From: Sphingopyxis fribergensis
GTDB taxonomy: Bacteria > Pseudomonadota > Alphaproteobacteria > Sphingomonadales > Sphingomonadaceae
Assembly: GCF_000803645.1 (NCBI RefSeq)
Contig: NZ_CP009122.1
Location: 2,022,501 to 2,086,500 of the forward strand
DNA: 64,000 nt
Direction: 5' to 3'
The notes below the pieces were generated by a model that did not search any database, was not told the origin of the DNA, and saw nothing but the letters and a program-made list of their open reading frames with translations. Made by a program: the position numbers and the translations under genes. Shown piece after piece: positions 1 through 64,000 of the stretch (position 1 is its first letter; each line of letters opens with the position of its first letter).

Positions 1-631
1 GCGCCGCCAGCGTCTCATAAATGTCGACGATGCCCGGCCCCGAGACAATCCGCTCGATCGACACGCGCCGGTGCCGCTTGCGCAGCCGCGCGAGGATCGC
101 ATCCTCGATGCTGTCGAGCGGTGCGAAATCTATATGGCCGCCCTCGGTCGCCTGCACCCGATAATTGTCGTCATCGCGCCAGATATGCGCGACGCCGAGG
201 CCGGTTCCGGGCCCGATGATCGTGATCGTACCCGTCGCGGGCAGCGGCTCGTCGGGGCCGGTCAGCCGTTCGAAATAGCTTTCATCAGCCTGTGCCACCG
301 CATGACCGACGGCCTCAAAATCATTGACGAGCACATAACGGTCGACGTTCATCTTTTCGTTGATCAACGCAGGGCGGATGATCCACGGATTGTTGGTGAA
401 ACGGATGATCTCGCCGCGTGTCGGCCCTGCGATGGCAATCGCGACGCCGCGCGGCAGCGTGCCGCCCTGCTGGCGCTCGAAATCCTGCCACGCGGTCTGG
501 AAGCTCGCATGGTCCTTGGTGTGCAGCGTCGTCGCCTCACCGAGCGACAGGACGCGGCCGCCTTCGATCTCGGCAATCGCAAAGCGCGCATGCGTGCCGC
601 CGATGTCCACCGTGACGATCCGTTCGCTCAT
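1..631 (-). CDS. glk: Glucokinase (partial, C-terminus beyond window)
   Basis: ATP-dependent phosphorylation of glucose to glucose-6-phosphate in the cytoplasm, feeding the Entner-Doudoroff route usual in sphingomonads. The minus-strand reading from the ATG at 629-631 begins MSERIVTVDIGGTHARFA, the phosphate-binding loop of Glk-type hexokinases. It continues with a proline/asparagine-rich substrate region (RFTNNPWIIR), VNDFEAVGHAV, IGPGTGLGVA and EGGHIDFAP, all diagnostic of the Glk family. About 210 codons are present and the C-terminal third lies to the left of the window. It is transcribed divergently from the methyltransferase gene across about 155 bp. The family assignment is secure; the substrate is inferred from the family. 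Confidence 0.9.
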   Translation of the reverse strand, partial: MSERIVTVDIGGTHARFAIAEIEGGRVLSLGEATTLHTKDHASFQTAWQDFERQQGGTLPRGVAIAIAGPTRGEIIRFTNNPWIIRPALINEKMNVDRYVLVNDFEAVGHAVAQADESYFERLTGPDEPLPATGTITIIGPGTGLGVAHIWRDDDNYRVQATEGGHIDFAPLDSIEDAILARLRKRHRRVSIERIVSGPGIVDIYETLAA

Positions 632-707
632 GACTCTCCCTTGCCGGTCCCAACAACGGCCGGTGCCGCATAACCGAATGTCGCATGCTCCGGGGCGATG
701 CAACAAG

Positions 708-719
708 GCATAGCTATGC
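708..719. promoter_or_regulatory. Short palindrome in glk/methyltransferase divergent spacer
   Basis: GCATAGCTATGC is a perfect 12-bp palindrome in the 155-bp spacer between the divergent glk and methyltransferase genes. It could be an operator or simply contain a -10-like element. No regulator is encoded next to it, so the role is a guess. Confidence 0.25.
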
Positions 720-786
720 GCCGCCCCTTGCGCTTCCGCGCAATCAAGTCTAGTTGCGAGCCATTCGCAATAAAGGAGCTGCCGCG

Positions 787-1638
787 ATGTCCGATATCCC
801 GACCGTCCCGACCCACGACTGGAACGGCGACAGCGGCGACCGCTGGGCCGCCAATCTCGCGCGGCTGGACTTAATGCTCGAGGATTTCGGCAATGCGGCG
901 ATCCGCGCAGCCCACGGGCAGCCTGGCGAGCATATCCTCGATATCGGTTGCGGATCAGGCACGTCGACCTTCCCGCTTGCCGAACAGGTCCGACCCGGCG
1001 GGCATGTCCTCGGCGTCGACATATCGGGCCAACTCGTCGAGATTGCCCGCGCTGCCGCACCTGCTGGCGTACCGGCTGAATTCCGCTGTGCCGATGCCGC
1101 AACCGCTCCGCTTCCTGCGGGGAGCTTCGACCTCCTCTTCTCGCGCTTTGGCGTGATGTTCTTTGACGATCCGGTCGCGGCCTTCACGCATATGCGGCAC
1201 GCCCTCAAACCCGGCGGACGGCTCGCCTTCGTCTGCTGGCGCGGCGCGCAAGAGAATGACTGGGTCCGCCTACCGATGGCCGCGATCCGCGATATCGTCG
1301 AGCCCGTTCCCGCCGACCCGACCGCCCCCGGACCCTTCGCCTTTGGTGACCGGCACCGATTGGCCGATATTCTCGCCGCGGCTGGCTTCACGGCGATCGA
1401 TATTGCGCCGTTCGACACCATCATTTCCTATGGTCGCGGCGCCACGCGCGAGGCAGCCATCGACGACGCGCTCGATATGGCGTTCCAGGTCGGTCCGCTG
1501 GCGCGCGCGCTGGCCGATCAGCCCGACGATTTCCGCGAGAAGGCGGCCGTTGCCGTCCGCGCCGCCTTTGCGAAGCAGCCTGGAGAGACATCGGTGCTGA
1601 TCGACGGCGCGGCCTGGATTGTCACCGCGCGCAACTAA
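787..1638 (+). CDS. Class I SAM-dependent methyltransferase
   Basis: Predicted soluble Rossmann-fold methyltransferase of 283 residues. Motif I is seen as HILDIGCGSGTSTFPLA, followed by VLGVDISGQLVEIAR (motif II, acidic residue binding the SAM ribose), FRCADAATAPLPAGSFDLLFSRFGVMFF (motifs III-IV) and HALKPGGRLAFVCWR, as in the UbiE/Methyltransf_11 and _25 families. The start at 787 was chosen because AAAGGAG lies just upstream; an earlier in-frame ATG at 754 lacks this. The gene converges with the acyl-CoA ligase gene, and their stop codons share bases (ctaa at 1635-1638). The substrate cannot be told from sequence. Confidence 0.85.
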   Translation: MSDIPTVPTHDWNGDSGDRWAANLARLDLMLEDFGNAAIRAAHGQPGEHILDIGCGSGTSTFPLAEQVRPGGHVLGVDISGQLVEIARAAAPAGVPAEFRCADAATAPLPAGSFDLLFSRFGVMFFDDPVAAFTHMRHALKPGGRLAFVCWRGAQENDWVRLPMAAIRDIVEPVPADPTAPGPFAFGDRHRLADILAAAGFTAIDIAPFDTIISYGRGATREAAIDDALDMAFQVGPLARALADQPDDFREKAAVAVRAAFAKQPGETSVLIDGAAWIVTARN

Positions 1639-3173
1639 TCCCGCTCGGCGAGCTTCTGGGCACGGATGTCCTTTTTCAGCACCTTGCCGACCTTCGATCG
1701 TGGCAAATCATCCCAAATTTCGAGCTCCTTCGGCGCCTTGACGCTGCCGATCGCGGCCTTCACGGCGGCGATCAGGTCGTCGGGCTCAGCGCTATGCCCC
1801 GCGCGGAGCTGGACGACCGCACATACGCGCTCGCCCCATTTGTCGTCGGGTAGACCGAACACCGCGCCGTCCTGCACCGCGGGCTGCGCCAGCAACGCCT
1901 GTTCGACCTCGGTCGAGTAGACGTTGAAGCCGCCGGTGATGATCATGTCCTTGGCGCGGTCGACGATGAACAGGAAATTGTCGGCGTCGAGATAGCCGAT
2001 GTCGCCGGTGCGGTGCCATCCGTCGACGGTGGCTTCGGCGGTGGCTGCGGGGTTCTTGTAATAGCCGTCCATGACGAGCGATCCCTTGACGACAATCTCA
2101 CCGCGTTCGCCTTGCGGCACGATTTCATTCTCGGCGTCGAGGATCGCGACCTGTACCAGCGGACCGGGCCTGCCCGCCGACGACAGGCGTTCCCGCGCGA
2201 TCGACCCGTCGGGATGGAAATGATCCTTCGGCGCCATCATCGAAATCATCATCGGCGCCTCGGTCTGCCCGAACAATTGCGCCATCACCGGCCCGAGCTT
2301 ACCGATCGCTTCCTCCAGCCGCGCCGCCGAAATCGGTGCGGCCCCATACCAGAAACATTGGAGCGACGAGAGATCGGTCGCGGGCAGCGCGGGATGATCG
2401 AGCAGCATATAGATCAACGTCGGCGGCAGGAAGCTGTGCGTCGCCTTGTGCCGCGACGCCAGCGTCAGGAATTCGCCGATGTCGGGATAAGGCATGATCA
2501 CGATCTCGCCGCCATGCGCCATGATCGGGAACGCCAGCACCCCTGCCGCATGGGTAAGCGGCGCCATCGCGAGATAGACCGGCCGCCCCCCGAACGGATA
2601 ACCCATCAGTGTCAGCGCGGTCATCGCCTCAAGGTTGCGGCCCGTCAGCATCACGCCCTTGGGATGCCCCGTCGTCCCGCCGGTGCCGGGCAGCATCGCC
2701 AGGTCGCTGACGGGCGTCGCCGTGAACGGGACTTCGGCGACACCCGCCAGCCACGCGTCCAGCGACGGCGCGAAGGGCTGTTCGGCATCGAGGCAGACGA
2801 GCAATTCCAGCTTGGGCAGATCTTTTCGCAATGCATCGACAAGGTCGACGAATTTCGAATGGAAAAAGAGCGCGGCGCAGTCGAAATTGTCGAGGACGAA
2901 GGCATTCTCGGCGGCCTCGTTGCGCGGATTGATCGGGCACCACACCGCCGCAGCGCGCGAAATGGCAAAGACGCAGGCGAAGGCGATCGGATCGTTGCCC
3001 GACAGGATTGCGACATGCTTGCCCGGTGTGATACCCGCGCCGTTCAGCCCGCGCGCGACGCGATGGGTCAACGCTTGCACCTCGGCGTAGGACAAGCTCT
3101 TGCCGTCCATCGTCAGGCACGGCGCTTCTGGCCCCAGCGACGCCCCCTTGTCGAGCCAGTCGACCAGCCGCAT
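1635..3173 (-). CDS. Class I adenylate-forming acyl-CoA synthetase
   Basis: ANL-superfamily ligase of 512 residues, expected to adenylate a carboxylic acid and form its CoA thioester. The AMP-binding loop reads GTGGTTGHPKGVML (residues about 162-175). It is followed by a YGAAPIS segment, HRTGDIGYLD, the hinge DRAKDMIITGGFNVYSTEVE, and the catalytic lysine region RSKVGKVLKKD near the C-terminus. Its start codon overlaps the stop of the preceding gene by one base (TGATG), so translation is probably coupled. It is the last gene of a minus-strand operon with a TonB receptor, an SDR and a saccharopine-dehydrogenase-like enzyme, which suggests activation of a hydrophobic acid during catabolism. The exact substrate is unknown. 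Confidence 0.88.
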   Translation of the reverse strand: MRLVDWLDKGASLGPEAPCLTMDGKSLSYAEVQALTHRVARGLNGAGITPGKHVAILSGNDPIAFACVFAISRAAAVWCPINPRNEAAENAFVLDNFDCAALFFHSKFVDLVDALRKDLPKLELLVCLDAEQPFAPSLDAWLAGVAEVPFTATPVSDLAMLPGTGGTTGHPKGVMLTGRNLEAMTALTLMGYPFGGRPVYLAMAPLTHAAGVLAFPIMAHGGEIVIMPYPDIGEFLTLASRHKATHSFLPPTLIYMLLDHPALPATDLSSLQCFWYGAAPISAARLEEAIGKLGPVMAQLFGQTEAPMMISMMAPKDHFHPDGSIARERLSSAGRPGPLVQVAILDAENEIVPQGERGEIVVKGSLVMDGYYKNPAATAEATVDGWHRTGDIGYLDADNFLFIVDRAKDMIITGGFNVYSTEVEQALLAQPAVQDGAVFGLPDDKWGERVCAVVQLRAGHSAEPDDLIAAVKAAIGSVKAPKELEIWDDLPRSKVGKVLKKDIRAQKLAERD

Positions 3174-4294
3174 CAGTCGTCGACCGTGACGATCGGTTTC
3201 AGCGCCAGCCCGAACTGGCGCAGCACGCCGAGGATCTCATGGTGCCCGAACGCCTGGCATGCCGACGCGAAACCGACGCGGCGCGGTGGTTGCTGAAGCA
3301 GGTTCATCGCGGCCCATGCCTGCATCAGCCCGGTCTGCTTGTAATTGCAATTGCCATGGATCAGCACATGCGCGCGCCCGAGCGGGCCCGAGGCGTAAAC
3401 CGAATCGATGCTGGTATTGAGCCGCGGATTTTCGCGCGGCGGCATGTCGCCCTGCACCGATTCCGCCATCTTCGCGAGCGCGGCTTCCTGTTCCTTGAAG
3501 GGCAGCGGCTTGATGTCGGTGTCGATCATCTTGGTCATCGCGACGACATTATCCATCACCTCGCGCGCGAAAACGCCGCCATAGACCTTGACCGTCGAAA
3601 CGCGCGGATCCTGCTTGAACCAGATCGGGTGCGAGGTGCCGCCCCACGGCAAAGTGAGCGCCGTGGCATGCTGGCCGGGCACCTGACATTCGGTTGCGGT
3701 CAGCATCGGCCATTGGACGTACTGGTTGTTCTCGAGATAATACCAGTCGGCCTTCAGGATCGTGAAGATCGTCTGGACCGAAGCATAGGTCGGAAAGCCC
3801 TTCCACAGCACCAGCATGTCGAGCGTGTCGAGCCCCGGCGCCTGTTCGAGCGCGATGTTCGCCGCGATCTCGCCCGTCGTGTACATCTGCGCGACGCACG
3901 GCGACAGCAGCAGGCTTTTCTTGGCAAAGGCCTCGCCCCATTTTTCCTGCGTCAGCAGCATCCAGTCCTGCTCGCCCGTCGTGTCCAGATAGTGGACGTC
4001 GGCGGCAAGGCACGCCTCGACCGTCTCGGGGCCATATTTGATGAACGGGCCGACCATGTTGCACACGACCTTCGCGCCCTTGAACAGCTTAGTCAGCGCT
4101 TTAACATTATGCTCGACCTCGACGACCTCATAGTCGGCGGTCTCGATGCCGGGGACCTTGTCCATAGCCTCCTGCACGCGCTTCTTGTCACGCCCCGCGG
4201 CGATGAAGGGGATGCCCAGCTCGCGTAGATATTCGCAGACGAGGCGGCCGGTGTAGCCCGAGGCGCCATAAACGATGACGGGTTTCTTGCTCAT
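3173..4294 (-). CDS. Saccharopine dehydrogenase-like NAD(P)-dependent oxidoreductase
   Basis: Protein of 373 residues with an N-terminal Rossmann fold, MSKKPVIVYGASGYTGRL, carrying GxxGxxG. The following region (residues about 60-130, VCNMVGPFIKYGPETVEACL, HYLDTTGEQ) is typical of the saccharopine dehydrogenase/trans-acting enoyl reductase superfamily. A role in lysine metabolism is unlikely; relatives in such contexts act as enoyl or keto reductases on acyl substrates. The ATG at 4294 is chosen because GGGAC precedes it and homology begins there; an open frame continues upstream across the SDR gene but is antisense-like noise. It sits 32 bp after the SDR gene and overlaps the acyl-CoA ligase start by one base. 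Confidence 0.75.
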   Translation of the reverse strand: MSKKPVIVYGASGYTGRLVCEYLRELGIPFIAAGRDKKRVQEAMDKVPGIETADYEVVEVEHNVKALTKLFKGAKVVCNMVGPFIKYGPETVEACLAADVHYLDTTGEQDWMLLTQEKWGEAFAKKSLLLSPCVAQMYTTGEIAANIALEQAPGLDTLDMLVLWKGFPTYASVQTIFTILKADWYYLENNQYVQWPMLTATECQVPGQHATALTLPWGGTSHPIWFKQDPRVSTVKVYGGVFAREVMDNVVAMTKMIDTDIKPLPFKEQEAALAKMAESVQGDMPPRENPRLNTSIDSVYASGPLGRAHVLIHGNCNYKQTGLMQAWAAMNLLQQPPRRVGFASACQAFGHHEILGVLRQFGLALKPIVTVDD

Positions 4295-4326
4295 GCTATT
4301 CGTCCCTGTTCTTGGTGTTTCGAGGG

Positions 4327-5097
4327 TCAGACCGCGGTGTAGCCGCCGTCGACGATCAGCTCGCTGCCGCACATGTAGGCGGCGTCGTCGCTGGCGAGGA
4401 AAAGCAACGGGCGCGCGATTTCGCGCGTCGTGGCCATGCGGCCGAGCGGGATTGCACCGACGGTCGCGGCGGCAAAATCGCCCGCAGCGTCCCCAAGGCT
4501 CCCGACCGCATCGGCAACCAGCTTGGTCTCGCAATAGCCGGGGTGCAGCGAGTTGATCCGCACCGGCCAGCCCTTGCGGGCGCAATCCACCGCGACAGCC
4601 TTGGTCAGCATCGCGACCCCTGCCTTGCTGGCATTGTAAGCGGGGAAGAGCGGCTCGGCGACGTTCGCGGCGATCGAGGCGACGTTGACGATCACGCCGC
4701 CTTTATCCTTCATCGCCCCGATGCCGGCGCGAACGCCGAGAAAAACACTCTCCAGATTGACCGCCATCAGCCGCTGCCATTCGGCCAGATTGGTATCGAC
4801 GACCGATTTCAGGAAGCCCATGCCCGCGTTGTTGACGAGGATGTCGAGCTTGCCCTCGCGCGCGATGACATCGGCGACCAGCGCCGCCCATCCCGCCTCG
4901 TCGGCGACATCCTGCTGCCGCGCCTCGGCCTTATGCCCCTCCCCGCGGATCGCGGCGGCGGCGGCTTCGGCCTCGTCGCCGTCGATATCGGTGATCGTGA
5001 CCGACGCGCCCTCGCGCGCAAATTCCTGCGCGGCGGCGAGCCCGATCCCGCGCGCGGCGCCGGTGATCAGCACGCTCTTGCCGGTAAAACGCATCAT
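4327..5097 (-). CDS. Short-chain dehydrogenase/reductase (SDR)
   Basis: Classical SDR of 256 residues. The cofactor motif TGAARGIG (residues about 12-19), the NNAG motif (about 88-91) and the catalytic YNASK motif (Tyr/Lys) are all present, and the C-terminal segment ends CGSELIVDGGYTAV, the hallmark of the FabG/glucose-1-dehydrogenase-like branch. Likely an NAD(P)-dependent alcohol/ketone oxidoreductase acting with the neighbouring CoA ligase and saccharopine-dehydrogenase-like enzyme. AAGGAG lies seven bases before the ATG. The gene lies 82 bp downstream of the TonB receptor on the same strand. Confidence 0.9.
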   Translation of the reverse strand: MMRFTGKSVLITGAARGIGLAAAQEFAREGASVTITDIDGDEAEAAAAAIRGEGHKAEARQQDVADEAGWAALVADVIAREGKLDILVNNAGMGFLKSVVDTNLAEWQRLMAVNLESVFLGVRAGIGAMKDKGGVIVNVASIAANVAEPLFPAYNASKAGVAMLTKAVAVDCARKGWPVRINSLHPGYCETKLVADAVGSLGDAAGDFAAATVGAIPLGRMATTREIARPLLFLASDDAAYMCGSELIVDGGYTAV

Positions 5098-5179
5098 GAA
5101 AGGCTCCTTAAACTAATGACAAATCGGGGACGGCGGGCTTAGGGAGGGGGGCGCCCGCCGGTCCCCGTGGCGTCGGCGA

Positions 5180-7786
5180 TCAGAATTTGAAGGTCGCTTC
5201 GACGCCGTAGGTGCGCGGTGTCCCACGGTTCAGATAATCGAGGCCAAAGACGTCGATGTTGAGCCCGTAGGTGTAATAATATTTGTTGGTCAGATTCTTG
5301 ACCCACGCGCTGACTGACAGATTGTCGTTCGCCTGATAGGTCAGTCGGCTGTTGAGGAGCCAATATCCCGGATTGCCGCAGGTAAAGGCCACCCCGGCGG
5401 GGCGAACGGCACCCGGCGCGCCGGCACGGTCGCAGGGATCGAGCCCGTAATCGCCGAACGCATCGAAATAATATTTGCCCATATAGCTCGCGTCACCGCG
5501 CAAGGTCAGCTTGCTCTCACCCTTGGCGAAAATGTCCCAGTCGAACCCGGCGTTGAAGGTGGTTTTGGGTGCATTGGGAAAGGGATTGCCGTTGACGTTG
5601 CGCGTGAACTGCGTCGCCGGGTCGTTCGGGTCGACGACATTGCCCTTATATTTGCTGTTGAGGTAACCGAACGCCGCGTTGAGCTGCAGGCCATCCATCG
5701 GCGCGATGGTCAGCTCGGCTTCCCCGCCCCAGACCCGTCCGTTGGCGCTGCGGGTAAAGGTGGTCGCACCGACGACCTGCGTCGTCTGCTGGTTCGAATA
5801 ATCATAATAGAAGCCGGCGAGGTTGAGCTGCACCCGGCGATCGAGGAACCGCGTTTTCAGGCCGCCTTCATACGCGTTCACCTTCTCGGGCTGGATGTAA
5901 TAAACCTGGTTCGTGCCCTGATAAGCAAGGCCGTTATAGCTGCCGCTGCGATAGCCGCGGCTGTACTGGATATAGCCCATGATATCGTCGGCGAACTCAT
6001 AGCTGATGTTCGCGCGGCCAGTCAGGCGGTTCGCCTTTTCGCTCAGGTTCATCCTCGGCAGACTGGCGTTATAAGGAAAGGCATAAGGAATCAGATTGGC
6101 CACCGGCGTCGATCCGTCGAGGCTGTAGATGATCGTGCTGCCGTTCTGGAACTTCACCTTGTCCATAGTATAGCGCAGGCCGACGGCAACGGTCAGCCGC
6201 TCGGTCGCTTTCCACGTCAGGTCGCCGTAAATCGCCTTTGAGGGGCGTACGATGTCGAACTGCTGCTTGCCCAAAATGGGTTCGAAGGATGGCGCACCCG
6301 CGGCGCGGCAAGCCGCCGAGAGTGCCCCGCCAAATCCGCCGCCGCCGCTATTGTTGAGCTGTATGTCTGTGAGCAGCGCGATCAGCGAACGGGCATCGAG
6401 AAAGCCGTTCGGATTGGTACCCGGCCCCGTATAGGGCGCGCAGAAATTCGCATCTGCCGGCGTCAGTGTCGGATCGACCGCGAACATCGGCAACACGCGG
6501 ATCGAATCCGGGGTGGCGACCGCCACATTGCTCGAACTGCCGGGAACCCCTGCGCCCAGCAAAATGGGCCTCAACAGACCGAAAAAGTCGGGCTCGTTCC
6601 GCGTCTTGATCTTATCCCTGCCATAATAGAGGCCGCCGACGAAATCGATATTATCGTCCGAATAACTCAGGCGCAGGTCCTGGTTGAAATTCTGGCTGCT
6701 GCTGTTGAACCGGATCGAGCAGAGATCGTTCGGCGAGCCATCGCAATCGTTCGGCGAGGTGCTGTATTTGCCCGTGTCATAGCCGGTGATCGAGGTCAGC
6801 GTGAAATTGTCGTTAAGCTCGAACGCGATATTGAGCGCGACCCCTTTCGAGGAAGAGAGCCGTTTGCCGCCTTCATCGGCTGACACGTCATTCTTGCCGA
6901 GCGCGCTGCCGCCGTTCTGCAACGGATCGAACCGCGAATAGCCGACCGCATCGCGCCCACCGTCGAGCTGTCCGATCGCGTAGGCATTGGCGCCCCATGG
7001 ATTATCCTTGGCCGCGTAGACCTTCAGGTTGATGTCGAGCGTTTCGGTCGGCTTCCAGCGAAGCGAAGCACGGCCCGCGATCGAGTCCGTCGTCCCGACC
7101 TTGCGGTCCTGCGCCGGATTATACTGCCAGCCGCCGCCCTTGGCGACGGTGCCGGCAACGCGGATCCCCAGCACGTCGGGGATGATCGTCTTGTCGAAAC
7201 CGCCCTCGATCGTCTTGGTGTTGTAATTGGCGTAGCCGAGCGTGAAATAGCCCTCATCACCCGCCAACCCCGGCTTCTTGGTGAAAAAGCTGATCGCGCC
7301 GCCCGTGGTGTTGCGGCCGTACAACGTCCCTTGCGGCCCGCGCAGCACCTCGACCCGGTCGATATCGTAAAGCTGCCCGCCGTGGCTGGCGCGAAAGCTT
7401 TGATAGACCTCGTCGACATAGACGCCGACCGGCGATGCCGTGGACGCCGAAAATTCGTTGGCGACCGAAATCCCGCGCAGCGAAAAGTTCGGCTGGGTTT
7501 TGCCATAGGGGGTCGAAATCTGCAGACTGGGCACCGCGCCCATCAGATCGGAGGTTTCGTTAATGCCGCGCGCTTCCAACGCATCGCCCCCGATCGCAGA
7601 AACTGCCGCCGGGACGTCCTGCAAATTCTGTTCGCGTTTTTGCGCGGTGACGACGATTTCCTGGATCCCGCCGCTCTCGGCTTCGGTTGCCGTTTCGACA
7701 GGCGCATCTTGTGCATGAGCAGCCACCTGCCATCCGAACAACATGGTGGTGGACAAGCAGCTTGCCAGGATAGCCTTTTTCGTCAC
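5180..7786 (-). CDS. TonB-dependent receptor (no STN domain)
   Basis: Outer-membrane ligand-gated porin of about 868 residues. It has a signal peptide (KKAILASCLSTTMLFGWQ to AHAQ), a TonB box and plug start at IQEIVVTAQKREQNLQDVPAAV, the plug signature VEVLRGPQGTLYGRNTTGGA, and a 22-strand barrel ending YGVEATFKF with a terminal phenylalanine. There is no N-terminal STN domain, so it is a transporter without FecR-type signalling. The start is placed at GTG 7784-7786 because GGGAG sits about seven bases upstream; an in-frame ATG at 7813 would add nine residues. It heads the SDR/oxidoreductase/CoA-ligase operon and is divergent from a LuxR regulator, so it probably imports the compound those enzymes degrade. 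Confidence 0.93.
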   Translation of the reverse strand: MTKKAILASCLSTTMLFGWQVAAHAQDAPVETATEAESGGIQEIVVTAQKREQNLQDVPAAVSAIGGDALEARGINETSDLMGAVPSLQISTPYGKTQPNFSLRGISVANEFSASTASPVGVYVDEVYQSFRASHGGQLYDIDRVEVLRGPQGTLYGRNTTGGAISFFTKKPGLAGDEGYFTLGYANYNTKTIEGGFDKTIIPDVLGIRVAGTVAKGGGWQYNPAQDRKVGTTDSIAGRASLRWKPTETLDINLKVYAAKDNPWGANAYAIGQLDGGRDAVGYSRFDPLQNGGSALGKNDVSADEGGKRLSSSKGVALNIAFELNDNFTLTSITGYDTGKYSTSPNDCDGSPNDLCSIRFNSSSQNFNQDLRLSYSDDNIDFVGGLYYGRDKIKTRNEPDFFGLLRPILLGAGVPGSSSNVAVATPDSIRVLPMFAVDPTLTPADANFCAPYTGPGTNPNGFLDARSLIALLTDIQLNNSGGGGFGGALSAACRAAGAPSFEPILGKQQFDIVRPSKAIYGDLTWKATERLTVAVGLRYTMDKVKFQNGSTIIYSLDGSTPVANLIPYAFPYNASLPRMNLSEKANRLTGRANISYEFADDIMGYIQYSRGYRSGSYNGLAYQGTNQVYYIQPEKVNAYEGGLKTRFLDRRVQLNLAGFYYDYSNQQTTQVVGATTFTRSANGRVWGGEAELTIAPMDGLQLNAAFGYLNSKYKGNVVDPNDPATQFTRNVNGNPFPNAPKTTFNAGFDWDIFAKGESKLTLRGDASYMGKYYFDAFGDYGLDPCDRAGAPGAVRPAGVAFTCGNPGYWLLNSRLTYQANDNLSVSAWVKNLTNKYYYTYGLNIDVFGLDYLNRGTPRTYGVEATFKF

Positions 7787-7916
7787 GCCTTTTCTCCCAC
7801 GGTTCGGACCCATTCTGTGTGGGCCCTTCGACGATTAAGAGGCTATGGCGGCTGCCCCGCCAATGACAGCCGGGCGGCGGGGGGAGCGATGGGGGGGACG
7901 CTTGCAGTCGACCCCG

Positions 7917-7932
7917 CATGGCTATAGCCATG
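7917..7932. promoter_or_regulatory. 16-bp perfect palindrome between TonB receptor and LuxR regulator
   Basis: CATGGCTATAGCCATG is a perfect palindrome within the 169-bp divergent spacer between the TonB receptor and the MalT-like regulator. Its position, 24 bp before the regulator start, fits an operator controlling either or both genes. The binding protein is unknown; the adjacent regulator is one candidate. Confidence 0.4.
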
Positions 7933-7955
7933 TCGGACAGATGGAGGGCGAAGAT

Positions 7956-10652
7956 ATGACCATCCAGCCGGGATCGAGGACCGACACAAAAGCACCGCAT
8001 CGCGCGGCTACACCGCGGCCGGTCACGCACGGCAAGTTCGCCCCGCCCCGCTTCCCCAACGATCTCGTTGGCATCGAACGTTGGCAATCCTGGCTCGATA
8101 CGATTGCGCAGCATGAAATCTGCTTCGTTCGGGCGCCTGCCGGCTATGGCAAGACGGCCTTTGCCGCGACGCTCTTTGCACAGGCCCGTTCGATCGGCTG
8201 GTACGCCGGCTGGGTATCCTTCGATCCCGAAGACAATGACTCCGCAGCAGTCGGGCACTTGTTCGAAGCGGTGCGCCTCGCCCGCGGCGCCCCCGCCGAA
8301 GATAGCGTCAGCGCGCTGTGCGCCGCCCCGGCCTCCGCGGCCATCCTCGCCAGTGCGTTGGCCGAACGGATCGAGGCCTGCGACCAGCCGGTACTTCTTG
8401 TGCTCGACAATATCGACCGCATTGCCGAACCGCGCCTGGTCGACGTTCTCGACCGTCTGTTACGCCATCCGCCCCGGCAACTACGCCTTGTCCTCGTGGG
8501 GCGGGATACCGCGGCGATCAGGGCAGACGAGACTGAAGGCCGCGGCATGCTGTTGCGGCTCGGCCGGACCGAGATCGGGCTGACCAACGATGACATATGT
8601 GTCTTTTTACGCGCTGCGGGTTCTGGACTCGATGCCCGCAGCTGCGCAAAGCTCAACGGGTTGCTGCTGGGCTGGCCCACCGGCCTCCGAATGGCCGTAC
8701 AAAAACTGGATCGGCTCAAAAAGGGCGACTGGAGCGCGCTCACGGCGCAAATCGATGCCTATCTGCTGCCGCTATGGGATGAACAGGACGACGGAATATG
8801 GCAGTTTCTCGGGCGCGCTAGTGTCGCTCCACAATTGAACGACGAGCTGGTTCGTTTGCTGGGCGAGGGAGACCGGGGCATATCGATCCTCGAAGATCTT
8901 CACGCGCAAGGGATGTTTGTCGAGCGATCCGACGAGGGCAATGGATGCTACTATATTCACCCTGCCGTTCGGCCGGTATTTCGGCAATTTCTCGACCAGC
9001 ACGAGCCCAAGCGCGCAATCGAGCTTCATCGCGCCGCGGGCCGCTACTATGAAACGCTAGGACTGAGCGCACATGCGATCGACCAGTTCTTGTCTGCTGG
9101 CGCCGATGCCGATGCAGCACGACTGGTTGGCGACACGGCGCTGTCGGCCCTCGCTCGCGGCGGCGTCGAGCAGCTTGCCGCTTGGCTCGATGCACTTCCT
9201 TGCGAGCTGATTTCGAAAAGCGTCGCCCTCATCCGCGCGCGCGCCTGGGCGGCGGTTCTGGCTGCGGAGCCTGATGCCGAAGCGGCCATTGCGGCACTCC
9301 GGGCAGCGGGCGACATAGCCGAAGCGCAAGTGATTGGCGTACTGCACGCCGGACTTGTCCGCGACGTGCCCGAGAGCGTGGTCGAGGAGGGAGATCCGTT
9401 CCTGGCGGCACCGGAACAACTGTCGGGCTTCGCTGTTGACATGATCCGCGCCTTTCTTGCCTATGGAGCGCAAAGCCGCGGCCTTTTCGGTCTGGTGCAC
9501 GATGTCGTCAGGCCGCTCCGGCTTTGTGCCGCCGCGACCGCGATGGATTTGCCAAACGCGATCGCGACCCGCGCTAGAGCGGCCGCCGCCCGCGCACAGG
9601 GACAGTTGGCGGAGGCCGAACGGGTGCTGCGTGACGGCCGCCGGATTCCCGGGCAGCTTGGGTTGGCAGGTGCTTTGATCGACGCCGCCCTGGCGCGTAG
9701 CTGTTACGAGCGTGACGACCTGCCTGAAGCCGCCAATCTTGCCGCCGATGCCCTCGCTTGGCTGGAACCAAGCTGTTTTGAGGACGCGCTTATCGAGGCG
9801 TTTCAGATCTGCATTCGCGTCGCGGCGGCGACGGCCAAGGTGGATGAAGCAGCGACCTTGATCGACCGCGCCGAACTGATCGCCTTTGCACGCAACTGGG
9901 TGCCGTTGAAGGCGATGTGCGTTGTCGAACGGGCGCGGCTCCGATTGCCGCCAACGATCGATGTCGAAGCCGTGTTGGCGGTCGCCGATGAGGACGCCGC
10001 CGTGCTTGACCCGCTATCGGCGCAGGGACGCGCATTTGCCCTGCTCTGTGAAATGCGTGCCTATGAAGCGATCGCCCATGGTGACCGTCCACGGCTTACG
10101 ACCGTGGCGGAACGGCTTCTGCGCCTTGCTTCAAACGCCGATGATGCCGAGCTTCGGGCGACCGCGACGCTGCTCAACATCCTTCCGCAGCTCAGCGGGC
10201 GCTGTGACAAGATGGTCGAGCTCGAAACTGTACGTTTTCTCAATCACGCAGCCGGGGCCGGCTTCCACCGCACGATCGTCGACATACTCGACGTCACCGG
10301 CGTGCGTGCGGTCCAGAATTTCTGTAGCGAGGCCTATTCGTCGGGCTCCTTCCTCGCGCTGCTCAAACTGGCCGAACCGTCGCGGCGCAATCCCGCGCTC
10401 GAGGGGAGCACCTCCGCCGCACCGGGCGAGGCGTTTTCCTTCCTGACCGAACGCGAGATCGAGATATTGAGCGCGCTCAACGCCGGGGAATCGAACAAGG
10501 AAATCGCCCGCACGCTCCAACTCGCGCCCGAAACGGTCAAATGGCATCTCAAAAATGTCATGCGAAAACTGCGCGCGAACAGTCGGGAAGAGGCGGTGCA
10601 AAATGCTTCGACCCTCGGCCTGACATTGATCGAGCCCGCCGTCCGCGATTAG
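7956..10652 (+). CDS. MalT-like LuxR-family transcriptional regulator (STAND ATPase)
   Basis: Large regulator of 898 residues. Walker A is APAGYGKTAF (about residues 60-69), inside an AAA/NB-ARC-like ATPase domain. A long alpha-helical TPR-like sensor region spans roughly 350-800. A C-terminal LuxR helix-turn-helix (about 828-890) contains LTEREIEILSALNAGESNKE and ETVKWHLKNVMRKL. This is the MalT/LAL architecture, in which inducer and ATP drive oligomerisation and promoter activation. The ATG at 7956 follows GGAGG at the right distance; earlier in-frame starts lack one. It is divergent from the TonB receptor operon and upstream of an autotransporter gene, so it may regulate one or both (inference). 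Confidence 0.9.
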   Translation: MTIQPGSRTDTKAPHRAATPRPVTHGKFAPPRFPNDLVGIERWQSWLDTIAQHEICFVRAPAGYGKTAFAATLFAQARSIGWYAGWVSFDPEDNDSAAVGHLFEAVRLARGAPAEDSVSALCAAPASAAILASALAERIEACDQPVLLVLDNIDRIAEPRLVDVLDRLLRHPPRQLRLVLVGRDTAAIRADETEGRGMLLRLGRTEIGLTNDDICVFLRAAGSGLDARSCAKLNGLLLGWPTGLRMAVQKLDRLKKGDWSALTAQIDAYLLPLWDEQDDGIWQFLGRASVAPQLNDELVRLLGEGDRGISILEDLHAQGMFVERSDEGNGCYYIHPAVRPVFRQFLDQHEPKRAIELHRAAGRYYETLGLSAHAIDQFLSAGADADAARLVGDTALSALARGGVEQLAAWLDALPCELISKSVALIRARAWAAVLAAEPDAEAAIAALRAAGDIAEAQVIGVLHAGLVRDVPESVVEEGDPFLAAPEQLSGFAVDMIRAFLAYGAQSRGLFGLVHDVVRPLRLCAAATAMDLPNAIATRARAAAARAQGQLAEAERVLRDGRRIPGQLGLAGALIDAALARSCYERDDLPEAANLAADALAWLEPSCFEDALIEAFQICIRVAAATAKVDEAATLIDRAELIAFARNWVPLKAMCVVERARLRLPPTIDVEAVLAVADEDAAVLDPLSAQGRAFALLCEMRAYEAIAHGDRPRLTTVAERLLRLASNADDAELRATATLLNILPQLSGRCDKMVELETVRFLNHAAGAGFHRTIVDILDVTGVRAVQNFCSEAYSSGSFLALLKLAEPSRRNPALEGSTSAAPGEAFSFLTEREIEILSALNAGESNKEIARTLQLAPETVKWHLKNVMRKLRANSREEAVQNASTLGLTLIEPAVRD

Positions 10653-10692
10653 GACGCATCTTTTTTCCAAGGCTGCGTCCGCGCTGCTCCGT

Positions 10693-10735
10693 CTTGTGAT
10701 TATCGCCGGGAAGATATCCCGGCCCCAATCACAAG
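10693..10735 (+). promoter_or_regulatory. Two-tier hairpin in the leader of the autotransporter gene
   Basis: CTTGTGATT (10693-10701) pairs with AATCACAAG (10727-10735), and inside it GCCGGGA (10705-10711) pairs with TCCCGGC (10717-10723) around an AGATA loop. The outer stem ends directly at the AGAGGAA ribosome-binding site of the autotransporter (ATG 10745). It could terminate the upstream regulator transcript, stabilise the mRNA, or gate translation. No T-run follows, which argues against a simple terminator. Confidence 0.55.
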
Positions 10736-10744
10736 AGGAACCCG

Positions 10745-13700
10745 ATGCGCAAGACCTTGCTGGCCTCCACCTGCCTGGCCACCCTTCTTTCGACCCCCGC
10801 TTTTGCCGAGACGACGATCAGCACCGCCACCACGGCGCCGGTGCGGACCGCGACGATCAAATCGGGCGCTGCCGACGATATCAAGATCGTCGCCGCCGGT
10901 TCGATCAAGCCGACGGTTACCGGCCCGGCGGTGACCGTCGACAGCAACAACAAGGTCGTCAACGAAGGCACGATTGAATTCAGCAACGTCGATGGCGCGA
11001 CCGGCATCCTTGCGAACGCCGGGACGACGGGCGGCATCACCAACAGCGCCACGGGCAAGATCACCATCGGCGAAACCTATGCGCCGACCGACATCGACAA
11101 TGACGGCGACATCGACGGCGCCTTTGCGATCGGCAGCAACCGCGTCGGGATCGCGACCGCTGGTGCGTTTTCGGGCAACGTCGTCAACTCGGGCGCGATC
11201 GCGATCGAAGGCAATGACTCCGCGGGTATTCGCCTCGGCGGCCCGCTAACCGGCAACTTCACCAACGATGGCACCATTACCGTCGTCGGCGACCGCGCGC
11301 TTGGCGTCGGCTTGCAGAATGTCACCGGAAATGTCCGCCTCGCTGGTACGATCGGCGCGCAGGGCGTCGATGCGGTTGGCGCACGGCTCGCAGGCGACGT
11401 CACCGGCGCACTGGTTGTCCAGGGCAGCGTTACAGCAACCGGCTACCGCTTCACCACGCCCCCCGCCGACCCTTCAAAACTCGACGCCGACGATCTGTTG
11501 ATCGGCGGCAGCGCCCTGTCGGTCGAAGGCAATGTCGCCGGCGGAATCATCCTTGCGGTCGCGCCCAAGGATACGAAGGCCGACGACAAGGATGAAGACA
11601 AGGACGGCATCGACGACGACAAGGAAGGAAACGCCGTCGTGCGCTCCTTCGGCTCGGCCGCCGCAGTCAAGATCGGCTCGGCTGACCGTGACGTTACGAT
11701 TGGCCCCGTCGGCGGAACCGGCACCGGCCTCGGCTTCATCATCGACGGCGCCGTGCTGGGCAACGGCCTTTACACCGGCAAGGACGGCAACGGCATCCAG
11801 GTCGGCGGCCTTGGCGGCGCGGTCACCATTGCGGGCGGTATCGGTATCGGCGCGACCGGCAGCGTAACCGCCCTCTCGGTAGATACTGCGGCGACGGCCA
11901 TCCGCATCGGCAGCGGTGCCAGCACCCCCGAAATCCGCAACGCGGGCAAGATCGACGCGACGACCGGCGGCAAAGCTGCGAACTCCGTCGCGACCGCGGT
12001 GCTGATCGAGGCCGGCGGCAACGTCCCGCTGATTCGCAACAGCGGCTCGATCAACGCCAAGACCGGCGGTGATAACGGCACCGCACGGGCCATCGTCGAC
12101 CTGTCGGGCACCGTTACGACGGTCGAAAACAGCGGCGCAATCAGCGCTACGGGCGCCCTGGCCACATCCGACCGCAACATCGCGATCGATCTGTCGGCGA
12201 ACAATAATGGCGCAACGGTCAAGCAGACCGCGGTCGCGTCGGGCCTCACGGCCCCCAGCATTGTCGGCGACGTCCGCTTTGGCGGTGGCGACGACGTGTT
12301 TGACATCGCCGACGGGACGGTGAAGGGCAACAGCTTCTTCGGCGCCGGCGACAACAAGCTCGCGCTGTCGGGTGACGCGACCTACGCCGGAAACGCCCGC
12401 TTTGACACCGGCAACGACACGATGACGCTCGCCGGTACGTCCAAATTCACCGGCCTCGCGGACTTCGGCGGCGGCACCGATACGCTCTCCATCGGCGGCA
12501 CGTCGATCTTCTCGGGCACGCTCGCCAATTCGCAGGGCCTGGCGGTGTCGGTCGCCGGGGGCACCTTCGACGTCGGCGGCGCAGCGACGATCTCGTCGCT
12601 CGCGGTCACCGACAAGGGCACGCTTGGCGTGATGCTCGATACCGGCAACACGGGCACCAATCTTCAGGTCACCGGCAACGCCAGTTTCGGTGCTGAATCG
12701 AAGCTGCTTCTCAAGCTGTCGAGCATTGAGCAGGCGGAAGGCCAGCATATCGTGCTGACTGCCGGAACGCTGACCGGAGCGAGCGACCTGACCGCCTCGC
12801 AGACATTATTGCCTTTCCTCTACAAGGGCACGCTGACCTCGAACACGACGCAATTGATCGTCGACGTGTCGCGCAAATCGACAACCGAACTTGGCCTCAA
12901 CCGCTCCGAAGCGGGCGCGTTCGACGCGGTGCTCGACGCCGTGGTCTCCGACGAGAAGATCGAGGATGTCTTCCTCGGTATCACCGACGGCGACCAGTTC
13001 CGTAATCAGCTTGGCCAGATGCTCCCCGAGCATGAAGGCGGCGTTTTCGAAACCGTCACCTCGGGCTCGCGCGCACTGTCGCGCTACCTCCAGGATCCCA
13101 ACGCGCCGTTCCAGGACGAGGGCAAATGGGGCTATTGGGTCAATCAGGCCGTGTGGGGCACGTCAAAGAGCGTCGGCGACACCGCGAGCTACGACGTCAG
13201 CGGCTGGGGCATTTCGGGCGGCGCCGAAATCAAGACCAACCTCGGCAACTTCGGTGGCTCGATCGCCTATCTCAGCGGCAAAGACGGCAATGGCAGCAAC
13301 GCCAATGAAGTCAGCACCAGCCAGTTCGAAGGTGCGCTGCACTGGCGGCTGCGCTCCGATGGCTTCATGGCGAACGCCCGCGTGTCGGGCGCGCCTATCA
13401 GCCTGAAGGGCACGCGCATCTTCCGCGCCGAAGCCGGCGCCGATGACATTGAAAAGACGATGAAGGGCAAATGGGACGGCACCTTGTGGTCGGCCTCGGG
13501 CTCGGTCGCCTATGACACGCGCTTCGGCGGCCTCAGCTTCCGCCCGATGGTCGCGGTCGATTACTTCAAATTGAAGGAAGACGGCTATCAGGAGACGGGC
13601 GGCGGCGACGCGCTCGATCTCACCGTGCTGAGCCGCGACAGCGACGAGCTTGCCGTGTCGGGTACCGTTGCCGTCGGTCTCGATTTCGGCGGCGCCGACG

Positions 13701-13960
13701 AATATGATGGCTGGACGCGCTTCGAACTCGAAGGCGGCCGCCGCCAGATCGTCAGCGGCACGCTCGGCACGACGACGGCGTCGTTCAAGGACGGCAAGCC
13801 GTTCACCCTTACTCCTGATGATCGCACGAGCGGCTGGGTCGGCCGCTTCCGTGGCATCGCCGGAAATTCGGCCTTTCAGGTCGCCGGCGAAGTGTCCGCG
13901 GAAGAACAGCAAAGCCATGTCGGCTGGGCTTTCCGTGCGAGTCTGCGGGTCGGCCTCTAG
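10745..13960 (+). CDS. Autotransporter (type V secretion) with passenger and beta-barrel
   Basis: Cell-surface protein of 1071 residues. The signal peptide covers residues 1-21, ending TPAFA. The passenger is rich in Gly, Thr, Ala and Asn, with repeated units of the GNVVNSGAIAIEGND type, as in right-handed beta-helices (residues about 25-740). The passenger contains an Asp/Lys-rich insert near residues 277-296 (DDKDEDKDGIDDDKEGN) that resembles calcium-binding DxDxDG loops. The C-terminal approximately 270 residues (from WGYWVNQAVWG) form an autotransporter beta-barrel, though the last residue is Leu (RASLRVGL) rather than the usual Phe or Trp. The passenger function is not recognisable; adhesion is a guess. 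A strong hairpin follows the gene. Confidence 0.85.
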   Translation: MRKTLLASTCLATLLSTPAFAETTISTATTAPVRTATIKSGAADDIKIVAAGSIKPTVTGPAVTVDSNNKVVNEGTIEFSNVDGATGILANAGTTGGITNSATGKITIGETYAPTDIDNDGDIDGAFAIGSNRVGIATAGAFSGNVVNSGAIAIEGNDSAGIRLGGPLTGNFTNDGTITVVGDRALGVGLQNVTGNVRLAGTIGAQGVDAVGARLAGDVTGALVVQGSVTATGYRFTTPPADPSKLDADDLLIGGSALSVEGNVAGGIILAVAPKDTKADDKDEDKDGIDDDKEGNAVVRSFGSAAAVKIGSADRDVTIGPVGGTGTGLGFIIDGAVLGNGLYTGKDGNGIQVGGLGGAVTIAGGIGIGATGSVTALSVDTAATAIRIGSGASTPEIRNAGKIDATTGGKAANSVATAVLIEAGGNVPLIRNSGSINAKTGGDNGTARAIVDLSGTVTTVENSGAISATGALATSDRNIAIDLSANNNGATVKQTAVASGLTAPSIVGDVRFGGGDDVFDIADGTVKGNSFFGAGDNKLALSGDATYAGNARFDTGNDTMTLAGTSKFTGLADFGGGTDTLSIGGTSIFSGTLANSQGLAVSVAGGTFDVGGAATISSLAVTDKGTLGVMLDTGNTGTNLQVTGNASFGAESKLLLKLSSIEQAEGQHIVLTAGTLTGASDLTASQTLLPFLYKGTLTSNTTQLIVDVSRKSTTELGLNRSEAGAFDAVLDAVVSDEKIEDVFLGITDGDQFRNQLGQMLPEHEGGVFETVTSGSRALSRYLQDPNAPFQDEGKWGYWVNQAVWGTSKSVGDTASYDVSGWGISGGAEIKTNLGNFGGSIAYLSGKDGNGSNANEVSTSQFEGALHWRLRSDGFMANARVSGAPISLKGTRIFRAEAGADDIEKTMKGKWDGTLWSASGSVAYDTRFGGLSFRPMVAVDYFKLKEDGYQETGGGDALDLTVLSRDSDELAVSGTVAVGLDFGGADEYDGWTRFELEGGRRQIVSGTLGTTTASFKDGKPFTLTPDDRTSGWVGRFRGIAGNSAFQVAGEVSAEEQQSHVGWAFRASLRVGL

Positions 13961-13980
13961 CCCCCCGGCCGGCCCCGCCC

Positions 13981-14021
13981 GCAAGGGGGAAGCGTAACCC
14001 CTACCCACGCTTCCCCCTTGC
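13981..14021 (+). terminator. 15-bp inverted repeat after the autotransporter
   Basis: GCAAGGGGGAAGCGT (13981-13995) is the exact reverse complement of 14007-14021, with an 11-base loop, starting 20 bp after the autotransporter stop. There is no T-run, but the stem is long and G+C-rich and lies where a terminator is expected. Confidence 0.6.
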
Positions 14022-14171
14022 CTTGGCAGAAATGAAACGACAAAACAGATGCTTGCACAGTCCGCCCTCTCTTTCAAAGCGCCGCAGTTGCGCGGCGGAC
14101 CATGGGCGCTATATGACGGCGTCATCAGGGGGACGTATGGCGCACATCGGGGTGGCGCTCACCGACAGAAG

Positions 14172-14717
14172 ATGGCGTTCCAAAGCAAGCAATCCATGAC
14201 AGAGTCGCGCGACCGAACCGACGCCGCCCAAGGCATCGAAGGCGTATTGCTCGCTAACCGGGATCGAATCGTGCGTTTTCTGGAAGTGCGCGGTGCGGGC
14301 GACGGGGCCGAGGACCTGTTCCAGGATCTATGGATGCGCCTTACCGACCGGCGCACCGGGCCGATCGCCGATCCGCTGCCCTATATCATGCGCGCCGCGA
14401 ACAATCTGATGCTCGACCGCTACCGGTCCGCGCGCCAGAGCGATCTGCGCGACAAGGCTTGGGGCGAAGCATCAGCCACGCAAGTTCCTTCGACCGAGAC
14501 GTCCCTGATCTCGCGCGAGCAACTCGCACTCGTCGAAACCGCGATCACCGCGACTGGCGAACGACCGGCGCGCATCTTTCGCCGGTTTCGCGTCGATGGC
14601 CAAAATCAACGCGATATCGCCAGTGAAATGGGGGTCAGCCTGAGCACCGTCGAAGCCGATCTGCGCAAGGTTTATGCGGCGCTCGCCGCGTTACGGAGGC
14701 AGTTCGATGCAAGCTGA
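14172..14717 (+). CDS. ECF RNA polymerase sigma factor, FecI type
   Basis: Extracytoplasmic-function sigma factor. Region 2 is seen as EDLFQDLWMRLTDRRTGP and PYIMRAANNLMLDRYRSARQ, and region 4 as RIFRRFRVDGQNQRDIASEM followed by GVSLSTVEADLRKVYAAL. From ATG 14172 the protein has 181 residues, normal for FecI; ATG 14196 is an alternative, and upstream in-frame starts would give an atypical extension. The anti-sigma gene starts ten bases before its stop codon. It should direct transcription of the TonB receptor two genes downstream when that receptor signals through FecR. Confidence 0.88.
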   Translation: MAFQSKQSMTESRDRTDAAQGIEGVLLANRDRIVRFLEVRGAGDGAEDLFQDLWMRLTDRRTGPIADPLPYIMRAANNLMLDRYRSARQSDLRDKAWGEASATQVPSTETSLISREQLALVETAITATGERPARIFRRFRVDGQNQRDIASEMGVSLSTVEADLRKVYAALAALRRQFDAS

Positions 14718-15639
14718 CGCGGCGAACGCCGAAGCACGCGCGGTCGACTGGCTGATCCGCCAGCGCGATCCCATGTTCGACGACTGGGACGGCTTTGCCG
14801 ACTGGCTTGCCGAGGATCCGGCGCATAATGCGATCTACGATGCCGTCGCGAGCCTCGACCGCGACCTCGACGCCCTGCCCGCGACGTCCAAGCCATCGGT
14901 CGTGATCGTCCCCGAAGCACCGCGCCGTCCGTCGCGTCGTGCCTGGTTCGGCGGCGCCATGGCCGCGGCCCTGGTCGGCGCGATCAGCCTGTCGAGCCTT
15001 GGCCTGTTCGGCAACGATAGCCGGATCGAAACGCTGGCGGGCGAACATCGGACCATCGCGCTCGCCGACGGGTCGAAGATCGAGATCAATGGCGCCTCGG
15101 TGATCGAGATCGACAAGGATCGCCCGCGCTTTGCCCGTCTGGAATCGGGCGAGGCGATGTTCCATGTCGTGCACCGCGACGACGATCCGTTCGTGGTCGA
15201 GACGGGCGATGCCAAGATCGTCGATCTTGGCACCGCGTTCAACGTCGTGCGCCGCGACCGCCAGACGTCGGTCGCCGTGTCCGAAGGCATCGTCCTCTAC
15301 AACCCCGACCGCGACAAGGTCCGCCTCGTCGCGGGCAAGGGCCTCGAAGCGCGCGACGGTGACCGCCAGCCGCCGGTCGTCCAGGATGTCGACGTCGCCA
15401 GCATCGGCGGCTGGCGCAGCGGCCTGCTCGTCTACAACGGCACCCCGCTCGCCGTTGTGGCCGAGGATCTGAAGCGCACCGCGGGGATGCAGGTCAGCAT
15501 CGCGCCCGAGGCAAGTGATCTTTCGTTTCGCGGCGCGCTCATCATCGACAAGAATCGGAACCGCACCATCGCCGATCTCGCGGCGTTGTCGGGCACCACG
15601 GCCCAGCGCCAGGGCGATGGCTGGATATTGACCCGCTGA
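14707..15639 (+). CDS. FecR-type anti-sigma factor
   Basis: Inner-membrane signal transducer of 310 residues. The N-terminal cytoplasmic DUF4880-like part contains DWLIRQRDPMFDDWDGFADW. A single transmembrane helix follows (AAALVGAISLSSLGLF, about residues 90-107), then a periplasmic FecR domain with HRTIALADGSKIEINGAS, KIVDLGTAFNVVRRD and VSEGIVLY. GGAGG eight bases upstream supports the ATG at 14707, which overlaps the sigma-factor gene. It would hold the sigma factor inactive until contacted by the STN domain of the downstream receptor. Confidence 0.9.
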   Translation: MQADAANAEARAVDWLIRQRDPMFDDWDGFADWLAEDPAHNAIYDAVASLDRDLDALPATSKPSVVIVPEAPRRPSRRAWFGGAMAAALVGAISLSSLGLFGNDSRIETLAGEHRTIALADGSKIEINGASVIEIDKDRPRFARLESGEAMFHVVHRDDDPFVVETGDAKIVDLGTAFNVVRRDRQTSVAVSEGIVLYNPDRDKVRLVAGKGLEARDGDRQPPVVQDVDVASIGGWRSGLLVYNGTPLAVVAEDLKRTAGMQVSIAPEASDLSFRGALIIDKNRNRTIADLAALSGTTAQRQGDGWILTR

Positions 15640-15641
15640 AC

Positions 15642-18152
15642 ATGCACTCGCGCCTTTCCCTTCCCGCTGCAGCGATAGCGCTGTGTCTGCCCACGCAGGT
15701 TCAGGCGGCGGAGGAACGCGCGTTCGACGTCCCCAAAGGAAGTCTGTCGGCCGTGCTCCCCGTGATCAGCCGTCAGGCGGGCGTCAGCATCAGTGTCGGC
15801 GATGCGAAACTATGGCAGGCGCGCGTCAAATCGGTGCGCGGGCGAATGAGCGTCGAAAAGGCGATCCAGCGCCTGCTCGACGGCTCGGACGCGCGCGCCG
15901 TGCGTGTCAGCGCGACGAGCTGGCGGATCGAACGCCGCCCGCCCCAACCGTCGCGCATCGCGCGTGCAACACCGGCGCCGCGGCAGGTTCCGCAGCCGCG
16001 GGCGCGCGAACCATCGAACGACGCGGTCGCCGCGGCGCAGGACGAAATCATCGTCACCGCGTCGAAGACCGATCTGCCCCTCACCCATTTTGCTGGCGTC
16101 GTCACCCAATTGGATGGCGGCGATTTGGCGTTTGGCGGCGAACGCGGAATGGATTCGATCCTGTCGCGCACCGCGACCGTCTCGTCGACCCATCTGGGTT
16201 CGGGACGCAACAAACTGTTCATTCGCGGCATCGCCGATTCCAGCTTCACCGGCCCGACCCAGTCGACCGTCGGACAGTATCTCGGCGATATCCGCCTCAG
16301 CTATAACGCACCCGACCCCGACCTGCGCCTCTACGACATCGACAATGTCGAAATCCTCGAAGGGCCGCAGGGCACGCTTTATGGCGCCGGGTCGCTCGGC
16401 GGCATCATTCGCGTCGTACCGAAAGCGCCCGATCCGCGCGAAATGACGGTGCAGGCAATCGCCGGCGTATCGGTCACTCAGCACGGCGACCCCGGTGGCG
16501 ACATCGCCGCGATCGCCAATATCCCGGTCAGCGAGAACGGCCACGCGCTTCGGCTCGTGGGCTATATGCTCACCGATGGCGGCTATATCGACAATCCGCT
16601 CCGCGGCCAGAACGACGTCAACCGCGTCCATGTGCGCGGCGGGCGCGGCACGTTCCGCTTCGAGGCCGGCGACAGCTGGACGATCGACCTCGGCGGCGTC
16701 TATCAGGCGATCACGTCCGACGACGCGCAATATGCCGACAAGAACGGTCCGCCGCTCACCCGCAACTCGATGGTCGAGCAGAATGCGACCGCGCGCTACG
16801 GCATGGGCACGATCGTCGTGATGAAGGATTGGGACGACCTGCATTTCCAGTCGTCGAACGCCTATATCGACCACCGCCTGTTCGAACGTTTCGACGCCAG
16901 CCTGCCCGAAGCGCGGCAAGGGACCGACGCCTCCAATGGCGGCATCCCCGCCCCTCCCTCGGTTGGAACGGTCGATGTCGAGCGCCTGTTCGCGCCGATC
17001 CAGCTCAGTCCGCTGAACAATGTCCCGCGCGTGCTCGACCAGCATAATGCGACGCGCATGTTTGTCAGCGAAAACCGCCTCTCGCGGCCGTATAGCGACG
17101 GCGTCGGCTGGGTCGTTGGCGCGAGTTTCATCGACAATCGCGCGCGGCAGAACCGCGAATTTGGCTATGGCCCGCTCCGTGCGACCCTCCCCGGCGTCAC
17201 CAACAAGATCACCGAATTCACCGGCTATGCCGAGGCAACCGTCGAAGTGATGCCCGACCTGATCGCATCGGGCGGCGTTCGCCTGTCACACGCCAAGCTG
17301 GGCGGCGCCGCCGAGGGCGTGTCCTTCGCCTTGGCACAAGCGAACCGCGCAACGACCGCCTCACGCAACGAGACCGACCTGCTGCCCTCCTTCTCGCTGC
17401 TCGCAACGCCGCTGCGCAATGTCCGGCTCTATGCACGCTATCAGGAGGGCTTTCGGCCCGGCGGGCTCGCGGTCGACGGCAATTTCGTCCGCCGCTTCCT
17501 CAACGACCAGGTCCGCACCTGGGAAGCGGGCATGCGTTTCGGCGACAAGGGCCAGAGCTTGCTCGATGCCAGCATTTCGATCTCGCACAGTCGGTGGCGC
17601 AATATCCAGGCCGACTTCATCGACAGCACCGGCTTTCCGACCACCGCCAATATCGGCGACGGCCGCATCACCAGCCTTTCGGGCGCGGTCGCGATGCGGC
17701 CGACCGCCGCGCTGACCTTCGAGCTCGGCGCGGTTTACAACCACAGCCGCGTCGACGATCTCTCGCCGCAGATCTTGCCGGTGTTCAACGCCGCGCCGGC
17801 CCGCCTCGGCCGGATCCCCAATGTCGCGAGCCACGCGGTGCGGGGATCGGTCAACTATGCGACCATGATCGACGACGAGGATTTCCGCGTGAACGGCTGG
17901 GCCAGCTATATCGGGCCATCGCGGCTCGGCATCGGGCCCGTGCTCGGCGAAAGCCAGGGCGACTATGTCGACACCGGGGTCGCGATGCGCGTCGGCAATG
18001 CACGCCGCGGGCTGTCGCTGACGCTGACCAATTTGTTCGATTCACGCGGCAACCGCTTTTCGCTCGGCACGCCCTTCGTCGAGGGGAATGAGGGTTTCAT
18101 GACCCCGCTTCGCCCGCGCACGCTGCGGATCGCCGTCGACGTCGCTTACTAG
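15642..18152 (+). CDS. TonB-dependent receptor/transducer with STN domain
   Basis: Outer-membrane receptor of 836 residues starting two bases after the fecR stop. The signal peptide ends near QVQAA. A secretin/TonB N-terminal (STN) domain covers about residues 30-100 (AFDVPKGSLSAVLPVISRQA onward). An Arg/Pro-rich linker (about 105-128) leads to the TonB box DEIIVTASKTDLPL, the plug with VEILEGPQGTLYGAGSLGGI, and the barrel. STN plus the FecI/FecR pair upstream means it both imports a ligand and signals its presence. The C-terminus ends RIAVDVAY with an aromatic residue. The ligand is unknown; no siderophore gene is near, so carbohydrate or another nutrient is as likely as iron. Confidence 0.92.
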   Translation: MHSRLSLPAAAIALCLPTQVQAAEERAFDVPKGSLSAVLPVISRQAGVSISVGDAKLWQARVKSVRGRMSVEKAIQRLLDGSDARAVRVSATSWRIERRPPQPSRIARATPAPRQVPQPRAREPSNDAVAAAQDEIIVTASKTDLPLTHFAGVVTQLDGGDLAFGGERGMDSILSRTATVSSTHLGSGRNKLFIRGIADSSFTGPTQSTVGQYLGDIRLSYNAPDPDLRLYDIDNVEILEGPQGTLYGAGSLGGIIRVVPKAPDPREMTVQAIAGVSVTQHGDPGGDIAAIANIPVSENGHALRLVGYMLTDGGYIDNPLRGQNDVNRVHVRGGRGTFRFEAGDSWTIDLGGVYQAITSDDAQYADKNGPPLTRNSMVEQNATARYGMGTIVVMKDWDDLHFQSSNAYIDHRLFERFDASLPEARQGTDASNGGIPAPPSVGTVDVERLFAPIQLSPLNNVPRVLDQHNATRMFVSENRLSRPYSDGVGWVVGASFIDNRARQNREFGYGPLRATLPGVTNKITEFTGYAEATVEVMPDLIASGGVRLSHAKLGGAAEGVSFALAQANRATTASRNETDLLPSFSLLATPLRNVRLYARYQEGFRPGGLAVDGNFVRRFLNDQVRTWEAGMRFGDKGQSLLDASISISHSRWRNIQADFIDSTGFPTTANIGDGRITSLSGAVAMRPTAALTFELGAVYNHSRVDDLSPQILPVFNAAPARLGRIPNVASHAVRGSVNYATMIDDEDFRVNGWASYIGPSRLGIGPVLGESQGDYVDTGVAMRVGNARRGLSLTLTNLFDSRGNRFSLGTPFVEGNEGFMTPLRPRTLRIAVDVAY

Positions 18153-18186
18153 CGAATGTCTGCTATGGGGTGGTGAGTGGACGTTC

Positions 18187-18331
18187 ACCCTCTCCCGCCG
18201 GGAGAGGGATATGCAGGCTTGGTTGCGCAGCAACCTAGCCGAAATTGGGTGAGGGATCGGCACTCGACGACGAAAACGAACCTCAGACACCCCTCACCCA
18301 ACCCTCTCCCAAAGGGAGAGGCTTTATGGCC
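18187..18331. repeat. REP-like intergenic inverted repeats
   Basis: The convergent spacer after the TonB receptor holds CCCTCTCCCGCCGGGAGAGGG-type and CTCTCCCAAAGGGAGAG hairpins. They flank GGGTGAGGG and its complement CCCTCACCC, so the whole unit of about 145 bp is roughly palindromic. This is the build of bacterial REP/BIME elements. The hairpins may also end both converging transcripts. Confidence 0.6.
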
Positions 18332-18399
18332 GCTTCCGGCCGCCTCCTGCCGTTGTCGTCATCGATGCCCCCTCCCCGCCGCGGCAGGGGCTGCCGCCA

Positions 18400-19539
18400 T
18401 CATTCCGCCAGCGTGATCCGCTCGTAGCGGTCCATATGATAATCGTGGCTACCGAACTGGCCTTCGATCATCGTCGCGCGCTTGAAATAATGGCCGATCG
18501 CCAGTTCCTGCGTGATGCCGATACCGCCATGCGTCTGGATCGCATTCTGGCCGACGAAGTTGGCGCCGCGCGCGACTTTCGCCTTGGCGGCCGAGACCGC
18601 CGCCATGCGCTCGTTCGCGGGCAGGCCCAGCTTCAGCGTCCCCATGATCGTCATCGAGCGCGCCTGTTCGACTTCCATGAACATGTCGACCATGCGGTGC
18701 TGGAGCACCTGGAACTTCGCGATCGGCACGCCGAACTGCTTGCGCTGCTGCGTATATTCCAGTGTTCCTTCGTGCAGCTTCTGCATCACGCCGGTCGCCT
18801 CCGCACACACTGCGACGGTGGCTTCGTCGACGATCTGTTCGATCAACGGCAGGCCGGTGCCTTCGCCGCCGAGCAGCGCATCGCCGGGGATCGCGACATT
18901 CTCGAAATAGATTTCCGATGCGCGGCTGCCGTCGACGGTCGGATAGTCGCGGCGGACGATGCCCGGCAGGTTGGCGTCGATTAGGAACAGCGACACGCCG
19001 TCCCTGTCGCGATGCCCGCCACCGGTGCGGGCGGTGACGAGCAGATGCGTGGCCCAAGGAGCGGCGTAGACGACGCCCTTGTGGCCGTTCAGAACATAGC
19101 CGGCGCCGTCCTTCTTCGCGGTGGTGCGCAAATTCGCCAGGTCATAGCGCCCCTGCGGCTCGGCATAAGCGAAGGCGATGATCGCACTGCCCGCGATAAT
19201 CTCCGGGATCATTGCATCGGCCTGCGCGCCGCCGACGGCTTTCAACGCGCCTCCCGCGATGACGACGGTCGGCAGATAGGGCTCGATCGCGATGACCTTG
19301 CCCAATTCCTCCATCACGATCGCATTTTCGAGCGCGCCGCCGCCGAGGCCGCCATGCTCTTCGGCAAAAGGCGCGCCGAGCATGCCGAGTTCCTGTGCCA
19401 GCGCGGTCCAAATCGCCGGGTCGCGGCCGCTGTCCGAATTGATAAACTTCTGGCGCGTTTCGAAATCATAAGTGTCGCCGAGGAAGCGGGCGAGCGTGTC
19501 GCGGATCATGTCCTGCGTTTCGGTGTAGGTGAAATCCAT
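18400..19539 (-). CDS. Acyl-CoA dehydrogenase family protein
   Basis: FAD flavoprotein of 379 residues. The N-terminal helical domain begins MDFTYTETQDMIRD. The middle beta domain contains AFAYAEPQGRYD, and the C-terminal domain contains YTQQRKQFGVPIAKFQVLQH and QTHGGIGITQELAIGHYFKR, which is normally the region of the catalytic base. An AAAGAG site precedes the ATG at 19539. It lies 105 bp downstream of a second acyl-CoA dehydrogenase gene on the same strand; such adjacent pairs can form alpha2beta2 enzymes for bulky substrates such as sterol side chains (established for actinobacterial FadE pairs, inference here). Confidence 0.9.
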   Translation of the reverse strand: MDFTYTETQDMIRDTLARFLGDTYDFETRQKFINSDSGRDPAIWTALAQELGMLGAPFAEEHGGLGGGALENAIVMEELGKVIAIEPYLPTVVIAGGALKAVGGAQADAMIPEIIAGSAIIAFAYAEPQGRYDLANLRTTAKKDGAGYVLNGHKGVVYAAPWATHLLVTARTGGGHRDRDGVSLFLIDANLPGIVRRDYPTVDGSRASEIYFENVAIPGDALLGGEGTGLPLIEQIVDEATVAVCAEATGVMQKLHEGTLEYTQQRKQFGVPIAKFQVLQHRMVDMFMEVEQARSMTIMGTLKLGLPANERMAAVSAAKAKVARGANFVGQNAIQTHGGIGITQELAIGHYFKRATMIEGQFGSHDYHMDRYERITLAE

Positions 19540-19559
19540 TGTCGTTATCTCTTTCCGTG

Positions 19560-19637
19560 TTCCCCGGCGAAAGCCGGGGCCCATTGCCGCAAACGACCCT
19601 TTAGGCCGCCCGAGACCCCGGATCGCGTCCGGGGTGG
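19560..19637. repeat. GC-rich hairpin repeats between acyl-CoA dehydrogenases
   Basis: The 105-bp spacer contains CCCCGGCGAAAGCCGGGG (stem of seven pairs with a GAAA-like loop) and ACCCCGGATCGCGTCCGGGGT (near-perfect palindrome). Both look like dispersed intergenic repeats. They may act as attenuators or stabilise mRNA between the two genes. Confidence 0.5.
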
Positions 19638-19644
19638 TTTTGGG

Positions 19645-20838
19645 TCAGAGCCCCAAAACCATCTTCGCGATGATGTTGCGCTGAATTTCGTTCGACCCGC
19701 CATAGATCGTCGTCTTGCGCATGTTGAAATAGGTCGGCGCCGCGCGATGCGCGTAATCCGGACCAATCGGATGCTCGTTGTCGCCTTCACCGAAGCCGCG
19801 GAAATAGGGCGCGCCATAGTGACCGACGGCCTCCAGCGACAATTCGGTCAGCCGCTGCTGGATTTCGCTGCCCTTGATCTTGAGCAGGCTCGATTCCGGG
19901 CCCGGGCCGCGGTTTGCGTTGGGACCGGCGAGGCTGCGCAGTTCGGTGAATTCAAGCGCCGCCAGATCGACTTCCAGTTCGGCGACCTTGCGCTTGAAGA
20001 AGGCGTTCGCCAGCAAAGGCTTGTCGCCATCAAGTTCGGTGCGGGCGATCGCCTTCACCTTCTCGATCCCACGCTTCGACGCCGCGACGCCGGCGATGCC
20101 GGTGCGTTCGTGCGCGAGCAGGAATTTGGCGCAGGTCCAGCCCTTATTCTCTTCATAAACGCGCTGCGATTGGGGGACGCGAACATCCTCCAACCACACT
20201 TCGTTGACCTCATGCTCGCCGCCCAGCGTGATGATCGGGCGCACGGTGATGCCCGGCGATTTCATGTCGATGAGGAGGAAGCTGATGCCTTCCTGCTGCT
20301 TGGCTTCCTTGTCGGTGCGGACGAGGAAGAAACCCCAGTCGGCATGCTGTGCCAGCGTTGTCCAGGTCTTCTGGCCGTTGACGATATAATCGTCGCCGTC
20401 GGCGACAGCCGTGGTGCGGAGCGAGGCAAGATCCGAACCCGAACCCGGTTCCGAATAACCCTGACACCACCAATCCTCGCCCGACAGGATGCGTGGCAGG
20501 AAATGGGCTTTCTGTTCGGGCGTGCCAAAAGTGTAGATCACCGGGCCGACCATCGCGAGGCCGAAGGGCATAAGGCGAATGCAATCGGCGCGCGCGGTCT
20601 CTTCTGACCAGATGAAACGCTGCGTCGGGGTCCAGCCCGTGCCGCCATATTCGACCGGCCATGCGGGCGCGATCCAGCCCTTTTTGTACAGGATCTTGTG
20701 CCAGGCGAGGAAATCCTCCTTGGACATTTCTTCGCCTTCATCCTGCTTGTCGCGCAGGTCGGCGGGGTAATTTTCGGCGATGAACTGGCGCACTTCCTGT
20801 TGGAAGGCCAGATCCTCGGGGCTGAATTCCATGTCCAT
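19645..20838 (-). CDS. Acyl-CoA dehydrogenase family protein
   Basis: FAD flavoprotein of 397 residues, predicted to introduce the alpha-beta double bond in an acyl-CoA. Seen motifs are WCQGYSEPGSGSDLASL (flavin/substrate-binding region), VNGQKTWTT and the C-terminal TIYGGSNEIQRNI, the classical signature. The ATG at 20838 is preferred because GGGAG precedes it by seven bases; an earlier in-frame codon (20865) would add nine residues. It is the first gene of a two-gene dehydrogenase unit. The spacing and pairing suggest a heteromeric complex with the downstream paralogue. Confidence 0.92.
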   Translation of the reverse strand: MDMEFSPEDLAFQQEVRQFIAENYPADLRDKQDEGEEMSKEDFLAWHKILYKKGWIAPAWPVEYGGTGWTPTQRFIWSEETARADCIRLMPFGLAMVGPVIYTFGTPEQKAHFLPRILSGEDWWCQGYSEPGSGSDLASLRTTAVADGDDYIVNGQKTWTTLAQHADWGFFLVRTDKEAKQQEGISFLLIDMKSPGITVRPIITLGGEHEVNEVWLEDVRVPQSQRVYEENKGWTCAKFLLAHERTGIAGVAASKRGIEKVKAIARTELDGDKPLLANAFFKRKVAELEVDLAALEFTELRSLAGPNANRGPGPESSLLKIKGSEIQQRLTELSLEAVGHYGAPYFRGFGEGDNEHPIGPDYAHRAAPTYFNMRKTTIYGGSNEIQRNIIAKMVLGL

Positions 20839-20987
20839 CACGAATCTCCCATTGGGCAATGGCACCCTTATAATAAGCGCTCACCTTTACGTAAACGGCA
20901 AGTTGCGACTTGCAACTTTCCTTTGCCCGAAGATTGCGCGTAACAACGCAAATTGTCCAGCGCACGGACGAAACGAGGGGGAATGGA

Positions 20988-22064
20988 ATGACCAAGGGCA
21001 AGCGTGCCGCGCTGTGGGCAGCGGCGATCATCGGCATATTGGCGCTATCGGCGTGGTTGTTCCAGCGCCCGATCGGCATGTGGCTGTTCGAGCGGGCCGT
21101 CGAACGCGCCGCCGCGCGCAATACGCTCAAAGGCCTGCCCGACGGATTGCACGTTGGCCTTTGCGGCACCGGATCGCCGCTCCCCAACCGCGAGCGCGCC
21201 GCCGCCTGCACCGTCGTCATTGCGGGCAAGGCGATGGTCGTCGTCGATGCCGGCGAGGGCGCCGCGCGCAACATCGCGCAGATGGGCCTGCCCAATGCGC
21301 GGATCAAGGCGCTGTTCCTTACCCATTTTCACTCGGATCATATCGACGGCATGGGCCCGATGATGTTGCTGCGCTGGACCGCCAGCGGCAACACGGCGCC
21401 CCTCCCCGTCTATGGACCACCGGGCGTCGAGCAGGTGATCACGGGGTTCAATACCGCCTACACGCTGGATAATGGCTATCGCATCGCGCATCATGGGGCA
21501 GAGATCACTCCGCCCGCGGCCGCTGGTGCGACGGCGATTCCCTTCGACGTCCCTGCCGAGCCCACCGTCGTCTACGAAGCCGACGGCCTGCGCGTCACCG
21601 CCTTCGCCGTCGATCATCGCCCCGTGCAACCCTCGGTTGGCTACCGGTTCGATTACAAGGGCCGCAGCGTTGTCGTCAGCGGCGACACCGCGTCGTCAAA
21701 ATCGCTGGAGGCCGCATCTAAGGGCGCCGACCTGTTGATCCACGAGGCGCTCCAGCCCAAGATGGTCAAACAACTCGCGGCCGCGCTCGACAAGGCCGGT
21801 CGCAAACAGACCGCGCAGATCATGCGCGATATCCTCGATTATCACGCCAGCCCGGCACAAGCAGCCGATAGCGCAAAGGTAGCGGGCGTGAAGATGCTCG
21901 TGCTCAGCCATGTCGTGCCATCGATGCCGTCGCCCTATCTCAACGCCGCTTTCCTCGATGGCGCCGGGCCGCATTTCGATGGGCCGATTATCGTCGGCGA
22001 GGACGGGCAATATTTCTCGCTACCCGTCGGAAGCAAGGCAATCGAACGCGGCAACTGGTTCTAG
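20988..22064 (+). CDS. Membrane-anchored MBL-fold metallo-hydrolase
   Basis: Protein of 358 residues. An N-terminal hydrophobic helix (ALWAAAIIGILALSAWLF) likely anchors or exports it. The metallo-beta-lactamase fold follows: VVIAGKAMVVVDAGEGAARN, the metal ligand motif FLTHFHSDHIDGMGP, AVDHRP, VVSGDTASS, LIHEAL, and the final histidine in LVLSHVVPS. The arrangement resembles the RNase Z/arylsulfatase-like branch, but the export signal argues against tRNA processing. The start at 20988 follows GAGGGGG. The gene converges with the PAS-protein gene; the stop codons share CTAG at 22061-22064. Confidence 0.85.
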   Translation: MTKGKRAALWAAAIIGILALSAWLFQRPIGMWLFERAVERAAARNTLKGLPDGLHVGLCGTGSPLPNRERAAACTVVIAGKAMVVVDAGEGAARNIAQMGLPNARIKALFLTHFHSDHIDGMGPMMLLRWTASGNTAPLPVYGPPGVEQVITGFNTAYTLDNGYRIAHHGAEITPPAAAGATAIPFDVPAEPTVVYEADGLRVTAFAVDHRPVQPSVGYRFDYKGRSVVVSGDTASSKSLEAASKGADLLIHEALQPKMVKQLAAALDKAGRKQTAQIMRDILDYHASPAQAADSAKVAGVKMLVLSHVVPSMPSPYLNAAFLDGAGPHFDGPIIVGEDGQYFSLPVGSKAIERGNWF

Positions 22065-22960
22065 CATGGGGTAACGACAATGACGGCTCCCTCGCTAGCA
22101 TAGGCGCCGCGGATCTCGGCAATCGACAGCACGACATCGACGACCGACCCCTCGCGTGTCACCATCTGCGACGTAACACGCGCCGGTTGGCCGGAACGGA
22201 AAACGGATTCGAGCGCCTCGACAAAGGCCGCCCGCTGTCCAACCGCCAACAGCGCGGAAAAACGGACGCGGCGGATAGCGGCCGTATCGACGCCCAAAAG
22301 GCCGATCAGCCTAGCGTTCGCGGCCTCGACCGTTTCGCGCACCGAAATGCGTGCATGCCCAATGCCACCGTCTATCTCGACCGCGTCGAGCATCGCCTGC
22401 CGCATGTCGCCCGCCGCGTAATCCTCCATCGCCCCACTGACATCGCGCAGCACGATCGCACCGCCGATGGGCAACGGAACCAGGTCGACATGCAACCACT
22501 GTTGCGGACGGAGCATGCCCGGGATGTCGCCGGAGAAACGCTCGCGATGGTCGATCAGGCGGGTGATGTGATGGAAGGCCAGGCTGTCCTGCAAGCTCGG
22601 CACCGCGGCGATCAGATACTCTCCGATAAGTCGGGCCGCGGGCATTTCCAAAATATCCGATGCCGCGGGATTAACCGCCATGATCCGCCGTTGCCGATCG
22701 ATCAGGATCACCGAGTCCCGGAACGAGTCGACAAGATTTGCGAGCGATGCCTGCAGCATGTCGGTCGCAGAAGCGATGTCGCGCGCCATGTCGCCGTCGA
22801 GGCGGCGATAATCGTCGAGCGAGATCAGGACATGCGCATCCTTGCCGTGATGCGTCACGACCACCGGTTTGCGCGCCGCCTGCAATCGCCAATTTGCAAA
22901 ACCGCGGATAAAATCCGCCGCCGAAACGCGCTGCGGTTCCTGCGCTGTTGCCACGCTCAC
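22061..22960 (-). CDS. PAS-domain protein with N-terminal Phd/YefM-like domain
   Basis: Protein of 299 residues from a GTG start (a second GTG at 22954 has a better-placed AGGGG site). Residues about 10-57, with RVSAADFIRGFANWRLQAAR then KPVVVTHHGKDAHVLISLDDYRRL, match the Phd/YefM antitoxin DNA-binding fold. Residues about 70-175 are a PAS domain (SVILIDRQRRIMAVNPAASD), and about 190-299 are probably a second PAS-like segment. No kinase, GGDEF or helix-turn-helix output domain follows, so the Phd-like part may itself bind DNA. No toxin gene is adjacent. It is probably a sensory transcription regulator (inference). Confidence 0.7.
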   Translation of the reverse strand: MSVATAQEPQRVSAADFIRGFANWRLQAARKPVVVTHHGKDAHVLISLDDYRRLDGDMARDIASATDMLQASLANLVDSFRDSVILIDRQRRIMAVNPAASDILEMPAARLIGEYLIAAVPSLQDSLAFHHITRLIDHRERFSGDIPGMLRPQQWLHVDLVPLPIGGAIVLRDVSGAMEDYAAGDMRQAMLDAVEIDGGIGHARISVRETVEAANARLIGLLGVDTAAIRRVRFSALLAVGQRAAFVEALESVFRSGQPARVTSQMVTREGSVVDVVLSIAEIRGAYASEGAVIVVTPC

Positions 22961-23072
22961 CCCCTAAAGGACCGAATTCTTCACAATCATACACGCCCAT
23001 CCATTTGCTTTCGCGCGGTAAATCGTTAGTTTATGCCACGCCGGAGCCGTTATGGCGCCATTGCGCAAGCGA

Positions 23073-24701
23073 TCAGACCAACCGCGCCTTGCCGCAGCGC
23101 AGCGCGTTGACCCGCGTGTCGGCTTGGCCGATATGCAGGCCCAACAGGCCGGTCAGGTCCGACAACACGGTGTCGAGGACGGGCGCGGCGAGCGCCACGG
23201 TCTCGCCGATCACCGTCGTCAGCGCCTTCAGATTCAAGACAAGGCCGAGAACGTTGACGTCGAGCTCCATGCGGTCCGAGAGCGATTTGGCGGCGCCTGC
23301 GACCAATCCCGTGCTCGACACCGTCTTCACCTGCCCGCCATCTATCTCGCCGCGCGAAAAAGCGACCAGCTTTTCGTTTAGATCGGACATGGTCAGCTCA
23401 GCCTCGGCGTCAACGCTGACGAGCGGCAGTTTCACGACGCGCGCCGGCTGTGGGTCAAGCGGGCGCTTCATGTCCTGGAAATCGCTGTCAGGAACGGTCC
23501 CGATCGCCACCATCGCGGGAGACGTCACGACACCCAGCGACACGGCGGCGCTGCTGTTCGGACGGCAGTCAATGTCGGTGATCCGCGCCGACGCCGACCC
23601 GAGTTCGGCGAGTAGCGGGACATGAACACTGGCCAGCGGCGTCGTGACGCGCGTGTCGACTTTCAGCCGCACCTGCGCCGTGCGCACCATCACGTCATTG
23701 GTGTCGGTTACTGCGATCAGAGGAGATCCGACTGGCGGCTCACCGATTATAAGCGCGATATTGACTCCCGATCCACCCGGCAGATTGCCCGCCAGCGACA
23801 GGTCGACCTGACGGTTCGCATTGCCGAGCAGCAGCATCGTGCGCAGCAGGCTGAGCGCATTGACCTTGACCGGATTGGCGGCGTCGACGCGGATGCTCGA
23901 CGACCGCGGGCCGAGGTCGATCGCACGCGACGGCAGCAGCGTGCGCGGCAGCGCGCGGTCGGCTATATGCTCGAGCGCGGTCGCCGTTTGCCCGTCGGAT
24001 GCGGCTGCCAGCGCCGACACGACCTGCGGTAACGTCGCCTGGGTGTCGAGCGTCTGGCCAAAGGTCAGCACGTCGGCGTCGAGTTCGGTGCGCAGCGCAT
24101 CCGAAAAGGCGAGCAGGTCGATGTCGGTGCTGGCGAGCGCGTTGTAATCCATCACCGACAGATTGACCTGGCTGCCCGTCAGGCTCGACAGCAACGCGTT
24201 GGGCAGGCCGCCGTTTAGCGCCGCGACGCGCGATCCGAGCGAGAATGCCGCATAGCCACGCCGCGCCCCGGTCGCGGTCGCACGAATGATGCTGTCCTGC
24301 CGCCCCGTCAGAAAGCTGCCGAAAAACAGCGGGCGGTCGCGCGTCAGCGTGATGCGCACCGCGTTCGGCGAAACACCGCCACTCGCAAAGCGCTGCTCGG
24401 CCTGAATGGCCGGATCGGCCGTGTAAGTGCCCGGGGTGAGCACCGCGATGCGGATGCCGCAATCGCAGTTCGCCGCGATGATCCGCTGCGCCGCCGCCTG
24501 CTCCTCGCCGGGCCGCCCCGCGGCGGCCATCGCCGCGGCATCGGCAATGCCCTGCAATTTGCGTCGGTCGAGATATAGCGAGCCGAGATCGACCGCGAAC
24601 GCCGCCGACCCGATCAGCATCGTCATGCCGAACGCCGTCGTGATGCTGATGCTCGCACCGCGATGGCTGACAAGACGACGAATGAAGGGCAGAATAGCCA
24701 T
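23073..24701 (-). CDS. TadG-like pilus assembly protein
   Basis: Protein of 542 residues. The N-terminal membrane helix is preceded by basic residues (FIRRLVSHRGASISITTAFG then MTMLIGSAAFAVDLGSLYLD). RKLQGIADAAAMAAA is the hallmark of the Flp/Tad pseudopilin-related TadG family. The long C-terminal periplasmic part is less conserved. The ATG at 24701 lies two bases after the stop of the TadE-like gene, so the two are coupled. The main tad operon (ATPase, platform, secretin, Flp) is not in this window, so this is a detached pair. Confidence 0.8.
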   Translation of the reverse strand: MAILPFIRRLVSHRGASISITTAFGMTMLIGSAAFAVDLGSLYLDRRKLQGIADAAAMAAAGRPGEEQAAAQRIIAANCDCGIRIAVLTPGTYTADPAIQAEQRFASGGVSPNAVRITLTRDRPLFFGSFLTGRQDSIIRATATGARRGYAAFSLGSRVAALNGGLPNALLSSLTGSQVNLSVMDYNALASTDIDLLAFSDALRTELDADVLTFGQTLDTQATLPQVVSALAAASDGQTATALEHIADRALPRTLLPSRAIDLGPRSSSIRVDAANPVKVNALSLLRTMLLLGNANRQVDLSLAGNLPGGSGVNIALIIGEPPVGSPLIAVTDTNDVMVRTAQVRLKVDTRVTTPLASVHVPLLAELGSASARITDIDCRPNSSAAVSLGVVTSPAMVAIGTVPDSDFQDMKRPLDPQPARVVKLPLVSVDAEAELTMSDLNEKLVAFSRGEIDGGQVKTVSSTGLVAGAAKSLSDRMELDVNVLGLVLNLKALTTVIGETVALAAPVLDTVLSDLTGLLGLHIGQADTRVNALRCGKARLV

Positions 24702-24703
24702 GC

Positions 24704-25147
24704 TCAATCGACCGGCAGTTCAAACGTCGCGCGGGCGCGGATGACGTTGCCCGGTGACGGCACGAAGCTCGATCGCAGGAAGCTGTCCTGCGGCGCCGTG
24801 AACGTGACCGCGACGGTGATCGCCTCGCTCGTTTCGGCCACGGCGACGCTGTGCGCGCCTTCCACGGCCTGAAGACTGCGCGCCACGGCGCGCGACGCGA
24901 CCGCGCTGCGGTCGGCCGCGTCGAGACCGATGATCGACGCGCGCGCGCCATCGTTCGCGGCCTGCTGCACACTATGCGCGAGCATGAAATATTGACCATA
25001 GATCAGCACGCCCATCAGCAACGCGAGGAGCAGCGGCAGCACCAGCGCCATTTCGACGATGGCGGCGCCGCGCTCCCCGCGCGCCAGGGTAAAGCCGATC
25101 GGAGCAATTTTGCGTATGTGCCGCGAAAGGCGGATAGGAGCTGTCAT
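24704..25147 (-). CDS. TadE-like pseudopilin family protein
   Basis: Protein of 147 residues with the TadE signature GERGAAIVEMALVLPLLLAL, a glutamate inside the hydrophobic prepilin-like helix. SVQQAANDGARAS follows. It is likely processed by a prepilin peptidase and assembled at the membrane with the downstream TadG-like protein. The arrangement tadE then tadG, two bases apart, is typical of Tad loci. Confidence 0.85.
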   Translation of the reverse strand: MTAPIRLSRHIRKIAPIGFTLARGERGAAIVEMALVLPLLLALLMGVLIYGQYFMLAHSVQQAANDGARASIIGLDAADRSAVASRAVARSLQAVEGAHSVAVAETSEAITVAVTFTAPQDSFLRSSFVPSPGNVIRARATFELPVD

Positions 25148-25173
25148 GCCGGCAATATCGCCGCCCGCATATG

Positions 25174-25205
25174 AAAGCGGCGTCGAGAAAACCCGACGCC
25201 GCTTT
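25174..25205 (-). terminator. Hairpin between YghU-type GST gene and TadE
   Basis: AAAGCGGCGTCG (25174-25185) pairs perfectly with 25194-25205 over an eight-base loop. It lies downstream of the minus-strand GST gene, whose transcription it probably ends, and just before the TadE gene. Confidence 0.6.
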
Positions 25206-25317
25206 TGCGTATTTTGCGAATTTTGGCGGCGCTCGAACCAGACCGTTTCCGCGGCCCGACGCCTATCATCAAAGAATCCCTAATATCGGCGCAGCATTTT
25301 CGTGCAGAAAATGCGTA

Positions 25318-26193
25318 TTATTCTGCATCCTCCAACTTGTCCTGCGTCCGCAATTCGAAATCGGAAGCGTCGTGTCGTTCGCGCAGCTGGCTCGCGGGAT
25401 CGCCCGTGACGCGGTTGACCATCCGCCCGCGCTTGACCGCGGGCCGCGCAGCGACCTGATCGGTCCAGCGCTGGACGTTTTTATACTCGTCGACCTGCAG
25501 GAACTCGCCCGCGTCATAAACGAGCCCCTTGGCCAGCGCGCCATACCAAGGCCAGATCGCCATGTCGGCAATCGTGTAATCGGCGCCGGCGATAAATTCG
25601 CTTTCAGCGAGGCGGCGGTCGAGCACGTCCATCTGGCGCTTTACCTCCATCGCATAGCGGTTGATCGGATATTCCTGCTTCGTCGGCGCATAGGCATAGA
25701 AATGGCCAAAGCCGCCGCCGAGGAAGGGCGCGCTGCCCATCTGCCACATCAGCCACGACAGCGCCTCGGCGCGCTTCGCGTTGTCGGTCGGCAGGAAGGC
25801 GCCGAATTTCTCGGCGAGATGGATCAGGATCGCGCCCGATTCGAAGACGCGGATCGGCTCCGCCCCGCTGCGGTCGACGAGCACGGGGATCTTGCTGTTC
25901 GGGTTCGCCGCGACATAGCCGGTCGAAAACTGGTCGCCTTCGCCGATATTGATTAGCCAGGCGTCATATTCGGCGCCGCTGTGGCCCGCCGCGAGCAGTT
26001 CCTCGAGCATCACCGTGACCTTCACGCCATTCGGCGTCCCGAGCGAATAGAGCTGCAACGGGTGCTTGCCGATCGGCAGTTCCTTGTCGTGCGTCGGGCC
26101 GGCGATGGGCCGGTTGATATTGGCGAAACGCCCGCCGCTTTCCTTGTCCCAGGTCCAGATTTTCGGCGGCACATATTCGCTATTGTCGGTCAT
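25318..26193 (-). CDS. yghU: Glutathione S-transferase, YghU/YfcG-like
   Basis: Cytoplasmic protein of 291 residues. The N-terminal extension contains PPKIWTWDKESGGRFANINR, then a thioredoxin-fold domain with HPLQLYSLGTPNGVKVTVML and NPNSKIPVLVDRSG, and an alpha-helical C-terminal GST domain. The extension and the TPNG motif identify the nu-class YghU group, which uses two glutathiones and has disulfide-bond reductase activity. AGGAG lies six bases before the ATG at 26193. The neighbouring CoA-transferase gene is upstream on the same strand, 73 bp away. Confidence 0.9.
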   Translation of the reverse strand: MTDNSEYVPPKIWTWDKESGGRFANINRPIAGPTHDKELPIGKHPLQLYSLGTPNGVKVTVMLEELLAAGHSGAEYDAWLINIGEGDQFSTGYVAANPNSKIPVLVDRSGAEPIRVFESGAILIHLAEKFGAFLPTDNAKRAEALSWLMWQMGSAPFLGGGFGHFYAYAPTKQEYPINRYAMEVKRQMDVLDRRLAESEFIAGADYTIADMAIWPWYGALAKGLVYDAGEFLQVDEYKNVQRWTDQVAARPAVKRGRMVNRVTGDPASQLRERHDASDFELRTQDKLEDAE

Positions 26194-26266
26194 GAGAGCT
26201 CCTGGGCTGATTTTTATACTGACCGGTAATTTAATCGGTGATCGCCGATTGTCCACCCTCCCCGGC

Positions 26267-27445
26267 TCAAATAATCTTTGCCGCGCGTAAAGCCGAAATG
26301 GCGTCGGTGTCATAGCCGAGCTCGCTAAGGATCGCATCGCTATGTTCGCCCACCTGCGGCGCGCGCGCGGAATCCACCTTGTCGCTGCCCGACAGGCTGA
26401 TCGGCGCACGAATGACCGGCACCGCACCCTTCGTGCCCGGATAGTCGACCGGCTCGACCAGCCCCATGGCGAGGACCTGCGGCTGCGCCAGGGCTTCGCC
26501 CGCGCGAAGCACTGGCGCCGCGGGAACGCGCCCAGCGGCAAGCTCATCGATCGCCTCCGCGCTCGTGCGTTCGATGCACCAGCGCTGCATGATCGCGCTC
26601 AGTTCCTCACCATTGTCGCCGCGCAAAATGTCGCTGGCGTACAGCGGATCGCCCACCAGTTCGGGTCGCCCGACCAGCTCGGCCCAGCGCGCGAAAATCC
26701 CCGACCCGACGATCTGGGTGATGATCCATCCGTCGCGGGTGCGAAACACATCGGTTGGCCCCGAGCTGAAGCTGCGATTGCCGATCGGCTCGCGGTCGAT
26801 CCCGTTCAGTGCATGGTCGATCGTCAGCGCGTTCGACAGTGCAAGCGCCGTGCCGAGCAGCGATCCCGACACGCATTGCCCCTTCCCCGTCGTGGTGCGC
26901 TCGCGCAGCGCGAGCATGATGCCAAAGGCGCAATGCAGCGCGGTGCCGAAGTCGACATAATTCACTTGCGCACGGTACGGCTGGTCGGGCGTGCCCGTCA
27001 GATGCACCGTCCCCGACATCGCCTGGCCGACCGCATCGAAGCCGACGCGGCTCGCCAGCGGCCCTTCGCTGCCGAATGCCGACGCGGTGGCCAGAATGAT
27101 GCCGGGGTTGATCGCGTCGAGGCTGTCATAATCGAGCCCCAGCTTGACGAGCGCATCGTGCGGCAGGTTCGCGATCACGACATCCGCCGTCTCGACCAGT
27201 TGCCGAACGATCTCGCGTCCCTCGACGCTGCCCGGTTTCAGCGTCAGGCAGCGTTTGGCGCGATTCATCTGCATGAACATCGCGCCCGATCCGTCTGCGG
27301 CCACCGGCACCGTATAGCGATCGTCATTCCCGCCCGGCGCCTCGATCCGGATCACGTCGGCGCCATAATCGGCGAGCAATGCCGCGCAATAGGGGCCGGC
27401 GATATAGCGGCCGAAATCCAAAACCTTGATACCCTTGAGCGGCAC
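26267..27445 (-). CDS. CaiB/BaiF family (class III) CoA-transferase
   Basis: Protein of 392 residues. It begins MPLKGIKVLDFGRYIAGPYC, the usual class III CoA-transferase start, continues with YGADVIRIEAPGGND, and then NLPHDALVKLGLDYDSLDAI, the segment that carries the active-site aspartate region. It would move CoA between carboxylic acids, for example during racemase or dehydratase pathways. It starts at GTG 27443-27445 with GGGGAG eight bases upstream. It is divergent from the amidohydrolase gene. Confidence 0.9.
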   Translation of the reverse strand: MPLKGIKVLDFGRYIAGPYCAALLADYGADVIRIEAPGGNDDRYTVPVAADGSGAMFMQMNRAKRCLTLKPGSVEGREIVRQLVETADVVIANLPHDALVKLGLDYDSLDAINPGIILATASAFGSEGPLASRVGFDAVGQAMSGTVHLTGTPDQPYRAQVNYVDFGTALHCAFGIMLALRERTTTGKGQCVSGSLLGTALALSNALTIDHALNGIDREPIGNRSFSSGPTDVFRTRDGWIITQIVGSGIFARWAELVGRPELVGDPLYASDILRGDNGEELSAIMQRWCIERTSAEAIDELAAGRVPAAPVLRAGEALAQPQVLAMGLVEPVDYPGTKGAVPVIRAPISLSGSDKVDSARAPQVGEHSDAILSELGYDTDAISALRAAKII

Positions 27446-27587
27446 GCTTTGCTCTCCCCGACATTATTCTTTCGACTGGGCTAGCAGCCGCTTGTCGACC
27501 CTTCCAGCACCTTCGTCGAAAGCTGCCGCTTGCATGTTCGCGGGCGAACCATATGGTCAGCACATAATTTCAAACGGGGATAATTTC

Positions 27588-30500
27588 ATGGCGCGCTTCG
27601 CTCTCGCCCTTGCGGCGACTTTGGCTTGTTCAACCTCGGTCTGGGCACAAAGTGCGCCGGACGCCGATACGAAAGAGGACAAGTGGGACGTCAACGCCCC
27701 ACCGGGGCTAGCGACGCGCAAGGTGCAACTTGCGGTCGACGAAGGCAGTTGGATGAACGTCGACGTCGCGCCCGACGGGCGGACGATCGCCTTCGACATG
27801 CTCGGCGACATCTACACGATGCCGATCGAGGGCGGCACGCCAACGCGCATCGCCGAGGGGCTCGCGTATGAGCATCAGCCCCGTTTCTCGCCCGACGGCA
27901 AGCGCATCGCCTTTGTCTCCGACCGCGCGGGCGGCGACAATATCTGGCTGATGAACCGCGACGGCAGCGACAAAAAGCAGATCTCGAAGGAAGATTTCCG
28001 CCTGCTCAACCAACCGAGCTGGTCGCCAGACGGCCAGTTCATCGTTGCCAAGAAACATTTCACGACGGGCCGCTCGCTCGGCACCGGCGAAGTGTGGATG
28101 TACCATGTGTCGGGCGGCGCGGGGGTGCCGCTCGTCAAAAAACCCAATGAACGCCACCAGAAGGAACTTGGCGAACCGATCTTTGCCGCCGACGGCAAGA
28201 GCGTCTTCTACACGCGCAACGTCACACCGGGCCCGATCTTCGAATATGCGCAGGACAGCAACACCGACCTCTTCCACATCGAACGCTATAGTCTCGAGGA
28301 TGGCGAGGTCAGCACCGCGGCCTCGGGGCCCGGCGGCGCGGTCCGCCCGACCCCGTCGCCCGACGGCAAGCGCCTCGCCTTCGTGCGCCGCGAGGGCACG
28401 CAGTCGAAACTTTATGTGAAAGACCTCGCCTCGGGCATCGAGAAGAAGATCTATGACGCGCTCGACCAGGATGTGCAGGAAACCTGGGCCGTCACCGGCG
28501 TCTATCCCAACATGGCATGGACACCCGACAGCCGGGACATTGTCTTCTGGGCAGGCGGAAAGCTGCGCCGCGTGAACGGCGCCGGCGGCGACGCGCGCGT
28601 CATCCCGTTCAGCATTACTGACGACCGCGTGATCGTCGATGCAACGCACCCGGAGGTCGAGGTCGCGCCCGACCGCTTCGAAACCAAAATGCCGCGCTGG
28701 GCCGAAGTGTCGCCCGACGGCCGCAGCGTCGCGTTCGAAACGCTCGGCAAATTGTGGGTGAAGCCCGCGACCGGCGGCACCGCGCGGCGGCTTACGGGCG
28801 CGAAGGACGACGCGATTGAGGCGTGGCCGAGCTGGTCGCGCGACGGCAAATCCCTCGTCTTCGTGCGCTGGACCGACAGCAGCATGGGCGAAATCCATGT
28901 CGTCGGCGCCGGCGGCGGCGCCTCGCGCAAGCTCACCAACACCCCCGGCCACTATGCAGAGCCGCGTTTCTCGCCCGATGGCAAGACGATCGTGTTCGAG
29001 CGGCGCGGCAGCGGTGGGCTGACCTCTGCGCGCTGGAGCGAAGATCCCGGCGTCTATCGCATCGCGGCGAGTGGCGGAGCAGTCGAGCGGATCAGCAGCG
29101 ACGGCGCCAAGCCGCAGTTCGCGTCCTCCAGTGACCGCGTTTTCATGGTCACCGCCGCCGACGGCAAGAGCCAGCTCGTCAGCACCGACCTCCACGGACA
29201 GGACAAGCGCGTCCACGCCAATGGCGAACTTGTCAGCGACTATGAAATCTCGCCCGACGGGCGCACCCTGGCGTTCCGGCAGAATTACGACGCCTATGTC
29301 ACCCCGCTGATGCCCGGTGGGCAGGATGTATCGCTCGGCACCAAAAGCGGCGCGCTTCCCGTTACGCGGGTCAGCGGCAGCGGCGCCGAATATATGAACT
29401 GGTCGGACGGCGGCCGCCGCCTGCACTGGAGCCGCGGCGCGACCCTGTTCAGCGCCGATCTCGCGAGCCTCTTCACCAACGCGCCCATCGATGAAAAGGC
29501 GCCCAAATTCACCCCGCCGACCGAAGGCGTATCCCTGTCGATGACACAGGCCGCGGCGAAGCATAAGGGCATCGTCGTCATCACCGGCGCGAAGATCTTG
29601 ACGATGGCCGACAAGGACGGCGGCGTGATCGAAAATGGCGCGATCGTCATCGACGGCGACCGCATCACGGCGGTCGGTCCGGCGGGGGCAATCACGGTGC
29701 CTGCGGGCGCGGTGACGGTCGATGCGACGGGCAAGACGATCGTCCCCGGCTTCGTCGATGCGCACGCGCACGGCTCGCACGGCGACGACGAACTGGTGCC
29801 GCAGCAGAATTGGTCGGAAATCGTCAACCTGGCGATGGGCACGACCACCAGCCACAATCCCTCGTCGCGCGCGTCGGAGATTTTCGTTTCGTCCGAAATG
29901 CAGCGCGCCGGGCTGATCCTCGCCCCGCGTATCTTTTCGACCGGGGAGGTCATCTATGGCGCCAAGGCTTCGGGCATTTATGCCGAAATCAACGGCTATG
30001 ACGATGCGCTCGCGCACGTCCGCCGGTTGAAGGCGCAGGGCGCCCACAGCGTCAAGAATTACAACCAGCCGCGCCGCGACCAGCGGCAGATGGTCGTAAA
30101 GGCGGCGCAGGTCGAGGGCCTGACCGTCGTGCCCGAGGGCGGCTCGCTCTTCACGCAGGACGTCACGCTGATTCAGGACGGGAACTCGACCGTCGAGCAC
30201 AACATCCCGCTCCACACCTTCTACAAGGATCTGGTGCAGCTGTGGGGCCAGACACAGGTCGACTACACCCCGACGCTCGTCGTGACCTATGGCGGCCCCG
30301 CGGGTGATCCCTATTGGCGTGCGCACACCAATGTGTGGGAGCATCCGATCCTTACGAAGCATATCCCGCCGACCGAGCTCGCCGCCAACAACAAGCGCCG
30401 CGTGATCGCGCCCGAAGGCGACTATGTCGACGATGATTCGGCGCGCGAGGCGGGCAAGATCGCCGCGGCGGGCCGCATGGTGTCGATCGGCGCGCACGGC

Positions 30501-30818
30501 CAGCAAGCGGGCCTCGGCGCACATTGGGAAATCTGGTCGTTCGTGCGCGGCGGCTGGAGCAACATCGACGCCCTCCGCGCTGCGACGATCATGCCCGCGA
30601 CGTCATTGGGCTATGCAAAGGATGTGGGATCGCTCGAGGCAGGTAAGCTCGCCGACCTCCTCATCCTCGACGCCGATCCGACTGCGAACATCCGCAACAC
30701 TGAGCAAATTCACCGCGTCATGCTTGGCGGGCGGCTGTATGATCCGCTGACGATGAACGAGGCCGAGACGGGCAATCGCAAGCGCCAGCCCTATTGGTGG
30801 GAGGCCGACAAACCCTGA
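27588..30818 (+). CDS. Exported TolB-propeller/amidohydrolase fusion protein
   Basis: Protein of 1076 residues with a signal peptide (MARFALALAATLACSTSVWAQ). Residues about 45-640 hold repeated PD40/WD40-like units of the form RFSPDGKRIAFVSDRAGGDN, as in TolB and DPP-IV propellers. Residues about 680-1050 are an amidohydrolase-superfamily domain with the metal motif FVDAHAHGSHGDD and a late SIGAHGQQAGLG. The layout suggests a periplasmic hydrolase of a cyclic amide or peptide-like substrate, with the propeller as a substrate filter. The start follows GGGGA by about eight bases; the frame is open further upstream but lacks a signal. Confidence 0.9.
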   Translation: MARFALALAATLACSTSVWAQSAPDADTKEDKWDVNAPPGLATRKVQLAVDEGSWMNVDVAPDGRTIAFDMLGDIYTMPIEGGTPTRIAEGLAYEHQPRFSPDGKRIAFVSDRAGGDNIWLMNRDGSDKKQISKEDFRLLNQPSWSPDGQFIVAKKHFTTGRSLGTGEVWMYHVSGGAGVPLVKKPNERHQKELGEPIFAADGKSVFYTRNVTPGPIFEYAQDSNTDLFHIERYSLEDGEVSTAASGPGGAVRPTPSPDGKRLAFVRREGTQSKLYVKDLASGIEKKIYDALDQDVQETWAVTGVYPNMAWTPDSRDIVFWAGGKLRRVNGAGGDARVIPFSITDDRVIVDATHPEVEVAPDRFETKMPRWAEVSPDGRSVAFETLGKLWVKPATGGTARRLTGAKDDAIEAWPSWSRDGKSLVFVRWTDSSMGEIHVVGAGGGASRKLTNTPGHYAEPRFSPDGKTIVFERRGSGGLTSARWSEDPGVYRIAASGGAVERISSDGAKPQFASSSDRVFMVTAADGKSQLVSTDLHGQDKRVHANGELVSDYEISPDGRTLAFRQNYDAYVTPLMPGGQDVSLGTKSGALPVTRVSGSGAEYMNWSDGGRRLHWSRGATLFSADLASLFTNAPIDEKAPKFTPPTEGVSLSMTQAAAKHKGIVVITGAKILTMADKDGGVIENGAIVIDGDRITAVGPAGAITVPAGAVTVDATGKTIVPGFVDAHAHGSHGDDELVPQQNWSEIVNLAMGTTTSHNPSSRASEIFVSSEMQRAGLILAPRIFSTGEVIYGAKASGIYAEINGYDDALAHVRRLKAQGAHSVKNYNQPRRDQRQMVVKAAQVEGLTVVPEGGSLFTQDVTLIQDGNSTVEHNIPLHTFYKDLVQLWGQTQVDYTPTLVVTYGGPAGDPYWRAHTNVWEHPILTKHIPPTELAANNKRRVIAPEGDYVDDDSAREAGKIAAAGRMVSIGAHGQQAGLGAHWEIWSFVRGGWSNIDALRAATIMPATSLGYAKDVGSLEAGKLADLLILDADPTANIRNTEQIHRVMLGGRLYDPLTMNEAETGNRKRQPYWWEADKP

Positions 30819-30836
30819 GTTCGCCCTATAATTCCG

Positions 30837-30889
30837 CGGCGGGCCGTAATTTTGTGACGAGAGGGTTGCAAGACGTTCGGCCCGCCGCT
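30837..30889 (+). terminator. Long-loop hairpin after the amidohydrolase gene
   Basis: GCGGCGGGCCG (30837-30847) pairs exactly with CGGCCCGCCGC (30879-30889) over a 31-base loop. It lies between the amidohydrolase stop and the tRNA gene, and probably isolates them transcriptionally. Confidence 0.45.
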
Positions 30890-30910
30890 AGTGGCGTCCA
30901 CTCTCAGCGA

Positions 30911-31000
30911 GGAGAGTTGGCTGAGTGGTCGAAAGCGTCGCACTCGAAATGCGAAGTGCCGGCAACGGTACCGAGGGTTCGAATCCCTCACTCTCCTCCA
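30911..31000 (+). tRNA. tRNA-Ser (anticodon CGA)
   Basis: A 90-base class II tRNA with encoded CCA. The acceptor arms GGAGAGT (30911-30917) and ACTCTCC pair fully. The anticodon stem TCGCA/TGCGA encloses the loop CTCGAAA, anticodon CGA reading UCG. The long variable arm GTGCCG-GCAA-CGGTAC is serine-type, and the T arm is GAGGG-TTCGAAT-CCCTC. The discriminator base is T, whereas serine tRNAs usually carry G. The last 18 bases double as the attachment site of the adjacent genomic island, so the gene stays intact after integration. Confidence 0.95.
30983..31000 (+). repeat. attL of the tRNA-Ser genomic island
   Basis: ATCCCTCACTCTCCTCCA forms the 3' end of tRNA-Ser and is repeated exactly at 47014-47031. 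Integration by the tyrosine recombinase encoded 72 bp downstream explains both copies. Confidence 0.9.
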
Positions 31001-31071
31001 CCCCTTCTGCAAGGGTATGAAATTGCAGAAAATGCTGGAAATGCACGGGGGTCGCGGATAGCGACGCCCCA

Positions 31072-32718
31072 ATGTCTGCTACAAAATCACACGCCCCGCA
31101 AACAATGCAACGGGTTGCACGCTATCTATATCGTCGGGGCAACGGCTACACCTTTCGCCGGAATATTCCTGCGTATGCGCGCCCTGCGTTCGGCGGGATC
31201 ACAGAGTATGTCCGCAGCTTCGGCGATGTGACCGAAACGAAAGCGAAAGCGCAGGCAATCCTTCTCGGCGAGCATTGCACCCGCTTGTTCGATGAAGCGC
31301 GGAATAAGGGGCAATCGAAAAGCAAGTCTTCCGATATTTTTCGGATCAAGCGGACACCCGATGGCGAGGAAATCGAGCACGCGGTTCGGACATGGCTGAT
31401 CAAAATAGAAACCAGTATGTCGGAGACACTCTTGATGGAACGAGCGAGCGCCGATCAGCACGTGCGTGACCTCGGTCGGCTGGATGTAGAGGTAGTTAGG
31501 GTTATGCGGTCACGGGGCGGGAACGCACCCCTGATGACCCGGTGGATCGCCGAAACGCTTGTTGAAGCCAATGACTGGACCATTCCGACGGACGGCCCTC
31601 TTCGCGTGCTGCTCGAAGACCGCGTTGCACGGGGACAGCGCGAACTGGCTGCGCGGCAACGCGCGGAACTCTCTTGGGAAGATCAGCCAAGACCGACACA
31701 TCGTATGTTCGCCCCCGAGGAGTTTTCCCGAGACAAAGACACCCCGGCCGCAAACCCGTATCGCCAACCAGTGCCCCTCAAAGAGGTTCTGGAGCAGTAT
31801 TTTGCGGAGCAGGAACCCGCCGCCAACACGGTCAAGAAATGGACCACGGCCTTAAACTCCTTAATTGAGCATCTCGGACATGACGATGCCACTCGTGTGA
31901 CGGCGGACGACATCGTGGCATGGAAAAATGGTTTGCTGGCTACCAATGACAACGGTGAGCGCGTCCGAGGTCAGCGAACAGTCCGCGACGGCTATGTGGG
32001 CGCGGTGAGACCTGTCTTCGAGTGGGCAGTATCGAACAGGTTGATCGAAACGAACCCTGTCATCAAGGTAAGAGTGTCGGTCCCCCGCCCCATCCGAATG
32101 AGGGCCGAAAAGGGGTATACCGACGCGGAGGCAAAAACGGCCCTCCTTGCGTCGCTTGCGATTGACTGCGAGGCCGACTTGTCGTTCTTCGCATTCGCTC
32201 GACGCTGGTTGCCTTGGCTGTGCGCATATACCGGCGCTCGTGTTGGAGAAATGGCCCAACTCCGGGCAGAGGACGTGGCACAGACCGACGATGGTATCTG
32301 GTATGTCATAGTCACACCCGAAGCCGGGACGCAGAAAGGTGGCTTTGCCCGTAAGGTCGCGCTGCATCCACATCTCATCGAGATGGGTTTTGTGGCAGCG
32401 GCTAGGAAGCGCAGCGGACCGTTGTTTTACGATCCGAAGAGAAGGCGTGCAGGCTCAACGGGCAACCCCCAGCATAAAAAGGTGGCGCAGCGCGTTGCCG
32501 AATGGGTCCGCTCGTTGGGGATCACCGATAAGGAGTTGCAGCCGAACCACGGCTGGCGACACAGGTTCATTACCGTCGCCCGCGACGTAGGTATGGACCC
32601 CGACGTTCGACGCGAGATCACGGCACACGCCGCGAAGGATCAGCATGGTGAATACGGCGACGTGTTCGTGCGGAACAGCAGTCGGGCCATCGCAAATTTT
32701 CCTCGTTACGAGTGGTAG
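31072..32718 (+). CDS. int: Tyrosine-type integrase of the island
   Basis: Site-specific recombinase of 548 residues that should cut and join at the tRNA-Ser repeats. The N-terminal part (RYLYRRGNGYTFRRNIPAYA) matches the DUF6538 arm found in alphaproteobacterial integrases. A SAM-like core-binding region spans about 215-320. The catalytic domain shows the first arginine in TGARVGEMAQLRAEDV, the HxxR box in NHGWRHRF, a later histidine in TAHAAKDQHG and the probable nucleophile tyrosine in HGEYGD. The start at 31072 lacks a clear ribosome-binding site; ATG 31105 is an alternative. A copy of the island palindrome lies at codons 12-16. Confidence 0.92.
   Translation: MSATKSHAPQTMQRVARYLYRRGNGYTFRRNIPAYARPAFGGITEYVRSFGDVTETKAKAQAILLGEHCTRLFDEARNKGQSKSKSSDIFRIKRTPDGEEIEHAVRTWLIKIETSMSETLLMERASADQHVRDLGRLDVEVVRVMRSRGGNAPLMTRWIAETLVEANDWTIPTDGPLRVLLEDRVARGQRELAARQRAELSWEDQPRPTHRMFAPEEFSRDKDTPAANPYRQPVPLKEVLEQYFAEQEPAANTVKKWTTALNSLIEHLGHDDATRVTADDIVAWKNGLLATNDNGERVRGQRTVRDGYVGAVRPVFEWAVSNRLIETNPVIKVRVSVPRPIRMRAEKGYTDAEAKTALLASLAIDCEADLSFFAFARRWLPWLCAYTGARVGEMAQLRAEDVAQTDDGIWYVIVTPEAGTQKGGFARKVALHPHLIEMGFVAAARKRSGPLFYDPKRRRAGSTGNPQHKKVAQRVAEWVRSLGITDKELQPNHGWRHRFITVARDVGMDPDVRREITAHAAKDQHGEYGDVFVRNSSRAIANFPRYEW
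31106..31119. repeat. Island motif TGCAACGGGTTGCA, copy 1
   Basis: Exact copy of a 14-bp near-palindrome found four times in the island, here inside the first codons of the integrase gene, where binding could block its expression. Confidence 0.5.
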
Positions 32719-32770
32719 CGGATTTCCGTGCGCCTCCCTGCACTTATAGGGGGTCCAATGTCTTGCAAAA

Positions 32771-32786
32771 TTGCAACTGGGTGCAA
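32771..32786. repeat. Island motif, degenerate copy
   Basis: TTGCAACTGGGTGCAA differs from the island form TTGCAACGGGTTGCAA at two of 16 positions. A further TTGCAAAATTGCAA palindrome overlaps its left side (32763-32776). It lies in the 211-bp spacer upstream of the small membrane protein genes. Confidence 0.4.
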
Positions 32787-32929
32787 TTGTTCCGGTAGCT
32801 CGCTTTCCCACCATCCCGGAAATCGACATCAGCAACAGGCGGGTTCTAAATCGACCCTCGGCGTTAGTGACCGATTTACTATAGACGCCTAAATGCTAGT
32901 GATGCTTACGGGCGGCACAGGGGGACAAA

Positions 32930-33592
32930 GTGACTGGGCTATTTGTTATCGTATTTATCGCCGCGCTTGTCGGCGTATTCAAGCCATACATCAATGGCGC
33001 AAAGCGTTGGCAATTCGGCCTCGGCGCCTTCGTTGCGTTCATACTGATCGGTGCATTTGCTGAACCGTCATCTCAAAGCAACAACGTTGCGGGCGATGCG
33101 ACTGCCAATTCTTCGGACCCTACCGGGAAAGCTCCGGCCGTAGCAACAGCAGTGGCCAATGAGCCGGAAAGCGCATGGAGCTATTCGAGCGAGAAAGACG
33201 AGATGCGAGGTGCCGAGTCGCATTACGCAGAACTCGACGCGACAAATACCATCAACTTAGATTTTCCCTACGGCGAGCAACGCGGCCGTATTCTTGTCAG
33301 GCAGTCGGCTCAATTTGGATTCGACATTTTGGTTGGCGTGCCGAGCGGTCAGATCATGTGCAACAGCTTCTCGAACTCGCACATTAACGTGAAGTTCGAT
33401 GAAGGGCCGATACAACGATACGGCTGCACAGACGCGAGCGACGGCACTAGTGACATGATATTCATCCAAGGCTCCAAGGGGTTTTTGAGCAAGCTCAAGA
33501 AGTCGAAGAAGGCGGTCGTTGAGGCCGAGTTCTTCCAGAACGGTATGCAGCAAATGACCTTCAATACAGCCAATCTCAATTGGGAGCACTGA
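32930..33592 (+). CDS. Membrane-anchored hypothetical protein
   Basis: Protein of 220 residues from a GTG start preceded by AGGGGGA. Two hydrophobic helices lie at the N-terminus (LFVIVFIAALVGVF and FGLGAFVAFILIGAF), followed by a Ser/Asn/Ala-rich linker and a soluble domain of about 130 residues (ESAWSYSSEKDEMRGAESHY onward, ending FFQNGMQQMTFNTANLNWEH) that looks mostly beta-stranded. It is not recognised; similar domains occur as accessory genes in alphaproteobacterial islands. It is followed five bases later by another small membrane protein, so the two form an operon. A role in defence signalling at the membrane is only a possibility. Confidence 0.7.
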   Translation: MTGLFVIVFIAALVGVFKPYINGAKRWQFGLGAFVAFILIGAFAEPSSQSNNVAGDATANSSDPTGKAPAVATAVANEPESAWSYSSEKDEMRGAESHYAELDATNTINLDFPYGEQRGRILVRQSAQFGFDILVGVPSGQIMCNSFSNSHINVKFDEGPIQRYGCTDASDGTSDMIFIQGSKGFLSKLKKSKKAVVEAEFFQNGMQQMTFNTANLNWEH

Positions 33593-33596
33593 CACT

Positions 33597-33884
33597 ATGC
33601 CTTCTGTTCAACGCGAAGTTAGCGACCGCACATTTTTCGGCAAACTGATGAAATGGCTATTTATCGGGTTCAACATCATCATGTTTCTCTGGATGGCCAG
33701 CTCGTGCGCAGCGGTCAGTGATGTTTCCGCCGGGGCAGTGAACGACGCGGAGCGCGCGGGAGCCGCAATCGGCGCGGGCCTAGGAATGACGTTCCTCTTA
33801 TTCGTCTGGGGCATCGGCGACGTCATTCTCGGTATGTTCGTTCTGTTTACTCGCCGTAAGAAGATTATCACGGTCGAGGAATGA
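33597..33884 (+). CDS. Small two-helix membrane protein
   Basis: Protein of 95 residues with two predicted membrane helices (WLFIGFNIIMFLWMA near residues 20-34 and LGMTFLLFVWGIGDVILGMFVLF near 61-83). A Gly/Ala-rich linker separates the helices, and a basic tail (TRRKKI) follows them. Function unknown. It lies four bases after the preceding membrane protein gene and before the restriction-modification gene, with the island palindrome between. Confidence 0.7.
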   Translation: MPSVQREVSDRTFFGKLMKWLFIGFNIIMFLWMASSCAAVSDVSAGAVNDAERAGAAIGAGLGMTFLLFVWGIGDVILGMFVLFTRRKKIITVEE

Positions 33885-33920
33885 GTTGATGCGAGGGGAA
33901 TGCGTAGCTCCCCCTCGTTT

Positions 33921-33934
33921 TGCAACGGGTTGCA
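33921..33934. repeat. Island motif TGCAACGGGTTGCA, copy 2
   Basis: Exact copy, flanked as TTTGCAACGGGTTGCAAC, located 26 bp upstream of the restriction-modification gene start. The position fits an operator or promoter element for that gene. Confidence 0.5.
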
Positions 33935-33959
33935 ACAGGTCTTTACCTAACCACGGAGC

Positions 33960-36900
33960 ATGTGCTCTATCTCCGCCCCGATGACCGCTGCTGCCGAAAT
34001 TACTGACTTCATTACCCATTGGCGCGACACTGGTGGGTCGGAACTCGCCAACACGCAGAGCTTCATCAACGGCCTCTGCGCGCTGATCGGCGTGCCCCAG
34101 CCGCATGGGAGCAAGGCCGACGACGCGGGCAATGATTACGTGTTCGAGCGCCGCGTGTTTCAGGACAACGGCGACGGCACGCAGAGTTTCGGTAGGATCG
34201 ACTGCTACAGGCGCGACAGCTTTATCATTGAAGCGAAGCAGGGCAGCGATGCCGACCGGGCGGCGGCGGCACGTGGCGAGGAAGACCTTGACCTGTTCGG
34301 CCAGACCGCTTCGGCGCGTTTGAAGCGCGGCACCGCACGGCGCGGTACTCCCGGCTGGGCACGCGCCATGGTGCAGGCCAAGGGACAGGCCGAACGCTAT
34401 GCCCGCGCGCTGCCCACCAATCACGGCTGGCCCCCGTTCCTGCTCGTCACCGACATCGGCTACTGCATCGAGGTCTACGCCGACTTCACCGGCACAGGCC
34501 GCGCATATGCCCAGTTTCCCGATCGCGCCCGCTATCGGATCATGCTCGACGACCTGCACGATCCCGAGGTTCGCGAACGACTGCGCGTGATCTGGACCGA
34601 TCCAAAGTCGCTCGATCCTGCGATCCAGTCCAGCAAGGTCACGCGCGAGATTGCAGAGCTGCTCGCCAAGGTCTCCAAGCGACTAGAGCAACAAGGTCAT
34701 GATGCCGAGAAGGTCAGCGGCTTCCTCATGCGGGTTCTCTTCACGATGTTCGCGGAGGATACCGGCGTGCTGCTTCCCAAGGAGAGCTTCAAGACTTTGC
34801 TCAAGGAGCACGAGGGCAGCCCGCAGCACCTCCATCATTCGCTGTCAGCGTTGTGGAAGGCGATGGATCGGGGCGAGTTCGCTCCCGCGCTGCGCGTGCC
34901 CGTGAAACGCTTCAACGGCTACCTGTTCAAGAATACCGACGCGATCCCGCTCGACGCCGACGAACTGCGTGTGCTGATCGAAGCCGCGTCGAAGGACTGG
35001 ACTGACGTCGAACCGGCAATCTTCGGCACCCTCCTCGAACGCGCCCTATCCGCCAAAGACCGCTCAAAGCTCGGCGCGCACTATACCCCGCGCGCTTACG
35101 TAGAGCGGCTAATCTCGCCCACGATAATGGAACCGTTACGCGGCGATTGGGACGGCGTGCGCGTTGCCGCCGCGACTTTGATTGACGAGGGCAAGGCCGA
35201 CGAGGCCAAACGGTTGGTCGAAAACTTTCATGCCAAGCTCGCCTCGACCAAGGTGCTCGATCCAGCTTGCGGCACCGGCAACTTCCTTTACGTCGCGATG
35301 GCCCGGATGAAGGAGCTTGAAGGCGAAGTGCTCGACCTGCTGATCGAGCTTGGCGATCATCAGTATGTTGCCGAACTGACCGGGCATACCATCACGCCCG
35401 AAAACTTCCTTGGGATCGAGATCAACCCTCGCGCAGCCGCCATTGCCCAATTGGTCCTGTGGATCGGCTACCTGCAATGGCACTTCCGCGTGAACGGGTT
35501 AAACCGTGCTCCCCCCGAGCCGATCCTGCGGGACATCCGCACGATCGAGAACCGCGACGCATTGATCGGTTATGATAGGCGCGAACTTGAGCGCGACAAC
35601 CACGGCAAGCCCGTAACCCGCTGGGATGGCGAGACGACGAAGGAACACCCCGTCACTGGTCGCATGGTGCCTGACGAGGATGCTCGGGTTGAAGTTTACC
35701 GCTACATCAAGCCTGTCGCTGCGAAATGGCCCAAAGCCGATTTCATCGTCGGCAACCCGCCCTTCATCGGCGGCAAGGACGTGCGCGAGCGGCTGGGGGG
35801 TGGCTATTTTGACGCGCTCTTCGCTGCCTCCGACGTTCCTGAGAGCGCCGACTTCGTGATGCACTGGTGGGACAAGGCTGCAAACGCCGTGCGCAAACAG
35901 GGCACCCGTCGCTTCGGCTTCGTCACCACCAATTCGATCACACAGGTTTTCAGCCGCCGGGTCATCGGCAAGCACCTTGACGCCAAGGATCACGTTTGCC
36001 TGCTCTTCGCCATCCCCAACCACCCGTGGGTGGATGAAAAGGATGGGGCCGCTGTGCGTATCGCCATGACCGTGGCCGCGCTCGGCAAGCGGGAGGGGCA
36101 ACTATGGACCGTAGCGGACGAAAGCCGTGCGCCAGAGCATCTCGTTTACACCGAGAGGGTTGGTCAGATCAGTAGCGACCTGCGTGTTGGCGCTGATGTG
36201 ACGGGAACGTTGGCGCTCAAGGCCAACGAAAAACTTGCCTCTCGCGGTGTGCAACTTATGGGCGACGGCTTTATCGTGACGGCGCAACAAGCCGCGCAGC
36301 TTTTACCTACTCAAACCCCTTTGCCGCAACGAACATATATCCGCACCGGCATCGGTGATGGCGACGCGGTGATATTCGACTACCGCAATGGGCGCGACCT
36401 CGCCTCGCGCTCGCGTGGGGTGCAGGTGATCGACCTCTATGGGCTATCCGAGGAAGAAGTGCGGGATCGCTACCCGGCGATATATCAGCACGTGCTAACC
36501 ACCGTGAAGCCACATCGCGAGCAGAACAACCGCGCCTCCTACCGCGACAACTGGTGGCTGTTCGGCGAGCAGAGGTCCGAGCTACGGAAGGCGTTGCGCG
36601 GTGTGACCCGCTACATCGCTACCATCGAGACCGCCAAGCACCGTGTTTTCCAGTTCCTCTCGAAGTCGATCCTTCCCGACAACAAACTCGCGTGCGTTGC
36701 CCTCGACGACGCCTATCACCTTGGCGTGCTGTCGAGCCGATTTCATGTTCCATGGGCTATTGCGACCGGCGGCTGGCTCGGCATGGGCAATGATTCGGTC
36801 TACGTGAAGTCTCGTTGTTTCGATCCGTTCCCATTCCCCGCCGATGTTCACGAACCACTCAAAGACCGTATCCGCTGCGAAGCCGAGGCGCTCGACGCGC

Positions 36901-37472
36901 TGCGAAAGCGCGTGTTGACCGAGCACGAAGACTTGACCCTGACCAAACTCTACAACGTGCTCGACGCGCTGCGCGAGGGCCGCGCCCTGACCGATACCGA
37001 ACGCGACGCGCACGATCGCGGCCTCGTCACCGTGATCCGCCAGCACCATGACCGGATAGACGCGCTTGTCGCAGAGGCTTACGGCTGGCCCGCTGATCTG
37101 CCCGAAGAGGAAATCCTGACCTGCCTCGTCGCACTCAACCGCGCCCGAACTGTCGAGGAGACCAAGGGTCAGGTCCGCTGGCTCCGCCCCGAGTTTCAGG
37201 CTCCTGACTATCAGGCTCCCCTTACCCAGACCCTTGACCTCGGCGAAGCGCCGACAGCCGTGGTCGATAATGTCATCCCATGGCCCGGCACGCTCCCCGA
37301 ACAGGTCAGCGCCATCCAATCCGTACTCGCCGCATCGCCAACACCCCTCGCCCCTCAAGATGTGGCCCGCGCCTTCAAAGGCAAGCGCGCCTCCACCGTC
37401 CGGCCGGTGCTCGATGCGCTGGCGGGGATCGGCATGGCGCGGCGGCTGGCAGACGGGAGGTATGCGGCGTGA
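33960..37472 (+). CDS. Single-chain MmeI-like type IIG/IIL restriction-modification enzyme
   Basis: Protein of 1170 residues expected to cut and adenine-methylate DNA at a specific site. The N-terminal PD-(D/E)xK nuclease motif is D81-x9-E91-A-K93 (GRIDCYRRDSFIIEAKQ), the same spacing as in MmeI. A helical spacer follows (about 170-400). The gamma-class N6-adenine methyltransferase core has motif I DPACGTGNFLY (from D434) and motif IV NPPFIGG (from N599). A target-recognition domain spans about 790-960. A C-terminal winged-helix-like tail (about 1095-1170) contains KGKRASTVRPVLDALAGIGM. The start is uncertain: ATG 33960 has GGAG only one base away, ATG 33981 has none. The HNH gene overlaps its stop. 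Confidence 0.88.
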   Translation: MCSISAPMTAAAEITDFITHWRDTGGSELANTQSFINGLCALIGVPQPHGSKADDAGNDYVFERRVFQDNGDGTQSFGRIDCYRRDSFIIEAKQGSDADRAAAARGEEDLDLFGQTASARLKRGTARRGTPGWARAMVQAKGQAERYARALPTNHGWPPFLLVTDIGYCIEVYADFTGTGRAYAQFPDRARYRIMLDDLHDPEVRERLRVIWTDPKSLDPAIQSSKVTREIAELLAKVSKRLEQQGHDAEKVSGFLMRVLFTMFAEDTGVLLPKESFKTLLKEHEGSPQHLHHSLSALWKAMDRGEFAPALRVPVKRFNGYLFKNTDAIPLDADELRVLIEAASKDWTDVEPAIFGTLLERALSAKDRSKLGAHYTPRAYVERLISPTIMEPLRGDWDGVRVAAATLIDEGKADEAKRLVENFHAKLASTKVLDPACGTGNFLYVAMARMKELEGEVLDLLIELGDHQYVAELTGHTITPENFLGIEINPRAAAIAQLVLWIGYLQWHFRVNGLNRAPPEPILRDIRTIENRDALIGYDRRELERDNHGKPVTRWDGETTKEHPVTGRMVPDEDARVEVYRYIKPVAAKWPKADFIVGNPPFIGGKDVRERLGGGYFDALFAASDVPESADFVMHWWDKAANAVRKQGTRRFGFVTTNSITQVFSRRVIGKHLDAKDHVCLLFAIPNHPWVDEKDGAAVRIAMTVAALGKREGQLWTVADESRAPEHLVYTERVGQISSDLRVGADVTGTLALKANEKLASRGVQLMGDGFIVTAQQAAQLLPTQTPLPQRTYIRTGIGDGDAVIFDYRNGRDLASRSRGVQVIDLYGLSEEEVRDRYPAIYQHVLTTVKPHREQNNRASYRDNWWLFGEQRSELRKALRGVTRYIATIETAKHRVFQFLSKSILPDNKLACVALDDAYHLGVLSSRFHVPWAIATGGWLGMGNDSVYVKSRCFDPFPFPADVHEPLKDRIRCEAEALDALRKRVLTEHEDLTLTKLYNVLDALREGRALTDTERDAHDRGLVTVIRQHHDRIDALVAEAYGWPADLPEEEILTCLVALNRARTVEETKGQVRWLRPEFQAPDYQAPLTQTLDLGEAPTAVVDNVIPWPGTLPEQVSAIQSVLAASPTPLAPQDVARAFKGKRASTVRPVLDALAGIGMARRLADGRYAA

Positions 37473-38353
37473 CGACGGTGCAGGATGTCGTCGGGTCACC
37501 CGACAAGGTCATGGGTGCGAAAGCCGTATTCGGCCCGATCAGTTCGCACGTCATGTGCTTCGGCGGTCGCGGCGAAAGGACAGAAAAGCGGTTCTATTCG
37601 CAACCTGCCGGTGCGGCGAAAAGGGCGGTTGAAGCCCCATGGGTATTTGCAATCGGCGGCGGGAGCAAAGTTCGGGACAACCTGGGGGGCAAGGTGCTTA
37701 ACCTCGTCCGCGTGGCTTGTGTCTATGGCGAGACGGCTGCGTTTGTTCCCCCGGCGGAAGCGATCCGCCTTGCTCAATGGCCTACCGCTGTTGCCTTGCA
37801 CGATGTTTGGGAGCTTGAAGGCTATCCCCACCTGATCGACGACCTTGGCCTGCCCGGCCGCCGCATCCTCGCGGGAGCACAGGACGGAATCATCAAGCCC
37901 CAAGAACACTTTGACCCCTTTTGGCAGGCCGTGCGCGATTGGCCGGTCAAGCTCAAGCCCTTGCCGTTGCCGCTTGACTTCCACGACAGCGGCACGCCGC
38001 GCCAAGTCAGCCAGCGGTTGCCGACCCTCAAGGTGGGCACCGAGGAAGGCAAGGCGGCGTGGAAGCTGCAACGGTCTCGCGAGCGTGATCCTGCGTTGTC
38101 GCGAGCGGCCAAGCAACTCAACATCGCCAAATTCGGTATCTGCACCTGCGAGGCATGCCGGTTTGGGCACAGCGATGCCGGGTTGTTCGACGCCCACCAC
38201 CCCAATCCTCTGTGCGCAGGGGTCCGCACTACCTTAGCAGAGCACCTAGTCGTCCTTTGCCCGACCTGTCATCGGCGTGCACACCGCAAAGACCAGCTAT
38301 CACCGTTCACGCTTAACGAGCTGACGGAGTGGAACAGTATCGGCCGCCCCTGA
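37469..38353 (+). CDS. HNH endonuclease with unassigned N-terminal domain
   Basis: Protein of 294 residues that starts at GTG inside the preceding stop (GTGA overlap), with GGGAGG eight bases upstream. The C-terminal HNH domain holds zinc-binding CTCEAC (Cys225/227/230) and CPTCHRRAH (Cys264, Cys267) around FDAHHPNPLCAG (His243/244), close to the McrA/HNH_5 type. The N-terminal approximately 200 residues (SSHVMCFGGRGE, WVFAIGGGSKVRDNLGG) match nothing recognised and may sense DNA or modification. Tight coupling to the MmeI-like gene suggests one defence unit: either a second nuclease for phages with modified DNA or an assistant cutter. This functional link is inference. Confidence 0.8.
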   Translation: MTTVQDVVGSPDKVMGAKAVFGPISSHVMCFGGRGERTEKRFYSQPAGAAKRAVEAPWVFAIGGGSKVRDNLGGKVLNLVRVACVYGETAAFVPPAEAIRLAQWPTAVALHDVWELEGYPHLIDDLGLPGRRILAGAQDGIIKPQEHFDPFWQAVRDWPVKLKPLPLPLDFHDSGTPRQVSQRLPTLKVGTEEGKAAWKLQRSRERDPALSRAAKQLNIAKFGICTCEACRFGHSDAGLFDAHHPNPLCAGVRTTLAEHLVVLCPTCHRRAHRKDQLSPFTLNELTEWNSIGRP

Positions 38354-38481
38354 CCTGCCCGCGAAATCTGCGGGTCACAACTTGTGCCTTGTGATCTATG
38401 GCTCGCAACTTAGATTGACGGCGTTATGAGCCGGGCTTATGAGCTAGGGAAATCGGACCCCTAACTTGAGAGCTACCGCGC

Positions 38482-39060
38482 ATGAGCCATCGCGTCGCAT
38501 ACTATAGAGTTTCCACAGCTGACCAGAGCATCGAAGCGCAGCGCACCGCGATGGGCAGCGGGTTCGATCAGGAGTTTGTGGACGAGGGTGTAAGCGGCGG
38601 GGTGCTTGCCGCAGCGCGTCCGGGCTTTGGGAGGCTGCTATCGTCTGTCCGCAGGGGCGATACGGTGTATGTCTATGCCGTGGATCGTCTAGGTCGCGAT
38701 GCGATCGACGTGCAGACGACGGTCCGCAACCTGACGCAGGCCGGTGTAACGATCCACATCCACGGTCTTGGCCCCGTCGCGGAAGGGGTGGGAGAGTTGA
38801 TCCTTGCCGTCCTCGCGCAGGTCGCGCAATTAGAGCGCCGCCGTATCGCCGAGCGCACCGCAGCGGGCCGGGAAGCCGCGCGGGCTTCTCTCCGGGCCAC
38901 AGGCAGGACGCATAGGGGCAAGGAGGGCCTTGGTCGGCCTTTCGCTGCCGACCCTGCAACGGTGCGGGAATGGCGGACGGCAGAGGGCGCTAGCATCAAA
39001 GGGACAGCGGAGCACTTCGGGTTGTCGCACGCGACCGTTAAGCGATATTGCGCTGCCTGA
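38482..39060 (+). CDS. Serine recombinase (resolvase/invertase)
   Basis: Protein of 192 residues of the small serine recombinase family. The nucleophile Ser11 lies in YYRVSTADQSIEAQ. DEGVSGGVLAAARPGFGRLL, VYAVDRLGRDAIDVQ and VAQLERRRIAERTAAGREAA are the conserved catalytic and E-helix regions. The C-terminal helix-turn-helix is GASIKGTAEHFGLSHATVKR. It could resolve cointegrates or invert a segment. Its 3' end overlaps the reverse transcriptase gene on the opposite strand by 23 bp. Confidence 0.92.
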   Translation: MSHRVAYYRVSTADQSIEAQRTAMGSGFDQEFVDEGVSGGVLAAARPGFGRLLSSVRRGDTVYVYAVDRLGRDAIDVQTTVRNLTQAGVTIHIHGLGPVAEGVGELILAVLAQVAQLERRRIAERTAAGREAARASLRATGRTHRGKEGLGRPFAADPATVREWRTAEGASIKGTAEHFGLSHATVKRYCAA

Positions 39061-40387
39061 CCGGCCAAATCGGAGTCTGGCTGCCAATTGCTGTCTCGCG
39101 TCGCGACGCGATCATTGCTTTGAGGCGAGAGACAGTTTCCCGCGCCGAAGGGCACCAGCTCCACTTGCTCATTTTTTCGGCAACTGCGCGCTCTATGGCG
39201 TCTATCTCGTCATCCCAACACGTCATCAGCCTCGCGCCGACCGACAACTCCCAGCGGCTCACCACTTCCCACGGGACGAATGCGTCCGCCCCGACCGGCG
39301 TCTTACGATACCACACGCCGAGGAACTTGAATGGGGCCATGACCGGATATGATGATGAGGTAAGTTGAAAGGGACCGGCTCCGTGGTCCGCAAAGGCGGC
39401 ACGGACAAGGTCTCCGATTTCGCGCTCTCGAACGCGGGGTATTATTATCCCCACATTGTCCGACCAGACGAACAGCGGCAACGCTTCAAAGACAGCGGCA
39501 TCTTGAAGCACGGCCGCCATCGCGTGATCGGCAACGAGCGGCGAAATCACCGATCCTTGGGGGATACCCCGTCGGTCCCTTTCGCTGCTTGCTTCGTGGT
39601 CGTCACGAACGGTGGTCATTTCCCCGATAGTCTTGAACGTCATGCCGCCCGTATGGAGCTGCCTCCGCACAATCGCCGGGTCGATGCCCAATTGCCTCTC
39701 CAACCAGTCATGCGAGATCGACCCGTAGAAATCCACGACGTCGAATTGCATGAACAGACTATCTTCGCAGCATCCGTCTAGGGCTGCTAGGAGAGCTTTG
39801 CGAACAGCCGCTGGTCCACGCCGACCTTTGTCATGCGCGTGCATGAACTGGCCATCGTGGAAGCTCGCAAAAGGGTGTAGGGCGGATTTGAGCACGTGTT
39901 GGCGCGCACGGTCCACCCAGTCAAATGAGGTTACTCGACGTGTCCCGCCGTCCCTCTTCATAATCTCGAATTGTCGGCCACGGGCGGCACGGTGGAACTT
40001 GCCGACTTTGCCGACTTGAGCAAACACGCTGATGAGCCGCTGTTGCCGTTGCGCCTCGCGCCGCGCCTGTAAATGCGCCGACTTCACCGGCCACCGCTTC
40101 CTCGCCGCGACGAACAGCGCGTCCACCAGAACGGCTTGCCGACGAAGATGCTCCACACGCTCCCTACGGGCGTTTTTACGGTGCCCGCGCTGATGCAGGC
40201 GTCGGATATTTGCAGCCGACGACAGGGCATTCTGGCGGCACCAACGACGGATCGCCAATTCCTCCGCAAAAGACAGTGTGGCAGCTGACACATCCCCGCC
40301 AAGAACATCGGCGAGCAAGCGACGCGGATCAGCATGACGAAGGGTTGGCGTAATCACAGCGGCTCCCGGTGGTGGATCAGGGAGCAT
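39038..40387 (-). CDS. Reverse transcriptase with WSDN catalytic box
   Basis: Protein of 449 residues from ATG 40387; GTG 40357 has a better GGGAG site and would give 439. The basic N-terminal region (about 40-135) has no recognised fold. RT motif A is QFDVVDFYGSI (Asp216), motif B RRGIPQGSVISPLV (272-285), motif C FVWSDNVGI (W308-N311), and motif D/E KFLGVWYRKT. Catalytic YxDD is therefore WSDN: the first Asp is kept (Asp310), the second is Asn. No maturase, retron msr/msd or DGR repeat is evident. The neighbourhood (restriction enzyme, helicase-nuclease, small ORFs, palindrome just upstream) points to a UG/Abi-like defence RT, but the class is not assigned. Confidence 0.85.
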   Translation of the reverse strand: MLPDPPPGAAVITPTLRHADPRRLLADVLGGDVSAATLSFAEELAIRRWCRQNALSSAANIRRLHQRGHRKNARRERVEHLRRQAVLVDALFVAARKRWPVKSAHLQARREAQRQQRLISVFAQVGKVGKFHRAARGRQFEIMKRDGGTRRVTSFDWVDRARQHVLKSALHPFASFHDGQFMHAHDKGRRGPAAVRKALLAALDGCCEDSLFMQFDVVDFYGSISHDWLERQLGIDPAIVRRQLHTGGMTFKTIGEMTTVRDDHEASSERDRRGIPQGSVISPLVADHAMAAVLQDAAVFEALPLFVWSDNVGIIIPRVREREIGDLVRAAFADHGAGPFQLTSSSYPVMAPFKFLGVWYRKTPVGADAFVPWEVVSRWELSVGARLMTCWDDEIDAIERAVAEKMSKWSWCPSARETVSRLKAMIASRRETAIGSQTPIWPVRQRNIA

Positions 40388-40427
40388 CCCTATAGTCGCT
40401 CGATCTCGCGGCGCACCTAATTTCGGT

Positions 40428-40441
40428 TGCAACGGGTTGCA
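40428..40441. repeat. Island motif TGCAACGGGTTGCA, copy 3
   Basis: Exact copy in the divergent spacer just upstream of the reverse transcriptase start and about 116 bp before the small peptide ORF. It lies where a promoter or operator is expected. Confidence 0.5.
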
Positions 40442-40556
40442 AAATTCCAGCGACCTATGTTGCCTACATATCTATCTATATCAGTTAGTTAACTCTACCC
40501 TCTGTGCGAGAACGGGCTATCATATCGGTCATCTTTTGAACGGTGGAGGTCTGAGA

Positions 40557-40679
40557 ATGGAAAAGGACGGTTTTGGAGGGCTGCTGCGAGGGCTTCGTCA
40601 CCTCAAGGCGATGTCGTTTTTCTGCTTAATCCTCGTCGCTGCGCTGAATTGGCAGGCGTTCGGGTGCGAGTTGAGGTGA
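40557..40679 (+). CDS. Small hydrophobic peptide ORF, 40 residues
   Basis: ATG 40557 is preceded by GGAGG at nine bases. The peptide has a basic N-terminal stretch (LLRGLRHLK) and one probable membrane helix (MSFFCLILVAALNWQAFG). It is divergent from the reverse transcriptase and overlaps the following ORF region closely. Short single-helix peptides are common as toxins or membrane effectors, but nothing identifies this one. It could also be a chance ORF. Confidence 0.4.
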   Translation: MEKDGFGGLLRGLRHLKAMSFFCLILVAALNWQAFGCELR

Positions 40680-40690
40680 AGGAAATGACG

Positions 40691-41002
40691 ATGCCGGTTG
40701 GACGGAGGCCAGTAAGAGCGGGCGACCGCCTCTACTTTCGGGGCTACAGCGTCCCCATCGACTATGAAATCTTGGAAAAGGGTCAAATTGTGGCGGTCGC
40801 GGAGGTCCGCGAGGATGGTGAGTATGTCGTTTTTCCGATTGATGACTGGGGGCGAGTGTATTCTCAAGAGGGCGAGACAGTCTTCTCGGACGAGGTCGTG
40901 CCGCTGCCAATGCCGCCAATTCCCATAAGGCGGTTTCCGCCCCCCTATGGGCAGAGAGACAACGAGGGCCGGTTTAGAGAGGCGACGCGCTTCCTCGGCT
41001 AA
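40691..41002 (+). CDS. Hypothetical protein, 103 residues
   Basis: Predicted soluble protein. The central region GDRLYFRGYSVPIDYEILEK then EDGEYVVFPIDDWGRVYSQEG looks like a small beta-barrel or SH3-like fold, and the tail is proline-rich (PLPMPPIPIRRFPPPYG). AAGGA lies eight bases before ATG 40691; ATG 40685 is an alternative. It starts 11 bp after the small hydrophobic ORF, so the two may form one transcript divergent from the reverse transcriptase. Not recognised. Confidence 0.5.
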   Translation: MPVGRRPVRAGDRLYFRGYSVPIDYEILEKGQIVAVAEVREDGEYVVFPIDDWGRVYSQEGETVFSDEVVPLPMPPIPIRRFPPPYGQRDNEGRFREATRFLG

Positions 41003-41211
41003 GTCCGAACATAAACCGCTCGCGATGCGCACAGCCGCATATGCGCAACCTTGAATCGCATCGGCGTGCCAGCGATCTCTTCATCCTCATGGCTCCAGTA
41101 GAACTGGCAGGCCTCGCCCAGCTTGAACGTCATCAGGATGAAGGCGGCGACACCACCGCGAGCGTCCTTGCGCCGACCGGTCGCCGCAACGAACAGGGCG
41201 TCCACGAGAAC
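40999..41211 (-). pseudogene. Remnant sharing a 35-bp segment with the reverse transcriptase gene
   Basis: On the minus strand, 41177-41211 reads TVLVDALFVAATGRR. It matches AVLVDALFVAARKR in the N-terminal part of the reverse transcriptase (40100-40135 region) at about 32 of 35 bases. A TAA stop lies directly upstream in frame, and only loose similarity continues (KLGEACQFYW against KVGKFH). This suggests a truncated relative of the reverse transcriptase 5' region, or a conserved element under selection at the DNA or RNA level. The 395-bp stretch 41003-41397 holds nothing else except a half palindrome GGGTTGCA near 41274-41281. Confidence 0.35.
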
Positions 41212-41397
41212 GGTTTAGCGATCAGCATTCAACCGCGGCGATCACTTCATCTCCAAGGATCAGAAACGTCGAAGGGTTGCACTGGCATTGTCTTGCGTGG
41301 ATTTTTGACGCGGACCAATCTGACTGACGCAGAATATACGGCTAGGAAAGTCGAAGCGTTTCCATCATTGTTACACTTTCCTTGTTACGGTCTCTTC

Positions 41398-44300
41398 ATG
41401 TCATCCCAACGCCCATTGTTCTCAAAATCTATCGCTGAACTGGAAAAGCTGGTCGAAGAAAAGCGTGGCGACCCGCTAACGCTCGTTCGCGTCATGGCTG
41501 AACTCAGGCACCGCGATACGGATCGCGCTGTCCGACTGCGCAATCGCGTCAAGGCCATTCAAGATGGCTTGGAATTCGACTTAAAGCCGCCCCCGCCGAA
41601 CACGCCAACTCCGCAACCTGCCGATCAGGGCGCTGGCGCACAAGCACCTCTGGCGGGAGGAAATGCCAACACCTCTTACGGCAACCGAACCGAGCTTCGT
41701 CAGACGCCACGCAACGCTCGTTTGCAAGAACGCACGGAACGCGCGGAAATGCCTATCAGCTACGATCCAGCTCTGACTGCCAGTCCATCCGCAGTCGCCG
41801 AACCAGAACATACTCCGGACCCTATCGTCCCCTTCGAGCCAGCAAACCCTCTCGTCGTTTCGAGGATGCTCGATCTGATCGACTACGTGATCTCGGTCGA
41901 GAAAGACAAGCTCAAGATCGTCACCGACGTGGCCGATCACCGAGCCTTCAACCGCAACACCGCCCAATTGGTTGAGCTTCCCGGCGTCCATTTCAACGCC
42001 GTCGATGGCGATGAAGTGGCATGGCTCAAGGTCGAGCGTTTGACCAAGGTTCCCCCGCCTGCGCCGGACGATGAGGAATTGAGGCCTTGGGTCATCCTGT
42101 TGGATGATCCGGCGAAGCAACCGCGATTGCGCGAAGGACTGACCGCCAGTGAAGTGCTGCAAGCAAAGATCAGCCTTGAGTCGGATCAAACCTCCGTTTC
42201 TCTGAACGAGTTCAGCGGTAGAGATGCAATCGAGGCGGCGTTCGCCACTTACCTTGAGGATCCTTGGAAGAGATGGGCAGAGCAGGAGAAGCCGCGCCGG
42301 GAGACCATGACGCTCTATGGTAGCCTGTTTGCCCTCCAAGCCGCTCTGGCTGCCCCAGACGGGACGCCGCAGGAATTTGTGTGCGGTATCGGTTATGCGG
42401 CCTTAGCGCGGGGCGGCAAGCACCTCTGCTATCCGCTGCTGACCGTGCCGCTCGACATCGAATTGGACCACAAGAGCCACGTGATATCGGTTGTGCCGCG
42501 CGAAGAAGTTTCACCGGCGGTCGAAGCGGACCCGCTCGACGTGCTCGAACTCAAGCAAGTCGATGCGTGGAGGAAAGATGCTCGCCGCATCCTAGATGCC
42601 TTAGAGGACTCGCCCCTCTCCCCGTTCGCCCCCGAGACTTATGATGTGATCCTGCGGCACGCCGCTGCACTCTTGGACCCGCAAGCTCGTTATGTAGACG
42701 GTGAGGGCGAGATCATTACACCGCCAGCACCCGGCCCGGAACTGATCGTGAGCAGCGCTTTCGGGTTCTTCCAGCGTGAACGGCGTGCAACGCAACTCAT
42801 GGCCGACTTGCTGGGCTTTCGGGCGCTGCTTGAAGACGGCGATGTCCCTTTGGAAATCCCCGGCGCGATCGCTGCGCTGTTCACCGAACCATCGAGCGCC
42901 GTTGCTGACGAGGATTTTCCTACCTTCCGAGGCATCAACTCCATACCTGGGGTGACCTCATCGGACGGCGCGGGCGCTGACCTGTTCTTCCCGAAACCGT
43001 TCAACGGCGAGCAAGTCCAGATCGCACAACGCCTCGCCGTAGGCGACGGCGTGGTCGTTCAAGGCCCACCGGGAACCGGCAAGACCCATACGATCGCCAA
43101 CATCATCAGTCACTACCTTGCGACCGGAAGGCGTGTGCTCGTCACTTCCCAAAAGACGCCTGCACTTCAAGTCCTTCAAGAACAGCTTCCTGCCCCGATT
43201 CGTCCTTTGGCGGTCAGCTTGCTGGACAGTGATCGCGAAGGTCTGCGACAGTTCCGTGCCTCCGTCGATCTCATAGCCGAGCGGTTGCAGGGTCTTCGAC
43301 GGTCCGAGATCGACAGCGAAATCGACACCCTTGACAGTCGGATTGACGGCTTGCATCGAACCTTGGCGAACCTCGATCGCCAGATCGAAGAACTAGGGCG
43401 CAACGCGCTCCAGTCGGTTATGCTGAACGATCAAGCAATACCTCCTCTCGATGCCGCCAAGGAGGTCTGGGAGGCAGGCGATGACGCATGGTGGATCGAA
43501 GATGCCATCACGCCCGACCCGCGCCATACGCCGAGCTTCGGTAGCGACGACCTCGCCGCTTGTCGTCTGGCCCGCTCGGAATTGGGGGAACTGCTCGGCT
43601 ATCTCGGCAAACCGCTTCCCCCGGCCGACCTATTTGCCGACATCGAAGCCATAGTCTCCACGCACACCGATCTGGCGCAAGCGGCTGCAATCCGGCGCGA
43701 GATCAATTCTGGCGCGCTATGGCCGCTGGTCGATGAAACGCCGGAGACTTTGGACGCAGCGGCAGTTCTGCATGAACGGCTCTCTGCTTGGACGTTAAAG
43801 CGCGACGCCCTAGGCAAAAATGCGCCGCCTTGGGATAATGCACTCGAAGCTCTACTGGCGGCCCCTTCCGATCCTCTCCTGCTCGCGATCCGGGGTTTGA
43901 AGAACGATGCAAGCGAGCTTGCGGACGATCACGCATGGTTCATGACTCGTCCCGTTGAGCTGCCAGCTGAGGCTCTCGACGATCCCCGCTTCGTGGCAGC
44001 GGTTGAAGGCCTACAAAGCGGTGGGCAAGGGCTTGGCGGGCTGGCAGGCCTATTCGCTCGCCGCACCAAGCAATCACTGTCGGGTGTTCGCCTACGCGGC
44101 AAACCACCTCGCGGTGCCGAAGAGTGGCAAGCCGTAGCGCGCCACATTCGCTCGCAAGAGCGCGCTACCATGTTTACGGCGAGCTGGAACCATGCCTGCA
44201 CTACTTCCGACGTACCAAGGCTAGCGAGCACCGGACCGGCTGCGGGTCGCGAAGCAATGCGCGTGGTGGATCGCCTTGAAAGCCTCTTTGCGCTTCACTC

Positions 44301-46818
44301 TGAGGCAGTGGTCCTGACCAAAGAGGTTAGTATACTGCTACCGCAGTGGCGCGGCGCGGTCGAACGCCACCAAGATATGGGATCGACGCTGTACTGTTTG
44401 AAGCTGCATCTTGATCGTGCCCGTCTCGCCAAAGCCGAAGGGGTCCGCCGCCACCTCCTTGTGGAGATTGGGGCGCACGAAACGGAGCTTCATGCAGATG
44501 CGCGCGCCTTAGTTTCCTCGCTTGGCATGGACGCCATGTCAGTCACGGAGTGCCGCGAGCAAGCCATCGCGCTCTCCGGTCGGATCGAGCACCTGCATCG
44601 ACTGAGACCCCACTTTGATACCGTCAACGACGTAGCTGAGAAGGTTACTTCATCGGGAGCACCGCGCTGGGCCTCTCGTCTCTGCTCGGCCCCAGCCATC
44701 GGAGAAGATGTCTGGTGTCCAAGCGACTGGCGACGGCGCTGGCGACTGCGCCAGCTTGCGTCGTGGCTGGATGCTTCACAGAAGCTGGGCGCTTTCCGGA
44801 CGTTGCATGCCGAGCGCCAGAGGGCTGAGGGCGACCTATCGCGCGCTTATACTCGGCTGATCGAGCAACGCACATGGCGGGAACTAAAAAAGCAAGCTTC
44901 TCCCGCCGTGATGACCGCACTCAGCGCTTATGCTGTTGCCGTCGGTCGTATCGGCAAAGGGACGGGAAAGAGTGCCAACCGACATCGCAAAACCGCTCGT
45001 CACGCGGCAAATGCTGTCAAGGGCGCGTTGCCATGCTGGATCATGCCTCACCACAGGGTGTCCGAGTCGCTGCCCGCAGAGCTGGGTATTTTCGACTTGG
45101 TCATTGTCGATGAGGCCTCCCAATCAACCTTAGCCGCCCTTCCGGCGCTGTTCCGCGCCCGCCAAATCTTGGTCGTAGGCGACGACAAGCAAGTCAGCCC
45201 GGATCATGTCGGTCTTGCAATGGATCAAGCCAATGCACGTGCGGCCCGCTACCTCACTTCGCAGGTTGCCCTTTTCCAAGCCCCAATGCGGGAAGAAGCA
45301 TCGCTTTATGATCTCGCCAGCGTGATCTTTGGCGGGGATAACCTGATGCTGCGCGAACACTTCCGTTGTGCCGCGCCGATCATCGAGTTTTCCAAGCGGC
45401 AGTTCTACCGCAACGAGCTGCGGCCCTTGAGGCTCTCTAAGTCCTCTGAGCGTCTCGATCCGGTCCTCATCGACGTTCGGGTCACGGACGGCTATCGGAA
45501 GGGAAAAACCAATCCACCCGAGGCTGATTACATCGTCAGCGAGCTTCGACGCATGGGCGACGACCCCTCGTTCGATGATCGGACATTTGGGGTTACCACC
45601 CTTCTCGGGACCGAGCAGGCCGCGTTGATCTACAAGCGCATTGAAGGCGAGCTTGGGATACCGTTCATCGAAAAATACCACCTACGTGTTGGCGACCCTT
45701 CGGCATTTCAGGGTGACGAGCGAGACGTAATGTTCCTCTCGATGGTCGTAACGGCAGGAAATGCCACGGCACTTAGCGGTCTTGGTTACGAACAGCGCTT
45801 CAACGTGGCGGCTTCACGTGCCCGCGAACGGATGATTTTAGTGCGGTCAATTGAGTTGGATCAACTCAGCCCACGCGACGCCCTCCGGCGCGCGATCCTT
45901 GAGCACTTCCGCTCACCATTCCCAGCTGACGCCGCCGATATGCAGGACGCGCGTGACAGATGCGAGTCTGACTTCGAGCGAGAGATGTTCGATCTGCTCG
46001 CCGAGCGGGGATACAGCGTCGATACCCAAGTCAAAGTCGGCGCCCATCGGATCGACATGGTCGTCGATGGGGATGAGGATCGTCGTCTTGCAATCGAATG
46101 TGATGGTGATCGTTACCACGGCCCGGAGCAGTGGCCTTCGGATATGGCTCGGCAGCGCACTCTTGAGCGCGCAGGTTGGCGCGTTTGGCGCTGCTTCGCA
46201 TCACGCTTCGTGCGCGAAAGGACCGCAGTGGTCGAAGAGCTGGCTGAGCTGCTCTCGACAATGGACATTCAACCCCGCAGCGCCTCAGGGCGATCGCGAA
46301 CCTATACCGAGCTGCGCGAATGGAACTCCTTGAGCGGCACAAACGAAATCGACGAAGCCGATACCGACGAAGATGATGCCTCGCTGGGAGACGATCTTTT
46401 GTCAGGTGAGACGACCAATACCGACCCCTTGCAACCCGTTGCAACGCGTTGGAATGGCCACGACACCACTGAAACAATCAGCATTGCACCTATCGGAATA
46501 TCAGAACCTTCGTCGCCACCTTCTGCGAACACGGCGCAACGCGTTACGGAGACAGACGTCCAAGCGGCAATCCTGGAGCTATTGGGGAACGGCGAGGTTT
46601 GGACCAATGCAGAGCTAAAACAGGCGCTGTCTCACGTTCTTCCGCTTCACGCCGGGGACCGGCAGCAGTCATCAAGCCGCCCCAACGAGGAAAAGTGGGA
46701 AGAGCTGGTGAACAATGCGCTGGCTAGCTCCGGACGCAGCAACTCACTCTATGCCCGAGGATTGGTGTCCAAAGCTGGGTTTGGAATGCACCGTCTTGCA
46801 GAACGCGATGATAGGTAG
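41398..46818 (+). CDS. SF1 helicase fused to Vsr/DUF559-like nuclease and Mrr-N-like domain
   Basis: Giant cytoplasmic protein of 1806 residues from ATG 41398 (no strong ribosome-binding site; the frame is open upstream). An N-terminal region of about 500 residues has DUF4011-like features. Walker A is GPPGTGKT (556-563) followed by VTSQKTPALQVLQEQL. A long helical insert spans about 650-1150, with Walker B VDEASQS (Asp1238) and GDDKQVSP. Motifs V and VI are FQGDERDVMFL and NVAASRARERM. A PD-(D/E)xK-type nuclease follows, with IDMVVDG (Asp1553) and AIECDGDRYH (Glu1567). An Mrr-N-like winged helix ends the protein (WEELVNNALASSGRSN). COG1112 helicase-Vsr fusions are known in defence islands. 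Expected role: sensing and degrading invading nucleic acid (inference). Confidence 0.88.
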   Translation: MSSQRPLFSKSIAELEKLVEEKRGDPLTLVRVMAELRHRDTDRAVRLRNRVKAIQDGLEFDLKPPPPNTPTPQPADQGAGAQAPLAGGNANTSYGNRTELRQTPRNARLQERTERAEMPISYDPALTASPSAVAEPEHTPDPIVPFEPANPLVVSRMLDLIDYVISVEKDKLKIVTDVADHRAFNRNTAQLVELPGVHFNAVDGDEVAWLKVERLTKVPPPAPDDEELRPWVILLDDPAKQPRLREGLTASEVLQAKISLESDQTSVSLNEFSGRDAIEAAFATYLEDPWKRWAEQEKPRRETMTLYGSLFALQAALAAPDGTPQEFVCGIGYAALARGGKHLCYPLLTVPLDIELDHKSHVISVVPREEVSPAVEADPLDVLELKQVDAWRKDARRILDALEDSPLSPFAPETYDVILRHAAALLDPQARYVDGEGEIITPPAPGPELIVSSAFGFFQRERRATQLMADLLGFRALLEDGDVPLEIPGAIAALFTEPSSAVADEDFPTFRGINSIPGVTSSDGAGADLFFPKPFNGEQVQIAQRLAVGDGVVVQGPPGTGKTHTIANIISHYLATGRRVLVTSQKTPALQVLQEQLPAPIRPLAVSLLDSDREGLRQFRASVDLIAERLQGLRRSEIDSEIDTLDSRIDGLHRTLANLDRQIEELGRNALQSVMLNDQAIPPLDAAKEVWEAGDDAWWIEDAITPDPRHTPSFGSDDLAACRLARSELGELLGYLGKPLPPADLFADIEAIVSTHTDLAQAAAIRREINSGALWPLVDETPETLDAAAVLHERLSAWTLKRDALGKNAPPWDNALEALLAAPSDPLLLAIRGLKNDASELADDHAWFMTRPVELPAEALDDPRFVAAVEGLQSGGQGLGGLAGLFARRTKQSLSGVRLRGKPPRGAEEWQAVARHIRSQERATMFTASWNHACTTSDVPRLASTGPAAGREAMRVVDRLESLFALHSEAVVLTKEVSILLPQWRGAVERHQDMGSTLYCLKLHLDRARLAKAEGVRRHLLVEIGAHETELHADARALVSSLGMDAMSVTECREQAIALSGRIEHLHRLRPHFDTVNDVAEKVTSSGAPRWASRLCSAPAIGEDVWCPSDWRRRWRLRQLASWLDASQKLGAFRTLHAERQRAEGDLSRAYTRLIEQRTWRELKKQASPAVMTALSAYAVAVGRIGKGTGKSANRHRKTARHAANAVKGALPCWIMPHHRVSESLPAELGIFDLVIVDEASQSTLAALPALFRARQILVVGDDKQVSPDHVGLAMDQANARAARYLTSQVALFQAPMREEASLYDLASVIFGGDNLMLREHFRCAAPIIEFSKRQFYRNELRPLRLSKSSERLDPVLIDVRVTDGYRKGKTNPPEADYIVSELRRMGDDPSFDDRTFGVTTLLGTEQAALIYKRIEGELGIPFIEKYHLRVGDPSAFQGDERDVMFLSMVVTAGNATALSGLGYEQRFNVAASRARERMILVRSIELDQLSPRDALRRAILEHFRSPFPADAADMQDARDRCESDFEREMFDLLAERGYSVDTQVKVGAHRIDMVVDGDEDRRLAIECDGDRYHGPEQWPSDMARQRTLERAGWRVWRCFASRFVRERTAVVEELAELLSTMDIQPRSASGRSRTYTELREWNSLSGTNEIDEADTDEDDASLGDDLLSGETTNTDPLQPVATRWNGHDTTETISIAPIGISEPSSPPSANTAQRVTETDVQAAILELLGNGEVWTNAELKQALSHVLPLHAGDRQQSSSRPNEEKWEELVNNALASSGRSNSLYARGLVSKAGFGMHRLAERDDR
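46430..46443. repeat. Island motif, copy 4 (reverse orientation)
   Basis: TGCAACCCGTTGCA, the reverse complement of the island motif, lies inside the helicase gene between nuclease and Mrr-N-like parts. Its presence within coding sequence, in a linker region, weakens a pure operator role. Confidence 0.45.
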
Positions 46819-47013
46819 TCGGGGCAACGAATCGCCTGCCAACTCGCCCGTCGCAAGGCGCCTCTCCTTCCCCAACGCCCGGATGATGGTTCACCGCGTA
46901 CGAACGGGGCGCCATCGCCAGTCACCTATATGCTACAAAATGCGCTCCAAATTTCGAGTAGAGGAGGCCGCGTAAGATATTGAAAAATATATGTAACATT
47001 CGATAGGAGGAGT

Positions 47014-47031
47014 ATCCCTCACTCTCCTCCA
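47014..47031 (+). repeat. attR of the tRNA-Ser genomic island
   Basis: Second exact copy of ATCCCTCACTCTCCTCCA, not part of a full tRNA. It is followed by ATTTTTCTAAGTTTTT, probably the native tRNA-Ser terminator left behind at the far end of the island. The 195 bp between the helicase stop and this site hold no recognisable gene. Confidence 0.9.
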
Positions 47032-47060
47032 TTTTTCTAAGTTTTTGACCACGGCAGGCC

Positions 47061-47081
47061 GCCCCGGCACGAAACCGGGGC
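47061..47081 (-). terminator. Hairpin after the YIP1-family gene
   Basis: GCCCCGG (47061-47067) pairs with CCGGGGC (47075-47081). It lies 16 bp past the stop of the minus-strand YIP1-family gene and is followed on that strand by a short T-run (TCAAAAACTT reads as an A-run on one strand only), so termination is likely but imperfectly supported. Confidence 0.45.
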
Positions 47082-47096
47082 AGCTCGCGTGCACCA

Positions 47097-47720
47097 TTAC
47101 CTGATGGTAACGAGCGACGGTGCAGCGAGCGCGCCGACGACGGCGCCGACGATCAGGAACAGCACGATATAAACGATGATCACGACCACCGTGTAGCCGA
47201 GTGCCTTGTCCTGCGGCGCCTTCATCAGCACCGGCAGGCCAAGATAGAGGAGATAAAGCCCATAGAGCGCGAACAGGAGGCCGAGGACGGCGAGCGCGGG
47301 CAATATCCCGAAAATGCCGCCGACCCAGCCCGCGGTCGCCGAATAGGCCGCCACCTTCAGCGCCTGAACCTGATTCTTTTGTCCGCCAAAATTCGGCGCC
47401 AGGCCGTCGATGACCAACGCGAGAATGAAGATCGTCGCCAGCGACAAGCCGTAAGAGACGATCGCCGACACCAGCGCCCCCACCAGCGGCGGGTGATAGG
47501 TAAAGCCGAACGTGGTGATGCCGAAAACCTGTCCGCCAATAAATCCGGCTAGCGGGCCGATCGCCGCCAATACCAGCACATAAGGCACATAGATCGATTG
47601 TACCGTCGCCGGCTCGGCCGCCATGACCGGCCACGTCTCTTTGGGTTTGAGAAGGATGTCCTTCGCGCGCTGGATAATGCCCGAAGCCGGACCGGAGCTA
47701 TTGGGTGGTACGTCCGTCAT
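47097..47720 (-). CDS. YIP1-family inner-membrane protein
   Basis: Protein of 207 residues. A short N-terminal cytoplasmic part has the family segment IIQRAKDILLKPKETWPVMA, then five hydrophobic helices (for example IYVPYVLVLAAIGPLAGFIG, LVGALVSAIVSYGLSLATIF and VVVIIVYIVLFLIVGAVVGA). Bacterial YIP1 proteins have no established function. It is the first backbone gene to the right of the island and is divergent from hspQ. Confidence 0.88.
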   Translation of the reverse strand: MTDVPPNSSGPASGIIQRAKDILLKPKETWPVMAAEPATVQSIYVPYVLVLAAIGPLAGFIGGQVFGITTFGFTYHPPLVGALVSAIVSYGLSLATIFILALVIDGLAPNFGGQKNQVQALKVAAYSATAGWVGGIFGILPALAVLGLLFALYGLYLLYLGLPVLMKAPQDKALGYTVVVIIVYIVLFLIVGAVVGALAAPSLVTIR

Positions 47721-47900
47721 AATGCGTCTCCCCTGATCGTGCGGCCCACAACCCGAATGGGAAATGCAAAAGCCATGAGGACAGTTTAATCCCCATCTCC
47801 AATGCATCTGTAACGCTGCTCACAGCCCGATTCGGCAAACCACAGCCGATTTGGAATGTAACCGACTTGAAACGAGCGTAAACCGCCATAGATTGACCCT

Positions 47901-48275
47901 ATGACACCCGACTCCAGTTCCGAGCTTCCCTCCACCGTTACTGCACCGCTGATCGGCCGCGCTCGATTCGCGCCGGGTGATATCGTGCGCCACCGCATGT
48001 TCGACTTTCGCGGCGTCGTGTTCGACATCGACCCGGTCTTTGCCAACAGCGACGAATGGTATGAAGCGATCCCCGAGGACATCCGCCCGGCGAAAGAACA
48101 GCCCTATTACCACCTGCTCGCCGAAAACGGCGATTCAGCGTACATCGCCTATGTCAGCCAGCAGAATCTGGTCGCCGACGGCGACGGCGGGCCGATCGAT
48201 CATCCACAGATCGATGCGATGTTCGAGGGGCTGGACCACGGCCGCTACCGCGTTCGCGCCATCCACCGCCACTAA
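47901..48275 (+). CDS. hspQ: Heat shock protein HspQ (YccV-like)
   Basis: Protein of 124 residues of the hemimethylated-DNA-binding/YccV family, known in Escherichia coli as HspQ, a specificity-enhancing factor for Lon. Family landmarks are GDIVRHRMFDFRGVVFDIDP, QPYYHLLAENGDS and AYVSQQNLVADGDGGPIDHP. Length is normal. It is divergent from the YIP1-family gene and converges with an ABC permease gene. Confidence 0.92.
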   Translation: MTPDSSSELPSTVTAPLIGRARFAPGDIVRHRMFDFRGVVFDIDPVFANSDEWYEAIPEDIRPAKEQPYYHLLAENGDSAYIAYVSQQNLVADGDGGPIDHPQIDAMFEGLDHGRYRVRAIHRH

Positions 48276-48281
48276 AAGCTA

Positions 48282-49154
48282 TCAGGCCTTCAGCTTCCAG
48301 CCCGAAGCAAGCAGGCGATAGGTCAGCAGGCCCAGCCCGATATTGACCCCGATCAGGACCAGCGCTGCGGTCAGTACCGGATTGGAGATCGTCGAATCGA
48401 CCGTACCGATGAAGCCGTAGCGAAAGCCCATGATCGCATAATAGACGGGGTTGCCGTGCGCGATCGTCTGAAACCAAGGTGCGAGCTTGTCGACCGAATA
48501 GAATGTCCCCGACAAAAGCGCGAGCGGCGTGACGACGAAATTGGTCACTGCAGCGGCATGATCGAACTTTTCGGCCCAGACCGAGGTGATGAGGCCGAGG
48601 AAACCGAGCATAGAAGCGCCGAGCACGCCAAAAACCGCCACCGCCCAGAGATGATCGGGCACGACATGCACACCAGGCCACAGCAGCATCGCAAGCCACA
48701 ACGCCAGCCCGACGAGGATCGACCGCGTAATCGCGGCGCCAACCAGCGCGATGATCAGCTCGCCGACCGCGAGCGGCGGCATCAGATAGTCAACGATCGT
48801 GCCCTGGATCTTGCCGACCAGCAACGAAAAGCTCGAATTGGCGAAGCTATTCTGGAGCATCGCCATCATGATGAGCCCCGGCGCGATGAAATCGGCGAAG
48901 GGAACGCCGATGACCGTCCGCCCCGCACCGCCAAGCGCGACGGTGAAAATGACGAGGAACAAAAGCGTGGTAATCGCCGGGGCCCATATTGTTTGCAGCT
49001 GGACCTTGAAAAACCGCCGCACCTCCTTGACATATAGCGCGTGCATGCCGGGCACGTTCAGCGTTCGGATATGGGGAACGCCGGGTTCGGCGAAGGTTGG
49101 AGTCGCGGCGGAATTTGTCGAGTCGGGGCGCGAAATTTGGGGCTGGTCGTTCAT
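48282..49154 (-). CDS. ABC-2 type transporter permease
   Basis: Protein of 290 residues with six predicted membrane helices, including APAITTLLFLVIFTVALGGA, FIAPGLIMMAMLQNSFANSS, AAAVTNFVVTPLALLSGTFY and LTAALVLIGVNIGLGLLTYR. The FIAPGL segment and the SGTFYSVDKLAPW loop are typical of the ABC-2/NodJ-like family that exports drugs or polysaccharide. Its start was set at ATG 49154. The ATPase partner is not in view and would be expected elsewhere. Confidence 0.9.
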   Translation of the reverse strand: MNDQPQISRPDSTNSAATPTFAEPGVPHIRTLNVPGMHALYVKEVRRFFKVQLQTIWAPAITTLLFLVIFTVALGGAGRTVIGVPFADFIAPGLIMMAMLQNSFANSSFSLLVGKIQGTIVDYLMPPLAVGELIIALVGAAITRSILVGLALWLAMLLWPGVHVVPDHLWAVAVFGVLGASMLGFLGLITSVWAEKFDHAAAVTNFVVTPLALLSGTFYSVDKLAPWFQTIAHGNPVYYAIMGFRYGFIGTVDSTISNPVLTAALVLIGVNIGLGLLTYRLLASGWKLKA

Positions 49155-49277
49155 GGCGTTCTCGCCTATCGCCTCCCCGATCTTACCGCAAGCTGGGCAA
49201 CGTCTGATGCCGGTCCCGAAAGGATCGACAAGGCGCATCGTCTGACCGCCCGCAGCGTGAATGATAAGGAATAGATT

Positions 49278-49973
49278 ATGTCATGGACCGACGAGCGCAT
49301 CGAAAGCCTGCGCACCATGTGGGAAAAAGGGCTGACCGCCAGCCAGATCGCCGATGAACTCGGCGGTGTGAGCCGCAATGCGGTGATCGGCAAGGCGCAT
49401 CGCCTCGGCCTCAAATCACGCCCCTCGCCCGTCAAGGCGACTGATAAGGTGGCCAAGCCGGTGAAGGCCGCGGCCCCCGCCGCGCCGAAGCCCGCGACAC
49501 CCGTTGCCGCGCCGCGCGCGGCTGCGCCAGTCGCACCGCGCCCGGCCGCGCCGGCGCCAAAACTCGATGCCAAGCCGGCCATCGACACGCCGAACGCCGA
49601 CGGCGGTTTGGGCGATGTCATACCGAAGGCCGACCAGCCGCGTATCGTCTCGATCGGCCCCGGCGGCTTCATCCGCCAGGGACCCGGCGACCAGCAGGCA
49701 CCGATCCCGCCCGCGCCGCCGCGCCGTCTCGTGCCCGCAAAGCCGAGCCCCGAGATTGCCGACAAGACGACCTTGCTCGACCTCAACGACCGCATCTGTC
49801 GCTGGCCGATGGGGCATCCCGGCGAGCCCGACTTCCATTTTTGCGGTGAAGCCGTGAACCCGGGCTTCCCCTATTGCGTCCAGCATTGCGGCCGCGCCTA
49901 TCAGGCGCAGCTGCCGCGCGGCACGCGCCGTCCGCCGCCGCCGCCGCCGTTCGGTGGCCCCCGCGTTCGTTAA
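49278..49973 (+). CDS. gcrA: Cell-cycle regulator GcrA
   Basis: Sigma-70-associated regulator of 231 residues, specific to alphaproteobacteria, that activates promoters with methylated GANTC sites. The N-terminal helix-turn-helix MSWTDERIESLRTMWEKGLT then GGVSRNAVIGKAHRLGL is unmistakable. An Ala/Pro/Lys-rich linker (about 50-160) follows, and the C-terminal sigma-binding part has DRICRWPMGHPGEPDFHFCG and YCVQHCGRAYQ. AAGGA precedes the ATG. The linker is longer and more repetitive than the conserved ends. Confidence 0.96.
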   Translation: MSWTDERIESLRTMWEKGLTASQIADELGGVSRNAVIGKAHRLGLKSRPSPVKATDKVAKPVKAAAPAAPKPATPVAAPRAAAPVAPRPAAPAPKLDAKPAIDTPNADGGLGDVIPKADQPRIVSIGPGGFIRQGPGDQQAPIPPAPPRRLVPAKPSPEIADKTTLLDLNDRICRWPMGHPGEPDFHFCGEAVNPGFPYCVQHCGRAYQAQLPRGTRRPPPPPPFGGPRVR

Positions 49974-50382
49974 GACACGCCCGGTGAGACCCTTCGGGCA
50001 GGAGTTTGAATTCGCGCGCGCGCTCGGCCTGCAGATGGTCGAGCGCGGCGACGGACGCTGCACGATGGCGATCGACATCGAACCGCAGCGCCACTTCAGC
50101 CCGCAGGGCGCCGCGCATGGCGGCGTCGCTTATTCGCTCGCCGACACCGCGATGGGCGGCGCGCTCACCAGCGTCCTCCCCGACGACCAGTGGTGCGCGA
50201 CGATGGAAATCAAGTTCAACTATCATGTCCGGGTCGGCGAAGGCCGATTGACGTGCGAGGCCGAAGTGCTGCACCGCGGCAAGCGCGTCGCCAATATTGA
50301 CGCGCGCCTCTATCAGAATGGCCGCCTCGTCAGCAGCGCGAACGGCAATTTCGCCATTTTCGCGGCGCCATCGGCCAAATAG
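49954..50382 (+). CDS. PaaI-family hotdog thioesterase
   Basis: Protein of 142 residues from GTG 49954 (overlapping gcrA by 20 bases), or 132 from GTG 49984. The hotdog-fold core GAAHGGVAYSLADTAMGGAL contains the helix with catalytic Asp of the PaaI/4-hydroxybenzoyl-CoA thioesterase family, followed by TMEIKFNYHVRVGEGRL. It hydrolyses an acyl-CoA of unknown identity. It shares the bidirectional hairpin downstream with the convergent outer-membrane protein gene. Confidence 0.85.
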   Translation: MAPAFVKTRPVRPFGQEFEFARALGLQMVERGDGRCTMAIDIEPQRHFSPQGAAHGGVAYSLADTAMGGALTSVLPDDQWCATMEIKFNYHVRVGEGRLTCEAEVLHRGKRVANIDARLYQNGRLVSSANGNFAIFAAPSAK

Positions 50383-50388
50383 GCGAAA

Positions 50389-50414
50389 GGCGCCGGGTCT
50401 TTCGACCCGGCGCC
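50389..50414. terminator. Bidirectional terminator between thioesterase and outer-membrane protein
   Basis: GGCGCCGGGTC-TTTC-GACCCGGCGCC is a perfect 11-bp stem with a four-base loop, six bases after the thioesterase stop and 22 bases past the convergent porin-like stop. It is positioned to end both transcripts. Confidence 0.75.
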
Positions 50415-50435
50415 TCCCTTCCCGCTCCCAAGAGG

Positions 50436-51269
50436 TCAGAAGCGGTAGCTGATCGCGCCCCGCACGCTGTGCGTGCGGAAATGGGCATTACTGCGCTGGA
50501 TATCGGTCCCGCCGCCGTTCAGCAGGAACGGATTGGTCGGCGGCGCGGTGCCCGCACCGACGTTGACGACATAATCCTTGTCCTTGAGATCGGTGTAGAG
50601 ATACTCGAGGCCGACCGAGATATTGTTCGTCACCATCACTTCGGCACCGCCGCCGGCGGCATAGCCCCAGCCATTGGTCTTGCCATTGTCGGCAAAGCTG
50701 TTGGCGGTGTTGCTCGTCGTGAACTTGTTGTCGAGGCGCGCATAAGCACCGCCGCCGGTCACATAGAAGAGCGCGCCGCCGCCGGGGGTGTAACCGGCAC
50801 GCAGGCGGGCGCCCGCCTGATAATCGGCCTCACGGCTCATGGTATAGCTTGCGGGGGTGGTCGAAAAGCCGCTGACGCTGTCGCGCGCATGGCTGCGCCC
50901 GCCTTCGATGACCGCGCCGAGGACGAAATTGCCCATCCGCTTGTCGAAACCAAGACGCCCGTAATATTCCGGACCGTCCTTGTCGTTGCGGCAGCCGAGA
51001 TTGGCCGAGCTGGTCGCCGCGCCATTGCAAAAGCCCGGCGAAAAGGCGTCGGTGCCGCCCGAAGTCGTCACCTGGTCGCCATAGGTGCCGTCGCGGTTGG
51101 TGTCGAACACGAGCGTTTCGCCGCGATCGCTGCCCTGAAGCGTGCCGCCACCGACGATGCTGATATAGGGTCCGTTGAAGTCCTGCGAGGTATCGCGCCC
51201 GTCCTGGGCCATCGCGGGCACGGCCAACGCGCTGGCCGCAACTGCGGCGAGGAGAGAGAGATTTTTCAT
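50436..51269 (-). CDS. Outer-membrane beta-barrel protein (porin family)
   Basis: Protein of 277 residues with a signal peptide (MKNLSLLAAVAASALAVPAMA). The mature part shows alternating amphipathic strands (GPYISIVGGGTLQ, YYGRLGFDKRMGNFVLGAVI, NISVGLEYLYTDLKDKDYVV) and ends HSVRGAISYRF with the C-terminal phenylalanine needed for BAM assembly. It resembles the Omp25/Omp31-type eight-stranded barrels of alphaproteobacteria. An insert with two cysteines (FCNGAATSSANLGC) is unusual and may form a disulfide. Confidence 0.85.
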   Translation of the reverse strand: MKNLSLLAAVAASALAVPAMAQDGRDTSQDFNGPYISIVGGGTLQGSDRGETLVFDTNRDGTYGDQVTTSGGTDAFSPGFCNGAATSSANLGCRNDKDGPEYYGRLGFDKRMGNFVLGAVIEGGRSHARDSVSGFSTTPASYTMSREADYQAGARLRAGYTPGGGALFYVTGGGAYARLDNKFTTSNTANSFADNGKTNGWGYAAGGGAEVMVTNNISVGLEYLYTDLKDKDYVVNVGAGTAPPTNPFLLNGGGTDIQRSNAHFRTHSVRGAISYRF

Positions 51270-51438
51270 TTTTTACTCCACTTTTTGAATGACTTTGCAG
51301 TCCGTTTGCCAACCCCCTGCCTCCGCCCAAAGTTCCCTTTCTGCTCTGAAACGGGACGAATGGAGCCGTCGGCGCGAGGCGCAAAGCGGTCCAAAACCGC
51401 CCTTGCCAGCGGCCTTTGCCGCCCCCTATAGCTGGGCC

Positions 51439-53418
51439 ATGAGTCACGATTTGTTCGACAGCAGCACCCCCGCGACCGACAGCTACAACGCCTCGCAGAT
51501 CGAGGTGCTGGAAGGGCTGGAGCCCGTCCGCCGCCGCCCTGGCATGTATATAGGCGGCACCGACGAGCGCGCGCTGCACCACCTCGCCGCCGAGGTGATC
51601 GACAACAGCATGGACGAGGCGGTCGCAGGCCACGCGAACCGCATCGAAGTCATCCTCGATGTCGGCAACCGGCTCACCGTCATCGACAACGGCCGCGGTA
51701 TGCCGGTCGACCCGCACCCCAAATTCCCTGGCAAATCAGCGCTCGAGGTCATCATGACCATGCTCCACTCGGGCGGCAAGTTCGAGGGCAAGGCTTATGC
51801 GACCTCGGGCGGCCTCCACGGCGTCGGCGTCAGCGTCGTCAATGCGCTATCGGTCGAAACCGAAATCGAGGTCGCGCGCGGCAAGCAGCTTTATCGCCAG
51901 CGTTTTTCGCGCGGCACGCCGCTGGGCGGGCTCGAAGAACTCGGCCCGACGCCCAACCGCCGCGGCACGAGCGTCAGCTTCGTTCCCGACGCCGAAATCT
52001 TTGGCGATCATGGCCGGTTCAAGCCGCAGCGGCTCTATCGCATGGCGCGCTCGAAGGCCTATCTGTTCGCTGGCGTCGAAATCCGCTGGAAATGCGCGCC
52101 CGAGCTGATCGGCGACGACACCCCAGCCGAGGCGATTTTCCAATTCCCCGGCGGCCTTGCCGACCACCTCAAGGAACAGATCGGCACGCGCGAATGCGCG
52201 ACCGCCGAACCCTTTATCGGACGCCAGGATTTCCCGGGCGATCAGGGCCGTGCCGAATGGGCGATCGCCTGGCCACTGTGGTCGGACGGGTCGTATAGCT
52301 GGTATTGCAACACCATCCCGACCCCAGCGGGCGGCACGCATGAAGCGGGGCTGCGTTCGGCGCTGACCAAGGGTTTGCGCGCGTTCGGCGAGTTGATCGG
52401 ACAAAAGAAGGCCGCACAGATCACCGCCGAGGACGTCTTCAACGGCGGCGAGATGATGCTGTCGGTCTTCATCCGCGATCCGCAGTTCCAGAGCCAGACC
52501 AAGGACCGGCTATCGAGCCCCGAGGCCGCACGCTTCACCGAAAATGCCGTACGCGACCATTTCGACCATTTCCTCTCGGACAATATGGACCGCGGCCGCG
52601 CGCTGCTCGGCCTCGTCCTCGACCGGATGGACGAAAGGCTCAAGCGCAAGGCCGAACGCGAGGTCAAGCGCAAGACCGCCACCAGCGGCCGCAAGCTCCG
52701 CCTGCCCGGCAAGCTGACAGACTGTGCGAACGACGGCCCCGAAGGTACAGAATTATTTATCGTCGAAGGTGACAGCGCCGGCGGCAGCGCCAAGCAGGCG
52801 CGCGACCGCAAGACGCAGGCGATCCTGCCGATCCGCGGCAAAATTTTGAACGTCGCGAGCGCCAGCAACGACAAGATCCGCGCCAATCAGGAAATCGCCG
52901 ACCTCGCGCTCGCATTGGGTTGCGGGATGCGCAAGGATTGTGACGCTGATCGGCTGCGTTACGAAAAAATCGTCATCATGACCGATGCCGACGTCGACGG
53001 CGCTCATATTGCGACTTTGCTGATGACCTTTTTTTTCCAGGAAATGCCCGACATCGTGCGGCGCGGCCATGTCTATCTCGCGCAGCCGCCGCTCTATCGC
53101 CTAACCTCGGGCAATACGTCGGCCTATGCCCGCGACGATGCACACCGCGCCGAGCTTGAGGCGACACAGTTCAAGGGCAAGAAGGTCGATGTCGGCCGTT
53201 TCAAGGGGCTGGGCGAGATGAACCCCAACCAATTGAAAGAAACGACAATGGACCCCGCGACGCGCTCGATGTTGCGCGTCACGCTGCCGCAGGAATATGA
53301 AGAGCGGCACTTGGTCAAGGATCTGGTCGATCGGCTGATGGGCAAGCATCCCGAACATCGTTTCCAGTTCATCCAGGCCAACGCCGCGACGCTCGACGAG
53401 GCTGCGATCGACGCCTGA
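51439..53418 (+). CDS. parE: DNA topoisomerase IV subunit B
   Basis: ATPase subunit of topoisomerase IV, 659 residues, which decatenates daughter chromosomes with ParC. Seen are the GHKL motifs EVIDNSMDEAVAG, DNGRGMPVDPHP and TSGGLHGVGVSVVNALS, and the TOPRIM region ELFIVEGDSAGGSAKQARDR with TDADVDGAHIATLL. It ends near MGKHPEHRFQFIQANA. The short form and lack of a GyrB insert identify ParE. A start at 51439 fits the family; the open frame extends upstream without homology. The next gene begins 11 bp after the stop. Confidence 0.95.
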   Translation: MSHDLFDSSTPATDSYNASQIEVLEGLEPVRRRPGMYIGGTDERALHHLAAEVIDNSMDEAVAGHANRIEVILDVGNRLTVIDNGRGMPVDPHPKFPGKSALEVIMTMLHSGGKFEGKAYATSGGLHGVGVSVVNALSVETEIEVARGKQLYRQRFSRGTPLGGLEELGPTPNRRGTSVSFVPDAEIFGDHGRFKPQRLYRMARSKAYLFAGVEIRWKCAPELIGDDTPAEAIFQFPGGLADHLKEQIGTRECATAEPFIGRQDFPGDQGRAEWAIAWPLWSDGSYSWYCNTIPTPAGGTHEAGLRSALTKGLRAFGELIGQKKAAQITAEDVFNGGEMMLSVFIRDPQFQSQTKDRLSSPEAARFTENAVRDHFDHFLSDNMDRGRALLGLVLDRMDERLKRKAEREVKRKTATSGRKLRLPGKLTDCANDGPEGTELFIVEGDSAGGSAKQARDRKTQAILPIRGKILNVASASNDKIRANQEIADLALALGCGMRKDCDADRLRYEKIVIMTDADVDGAHIATLLMTFFFQEMPDIVRRGHVYLAQPPLYRLTSGNTSAYARDDAHRAELEATQFKGKKVDVGRFKGLGEMNPNQLKETTMDPATRSMLRVTLPQEYEERHLVKDLVDRLMGKHPEHRFQFIQANAATLDEAAIDA

Positions 53419-53428
53419 GGAGGCTTTT

Positions 53429-54796
53429 ATGGCGAGATTTCGATCGGTGGCGATCGCGGCAGCGATACTGATTGCGCTCCCGCCGCACATCGCCCTCGCC
53501 CAAACTGCGGTGCGCACGACCCCAGCGGATCAAGCCGCGTTCGAACGCCGCGCCCTGCAACTCGTCGACCTGTTTGGCGGCAAAATCGCTTACTCAGCCT
53601 ATTTCGATCCGCATTTTCAGGCCGCGGTTCCCGAGCCCCAGTTCGACGCGTTCCGCGCCGGACTGATCGCGCAATATGGTGAGCCAGTCGCGATCGACAG
53701 GGCGACCGCGGCCAATGATCGGTCGGGGACCGTCCTGCTGCGTTTCGAACGCGGCGTTGCTACGGTGCTCCTGGACATCGGCGCCGCGGCCGATAAGCGG
53801 GTGAGTGGACTACAGATAACCGGCGTCACCGTGGCAGACGACAGTTTCGAAAAGGTCGCGGCCGAGATTGCAGAACTGCCGGGGCAGACAGGCTTTCTCG
53901 TGGCAGAACTCGACGAGGGCACTATCCGGCCCCTCGGCTCGGCCAATGTCGACCGGCAATTTGCAACGGGCTCGACCTTCAAGCTCTATATCCTCGACGA
54001 ACTCGCGGCGCAGGTCGCGGAGGGCAAGCGCCGGTGGTCCGACGTCGTCCCGCTCTCGCATTTCAGCTTTTCATCGGCGGGCACCGCGAACTGGCCAGCG
54101 AAAACGCCGGTAACGCTCCAGACGCTCGCGAACTGGATGATCTCGGTCAGCGACAATGGCGCTGCCGATACGCTGATCCACCTTCTCGGCCGCGAAGCGA
54201 TCGAGGCGCGGATGAGGCGCGCCGGGCACAGCGATCCATCGCGCAACATCCCGTTGCTCACTACGGTCGAAGCTTTTGCACTAAAGGGAAATAATTTCAG
54301 TGATCTGCGTCCAGCATTTATCAACGGCGATGATGCCGCGCAGCGCAAGCTCCTCGACGACAACCGTCACCGCCTGACCCTCGCCAATGTCGATGGCGTC
54401 AGCTTTACCGCCGGCCCGCGCTTCATCGACAGCCTCGAATGGTTCGCCAGCCCGAACGACATTGCGCGCCTGATGGTCGACCTGCGCGCGCGTCGATCAA
54501 AGACGCTGCTGGCGGCGATGGCGATCAACAATGGCGTCGGCCCGGTCGCTGCCGCCGACTGGAGCTATCTCGGCTACAAGGGCGGGTCCGAAAATGGTGT
54601 GTTGTCGATGAGCCTGCTTGGCCAGCGCAAATCGGATGGCCAATGGGTCGTCGTGACCGCGAGCTGGAACAATTCCAAGGCCAATGTCGATACCGGCCCG
54701 CTGATCGGGCTCGTTACGCGCCTGCTCGCGCTCGCAGCGCATGCCCCGCATGCAGCGCCAGCGCCAGGCACGCCGCCAGCAGCACGGCGTCCTTGA
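53429..54796 (+). CDS. Class A beta-lactamase-like serine hydrolase
   Basis: Exported protein of 455 residues with a signal peptide ending LAQ and GAGG at a good distance from the ATG. The N-terminal approximately 120 residues resemble DUF3887 (substrate-uptake-like). The rest is a penicillin-binding/class A beta-lactamase fold: catalytic ATGSTFKLYIL (SxxK), VSDNGAADTL (SDN) and YKGGSENGVL (KTG box as KGG). No omega-loop ExxxN is obvious, so antibiotic hydrolysis is not shown; such proteins often act as peptidases or esterases. Its 3' end overlaps the convergent DUF417 gene by 83 bp. Confidence 0.85.
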   Translation: MARFRSVAIAAAILIALPPHIALAQTAVRTTPADQAAFERRALQLVDLFGGKIAYSAYFDPHFQAAVPEPQFDAFRAGLIAQYGEPVAIDRATAANDRSGTVLLRFERGVATVLLDIGAAADKRVSGLQITGVTVADDSFEKVAAEIAELPGQTGFLVAELDEGTIRPLGSANVDRQFATGSTFKLYILDELAAQVAEGKRRWSDVVPLSHFSFSSAGTANWPAKTPVTLQTLANWMISVSDNGAADTLIHLLGREAIEARMRRAGHSDPSRNIPLLTTVEAFALKGNNFSDLRPAFINGDDAAQRKLLDDNRHRLTLANVDGVSFTAGPRFIDSLEWFASPNDIARLMVDLRARRSKTLLAAMAINNGVGPVAAADWSYLGYKGGSENGVLSMSLLGQRKSDGQWVVVTASWNNSKANVDTGPLIGLVTRLLALAAHAPHAAPAPGTPPAARRP

Positions 54797-55184
54797 ACAG
54801 GAATTGCGCGGTGGAGCCCATGAAAGGAAAGCCGTAACCTTCTTCCCAGAGCGACGCCCCGAAACTGAAGCTCAGCGTAATCAGAAAGGTGCATATCCCC
54901 ATCAGGCTTCCGAGCAGCCCCGCGCGATGCGACCACGCCCCAATCGCGATCAGCGCGCCGGCGAGCAGCTCGATCGTGCCGATGACGTTGCTGGTCCCCT
55001 GCACACCGATCAACGGATACATCCACGCAAACAAGGGATAGTGCATCGCCGTTCGCGCCACACCTTCGGCCTCATAGGCGGCGAACTTCGCGACGCCAAA
55101 AAGGGCAAAGATGAACACGAGCGACCAGCGCAGCGCCGCAATTGCCAATAGCTGCGACGGCAGCCGGTCCAGAATCTTGAACAT
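54714..55184 (-). CDS. DUF417 (YkgB-like) membrane protein
   Basis: Inner-membrane protein of 156 residues with four predicted helices (LRWSLVFIFALFGVAKFAAY, VIGTIELLAGALIAIGAW, LLGSLMGICTFLITLSFSFG, FLFKDAVLLAACLALALHAG). The KFAAYEAEGV and GVQGTSNVIGTIELLAG segments match the DUF417/DoxX-related YkgB family, sometimes tied to reactive chlorine or redox stress. The stop codon lies inside the serine-hydrolase gene on the other strand. The LysR gene lies 61 bp further upstream on the same strand and may regulate it. Confidence 0.85.
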   Translation of the reverse strand: MFKILDRLPSQLLAIAALRWSLVFIFALFGVAKFAAYEAEGVARTAMHYPLFAWMYPLIGVQGTSNVIGTIELLAGALIAIGAWSHRAGLLGSLMGICTFLITLSFSFGASLWEEGYGFPFMGSTAQFLFKDAVLLAACLALALHAGHALRARAGA

Positions 55185-55244
55185 GAAATAATACCCCCGA
55201 ATATGGTTTCAGGGCTATTCGTCGGCCGTCGCGCTTCGGTTACA

Positions 55245-56039
55245 TCAGTCGGCGGTTAGCGCCGCGACCAGCGCCTTGACCTTCGCCTGCCGCCATTGCG
55301 GTGTCGGCGCGACGAGCCAGTAGCCGCGCTTTACGGCGACGGCATCGCCGATCTGCCGCACACGCCCCGCCGCGATGTCGGCCTCGGCCAGCATCGCGGG
55401 AACATTGGCATGTCCCAGCCCGTTGGCCGCCGCGTCGATCGCCAGCCCGGCATCGCCCAGCCGCAGCGCGGGCTCGCCGTCGGCCACCGGACAGCCCGGC
55501 CACGCAATGCGCGTCTCGCTCTCGCTCCCCGGACCCGCGACGGTCACCATCAGCGGATCGGCTAGCGCCACGCCTTCATGCTCGCCCGCGCCGTCGGTCC
55601 AGAATATCGCGAGATCGAGGTTGGCCTCGGTAAAGTCGATCCCGCTGTCGGCAGAGACCAGGGTGAAGCGCACATCGGGCGCCTGCTGGCTATAGCGGGC
55701 AAGCCGCGGCGCGAGCCATTTGGCGGTGAGGTCGCGGGGCGCGGCGATCGTCAGCGATTGCGACGACTGCCCGGCCTGCATCGCGCGCACCGACTCTTCG
55801 AATTGCAAAAAGCCCTGCCGCAGTGCGTCGAGTCCGGCATCGGCCTCGCCGGTCAGTTCCAGTCCCTTGGGCGTGCGGCGGAACAGCACGACGCCGAGCA
55901 TATCCTCGAGGGCACGAATCTGCTGACCGACCGCCGCGGGCGTCACCGCCAACTCGTCGGCGGCGCGCGTGAAGCTCAGATGCCGGGCAGCGGCATCGAA
56001 CACGCGCAAGGCGTTGAGCGGCAGGTGGGTGCGTTTCAT
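55245..56039 (-). CDS. LysR-family transcriptional regulator, GcvA-like
   Basis: Protein of 264 residues, slightly short for the family (about 300). The N-terminal winged helix-turn-helix is LPLNALRVFDAAARHLSFTR then AADELAVTPAAVGQQIRALE, typical of the GcvA/AmpR branch. The effector domain covers residues about 90-260. The start overlaps the apaG stop by four bases (ATGA). It is the last gene of the apaG/metZ/leuB stretch and lies directly before the DUF417 gene. Confidence 0.9.
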   Translation of the reverse strand: MKRTHLPLNALRVFDAAARHLSFTRAADELAVTPAAVGQQIRALEDMLGVVLFRRTPKGLELTGEADAGLDALRQGFLQFEESVRAMQAGQSSQSLTIAAPRDLTAKWLAPRLARYSQQAPDVRFTLVSADSGIDFTEANLDLAIFWTDGAGEHEGVALADPLMVTVAGPGSESETRIAWPGCPVADGEPALRLGDAGLAIDAAANGLGHANVPAMLAEADIAAGRVRQIGDAVAVKRGYWLVAPTPQWRQAKVKALVAALTAD

Positions 56040-56446
56040 GACGCGGTCGCGGGCGCCACGAGCGGGAAATGGGGGATTGCGACGAGCAATTGCGATCCGT
56101 CGCCCATCTCCATCTCATAGCTACCGACCATCGAGCCTTCGGGGGTCGGAAGCGGACAACCCGAAACATAGTCGTAGGCGCCGCCGGGGCCGATCAGCGG
56201 CTGTTCGCCAACGACGCCTTCACCCTCGACTTCGCTGACCTGGCCGCGCCCGTCGCTAATCCGCCAGTGACGGCTGATCAATTGCGTCGCGGTCTGCCCG
56301 TGATTTTCGATCCGCACATGATAGGCCCAGAACCAGCGGCCGAGCGCTGGATGCGACTGTTCGGGCAGATAGCTGACCGCCACGCGCACGGTGATCGACC
56401 CGGTGGTCGCCGCAAAGGGGAAGAAGGAGTCGATCATCGTGCTCAT
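56036..56446 (-). CDS. apaG: ApaG family protein
   Basis: Fibronectin-III-like protein of 136 residues, annotated in enterobacteria for Co2+ and Mg2+ efflux although the mechanism is unclear. Family marks are ITVRVAVSYLPEQSHP, FWAYHVRIENHGQTATQLIS, RHWRISDG, QPLIGPGGAYDYVSGCPLPT and GSMVGSYEME. The ATG at 56446 begins MSTMID; the internal Met four residues on is an alternative. Overlap with the lysR start suggests co-translation. Confidence 0.95.
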   Translation of the reverse strand: MSTMIDSFFPFAATTGSITVRVAVSYLPEQSHPALGRWFWAYHVRIENHGQTATQLISRHWRISDGRGQVSEVEGEGVVGEQPLIGPGGAYDYVSGCPLPTPEGSMVGSYEMEMGDGSQLLVAIPHFPLVAPATAS

Positions 56447-56460
56447 GGGGGCAGCGTCGC

Positions 56461-57672
56461 TCAAAGCCCGGCCTTGGTCAATGCCTGGTCCAGATCGGCG
56501 ATAACATCGCGCGGATCCTCGAGCCCGATATTGATGCGCAGCATCCCCTCGACGACGCCCATGTCGGCGCGCGCTTCGGCGCTGACGCCATAATGGGTGG
56601 TCGATGCCGGATGGCAGCACAGGCTGCGTGAATCACCGATATTGTTCGAAATATCGACGAGTTCGAGCGCGTTGAGCAGGCCCATCGCCTGTTCGCGGCC
56701 GCCGTCGAGGACGAAGGAGAAGATCGGCCCGCACGCCTCCATCTGGCTCATCGCGAGATTATGCTGCGGGTGGCTGGCAAGCCCCGGGTGCAGGATGCGC
56801 GGCACGCGGCTTTCGACGAACTTGCCGACCGCGAGCGCATTTTCCGACTGGCGCCGCGCGCGCAAGTCCAGCGTCTCAAGGCCTTTGAGCACGACCCACG
56901 CGTTGAACGGCGACAGGTTTGGCCCCGTGTTGCGCTGGAACGGCAATAGCACGTCGTTGATGAACTTCTCGGTCCCGCAGACGGCACCGGCGAGCACGCG
57001 GCCCTGCCCGTCCATCAGCTTGGTGGCCGAATAGGCAACGACATCGGCGCCGAAATCCATCGGACGCTGCAGCACGGCGGTCGCAAAGGCATTGTCGACG
57101 ACCGACGTGATCCCATGCGCCTTTGCCAGCGCGCAGACATGCTTCACATCGACGATATCCATCGTCGGGTTGGCGGGGGTTTCAAAGAAGAAGACTTTGG
57201 TGTTCGGCTTGATCGCCTTTTCCCAGGCATCGTTATCGCGGCCGTCGACGACGGTCGTCTCGATGCCGAAACGCGGGCAGAGATGATCCACGAGCCAGCG
57301 GCACGAGCCAAAGGCGGCCTTCGCGGCGACGATATGGTCGCCCGCCGACAGCTGGCACAGCAATGCCGTCGTCATCGCCGCCATGCCGGTCGCCTGCGCG
57401 CGGCACGCCTCGGCGCCTTCCATCAGTGCGATCCGCTCTTCGAGCATCGCCACCGTCGGGTTCTGCAGGCGCGAATAGGTCATGCCCTGTTCTTCGCCGG
57501 CAAAGCGCGCCGCGACTTCCTCGGCGCTGTCATAGGTGTAGCCCGAGGTCAGGAAGAGTGCTTCCGACGTCTCGCCATGTTCGCTGCGCCACGTCCCGCC
57601 GCGCACCGCCTGCGTCGCCGGATGCCAGTTCCTGGTCTTGCTGCGATCCAAACCCGTCGTCTTCTTCATCAT
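56461..57672 (-). CDS. metZ: O-succinylhomoserine sulfhydrylase
   Basis: PLP enzyme of 403 residues of the cystathionine-gamma-synthase family, forming homocysteine from an O-acylhomoserine and sulfide. Marks are YSRLQNPTVAMLEERIALME, ATGMAAMTTALL, FFETPANPTMDIVD, the PLP lysine in YSATKLMDGQGRVLAGAV, and SLCCHPASTTHYGVSAEARA. It begins one base after the leuB stop and precedes apaG. The MetZ rather than MetB assignment rests on the WHPATQAVRGGT start and the GRVLAG segment. Confidence 0.92.
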   Translation of the reverse strand: MMKKTTGLDRSKTRNWHPATQAVRGGTWRSEHGETSEALFLTSGYTYDSAEEVAARFAGEEQGMTYSRLQNPTVAMLEERIALMEGAEACRAQATGMAAMTTALLCQLSAGDHIVAAKAAFGSCRWLVDHLCPRFGIETTVVDGRDNDAWEKAIKPNTKVFFFETPANPTMDIVDVKHVCALAKAHGITSVVDNAFATAVLQRPMDFGADVVAYSATKLMDGQGRVLAGAVCGTEKFINDVLLPFQRNTGPNLSPFNAWVVLKGLETLDLRARRQSENALAVGKFVESRVPRILHPGLASHPQHNLAMSQMEACGPIFSFVLDGGREQAMGLLNALELVDISNNIGDSRSLCCHPASTTHYGVSAEARADMGVVEGMLRINIGLEDPRDVIADLDQALTKAGL

Positions 57673-57673
57673 C

Positions 57674-58720
57674 TTATCCGTTCAAAACCGAAACCACCGC
57701 ATCGCCCAATGCCGCCGTTCCCATATTGCCCCCCAGATCCGCACCGCGGCACCCGTCGGCCAGCACTTGTCCGACCGCCGTCTCGATCCGCGCCGCGCTT
57801 GCCTCGTCGCCGCCCGAATGGCGGAGCAGCATCGCGAGCGACAGGATCATCGCCAGCGGATTGGCGATGCCCTTGCCCGCGATATCGGGCGCGCTGCCGT
57901 GGATCGGTTCGTACAGCCCCTGCTTGCCTTCGCTCAGCGAAGCCGAGGCGAGCAGCCCGATCGACCCGACACACATCGACGCCTGATCGGACAGGATATC
58001 GCCGAACAGATTGCCGGTGACGACGACGTCGAACTGGCCGGGGTTGCGCACCAACTGCATCGCGGCGTTATCGACATACATGTGAGTCAACGCCACGTCG
58101 GGATAGTCCGCCGCAACCTCGATCACGACATCGCGCCACAGCTGCGATGTTTCGAGCACATTCGCCTTGTCGACCGAGCAGAGGCGTTTCTGACGACCCT
58201 GCGCCGCGCGGAAGGCGACATGCGCGATGCGCCGCACCTCGCTCTCGCTATACGACATGACGTCATAACCTTCACGCTCGCCGCTCGCCGTTGTGCGCGT
58301 GCCCTTTTCGCCGAAATAGACGTCGCCGTTAAGTTCGCGGACGATCAAAAGGTCGATCGCCGCCGCGACCTCGGGCCGTAACGCTGAGCTGTCTTCGAGC
58401 CCCGCGAACAGCTTCGCGGGCCGCAGATTCGCAAACAGGCCGAGTTCGGACCGCAGGCCGAGGATCGCCTGCTCGGGGCGCAGATGCCGTTCGACGCTGT
58501 CGAACCGAGGATCGCCGACCGCACCGAAGAGGATGGCATCTGCCGCTTCCGCCTTCGCCAGCGTCTCGGGCGGCAGCGGATGACCGGTCGCTTCATAGGC
58601 TGCCCCACCGACAAGCGCGCGGTCGAGCGTGACAGTCAGGTTGAGCGCCGCGAGCACCTTCTCGGCCTCCGCCATGATTTCCGGACCGATACCATCGCCA
58701 GCCAACAGCAGGATTTTCAA
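57674..58720 (-). CDS. leuB: 3-isopropylmalate dehydrogenase
   Basis: NAD-dependent oxidative decarboxylase of leucine synthesis, 348 residues (normal length). Marks are [51 protein letters not shown], the catalytic Lys/Asp region [14 protein letters not shown] and [20 protein letters not shown], and the NAD site [20 protein letters not shown]. It lies upstream of metZ by one base, joining leucine and methionine biosynthesis in one transcript. Confidence 0.96.
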
Positions 58721-58768
58721 CGTCTCGCCCTTTCGTGTCTCGCCTGCCGCTTAGACAGCGGCGGCGCG

Positions 58769-59506
58769 TCACGCAACCGCCCTGCCCAGCCGCGAGACCA
58801 ATCTTTCCCTTACGCTCAGCAAGTCGCGGTTGCGCCCGTCGAGGACGTCGCGGTCGAGGAAATGGCCGGTGATGATCAGGCCATCGAGGACATCGTCCAT
58901 CGGCGGACTGGCATCCTGCCCGCGCAGAAAGGGCGGCAGGCGGAACAGGCGTTCCTCATAACCTGCCGCCGCCCCCATGCTTACCGCGCCGCCCGACTTG
59001 GGGTTGACGAAGGCCAGATCGGCGGACATTCCCGTCACAACGCATTCTTCGAGATTCAGGCCAAAGCCCAATTCGGCGAGCAGCAGCAACTCGTAACGCG
59101 CCAGCGCCGTGGCCCACTGCCGCGCCGACGACGCCACGCCGATCGCGTCCAGAACTGCCGAAAGCGCTGAATAGAGTGCGGGATAGGGCTGGCTCTCGGG
59201 TAGGGTCGACGCGGTCAGGCTCGTCGCCCAGTCGATAGCCGCCGCCGCCAGCGGTTCAGCGAGCAACGGCGCGCGGCTTTCCAGCAACTCGGCCGTCGCG
59301 CCGGCCAGTTGCTCTTCGGTTCGCGCCCGCAGTTCGAGCGCAACGAGATTGCCGGCGATCAGAATCGGCCGCAGCCGCGTCGACCGCCCGCCGCGCACAT
59401 AACCCGCAACCAGGCCCGCCTCTTCGGTCAGCGCGCGCAATATCGCCCCATGTTCGCCATGCGCGCGCACGGCGCAGACGATCGCGGGGGCGGTCAGGCT
59501 GGCCAA
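58769..59506 (-). CDS. recO: DNA repair protein RecO
   Basis: Recombination mediator of 245 residues with an N-terminal OB-fold ([32 protein letters not shown]) and a helical C-terminal domain with conserved [20 protein letters not shown]. With RecF/RecR it loads RecA on SSB-coated DNA. The start overlaps the end of the thioesterase gene by 13 bases. The usual zinc cysteines are reduced here; only the ECVVTG cysteine is seen. Confidence 0.92.
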
Positions 59507-59886
59507 AGCACCATCTGCGTCTGCGTCACCAACGCGACCTCATCGCCCGCTTCGGTGCGGATGCGCGTCTGCCACACCGACAGCCGCTTGCCGATCTTCA
59601 CCGGGGTCGCCTCGCCGACCAGCACCGAACCCACCGGACCAGCGCCGAGGAAGTTGGTCTTGCTCTCGATCGTCGTCGTCCCGCTTGCCCCATCGGGGAG
59701 CGTCAGGAAGGCACCTACAGCGCCAAGGCAGTCCGCGAACGCCATGATCGCCCCGCCATGGACGATCCCGCCCGCGGTGCAGATTTCGGCACGCACGGGC
59801 AGCTTGCCCGCGACGCGCTCCTTGCTGCCTTCGTGGATCGTGACTCCAAGCGTCCCCGCGAGCGGCATGGCTGCTGCAAAATCCAT
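59494..59886 (-). CDS. PaaI-family hotdog thioesterase
   Basis: Protein of 130 residues with the hotdog motif [20 protein letters not shown] and [20 protein letters not shown]. It is expected to cleave an acyl-CoA; the substrate is unknown. GGGGAG lies five bases before ATG 59886. It lies 10 bp after uvrC and overlaps recO, so all three are probably co-transcribed. Confidence 0.88.
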
Positions 59887-59896
59887 AAAACTCCCC

Positions 59897-61831
59897 TCAC
59901 CGTCCCGAATGATAGAAATCATGCACCGCCTGCGCGACCGCCGCGCTCACTCCCGGCGCCTTCTGCAAATCTTCCAAGCTCGCGCCGCGCACCGCGCGCG
60001 CCGTGCCGAAATGCATCAGCAGCGCCTTCTTCCGCGACGGCCCGATCCCCGGAACCTCGTCGAGCGGCGACGCGCCCATCGCCTTCGACCGCTTCGCACG
60101 ATGCGCGCCGATCGCAAAGCGGTGCGCCTCATCGCGCAGCCGCTGGATGTAAAACAGCACCGCATTGTTCGGCGGCAAGGTGAATTCGCGCCCGTCGGGG
60201 TGATAGAAAGTCTCGCGCCCGGCATTGCGGTCGGGCCCCTTGGCCACCCCGACAAAGGTCAGGTCGTCGATCCCCAGCTCAGCAAACACCGCCGCAACCG
60301 CCGACACCTGCCCCTTGCCGCCGTCGATCAGCACCAGGTCGGGCCATTCGCCTTTGGTGCGTTCAGGATCCTCCTCGATCGCGCGTGCAAAGCGGCGCTG
60401 GAACACTTCGCGCATCATCGCGAAATCGTCGCCCGGCATCGTCTCGGCGCGCTTGATGTTGAATTTACGATAGGCGCCCTTGATCCAGCCCTCAGGTCCC
60501 GCGACGACCATCGCCCCCAGCGCGCTGGTGCCCTGGATATGGCTGTTGTCGTAAATCTCGATCCGTTGCGGCGGGTTCTCCAGATCGAACAATTCGGCGA
60601 GTTCGCGCCCCAGCTTCGCCTGGCTGCTGCTCTCCGCGAGCCGCCGGTCGAGCTCTTCGCCCGCATTGCGCACCGCCTGCTCCAGCAATCTCCGCCGGTT
60701 GCCGCGCTGCGGCACGCTGATCTCGACCTTGCGTTCCGCGACTTCGCCCAGCGCCTCGGCCAGCAGCGCGCTTTCGGCGGGCTCGTGATCGACTAGGATC
60801 GTCTTCGGCGGCGGGACGCCTTCGTAAAATTGCATCAGGAAGCTCGCCATCACTTCCTCTTCGGGCACCCCCGACACATGCGCGGGAAAGAAGCTGCGGT
60901 GCCCCCAATTCTGCCCGCCGCGGATGAAGAAGCCTGCGATGCACAGCTGCCCACCCTTCGCCGCGAGCGCAAAGACATCGGCGTCGCCCAGCCCGTCGGC
61001 ATGGACCGACTGGCTGCCCTGGATGAAGGTCAAGGACTTGAGCCGGTCGCGGATCACCGCCGCCTGCTCATAATCCATCGCGTCGGCGGCTTTAGTCATG
61101 GCGTCGCCCAGCCGTTTCTGAACCGCGGTCGAGCGGCCTTCGAGGAAATCCTGCGCGTCGCTCACCAGACCGGCATAATCTTCCTTCGAGATGCGATCGA
61201 CGCACGGCGCGCTGCACCGCTTGATCTGATAGAGCAGGCACGGGCGCGAGCGATTGGCGAAAAAGCTGTCGGTGCAACTGCGCAGCAGAAAGGTCTTTTG
61301 CAGCGCATTGAGCGTCTGGCCCACCGACCCGGCGCTCGCGAACGGACCATAATAGCGCCCCTTGGCACGCCGCGCGCCGCGATGCTTCTGCACGCGCGGA
61401 AAATCATGGTCGGTGCGCAGCAGGATGAAGGGGAAGCTTTTGTCGTCGCGCAGCAGGACATTGTATGGCGGGCGATAGCGTTTGATCAGCTGCGCCTCAA
61501 GCAGCAGCGCCTCGGCCTCGCTCGTCGTCGTGACGATCTCCATCGCGCGCGTCTGCGACACCATGCGCTGCAACCGCTGCGGCAGGCGCGCGACTTGCGT
61601 ATAGTTGGCGACGCGGTTCCTGAGCGCGCGCGCCTTGCCCACATAGAGCACGTCGCCGCGCGCATCGAGCATCCGGTAAACGCCGGGTCGCGTCGGCAAT
61701 TTGCGCACGACGCTGCGGATCGCTTCGGCGCCGCGCTCAAGGTCGGGCTTGTCGTCCTCGGCGTCGCCGCCGCGGATGACATAGGTGGCTTTCTCTTCGT
61801 TGAATCGGTCGGGAGCGTTCGGACGAGCCAT
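59897..61831 (-). CDS. uvrC: Excinuclease ABC subunit C
   Basis: Nucleotide-excision-repair nuclease of 644 residues. It has an N-terminal GIY-YIG domain (RPGVYRMLDARGDVLYVGKA), a Cys-rich segment (CLLYQIKRCSAPCVD), a UVR interaction motif (LGDAMTKAADAMDYEQAAVI), the RNase H-like 5' nuclease core (PQRIEIYDNSHIQGTSALGA, LVLIDGGKGQ) and a C-terminal helix-hairpin-helix (LDEVPGIGPSRKKALLMHFG). Length is typical. No good ribosome-binding site precedes ATG 61831. It is divergent from the SDR gene across 71 bp. Confidence 0.96.
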   Translation of the reverse strand: MARPNAPDRFNEEKATYVIRGGDAEDDKPDLERGAEAIRSVVRKLPTRPGVYRMLDARGDVLYVGKARALRNRVANYTQVARLPQRLQRMVSQTRAMEIVTTTSEAEALLLEAQLIKRYRPPYNVLLRDDKSFPFILLRTDHDFPRVQKHRGARRAKGRYYGPFASAGSVGQTLNALQKTFLLRSCTDSFFANRSRPCLLYQIKRCSAPCVDRISKEDYAGLVSDAQDFLEGRSTAVQKRLGDAMTKAADAMDYEQAAVIRDRLKSLTFIQGSQSVHADGLGDADVFALAAKGGQLCIAGFFIRGGQNWGHRSFFPAHVSGVPEEEVMASFLMQFYEGVPPPKTILVDHEPAESALLAEALGEVAERKVEISVPQRGNRRRLLEQAVRNAGEELDRRLAESSSQAKLGRELAELFDLENPPQRIEIYDNSHIQGTSALGAMVVAGPEGWIKGAYRKFNIKRAETMPGDDFAMMREVFQRRFARAIEEDPERTKGEWPDLVLIDGGKGQVSAVAAVFAELGIDDLTFVGVAKGPDRNAGRETFYHPDGREFTLPPNNAVLFYIQRLRDEAHRFAIGAHRAKRSKAMGASPLDEVPGIGPSRKKALLMHFGTARAVRGASLEDLQKAPGVSAAVAQAVHDFYHSGR

Positions 61832-61902
61832 GATTTTGCATGTAGGCGATGGTGATGCGACCCGCCATAGTGCGCGAGGTAAAACAACATGGGAGGGGTC
61901 GC

Positions 61903-62622
61903 ATGGATTTACGGAACAAGCTCGCGCTGGTCACGGGCGGGAGCGACGGCATCGGACGCGAGATCGCGCTGCAACTGCAGGCGGCAGGTGCTGACGTCAT
62001 CGTCTCGGGCCGCTCGGCGGAAAAATTGCAGGCGATGGCTGCGCTCGGTTTCGGCACGATCGCCGGCGACCTGTCGACGCCGGCGGGTATCGATGCGGTC
62101 GTCAACGGCGTTGCAGGCAAGCCGCTCGCGCTGCTCATCAACAACGCCGGGGTGGGCAGCGAATATGAACTCGACGATATCGCGACGCTCGAAAGCGCGG
62201 CGCAGTGCATCCGCACCAACCTCGACGCACCGATCGCGCTTTGCACGCGGCTGCTGCCGGTCCTGCGCGCCCAGCCCGAGGCGGCGATCGTCAATGTCAC
62301 ATCGGGCCTCGCGATCGCGCCGCGCGCGGGCGGGTCGGTCTATTGCGCGACGAAGGCGGGGCTGCGCAGTTATACGCAGGCGATCCGACACTTGCTCAAG
62401 GACAGCAATGTCCGCGTGATCGAGGCGCTGCCCCCCGTCGTCGAGACGAACATGACCGCAGGTCGCGCGGGCAAAAAGATAAGCACACACGACTGCGCCG
62501 CCGAAATCGTCCGCGGCATCCGCACGGGCAAGAGCGAGATCAACGCGGGGATGGTGAAGCTGCTCCAGCTCGTCCACAGTATTTCGCCGGCACTGGCGCG
62601 GCGCATCATGCTCCGGTTTTGA
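61903..62622 (+). CDS. Short-chain dehydrogenase, DltE/YbbO-like
   Basis: SDR of 239 residues with cofactor motif TGGSDGIGREIA, INNAG, a Ser in NVTSGLAI and the catalytic YCATKAGLRSY (Tyr and Lys). The last part (KLLQLVHSISPALARRIMLR) resembles DltE-type SDRs. GGGAGGGG lies before ATG 61903. It is the last backbone gene before the IS91-type element, whose left border may lie in the 156 bp after the stop. Confidence 0.9.
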   Translation: MDLRNKLALVTGGSDGIGREIALQLQAAGADVIVSGRSAEKLQAMAALGFGTIAGDLSTPAGIDAVVNGVAGKPLALLINNAGVGSEYELDDIATLESAAQCIRTNLDAPIALCTRLLPVLRAQPEAAIVNVTSGLAIAPRAGGSVYCATKAGLRSYTQAIRHLLKDSNVRVIEALPPVVETNMTAGRAGKKISTHDCAAEIVRGIRTGKSEINAGMVKLLQLVHSISPALARRIMLRF

Positions 62623-62778
62623 TCACACTGGTCGACGACCGCTTGGGGGTGGTTGCACGAACCACTGCGTGGATTGGCGCTAGCCTCGATGTAAAGCCGT
62701 CCAGCGAGCGCCGCGTCTGATTGAACGTCGGCCGGCATAGGCAGACCTTTTCGACTTCTTCAACCGAGGAGTCGAACG

Positions 62779-63687
62779 ATGAATGAGCTTGTTCAGATTA
62801 GCCCGATCAGCCCGCTGCGCCAGCGCCTGCTGGACGACATGGCGATGCGCAGGTTCGGACCGGAGACGCAGCGTAATTATTTACGCGATGTCGGACGGTT
62901 CGCGACCTGGCTGCAGCGCTCTCCCCACACCGCGACCGCCGAGGATATCCGCCAGTTCCAGTTCGAGCAGCTCGAAGCTGGCGTGCCGGCGCCAACGATG
63001 AACAGCATCGTCAGCGCGCTCAAGTTCTTGTTCACGCACACGCTCGACCGCCCCGATCTCGCGCGTAAGCTGATCCGCACCAAGCAGGTTCGCAAGATCC
63101 CGGTCGTGCTGACCATGGCCGAGGTGAAGCGCCTGCTCGATGCGACACGCTGCCTCAAGCATCAGACCGCGCTGTCGGTGGCCTATGGCGCGGGCCTACG
63201 GGTGGCCGAAGTGGCAGCGCTCAAGATCAGCGACGTCGACAGCGAGCGCATGTTGCTGCGGATCGAGCGCGGCAAAGGCGGGCGATACCGCAACGCCATG
63301 CTGCCCGAGGGCCTGCTCCTGCTCCTGCGTGACTGGTGGCGCGCCGGGCGGCAGCAGGGCATTTTGCGTCGCGACGGCTGGCTCTTTCCCGGACAGGGCG
63401 CAGCGGCCCATATCAGCACGCGCCAGCTCTACCGGGTCGTCGTCGAGGCCGCCGAGGCCGCGGATATCGCCAAGCGGGTTGGACCGCACACGTTGCGCCA
63501 CAGCTTCGCCACGCACCTGCTGGAAGATGGCGTCGACATCCGCGTCATCCAGGTCCTGCTCGGCCACGCCAAGATAAACACGACGGCCTTCTACGCGCAG
63601 GTCGCAACGAAGACCGTTCGGTCGGTCGTCAGTCCGCTCGACAGGCTTGCGCTGGCCGCGCCGGACGAGGAGGCGCCTGACGGCTAA
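62779..63687 (+). CDS. Tyrosine recombinase of an IS91-type element
   Basis: Protein of 302 residues. The N-terminal core-binding domain (LLDDMAMRRFGPETQRNYLR) is followed by the catalytic domain with Arg in GAGLRVAEVAALK, Lys in ERGKGGRYRNAML, HTLRHSFATHLLEDG (HxxR), GH in LLGHAKINTT and Tyr in AFYAQVATK. Such genes regularly precede the HUH transposase in the ISAzo26/ISSod-like branch of IS91. GAGGAG precedes the ATG. The next gene starts five bases after its stop. Confidence 0.93.
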   Translation: MNELVQISPISPLRQRLLDDMAMRRFGPETQRNYLRDVGRFATWLQRSPHTATAEDIRQFQFEQLEAGVPAPTMNSIVSALKFLFTHTLDRPDLARKLIRTKQVRKIPVVLTMAEVKRLLDATRCLKHQTALSVAYGAGLRVAEVAALKISDVDSERMLLRIERGKGGRYRNAMLPEGLLLLLRDWWRAGRQQGILRRDGWLFPGQGAAAHISTRQLYRVVVEAAEAADIAKRVGPHTLRHSFATHLLEDGVDIRVIQVLLGHAKINTTAFYAQVATKTVRSVVSPLDRLALAAPDEEAPDG

Positions 63688-63691
63688 GGCG

Positions 63692-64000
63692 GTGCGCGCC
63701 TCACTCGAGGTCGCCGATATCTTCCGCAGCGCTGGTCCCGCGTATCGCACCGCGCAGGCCGGGCATTTGAGCCTGCATCAGCTCAAGATCATGTCGGCGA
63801 TCGAACATTGCCGCACCGCCGCGCTCGGCGGTCATGTCGAGGCCTGCACCGACTGCGGGCACTGGCGGATCGCCTATAACAGCTGCCGCAACCGGCACTG
63901 CCCAAGGTGCCAGGGCGCTGCGGCGCGCAGCTGGCTCGAAGCGCGCGAGGCCGACCTCCTCCCGGTCGGCTACTTCCACGTCGTGTTCACCCTGCCTGCC
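63692..64000 (+). CDS. IS91 family transposase (partial, 5' end only)
   Basis: Only the first 103 codons are in the window. From GTG 63692 the reading begins VRASLEVADIFRSAGPAYRT and contains the N-terminal zinc-binding domain of Y1/Y2-type IS91 transposases: CTDCGHWRIAYNSCRNRHCP then RCQGAAA. The catalytic HUH/Tyr domain lies beyond the window. This enzyme moves the element by rolling-circle transposition. The start could be a few codons upstream (CTG). Confidence 0.88.
   Translation, partial: MRASLEVADIFRSAGPAYRTAQAGHLSLHQLKIMSAIEHCRTAALGGHVEACTDCGHWRIAYNSCRNRHCPRCQGAAARSWLEAREADLLPVGYFHVVFTLPA

Follow-up and report, generated by a model that had tools for sequence, protein, structure and literature searches.

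Bacterial reverse transcriptases (RTs) have repeatedly yielded new biology, and several described systems serve for comparison here. Among RTs, the nearest functional precedent for DNA joining is the G2L4 RT, a domesticated group II-like RT in DNA repair, for which no recombinase partner is described in the portion of the text covered (PMC12337344). DRT9 is described as an RT plus a non-coding RNA (ncRNA) (PMC12489045), DRT1 illustrates that a template-free RT can be antiviral (PMC13275509), and DGR RTs carry (I/V/L)GxxxSQ in motif 4 (PMC4244168). On the side of recombination, Tn3 resolvases act at a res site of around 120 bp that takes up three dimers, site I being the crossover site (PMC9943657).

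The window analysed here, a stretch of 64,000 nucleotides from Sphingopyxis fribergensis, contains an RT with an altered motif C. Compared with the G2L4 RT, which keeps a DD in motif C, it shows 12% identity in a structural alignment and reads Asp-Asn at that place, and it belongs to a group that keeps this active-site change, expected to affect metal binding. The group is tied to DNA recombinases, with no ncRNA partner found so far, and a palindromic sequence signature makes its role testable. No RT with an SDN-type motif was found in the literature covered, which left out subscription papers and most preprints; two of the RT and SDN-motif terms together gave a single match, about a beta-lactamase, and no system linking an RT with a serine recombinase or resolvase, integrative elements and palindromes appeared among the titles and abstract starts listed. 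Since myRT leaves 88 of 25,570 RTs from complete genomes unclassified (PMC8934634), members of the group may already be in such lists.

Anatomy of the Island

As shown in Table 1, the RT gene lies in an island of around 16 kb (30983-47031) that extends from a tRNA-Ser gene to an 18-bp repeat, probably its right end. An integrase gene beside the tRNA and flanking direct repeats identify it as a tRNA-integrated genomic island. The resolvase and RT genes are convergent, in such a way that their 3' ends overlap by 23 bp. On the other side of the RT, a 117-aa ORF without a Pfam match is divergent from it, in agreement with the divergent small ORFs of the preliminary description. Among the cargo, the HNH-like protein matches HNH at 0.017, under the Pfam cut-off, and a PADLOC type IV REase at 8e-04. 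The helicase-nuclease scores 232 of 1500 bits for ProA and 148 of 2000 bits for Hhe, both under the cut-off, and is possibly an undescribed relative. A 220-aa protein (32930-33592) belongs to no Pfam family and has relatives in two other islands with the palindrome described below, L118 (9617-10195) and L124 (14589-15233).

Table 1. Features of the island, in window coordinates.
Feature	Position	Strand	Remarks
tRNA-Ser (cga)	30911..31000	+	probable integration target
attL	30983..31000	.	18-bp direct repeat with 47014-47031
Tyrosine integrase	31072..32718	+	DUF6538 + Phage_integrase
Palindrome copy, imperfect	31105..31120	.	2 mismatches; near start of integrase reading frame
Palindrome copy	32771..32786	.	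1 mismatch; 52 bp after integrase stop
Palindrome TTGCAACGGGTTGCAA	33920..33935	.	24 bp before MmeI-like gene; with the 40427 copy brackets RM-HNH-resolvase-RT
Cargo: MmeI-like type IIG restriction-modification enzyme	33960..37472	+	PADLOC 1514.6 bits
Cargo: HNH-like protein	37469..38353	+	GTG start inferred from ORF
Putative res site, three subsites	38360..38481	.	limits approximate; window row gapped in alignment
Serine resolvase, 192 aa	38482..39060	+	Pfam Resolvase 1.5e-30
Reverse transcriptase, 449 aa	39038..40387	-	motif C WSDN; alternative TTG start possible at 40432, inside palindrome
Palindrome TTGCAACGGGTTGCAA	40427..40442	.	RT gene 5' end
Small ORF, 117 aa	40649..41002	+	no Pfam match
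Cargo: SF1 helicase with C-terminal nuclease domain	41041..46818	+	distant to ProA and Hhe
Palindrome TTGCAACCCGTTGCAA	46429..46444	.	within 3' part of helicase gene; 1-mismatch copy overlaps at 46439
attR	47014..47031	.	18-bp direct repeat with 30983-31000

Probable Exchange of Cargo at the res Site

The neighbour of the RT is a resolvase of the Tn3 type, as supported by its Resolvase catalytic domain (1.5e-30) and by a multi-subsite res beside the gene. The ~140 bp upstream of the resolvase gene hold three inverted subsites, and an alignment of 31 resolvase loci, some with and some without the RT, shows them to be conserved; twelve resolvase rows lacking a recognised start motif were left out of this alignment, as was L002, which duplicates L014. 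Loci of related genomes are numbered L throughout.

In three related islands (L013, L014 and L016) a likeness of 87-96% reaches as far as the TTGTA at the centre of res site I and gives way to chance identity beyond it. L013 and L014 are 98% identical over 4.2 kb, from the integrase to res, and L016 shows 87% identity to both across resolvase and res. In an RT-less pair (L076/L078, both contigs from a single genome) the likeness stops at the edge of that res site, so resolvase exchange does not require the RT; L065/L072 and L070/L072, pairs that show no drop anywhere, are uninformative on the break. This pattern is what a resolvase-mediated exchange of cargo arms would leave, and it is well supported that the resolvase acts at the three-part res beside its gene and exchanges cargo there, with the RT on the constant side. 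In the 397 genomes of the window's bacterial family, the resolvase was detected at 41 places in 36 genomes, beside an RT of the family at 6 of these places and without it at the remaining 35.

The likeness to Tn3-type resolvases thus comprises the catalytic domain, a res site of ~120-140 bp upstream of the gene and a break at the centre of site I. The window's resolvase differs from them in lying in a tRNA island, facing an RT gene, and in that its product would be cargo exchange and not cointegrate resolution. These natural sequences illustrate the way in which island cargo can be exchanged by a resolvase at one defined base.

A 16-bp Palindrome at the Border of the Cargo

The shared palindrome pointed out in the preliminary description proved to be real and very specific. 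The sequence TTGCAAC-NN-GTTGCAA, in which exact copies have seven constant bases on each side and two variable central bases, occurs exactly three times in the 5,202,172 bases of the genome, always within the island, and up to one mismatch the window holds 5 matches versus none in 100 shuffles. A flank of ~16 bp on one side is common to the window's RT copy and both L015 copies. A copy with up to one mismatch is located at, or within ~130 bp upstream of, the RT start in the window, L013-L017 and L025; in L128 the palindrome lies at the RT start, in L124 and L184 it follows the RT by 50-125 bp, and in six family loci (L018, L019, L026, L028, L186 and L187) none was found at this threshold.

The palindrome was detected in 22 of the 397 genomes of the family, including 11 without a strong RT-family match. 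Exact copies are present in 11 of 20 RT-positive genomes (E≤1e-20) versus 11 of 362 others (Fisher 1.7e-10), a test that merges draws of 397 and 382 genomes assumed to agree, and in which the RT set A2 includes the RTs of L124, L128 and L130, first met by palindrome search (8/17 minus those genomes), the RTs counted for G420 and G263 are group II-like, in G465 the RT and the palindrome are on separate contigs, and the copy of G432 is one of the possible coding coincidences. The exact palindromes of L118, L131 and L134 lie within a serine-recombinase reading frame, with codons including A-T-G-C, and may be such coincidences, and the solitary copies of L121, L122, L123, L127, L129 and L133 may be due to chance.

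When the related islands were compared, the similarity on the cargo side dropped to chance within ~10-40 bp of the palindrome copy for L013 versus L014 and for L014 versus L016, and on the attR side it was weak over ~20 bp before rising to a high level. Both sides of the copy are common to L013 and L016, and L017 is too diverged for comparison. The far border of the exchanged cargo lies, in two of the pairs compared, at the same 16-bp palindrome that marks the 5' end of the RT gene.

The resolvase was considered as the enzyme acting on the palindrome and rejected, because its own res site is different and the palindrome is scarce at resolvase loci that lack an A1 RT (A1 being the RT alignment described below): 35 such loci have 1 exact palindrome in 419,606 bases, versus 8 in 120,000 bases for six RT loci, with flanks of ~6 kb and 10 kb, respectively.

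It is distinctly possible that the palindrome is instead a transcription-factor operator that marks regulated island genes and not junctions. Some copies are found at or just before gene starts (the RT, the MmeI-like gene, the start of the integrase), and the common flank points in the same direction. By contrast, other copies are located after stops, inside coding sequence or downstream of cargo (46429 in the window, L016, L124, L184), the cargo homology between L013 and L014 stops at a copy, and no gene cluster is common to all 25 loci compared, the largest being that of the serine recombinases (16/25).

Two minor observations concern other copies. The genome of L013 (G139) has a second stretch (L069/L126) with two palindromes and a resolvase, and no second family RT, and in L119 and L120 the copies lie next to gene ends that are repeated and, judged by eye, Rhs-like.

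A Conserved RT with WSDN in Motif C

The reading of the motifs in the preliminary description was confirmed from the ORF 40387-39038. Motifs A (FDVVDF, with D216) and B (RRGIPQGSV) are canonical, and motif C is FVWSDN (W308, S309, D310 and N311), without the Asp-Asp pair. The protein matches Pfam RVT_1 (1.2e-09, 38.7 bits over a cut-off of 29.6), and an AlphaFold2 model (mean pLDDT 89.6) shows an RT hand with no part missing, in which strands 305-308 and 311-317 form the customary beta hairpin that bears motif C. No solved chain from the xDN group was present among the matches listed in a fold comparison of this model.

A search of ~5.8 billion proteins, with scoring confined to the 7996 candidates that had most words in common, returned 24 proteins, the window's own copy among them. 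Alignment A1 contains the window protein and the other 23 as homologues (24 rows, 38-58% identity). D216, W308, S309, D310 and N311 are invariant in all 24 rows, and the G-S of the PQGS motif is as strictly kept as the Asp of motif A and the first Asp of motif C. WSDN is therefore not private to the window, and a decay mutation as its source is ruled out. A second, profile search added one short fragment (P0026, 164 aa), outside A1. The coding sequence gave a dN of 0.0095 and a dS of 0.035 from 22 differences, and looks, from these sequence comparisons, as if conserved by selection. The RT is thus a full-length, conserved protein with an RT fold, belonging to an unnamed group, and it would be an active polymerase with an Asp-Asn motif C.

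The A1 profile matched 11 of 397 genomes of the family at E≤1e-8, and 8 of 396 genomes of the order at E≤1e-10. One relative was found in Allopontixanthobacter confluentis (L002), and another database entry is named Novosphingobium. Neither the phage nor the plasmid collection gave a tblastn match, and none of the 5 viral stretches matched by a pattern encodes a relative. Some family copies are decaying: in L015 (7838-11454) the RT is interrupted by an insertion, IS21-like by eye, in L017 (9977-11339) it is frameshifted, and in L027 (9992-10294) fragmentary.

Placement Outside the Described RT Classes

As to class, the best scores of PADLOC-DB 2.0.0 on the RT were 38 bits (Drt9) and 34 bits (UG17), with retron classes at 13.6 bits or less. 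DRT9 and UG17 thus have the RT core in common with it and match it weakly, whereas nine of ten RTs from related genomes, scanned as a calibration, scored 204-743 bits on their own retron or DRT class; the tenth, a group II RT, scored 223 bits on the generic RT profile. Eight further members of the new group reached at most 49 bits. NCBIfam gave nothing over a cut-off (St85, 14 of 235 bits; maturase family, 48.2 of 300 bits), and PHROGs only a generic RT match of low score (36 bits). At this profile level, assignment of the RT to a described class was rejected.

A tree built without the motif-C columns placed 30 rows of the group on one branch (support 97/96), separate from the group II, retron and DRT2, 3a, 3b, 6 and 8 rows included; the deeper placement is unsure because of several long branches. 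In a larger tree with more distant members, 34 rows came together at 85/91 support, 29 of them with xDN and 5 with xDD in motif C, intermixed in such a way that at least 4 changes are needed. Within these 34 rows, good support is limited to two parts, one of 16 rows with WSDN/YSDN (100/99) and one of 13 rows (100/98). Both trees omit the RTs of L015, L017 and L027, which are partial or broken, and the larger one also omits L026. The wider group shows, with exceptions, an H-x-AGPF signature after motif C.

A DGR identity was also rejected, because the RT reads GIPQGSVISP at the place of the DGR motif and no ungapped direct repeat of at least 45 nt, as expected for template and variable repeats, was found in 30900-47100. 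Group II maturases differ in addition in the intron RNA, none of which was found here. The difference from group II intron, retron and DGR enzymes claimed in the preliminary description was therefore upheld by profiles and motifs; within the searches done, the RT fell in no known class with a standard SDN.

Search for a Neighbouring Partner RNA

An Rfam search of 30000-48000 (E≤1) gave only the tRNA and one plastid-family match that overlaps it, and neither an intron RNA family nor a retron msr-msd RNA was found around the RT gene, as anticipated from the earlier remark that retron and intron RNAs were lacking. A conserved ncRNA upstream of the RT, for which the same description suggested looking, was not detected beyond the palindrome region: the 261 bp upstream match other loci only around the palindrome and a short flank, and these 261 nt fold no better than shuffles. 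In L013, L014 and L016 no gap between the HTH, RT or resolvase gene and the gene that follows exceeds 38 bp, which leaves no room for an adjacent ncRNA. By Rfam, conservation and folding, no conserved ncRNA partner came to light.

Recombinase Context of the RT Group

RTs of the group occur in islands integrated at tRNA genes in the bacterial family of the window, where a serine resolvase is the neighbour. Within the fetched stretches (~10 kb each side where the contig permits), 17 of 20 RT-family loci have a serine recombinase, 17 a tyrosine integrase and 14 the palindrome with up to one mismatch, counts to which L013/L014 and L016/L017 contribute as pairs related by descent and in which the recombinase and integrase profiles may favour the RT-family context, because they were built from members of those loci. 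The serine recombinase is lacking in L026 and L187, near contig ends, and in the fragment L027, and the integrase in L015, L027 and L185. Each of the three features was found in 0 of 11 loci of other retron- or DRT-type RTs (L192-L202), of which 8 RTs are PADLOC-assigned, L192 (a stretch of only 12.4 kb), L201 and L202 were outside the scan, and the tree places the RTs of L201 and L202 with retrons. The group II-like RT loci L188-L191 gave 1 serine recombinase in 4, no integrase and no palindrome. At 20 control integrase loci, chosen by hand (at least ~360 aa, away from RT loci), a serine recombinase was found within ~10 kb in 1 and the palindrome in none (Fisher 4e-07 and 3e-06).

In the closest relatives the genes of the RT and the resolvase (63-65% identity) converge, with an overlap or a gap of no more than 9 bp (L013, L014, L016, L017 and L025, plus L015 with its interrupted RT). 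The RT start overlaps by 4 bp with an HTH gene in L013, L014 and L016, and after the HTH gene come a divergent small gene and an integrase. More distant RTs (L018, L019, L028, L128, L131, L185 and L186) have a serine recombinase within ~1.3 kb, and the distance reaches 5.2 kb in L184. Several serine-recombinase types occur beside RTs of the group.

Possible Role of the RT

We tentatively favour the reading that the RT is active and part of the backbone of integrative islands, joining or filling in the ends of recombining modules. The firm part of this reading is the anatomy and the resolvase exchange, and it is favoured because the RT lies on the constant side, neighbouring genes leave no room for an ncRNA, its coding sequence seems conserved and the G2L4 RT offers a precedent. 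The least certain steps are that the RT would serve the island itself, that it might work as a DNA polymerase for strand annealing, snap-back synthesis or end joining, that it could join or fill in module ends at palindromic junctions by analogy with the G2L4 RT, and that it would copy no dedicated neighbouring ncRNA. Points against the reading are that the resolvase is frequent at places lacking the RT, that an RT-less pair breaks at the res site too, that the palindrome (up to one mismatch) was missing from six family loci and is present in 11 genomes with no strong family match, that recombinases reportedly often adjoin antiphage genes (PMC12529663), and that DRT1 is an example of a template-free antiviral RT (PMC13275509).

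A larger version of this proposal is doubtful. According to it, an xDN-type RT, recombinases and dispersed 16-bp palindromes would form a cargo-capture machine that builds modular islands, in which the RT makes or anneals palindrome-ended DNA, modules join at TTGCAAC-NN-GTTGCAA and the resolvase swaps the other end at res.

The preliminary description suggested a defence RT. In the island pairs open to comparison the RT is on the constant side, beside resolvase and integrase, while the cargo changes, and the analyses run gave no positive sign of antiphage function. Even so, template-free antiviral synthesis is a serious rival to the backbone role, and it is possible that the RT provides element-borne immunity, as a defence-associated, template-free enzyme (protein-primed, like DRT class 1 or 3) that would protect island and host from phages or rival elements. 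The islands carry restriction and helicase cargo, Drt9 is the best PADLOC match, albeit at only 38 bits, and template-free DRTs work without an adjacent ncRNA (PMC13275509). The rival is made more serious because serine recombinases are reported to adjoin antiphage genes often (PMC12529663). On the contrary, the RT scores far under every DRT class and falls outside DRT2, 3a, 3b, 6 and 8 in the trees, it is constant and not exchanged in L013, L014 and L016, and the other retron- or DRT-type RT loci lack the recombinase context (0/11).

That the RT has lost polymerase activity with its second Asp, and is a nucleic-acid-binding scaffold or regulator of the resolvase or integrase, is unlikely. The replacement of this Asp in 24 of 24 WSDN rows would agree with it, but the strict conservation of the two other Asp residues and of G-S, and the intermixing of xDD and xDN members, argue against it. 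So do the birnavirus (ADN) and mononegavirus (GDN) polymerases, described as active with an Asn after the catalytic Asp of motif C, although these are viral RNA polymerases compared with the RT at that one position. Finally, it is improbable that the RT is a hitch-hiker gathered by chance in two-recombinase islands, as the 35 of 41 resolvase places without a family RT could suggest, since serine recombinases were found at 17 of 20 RT loci versus 1 of 20 control integrase loci, several types of them are involved and the RT coding sequence appears to be conserved by selection.

Additional Recombinases and RTs

A second type of small serine recombinase (~187 aa) recurs in palindrome islands, at L118 (8521-9593), L124 (13054-14299), L125 (7368-8595), L131 (6917-8119) and L134 (8726-9998). 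Beside it there are mutually related genes of 145-180 aa; the product of one of them gave no Pfam match, and the two read whole have paired Cys and His. The genome of the window also encodes a second RT, with YVDD (L150/L202, C1:3481973-3482440), which groups in the tree with a retron VI-type RT.
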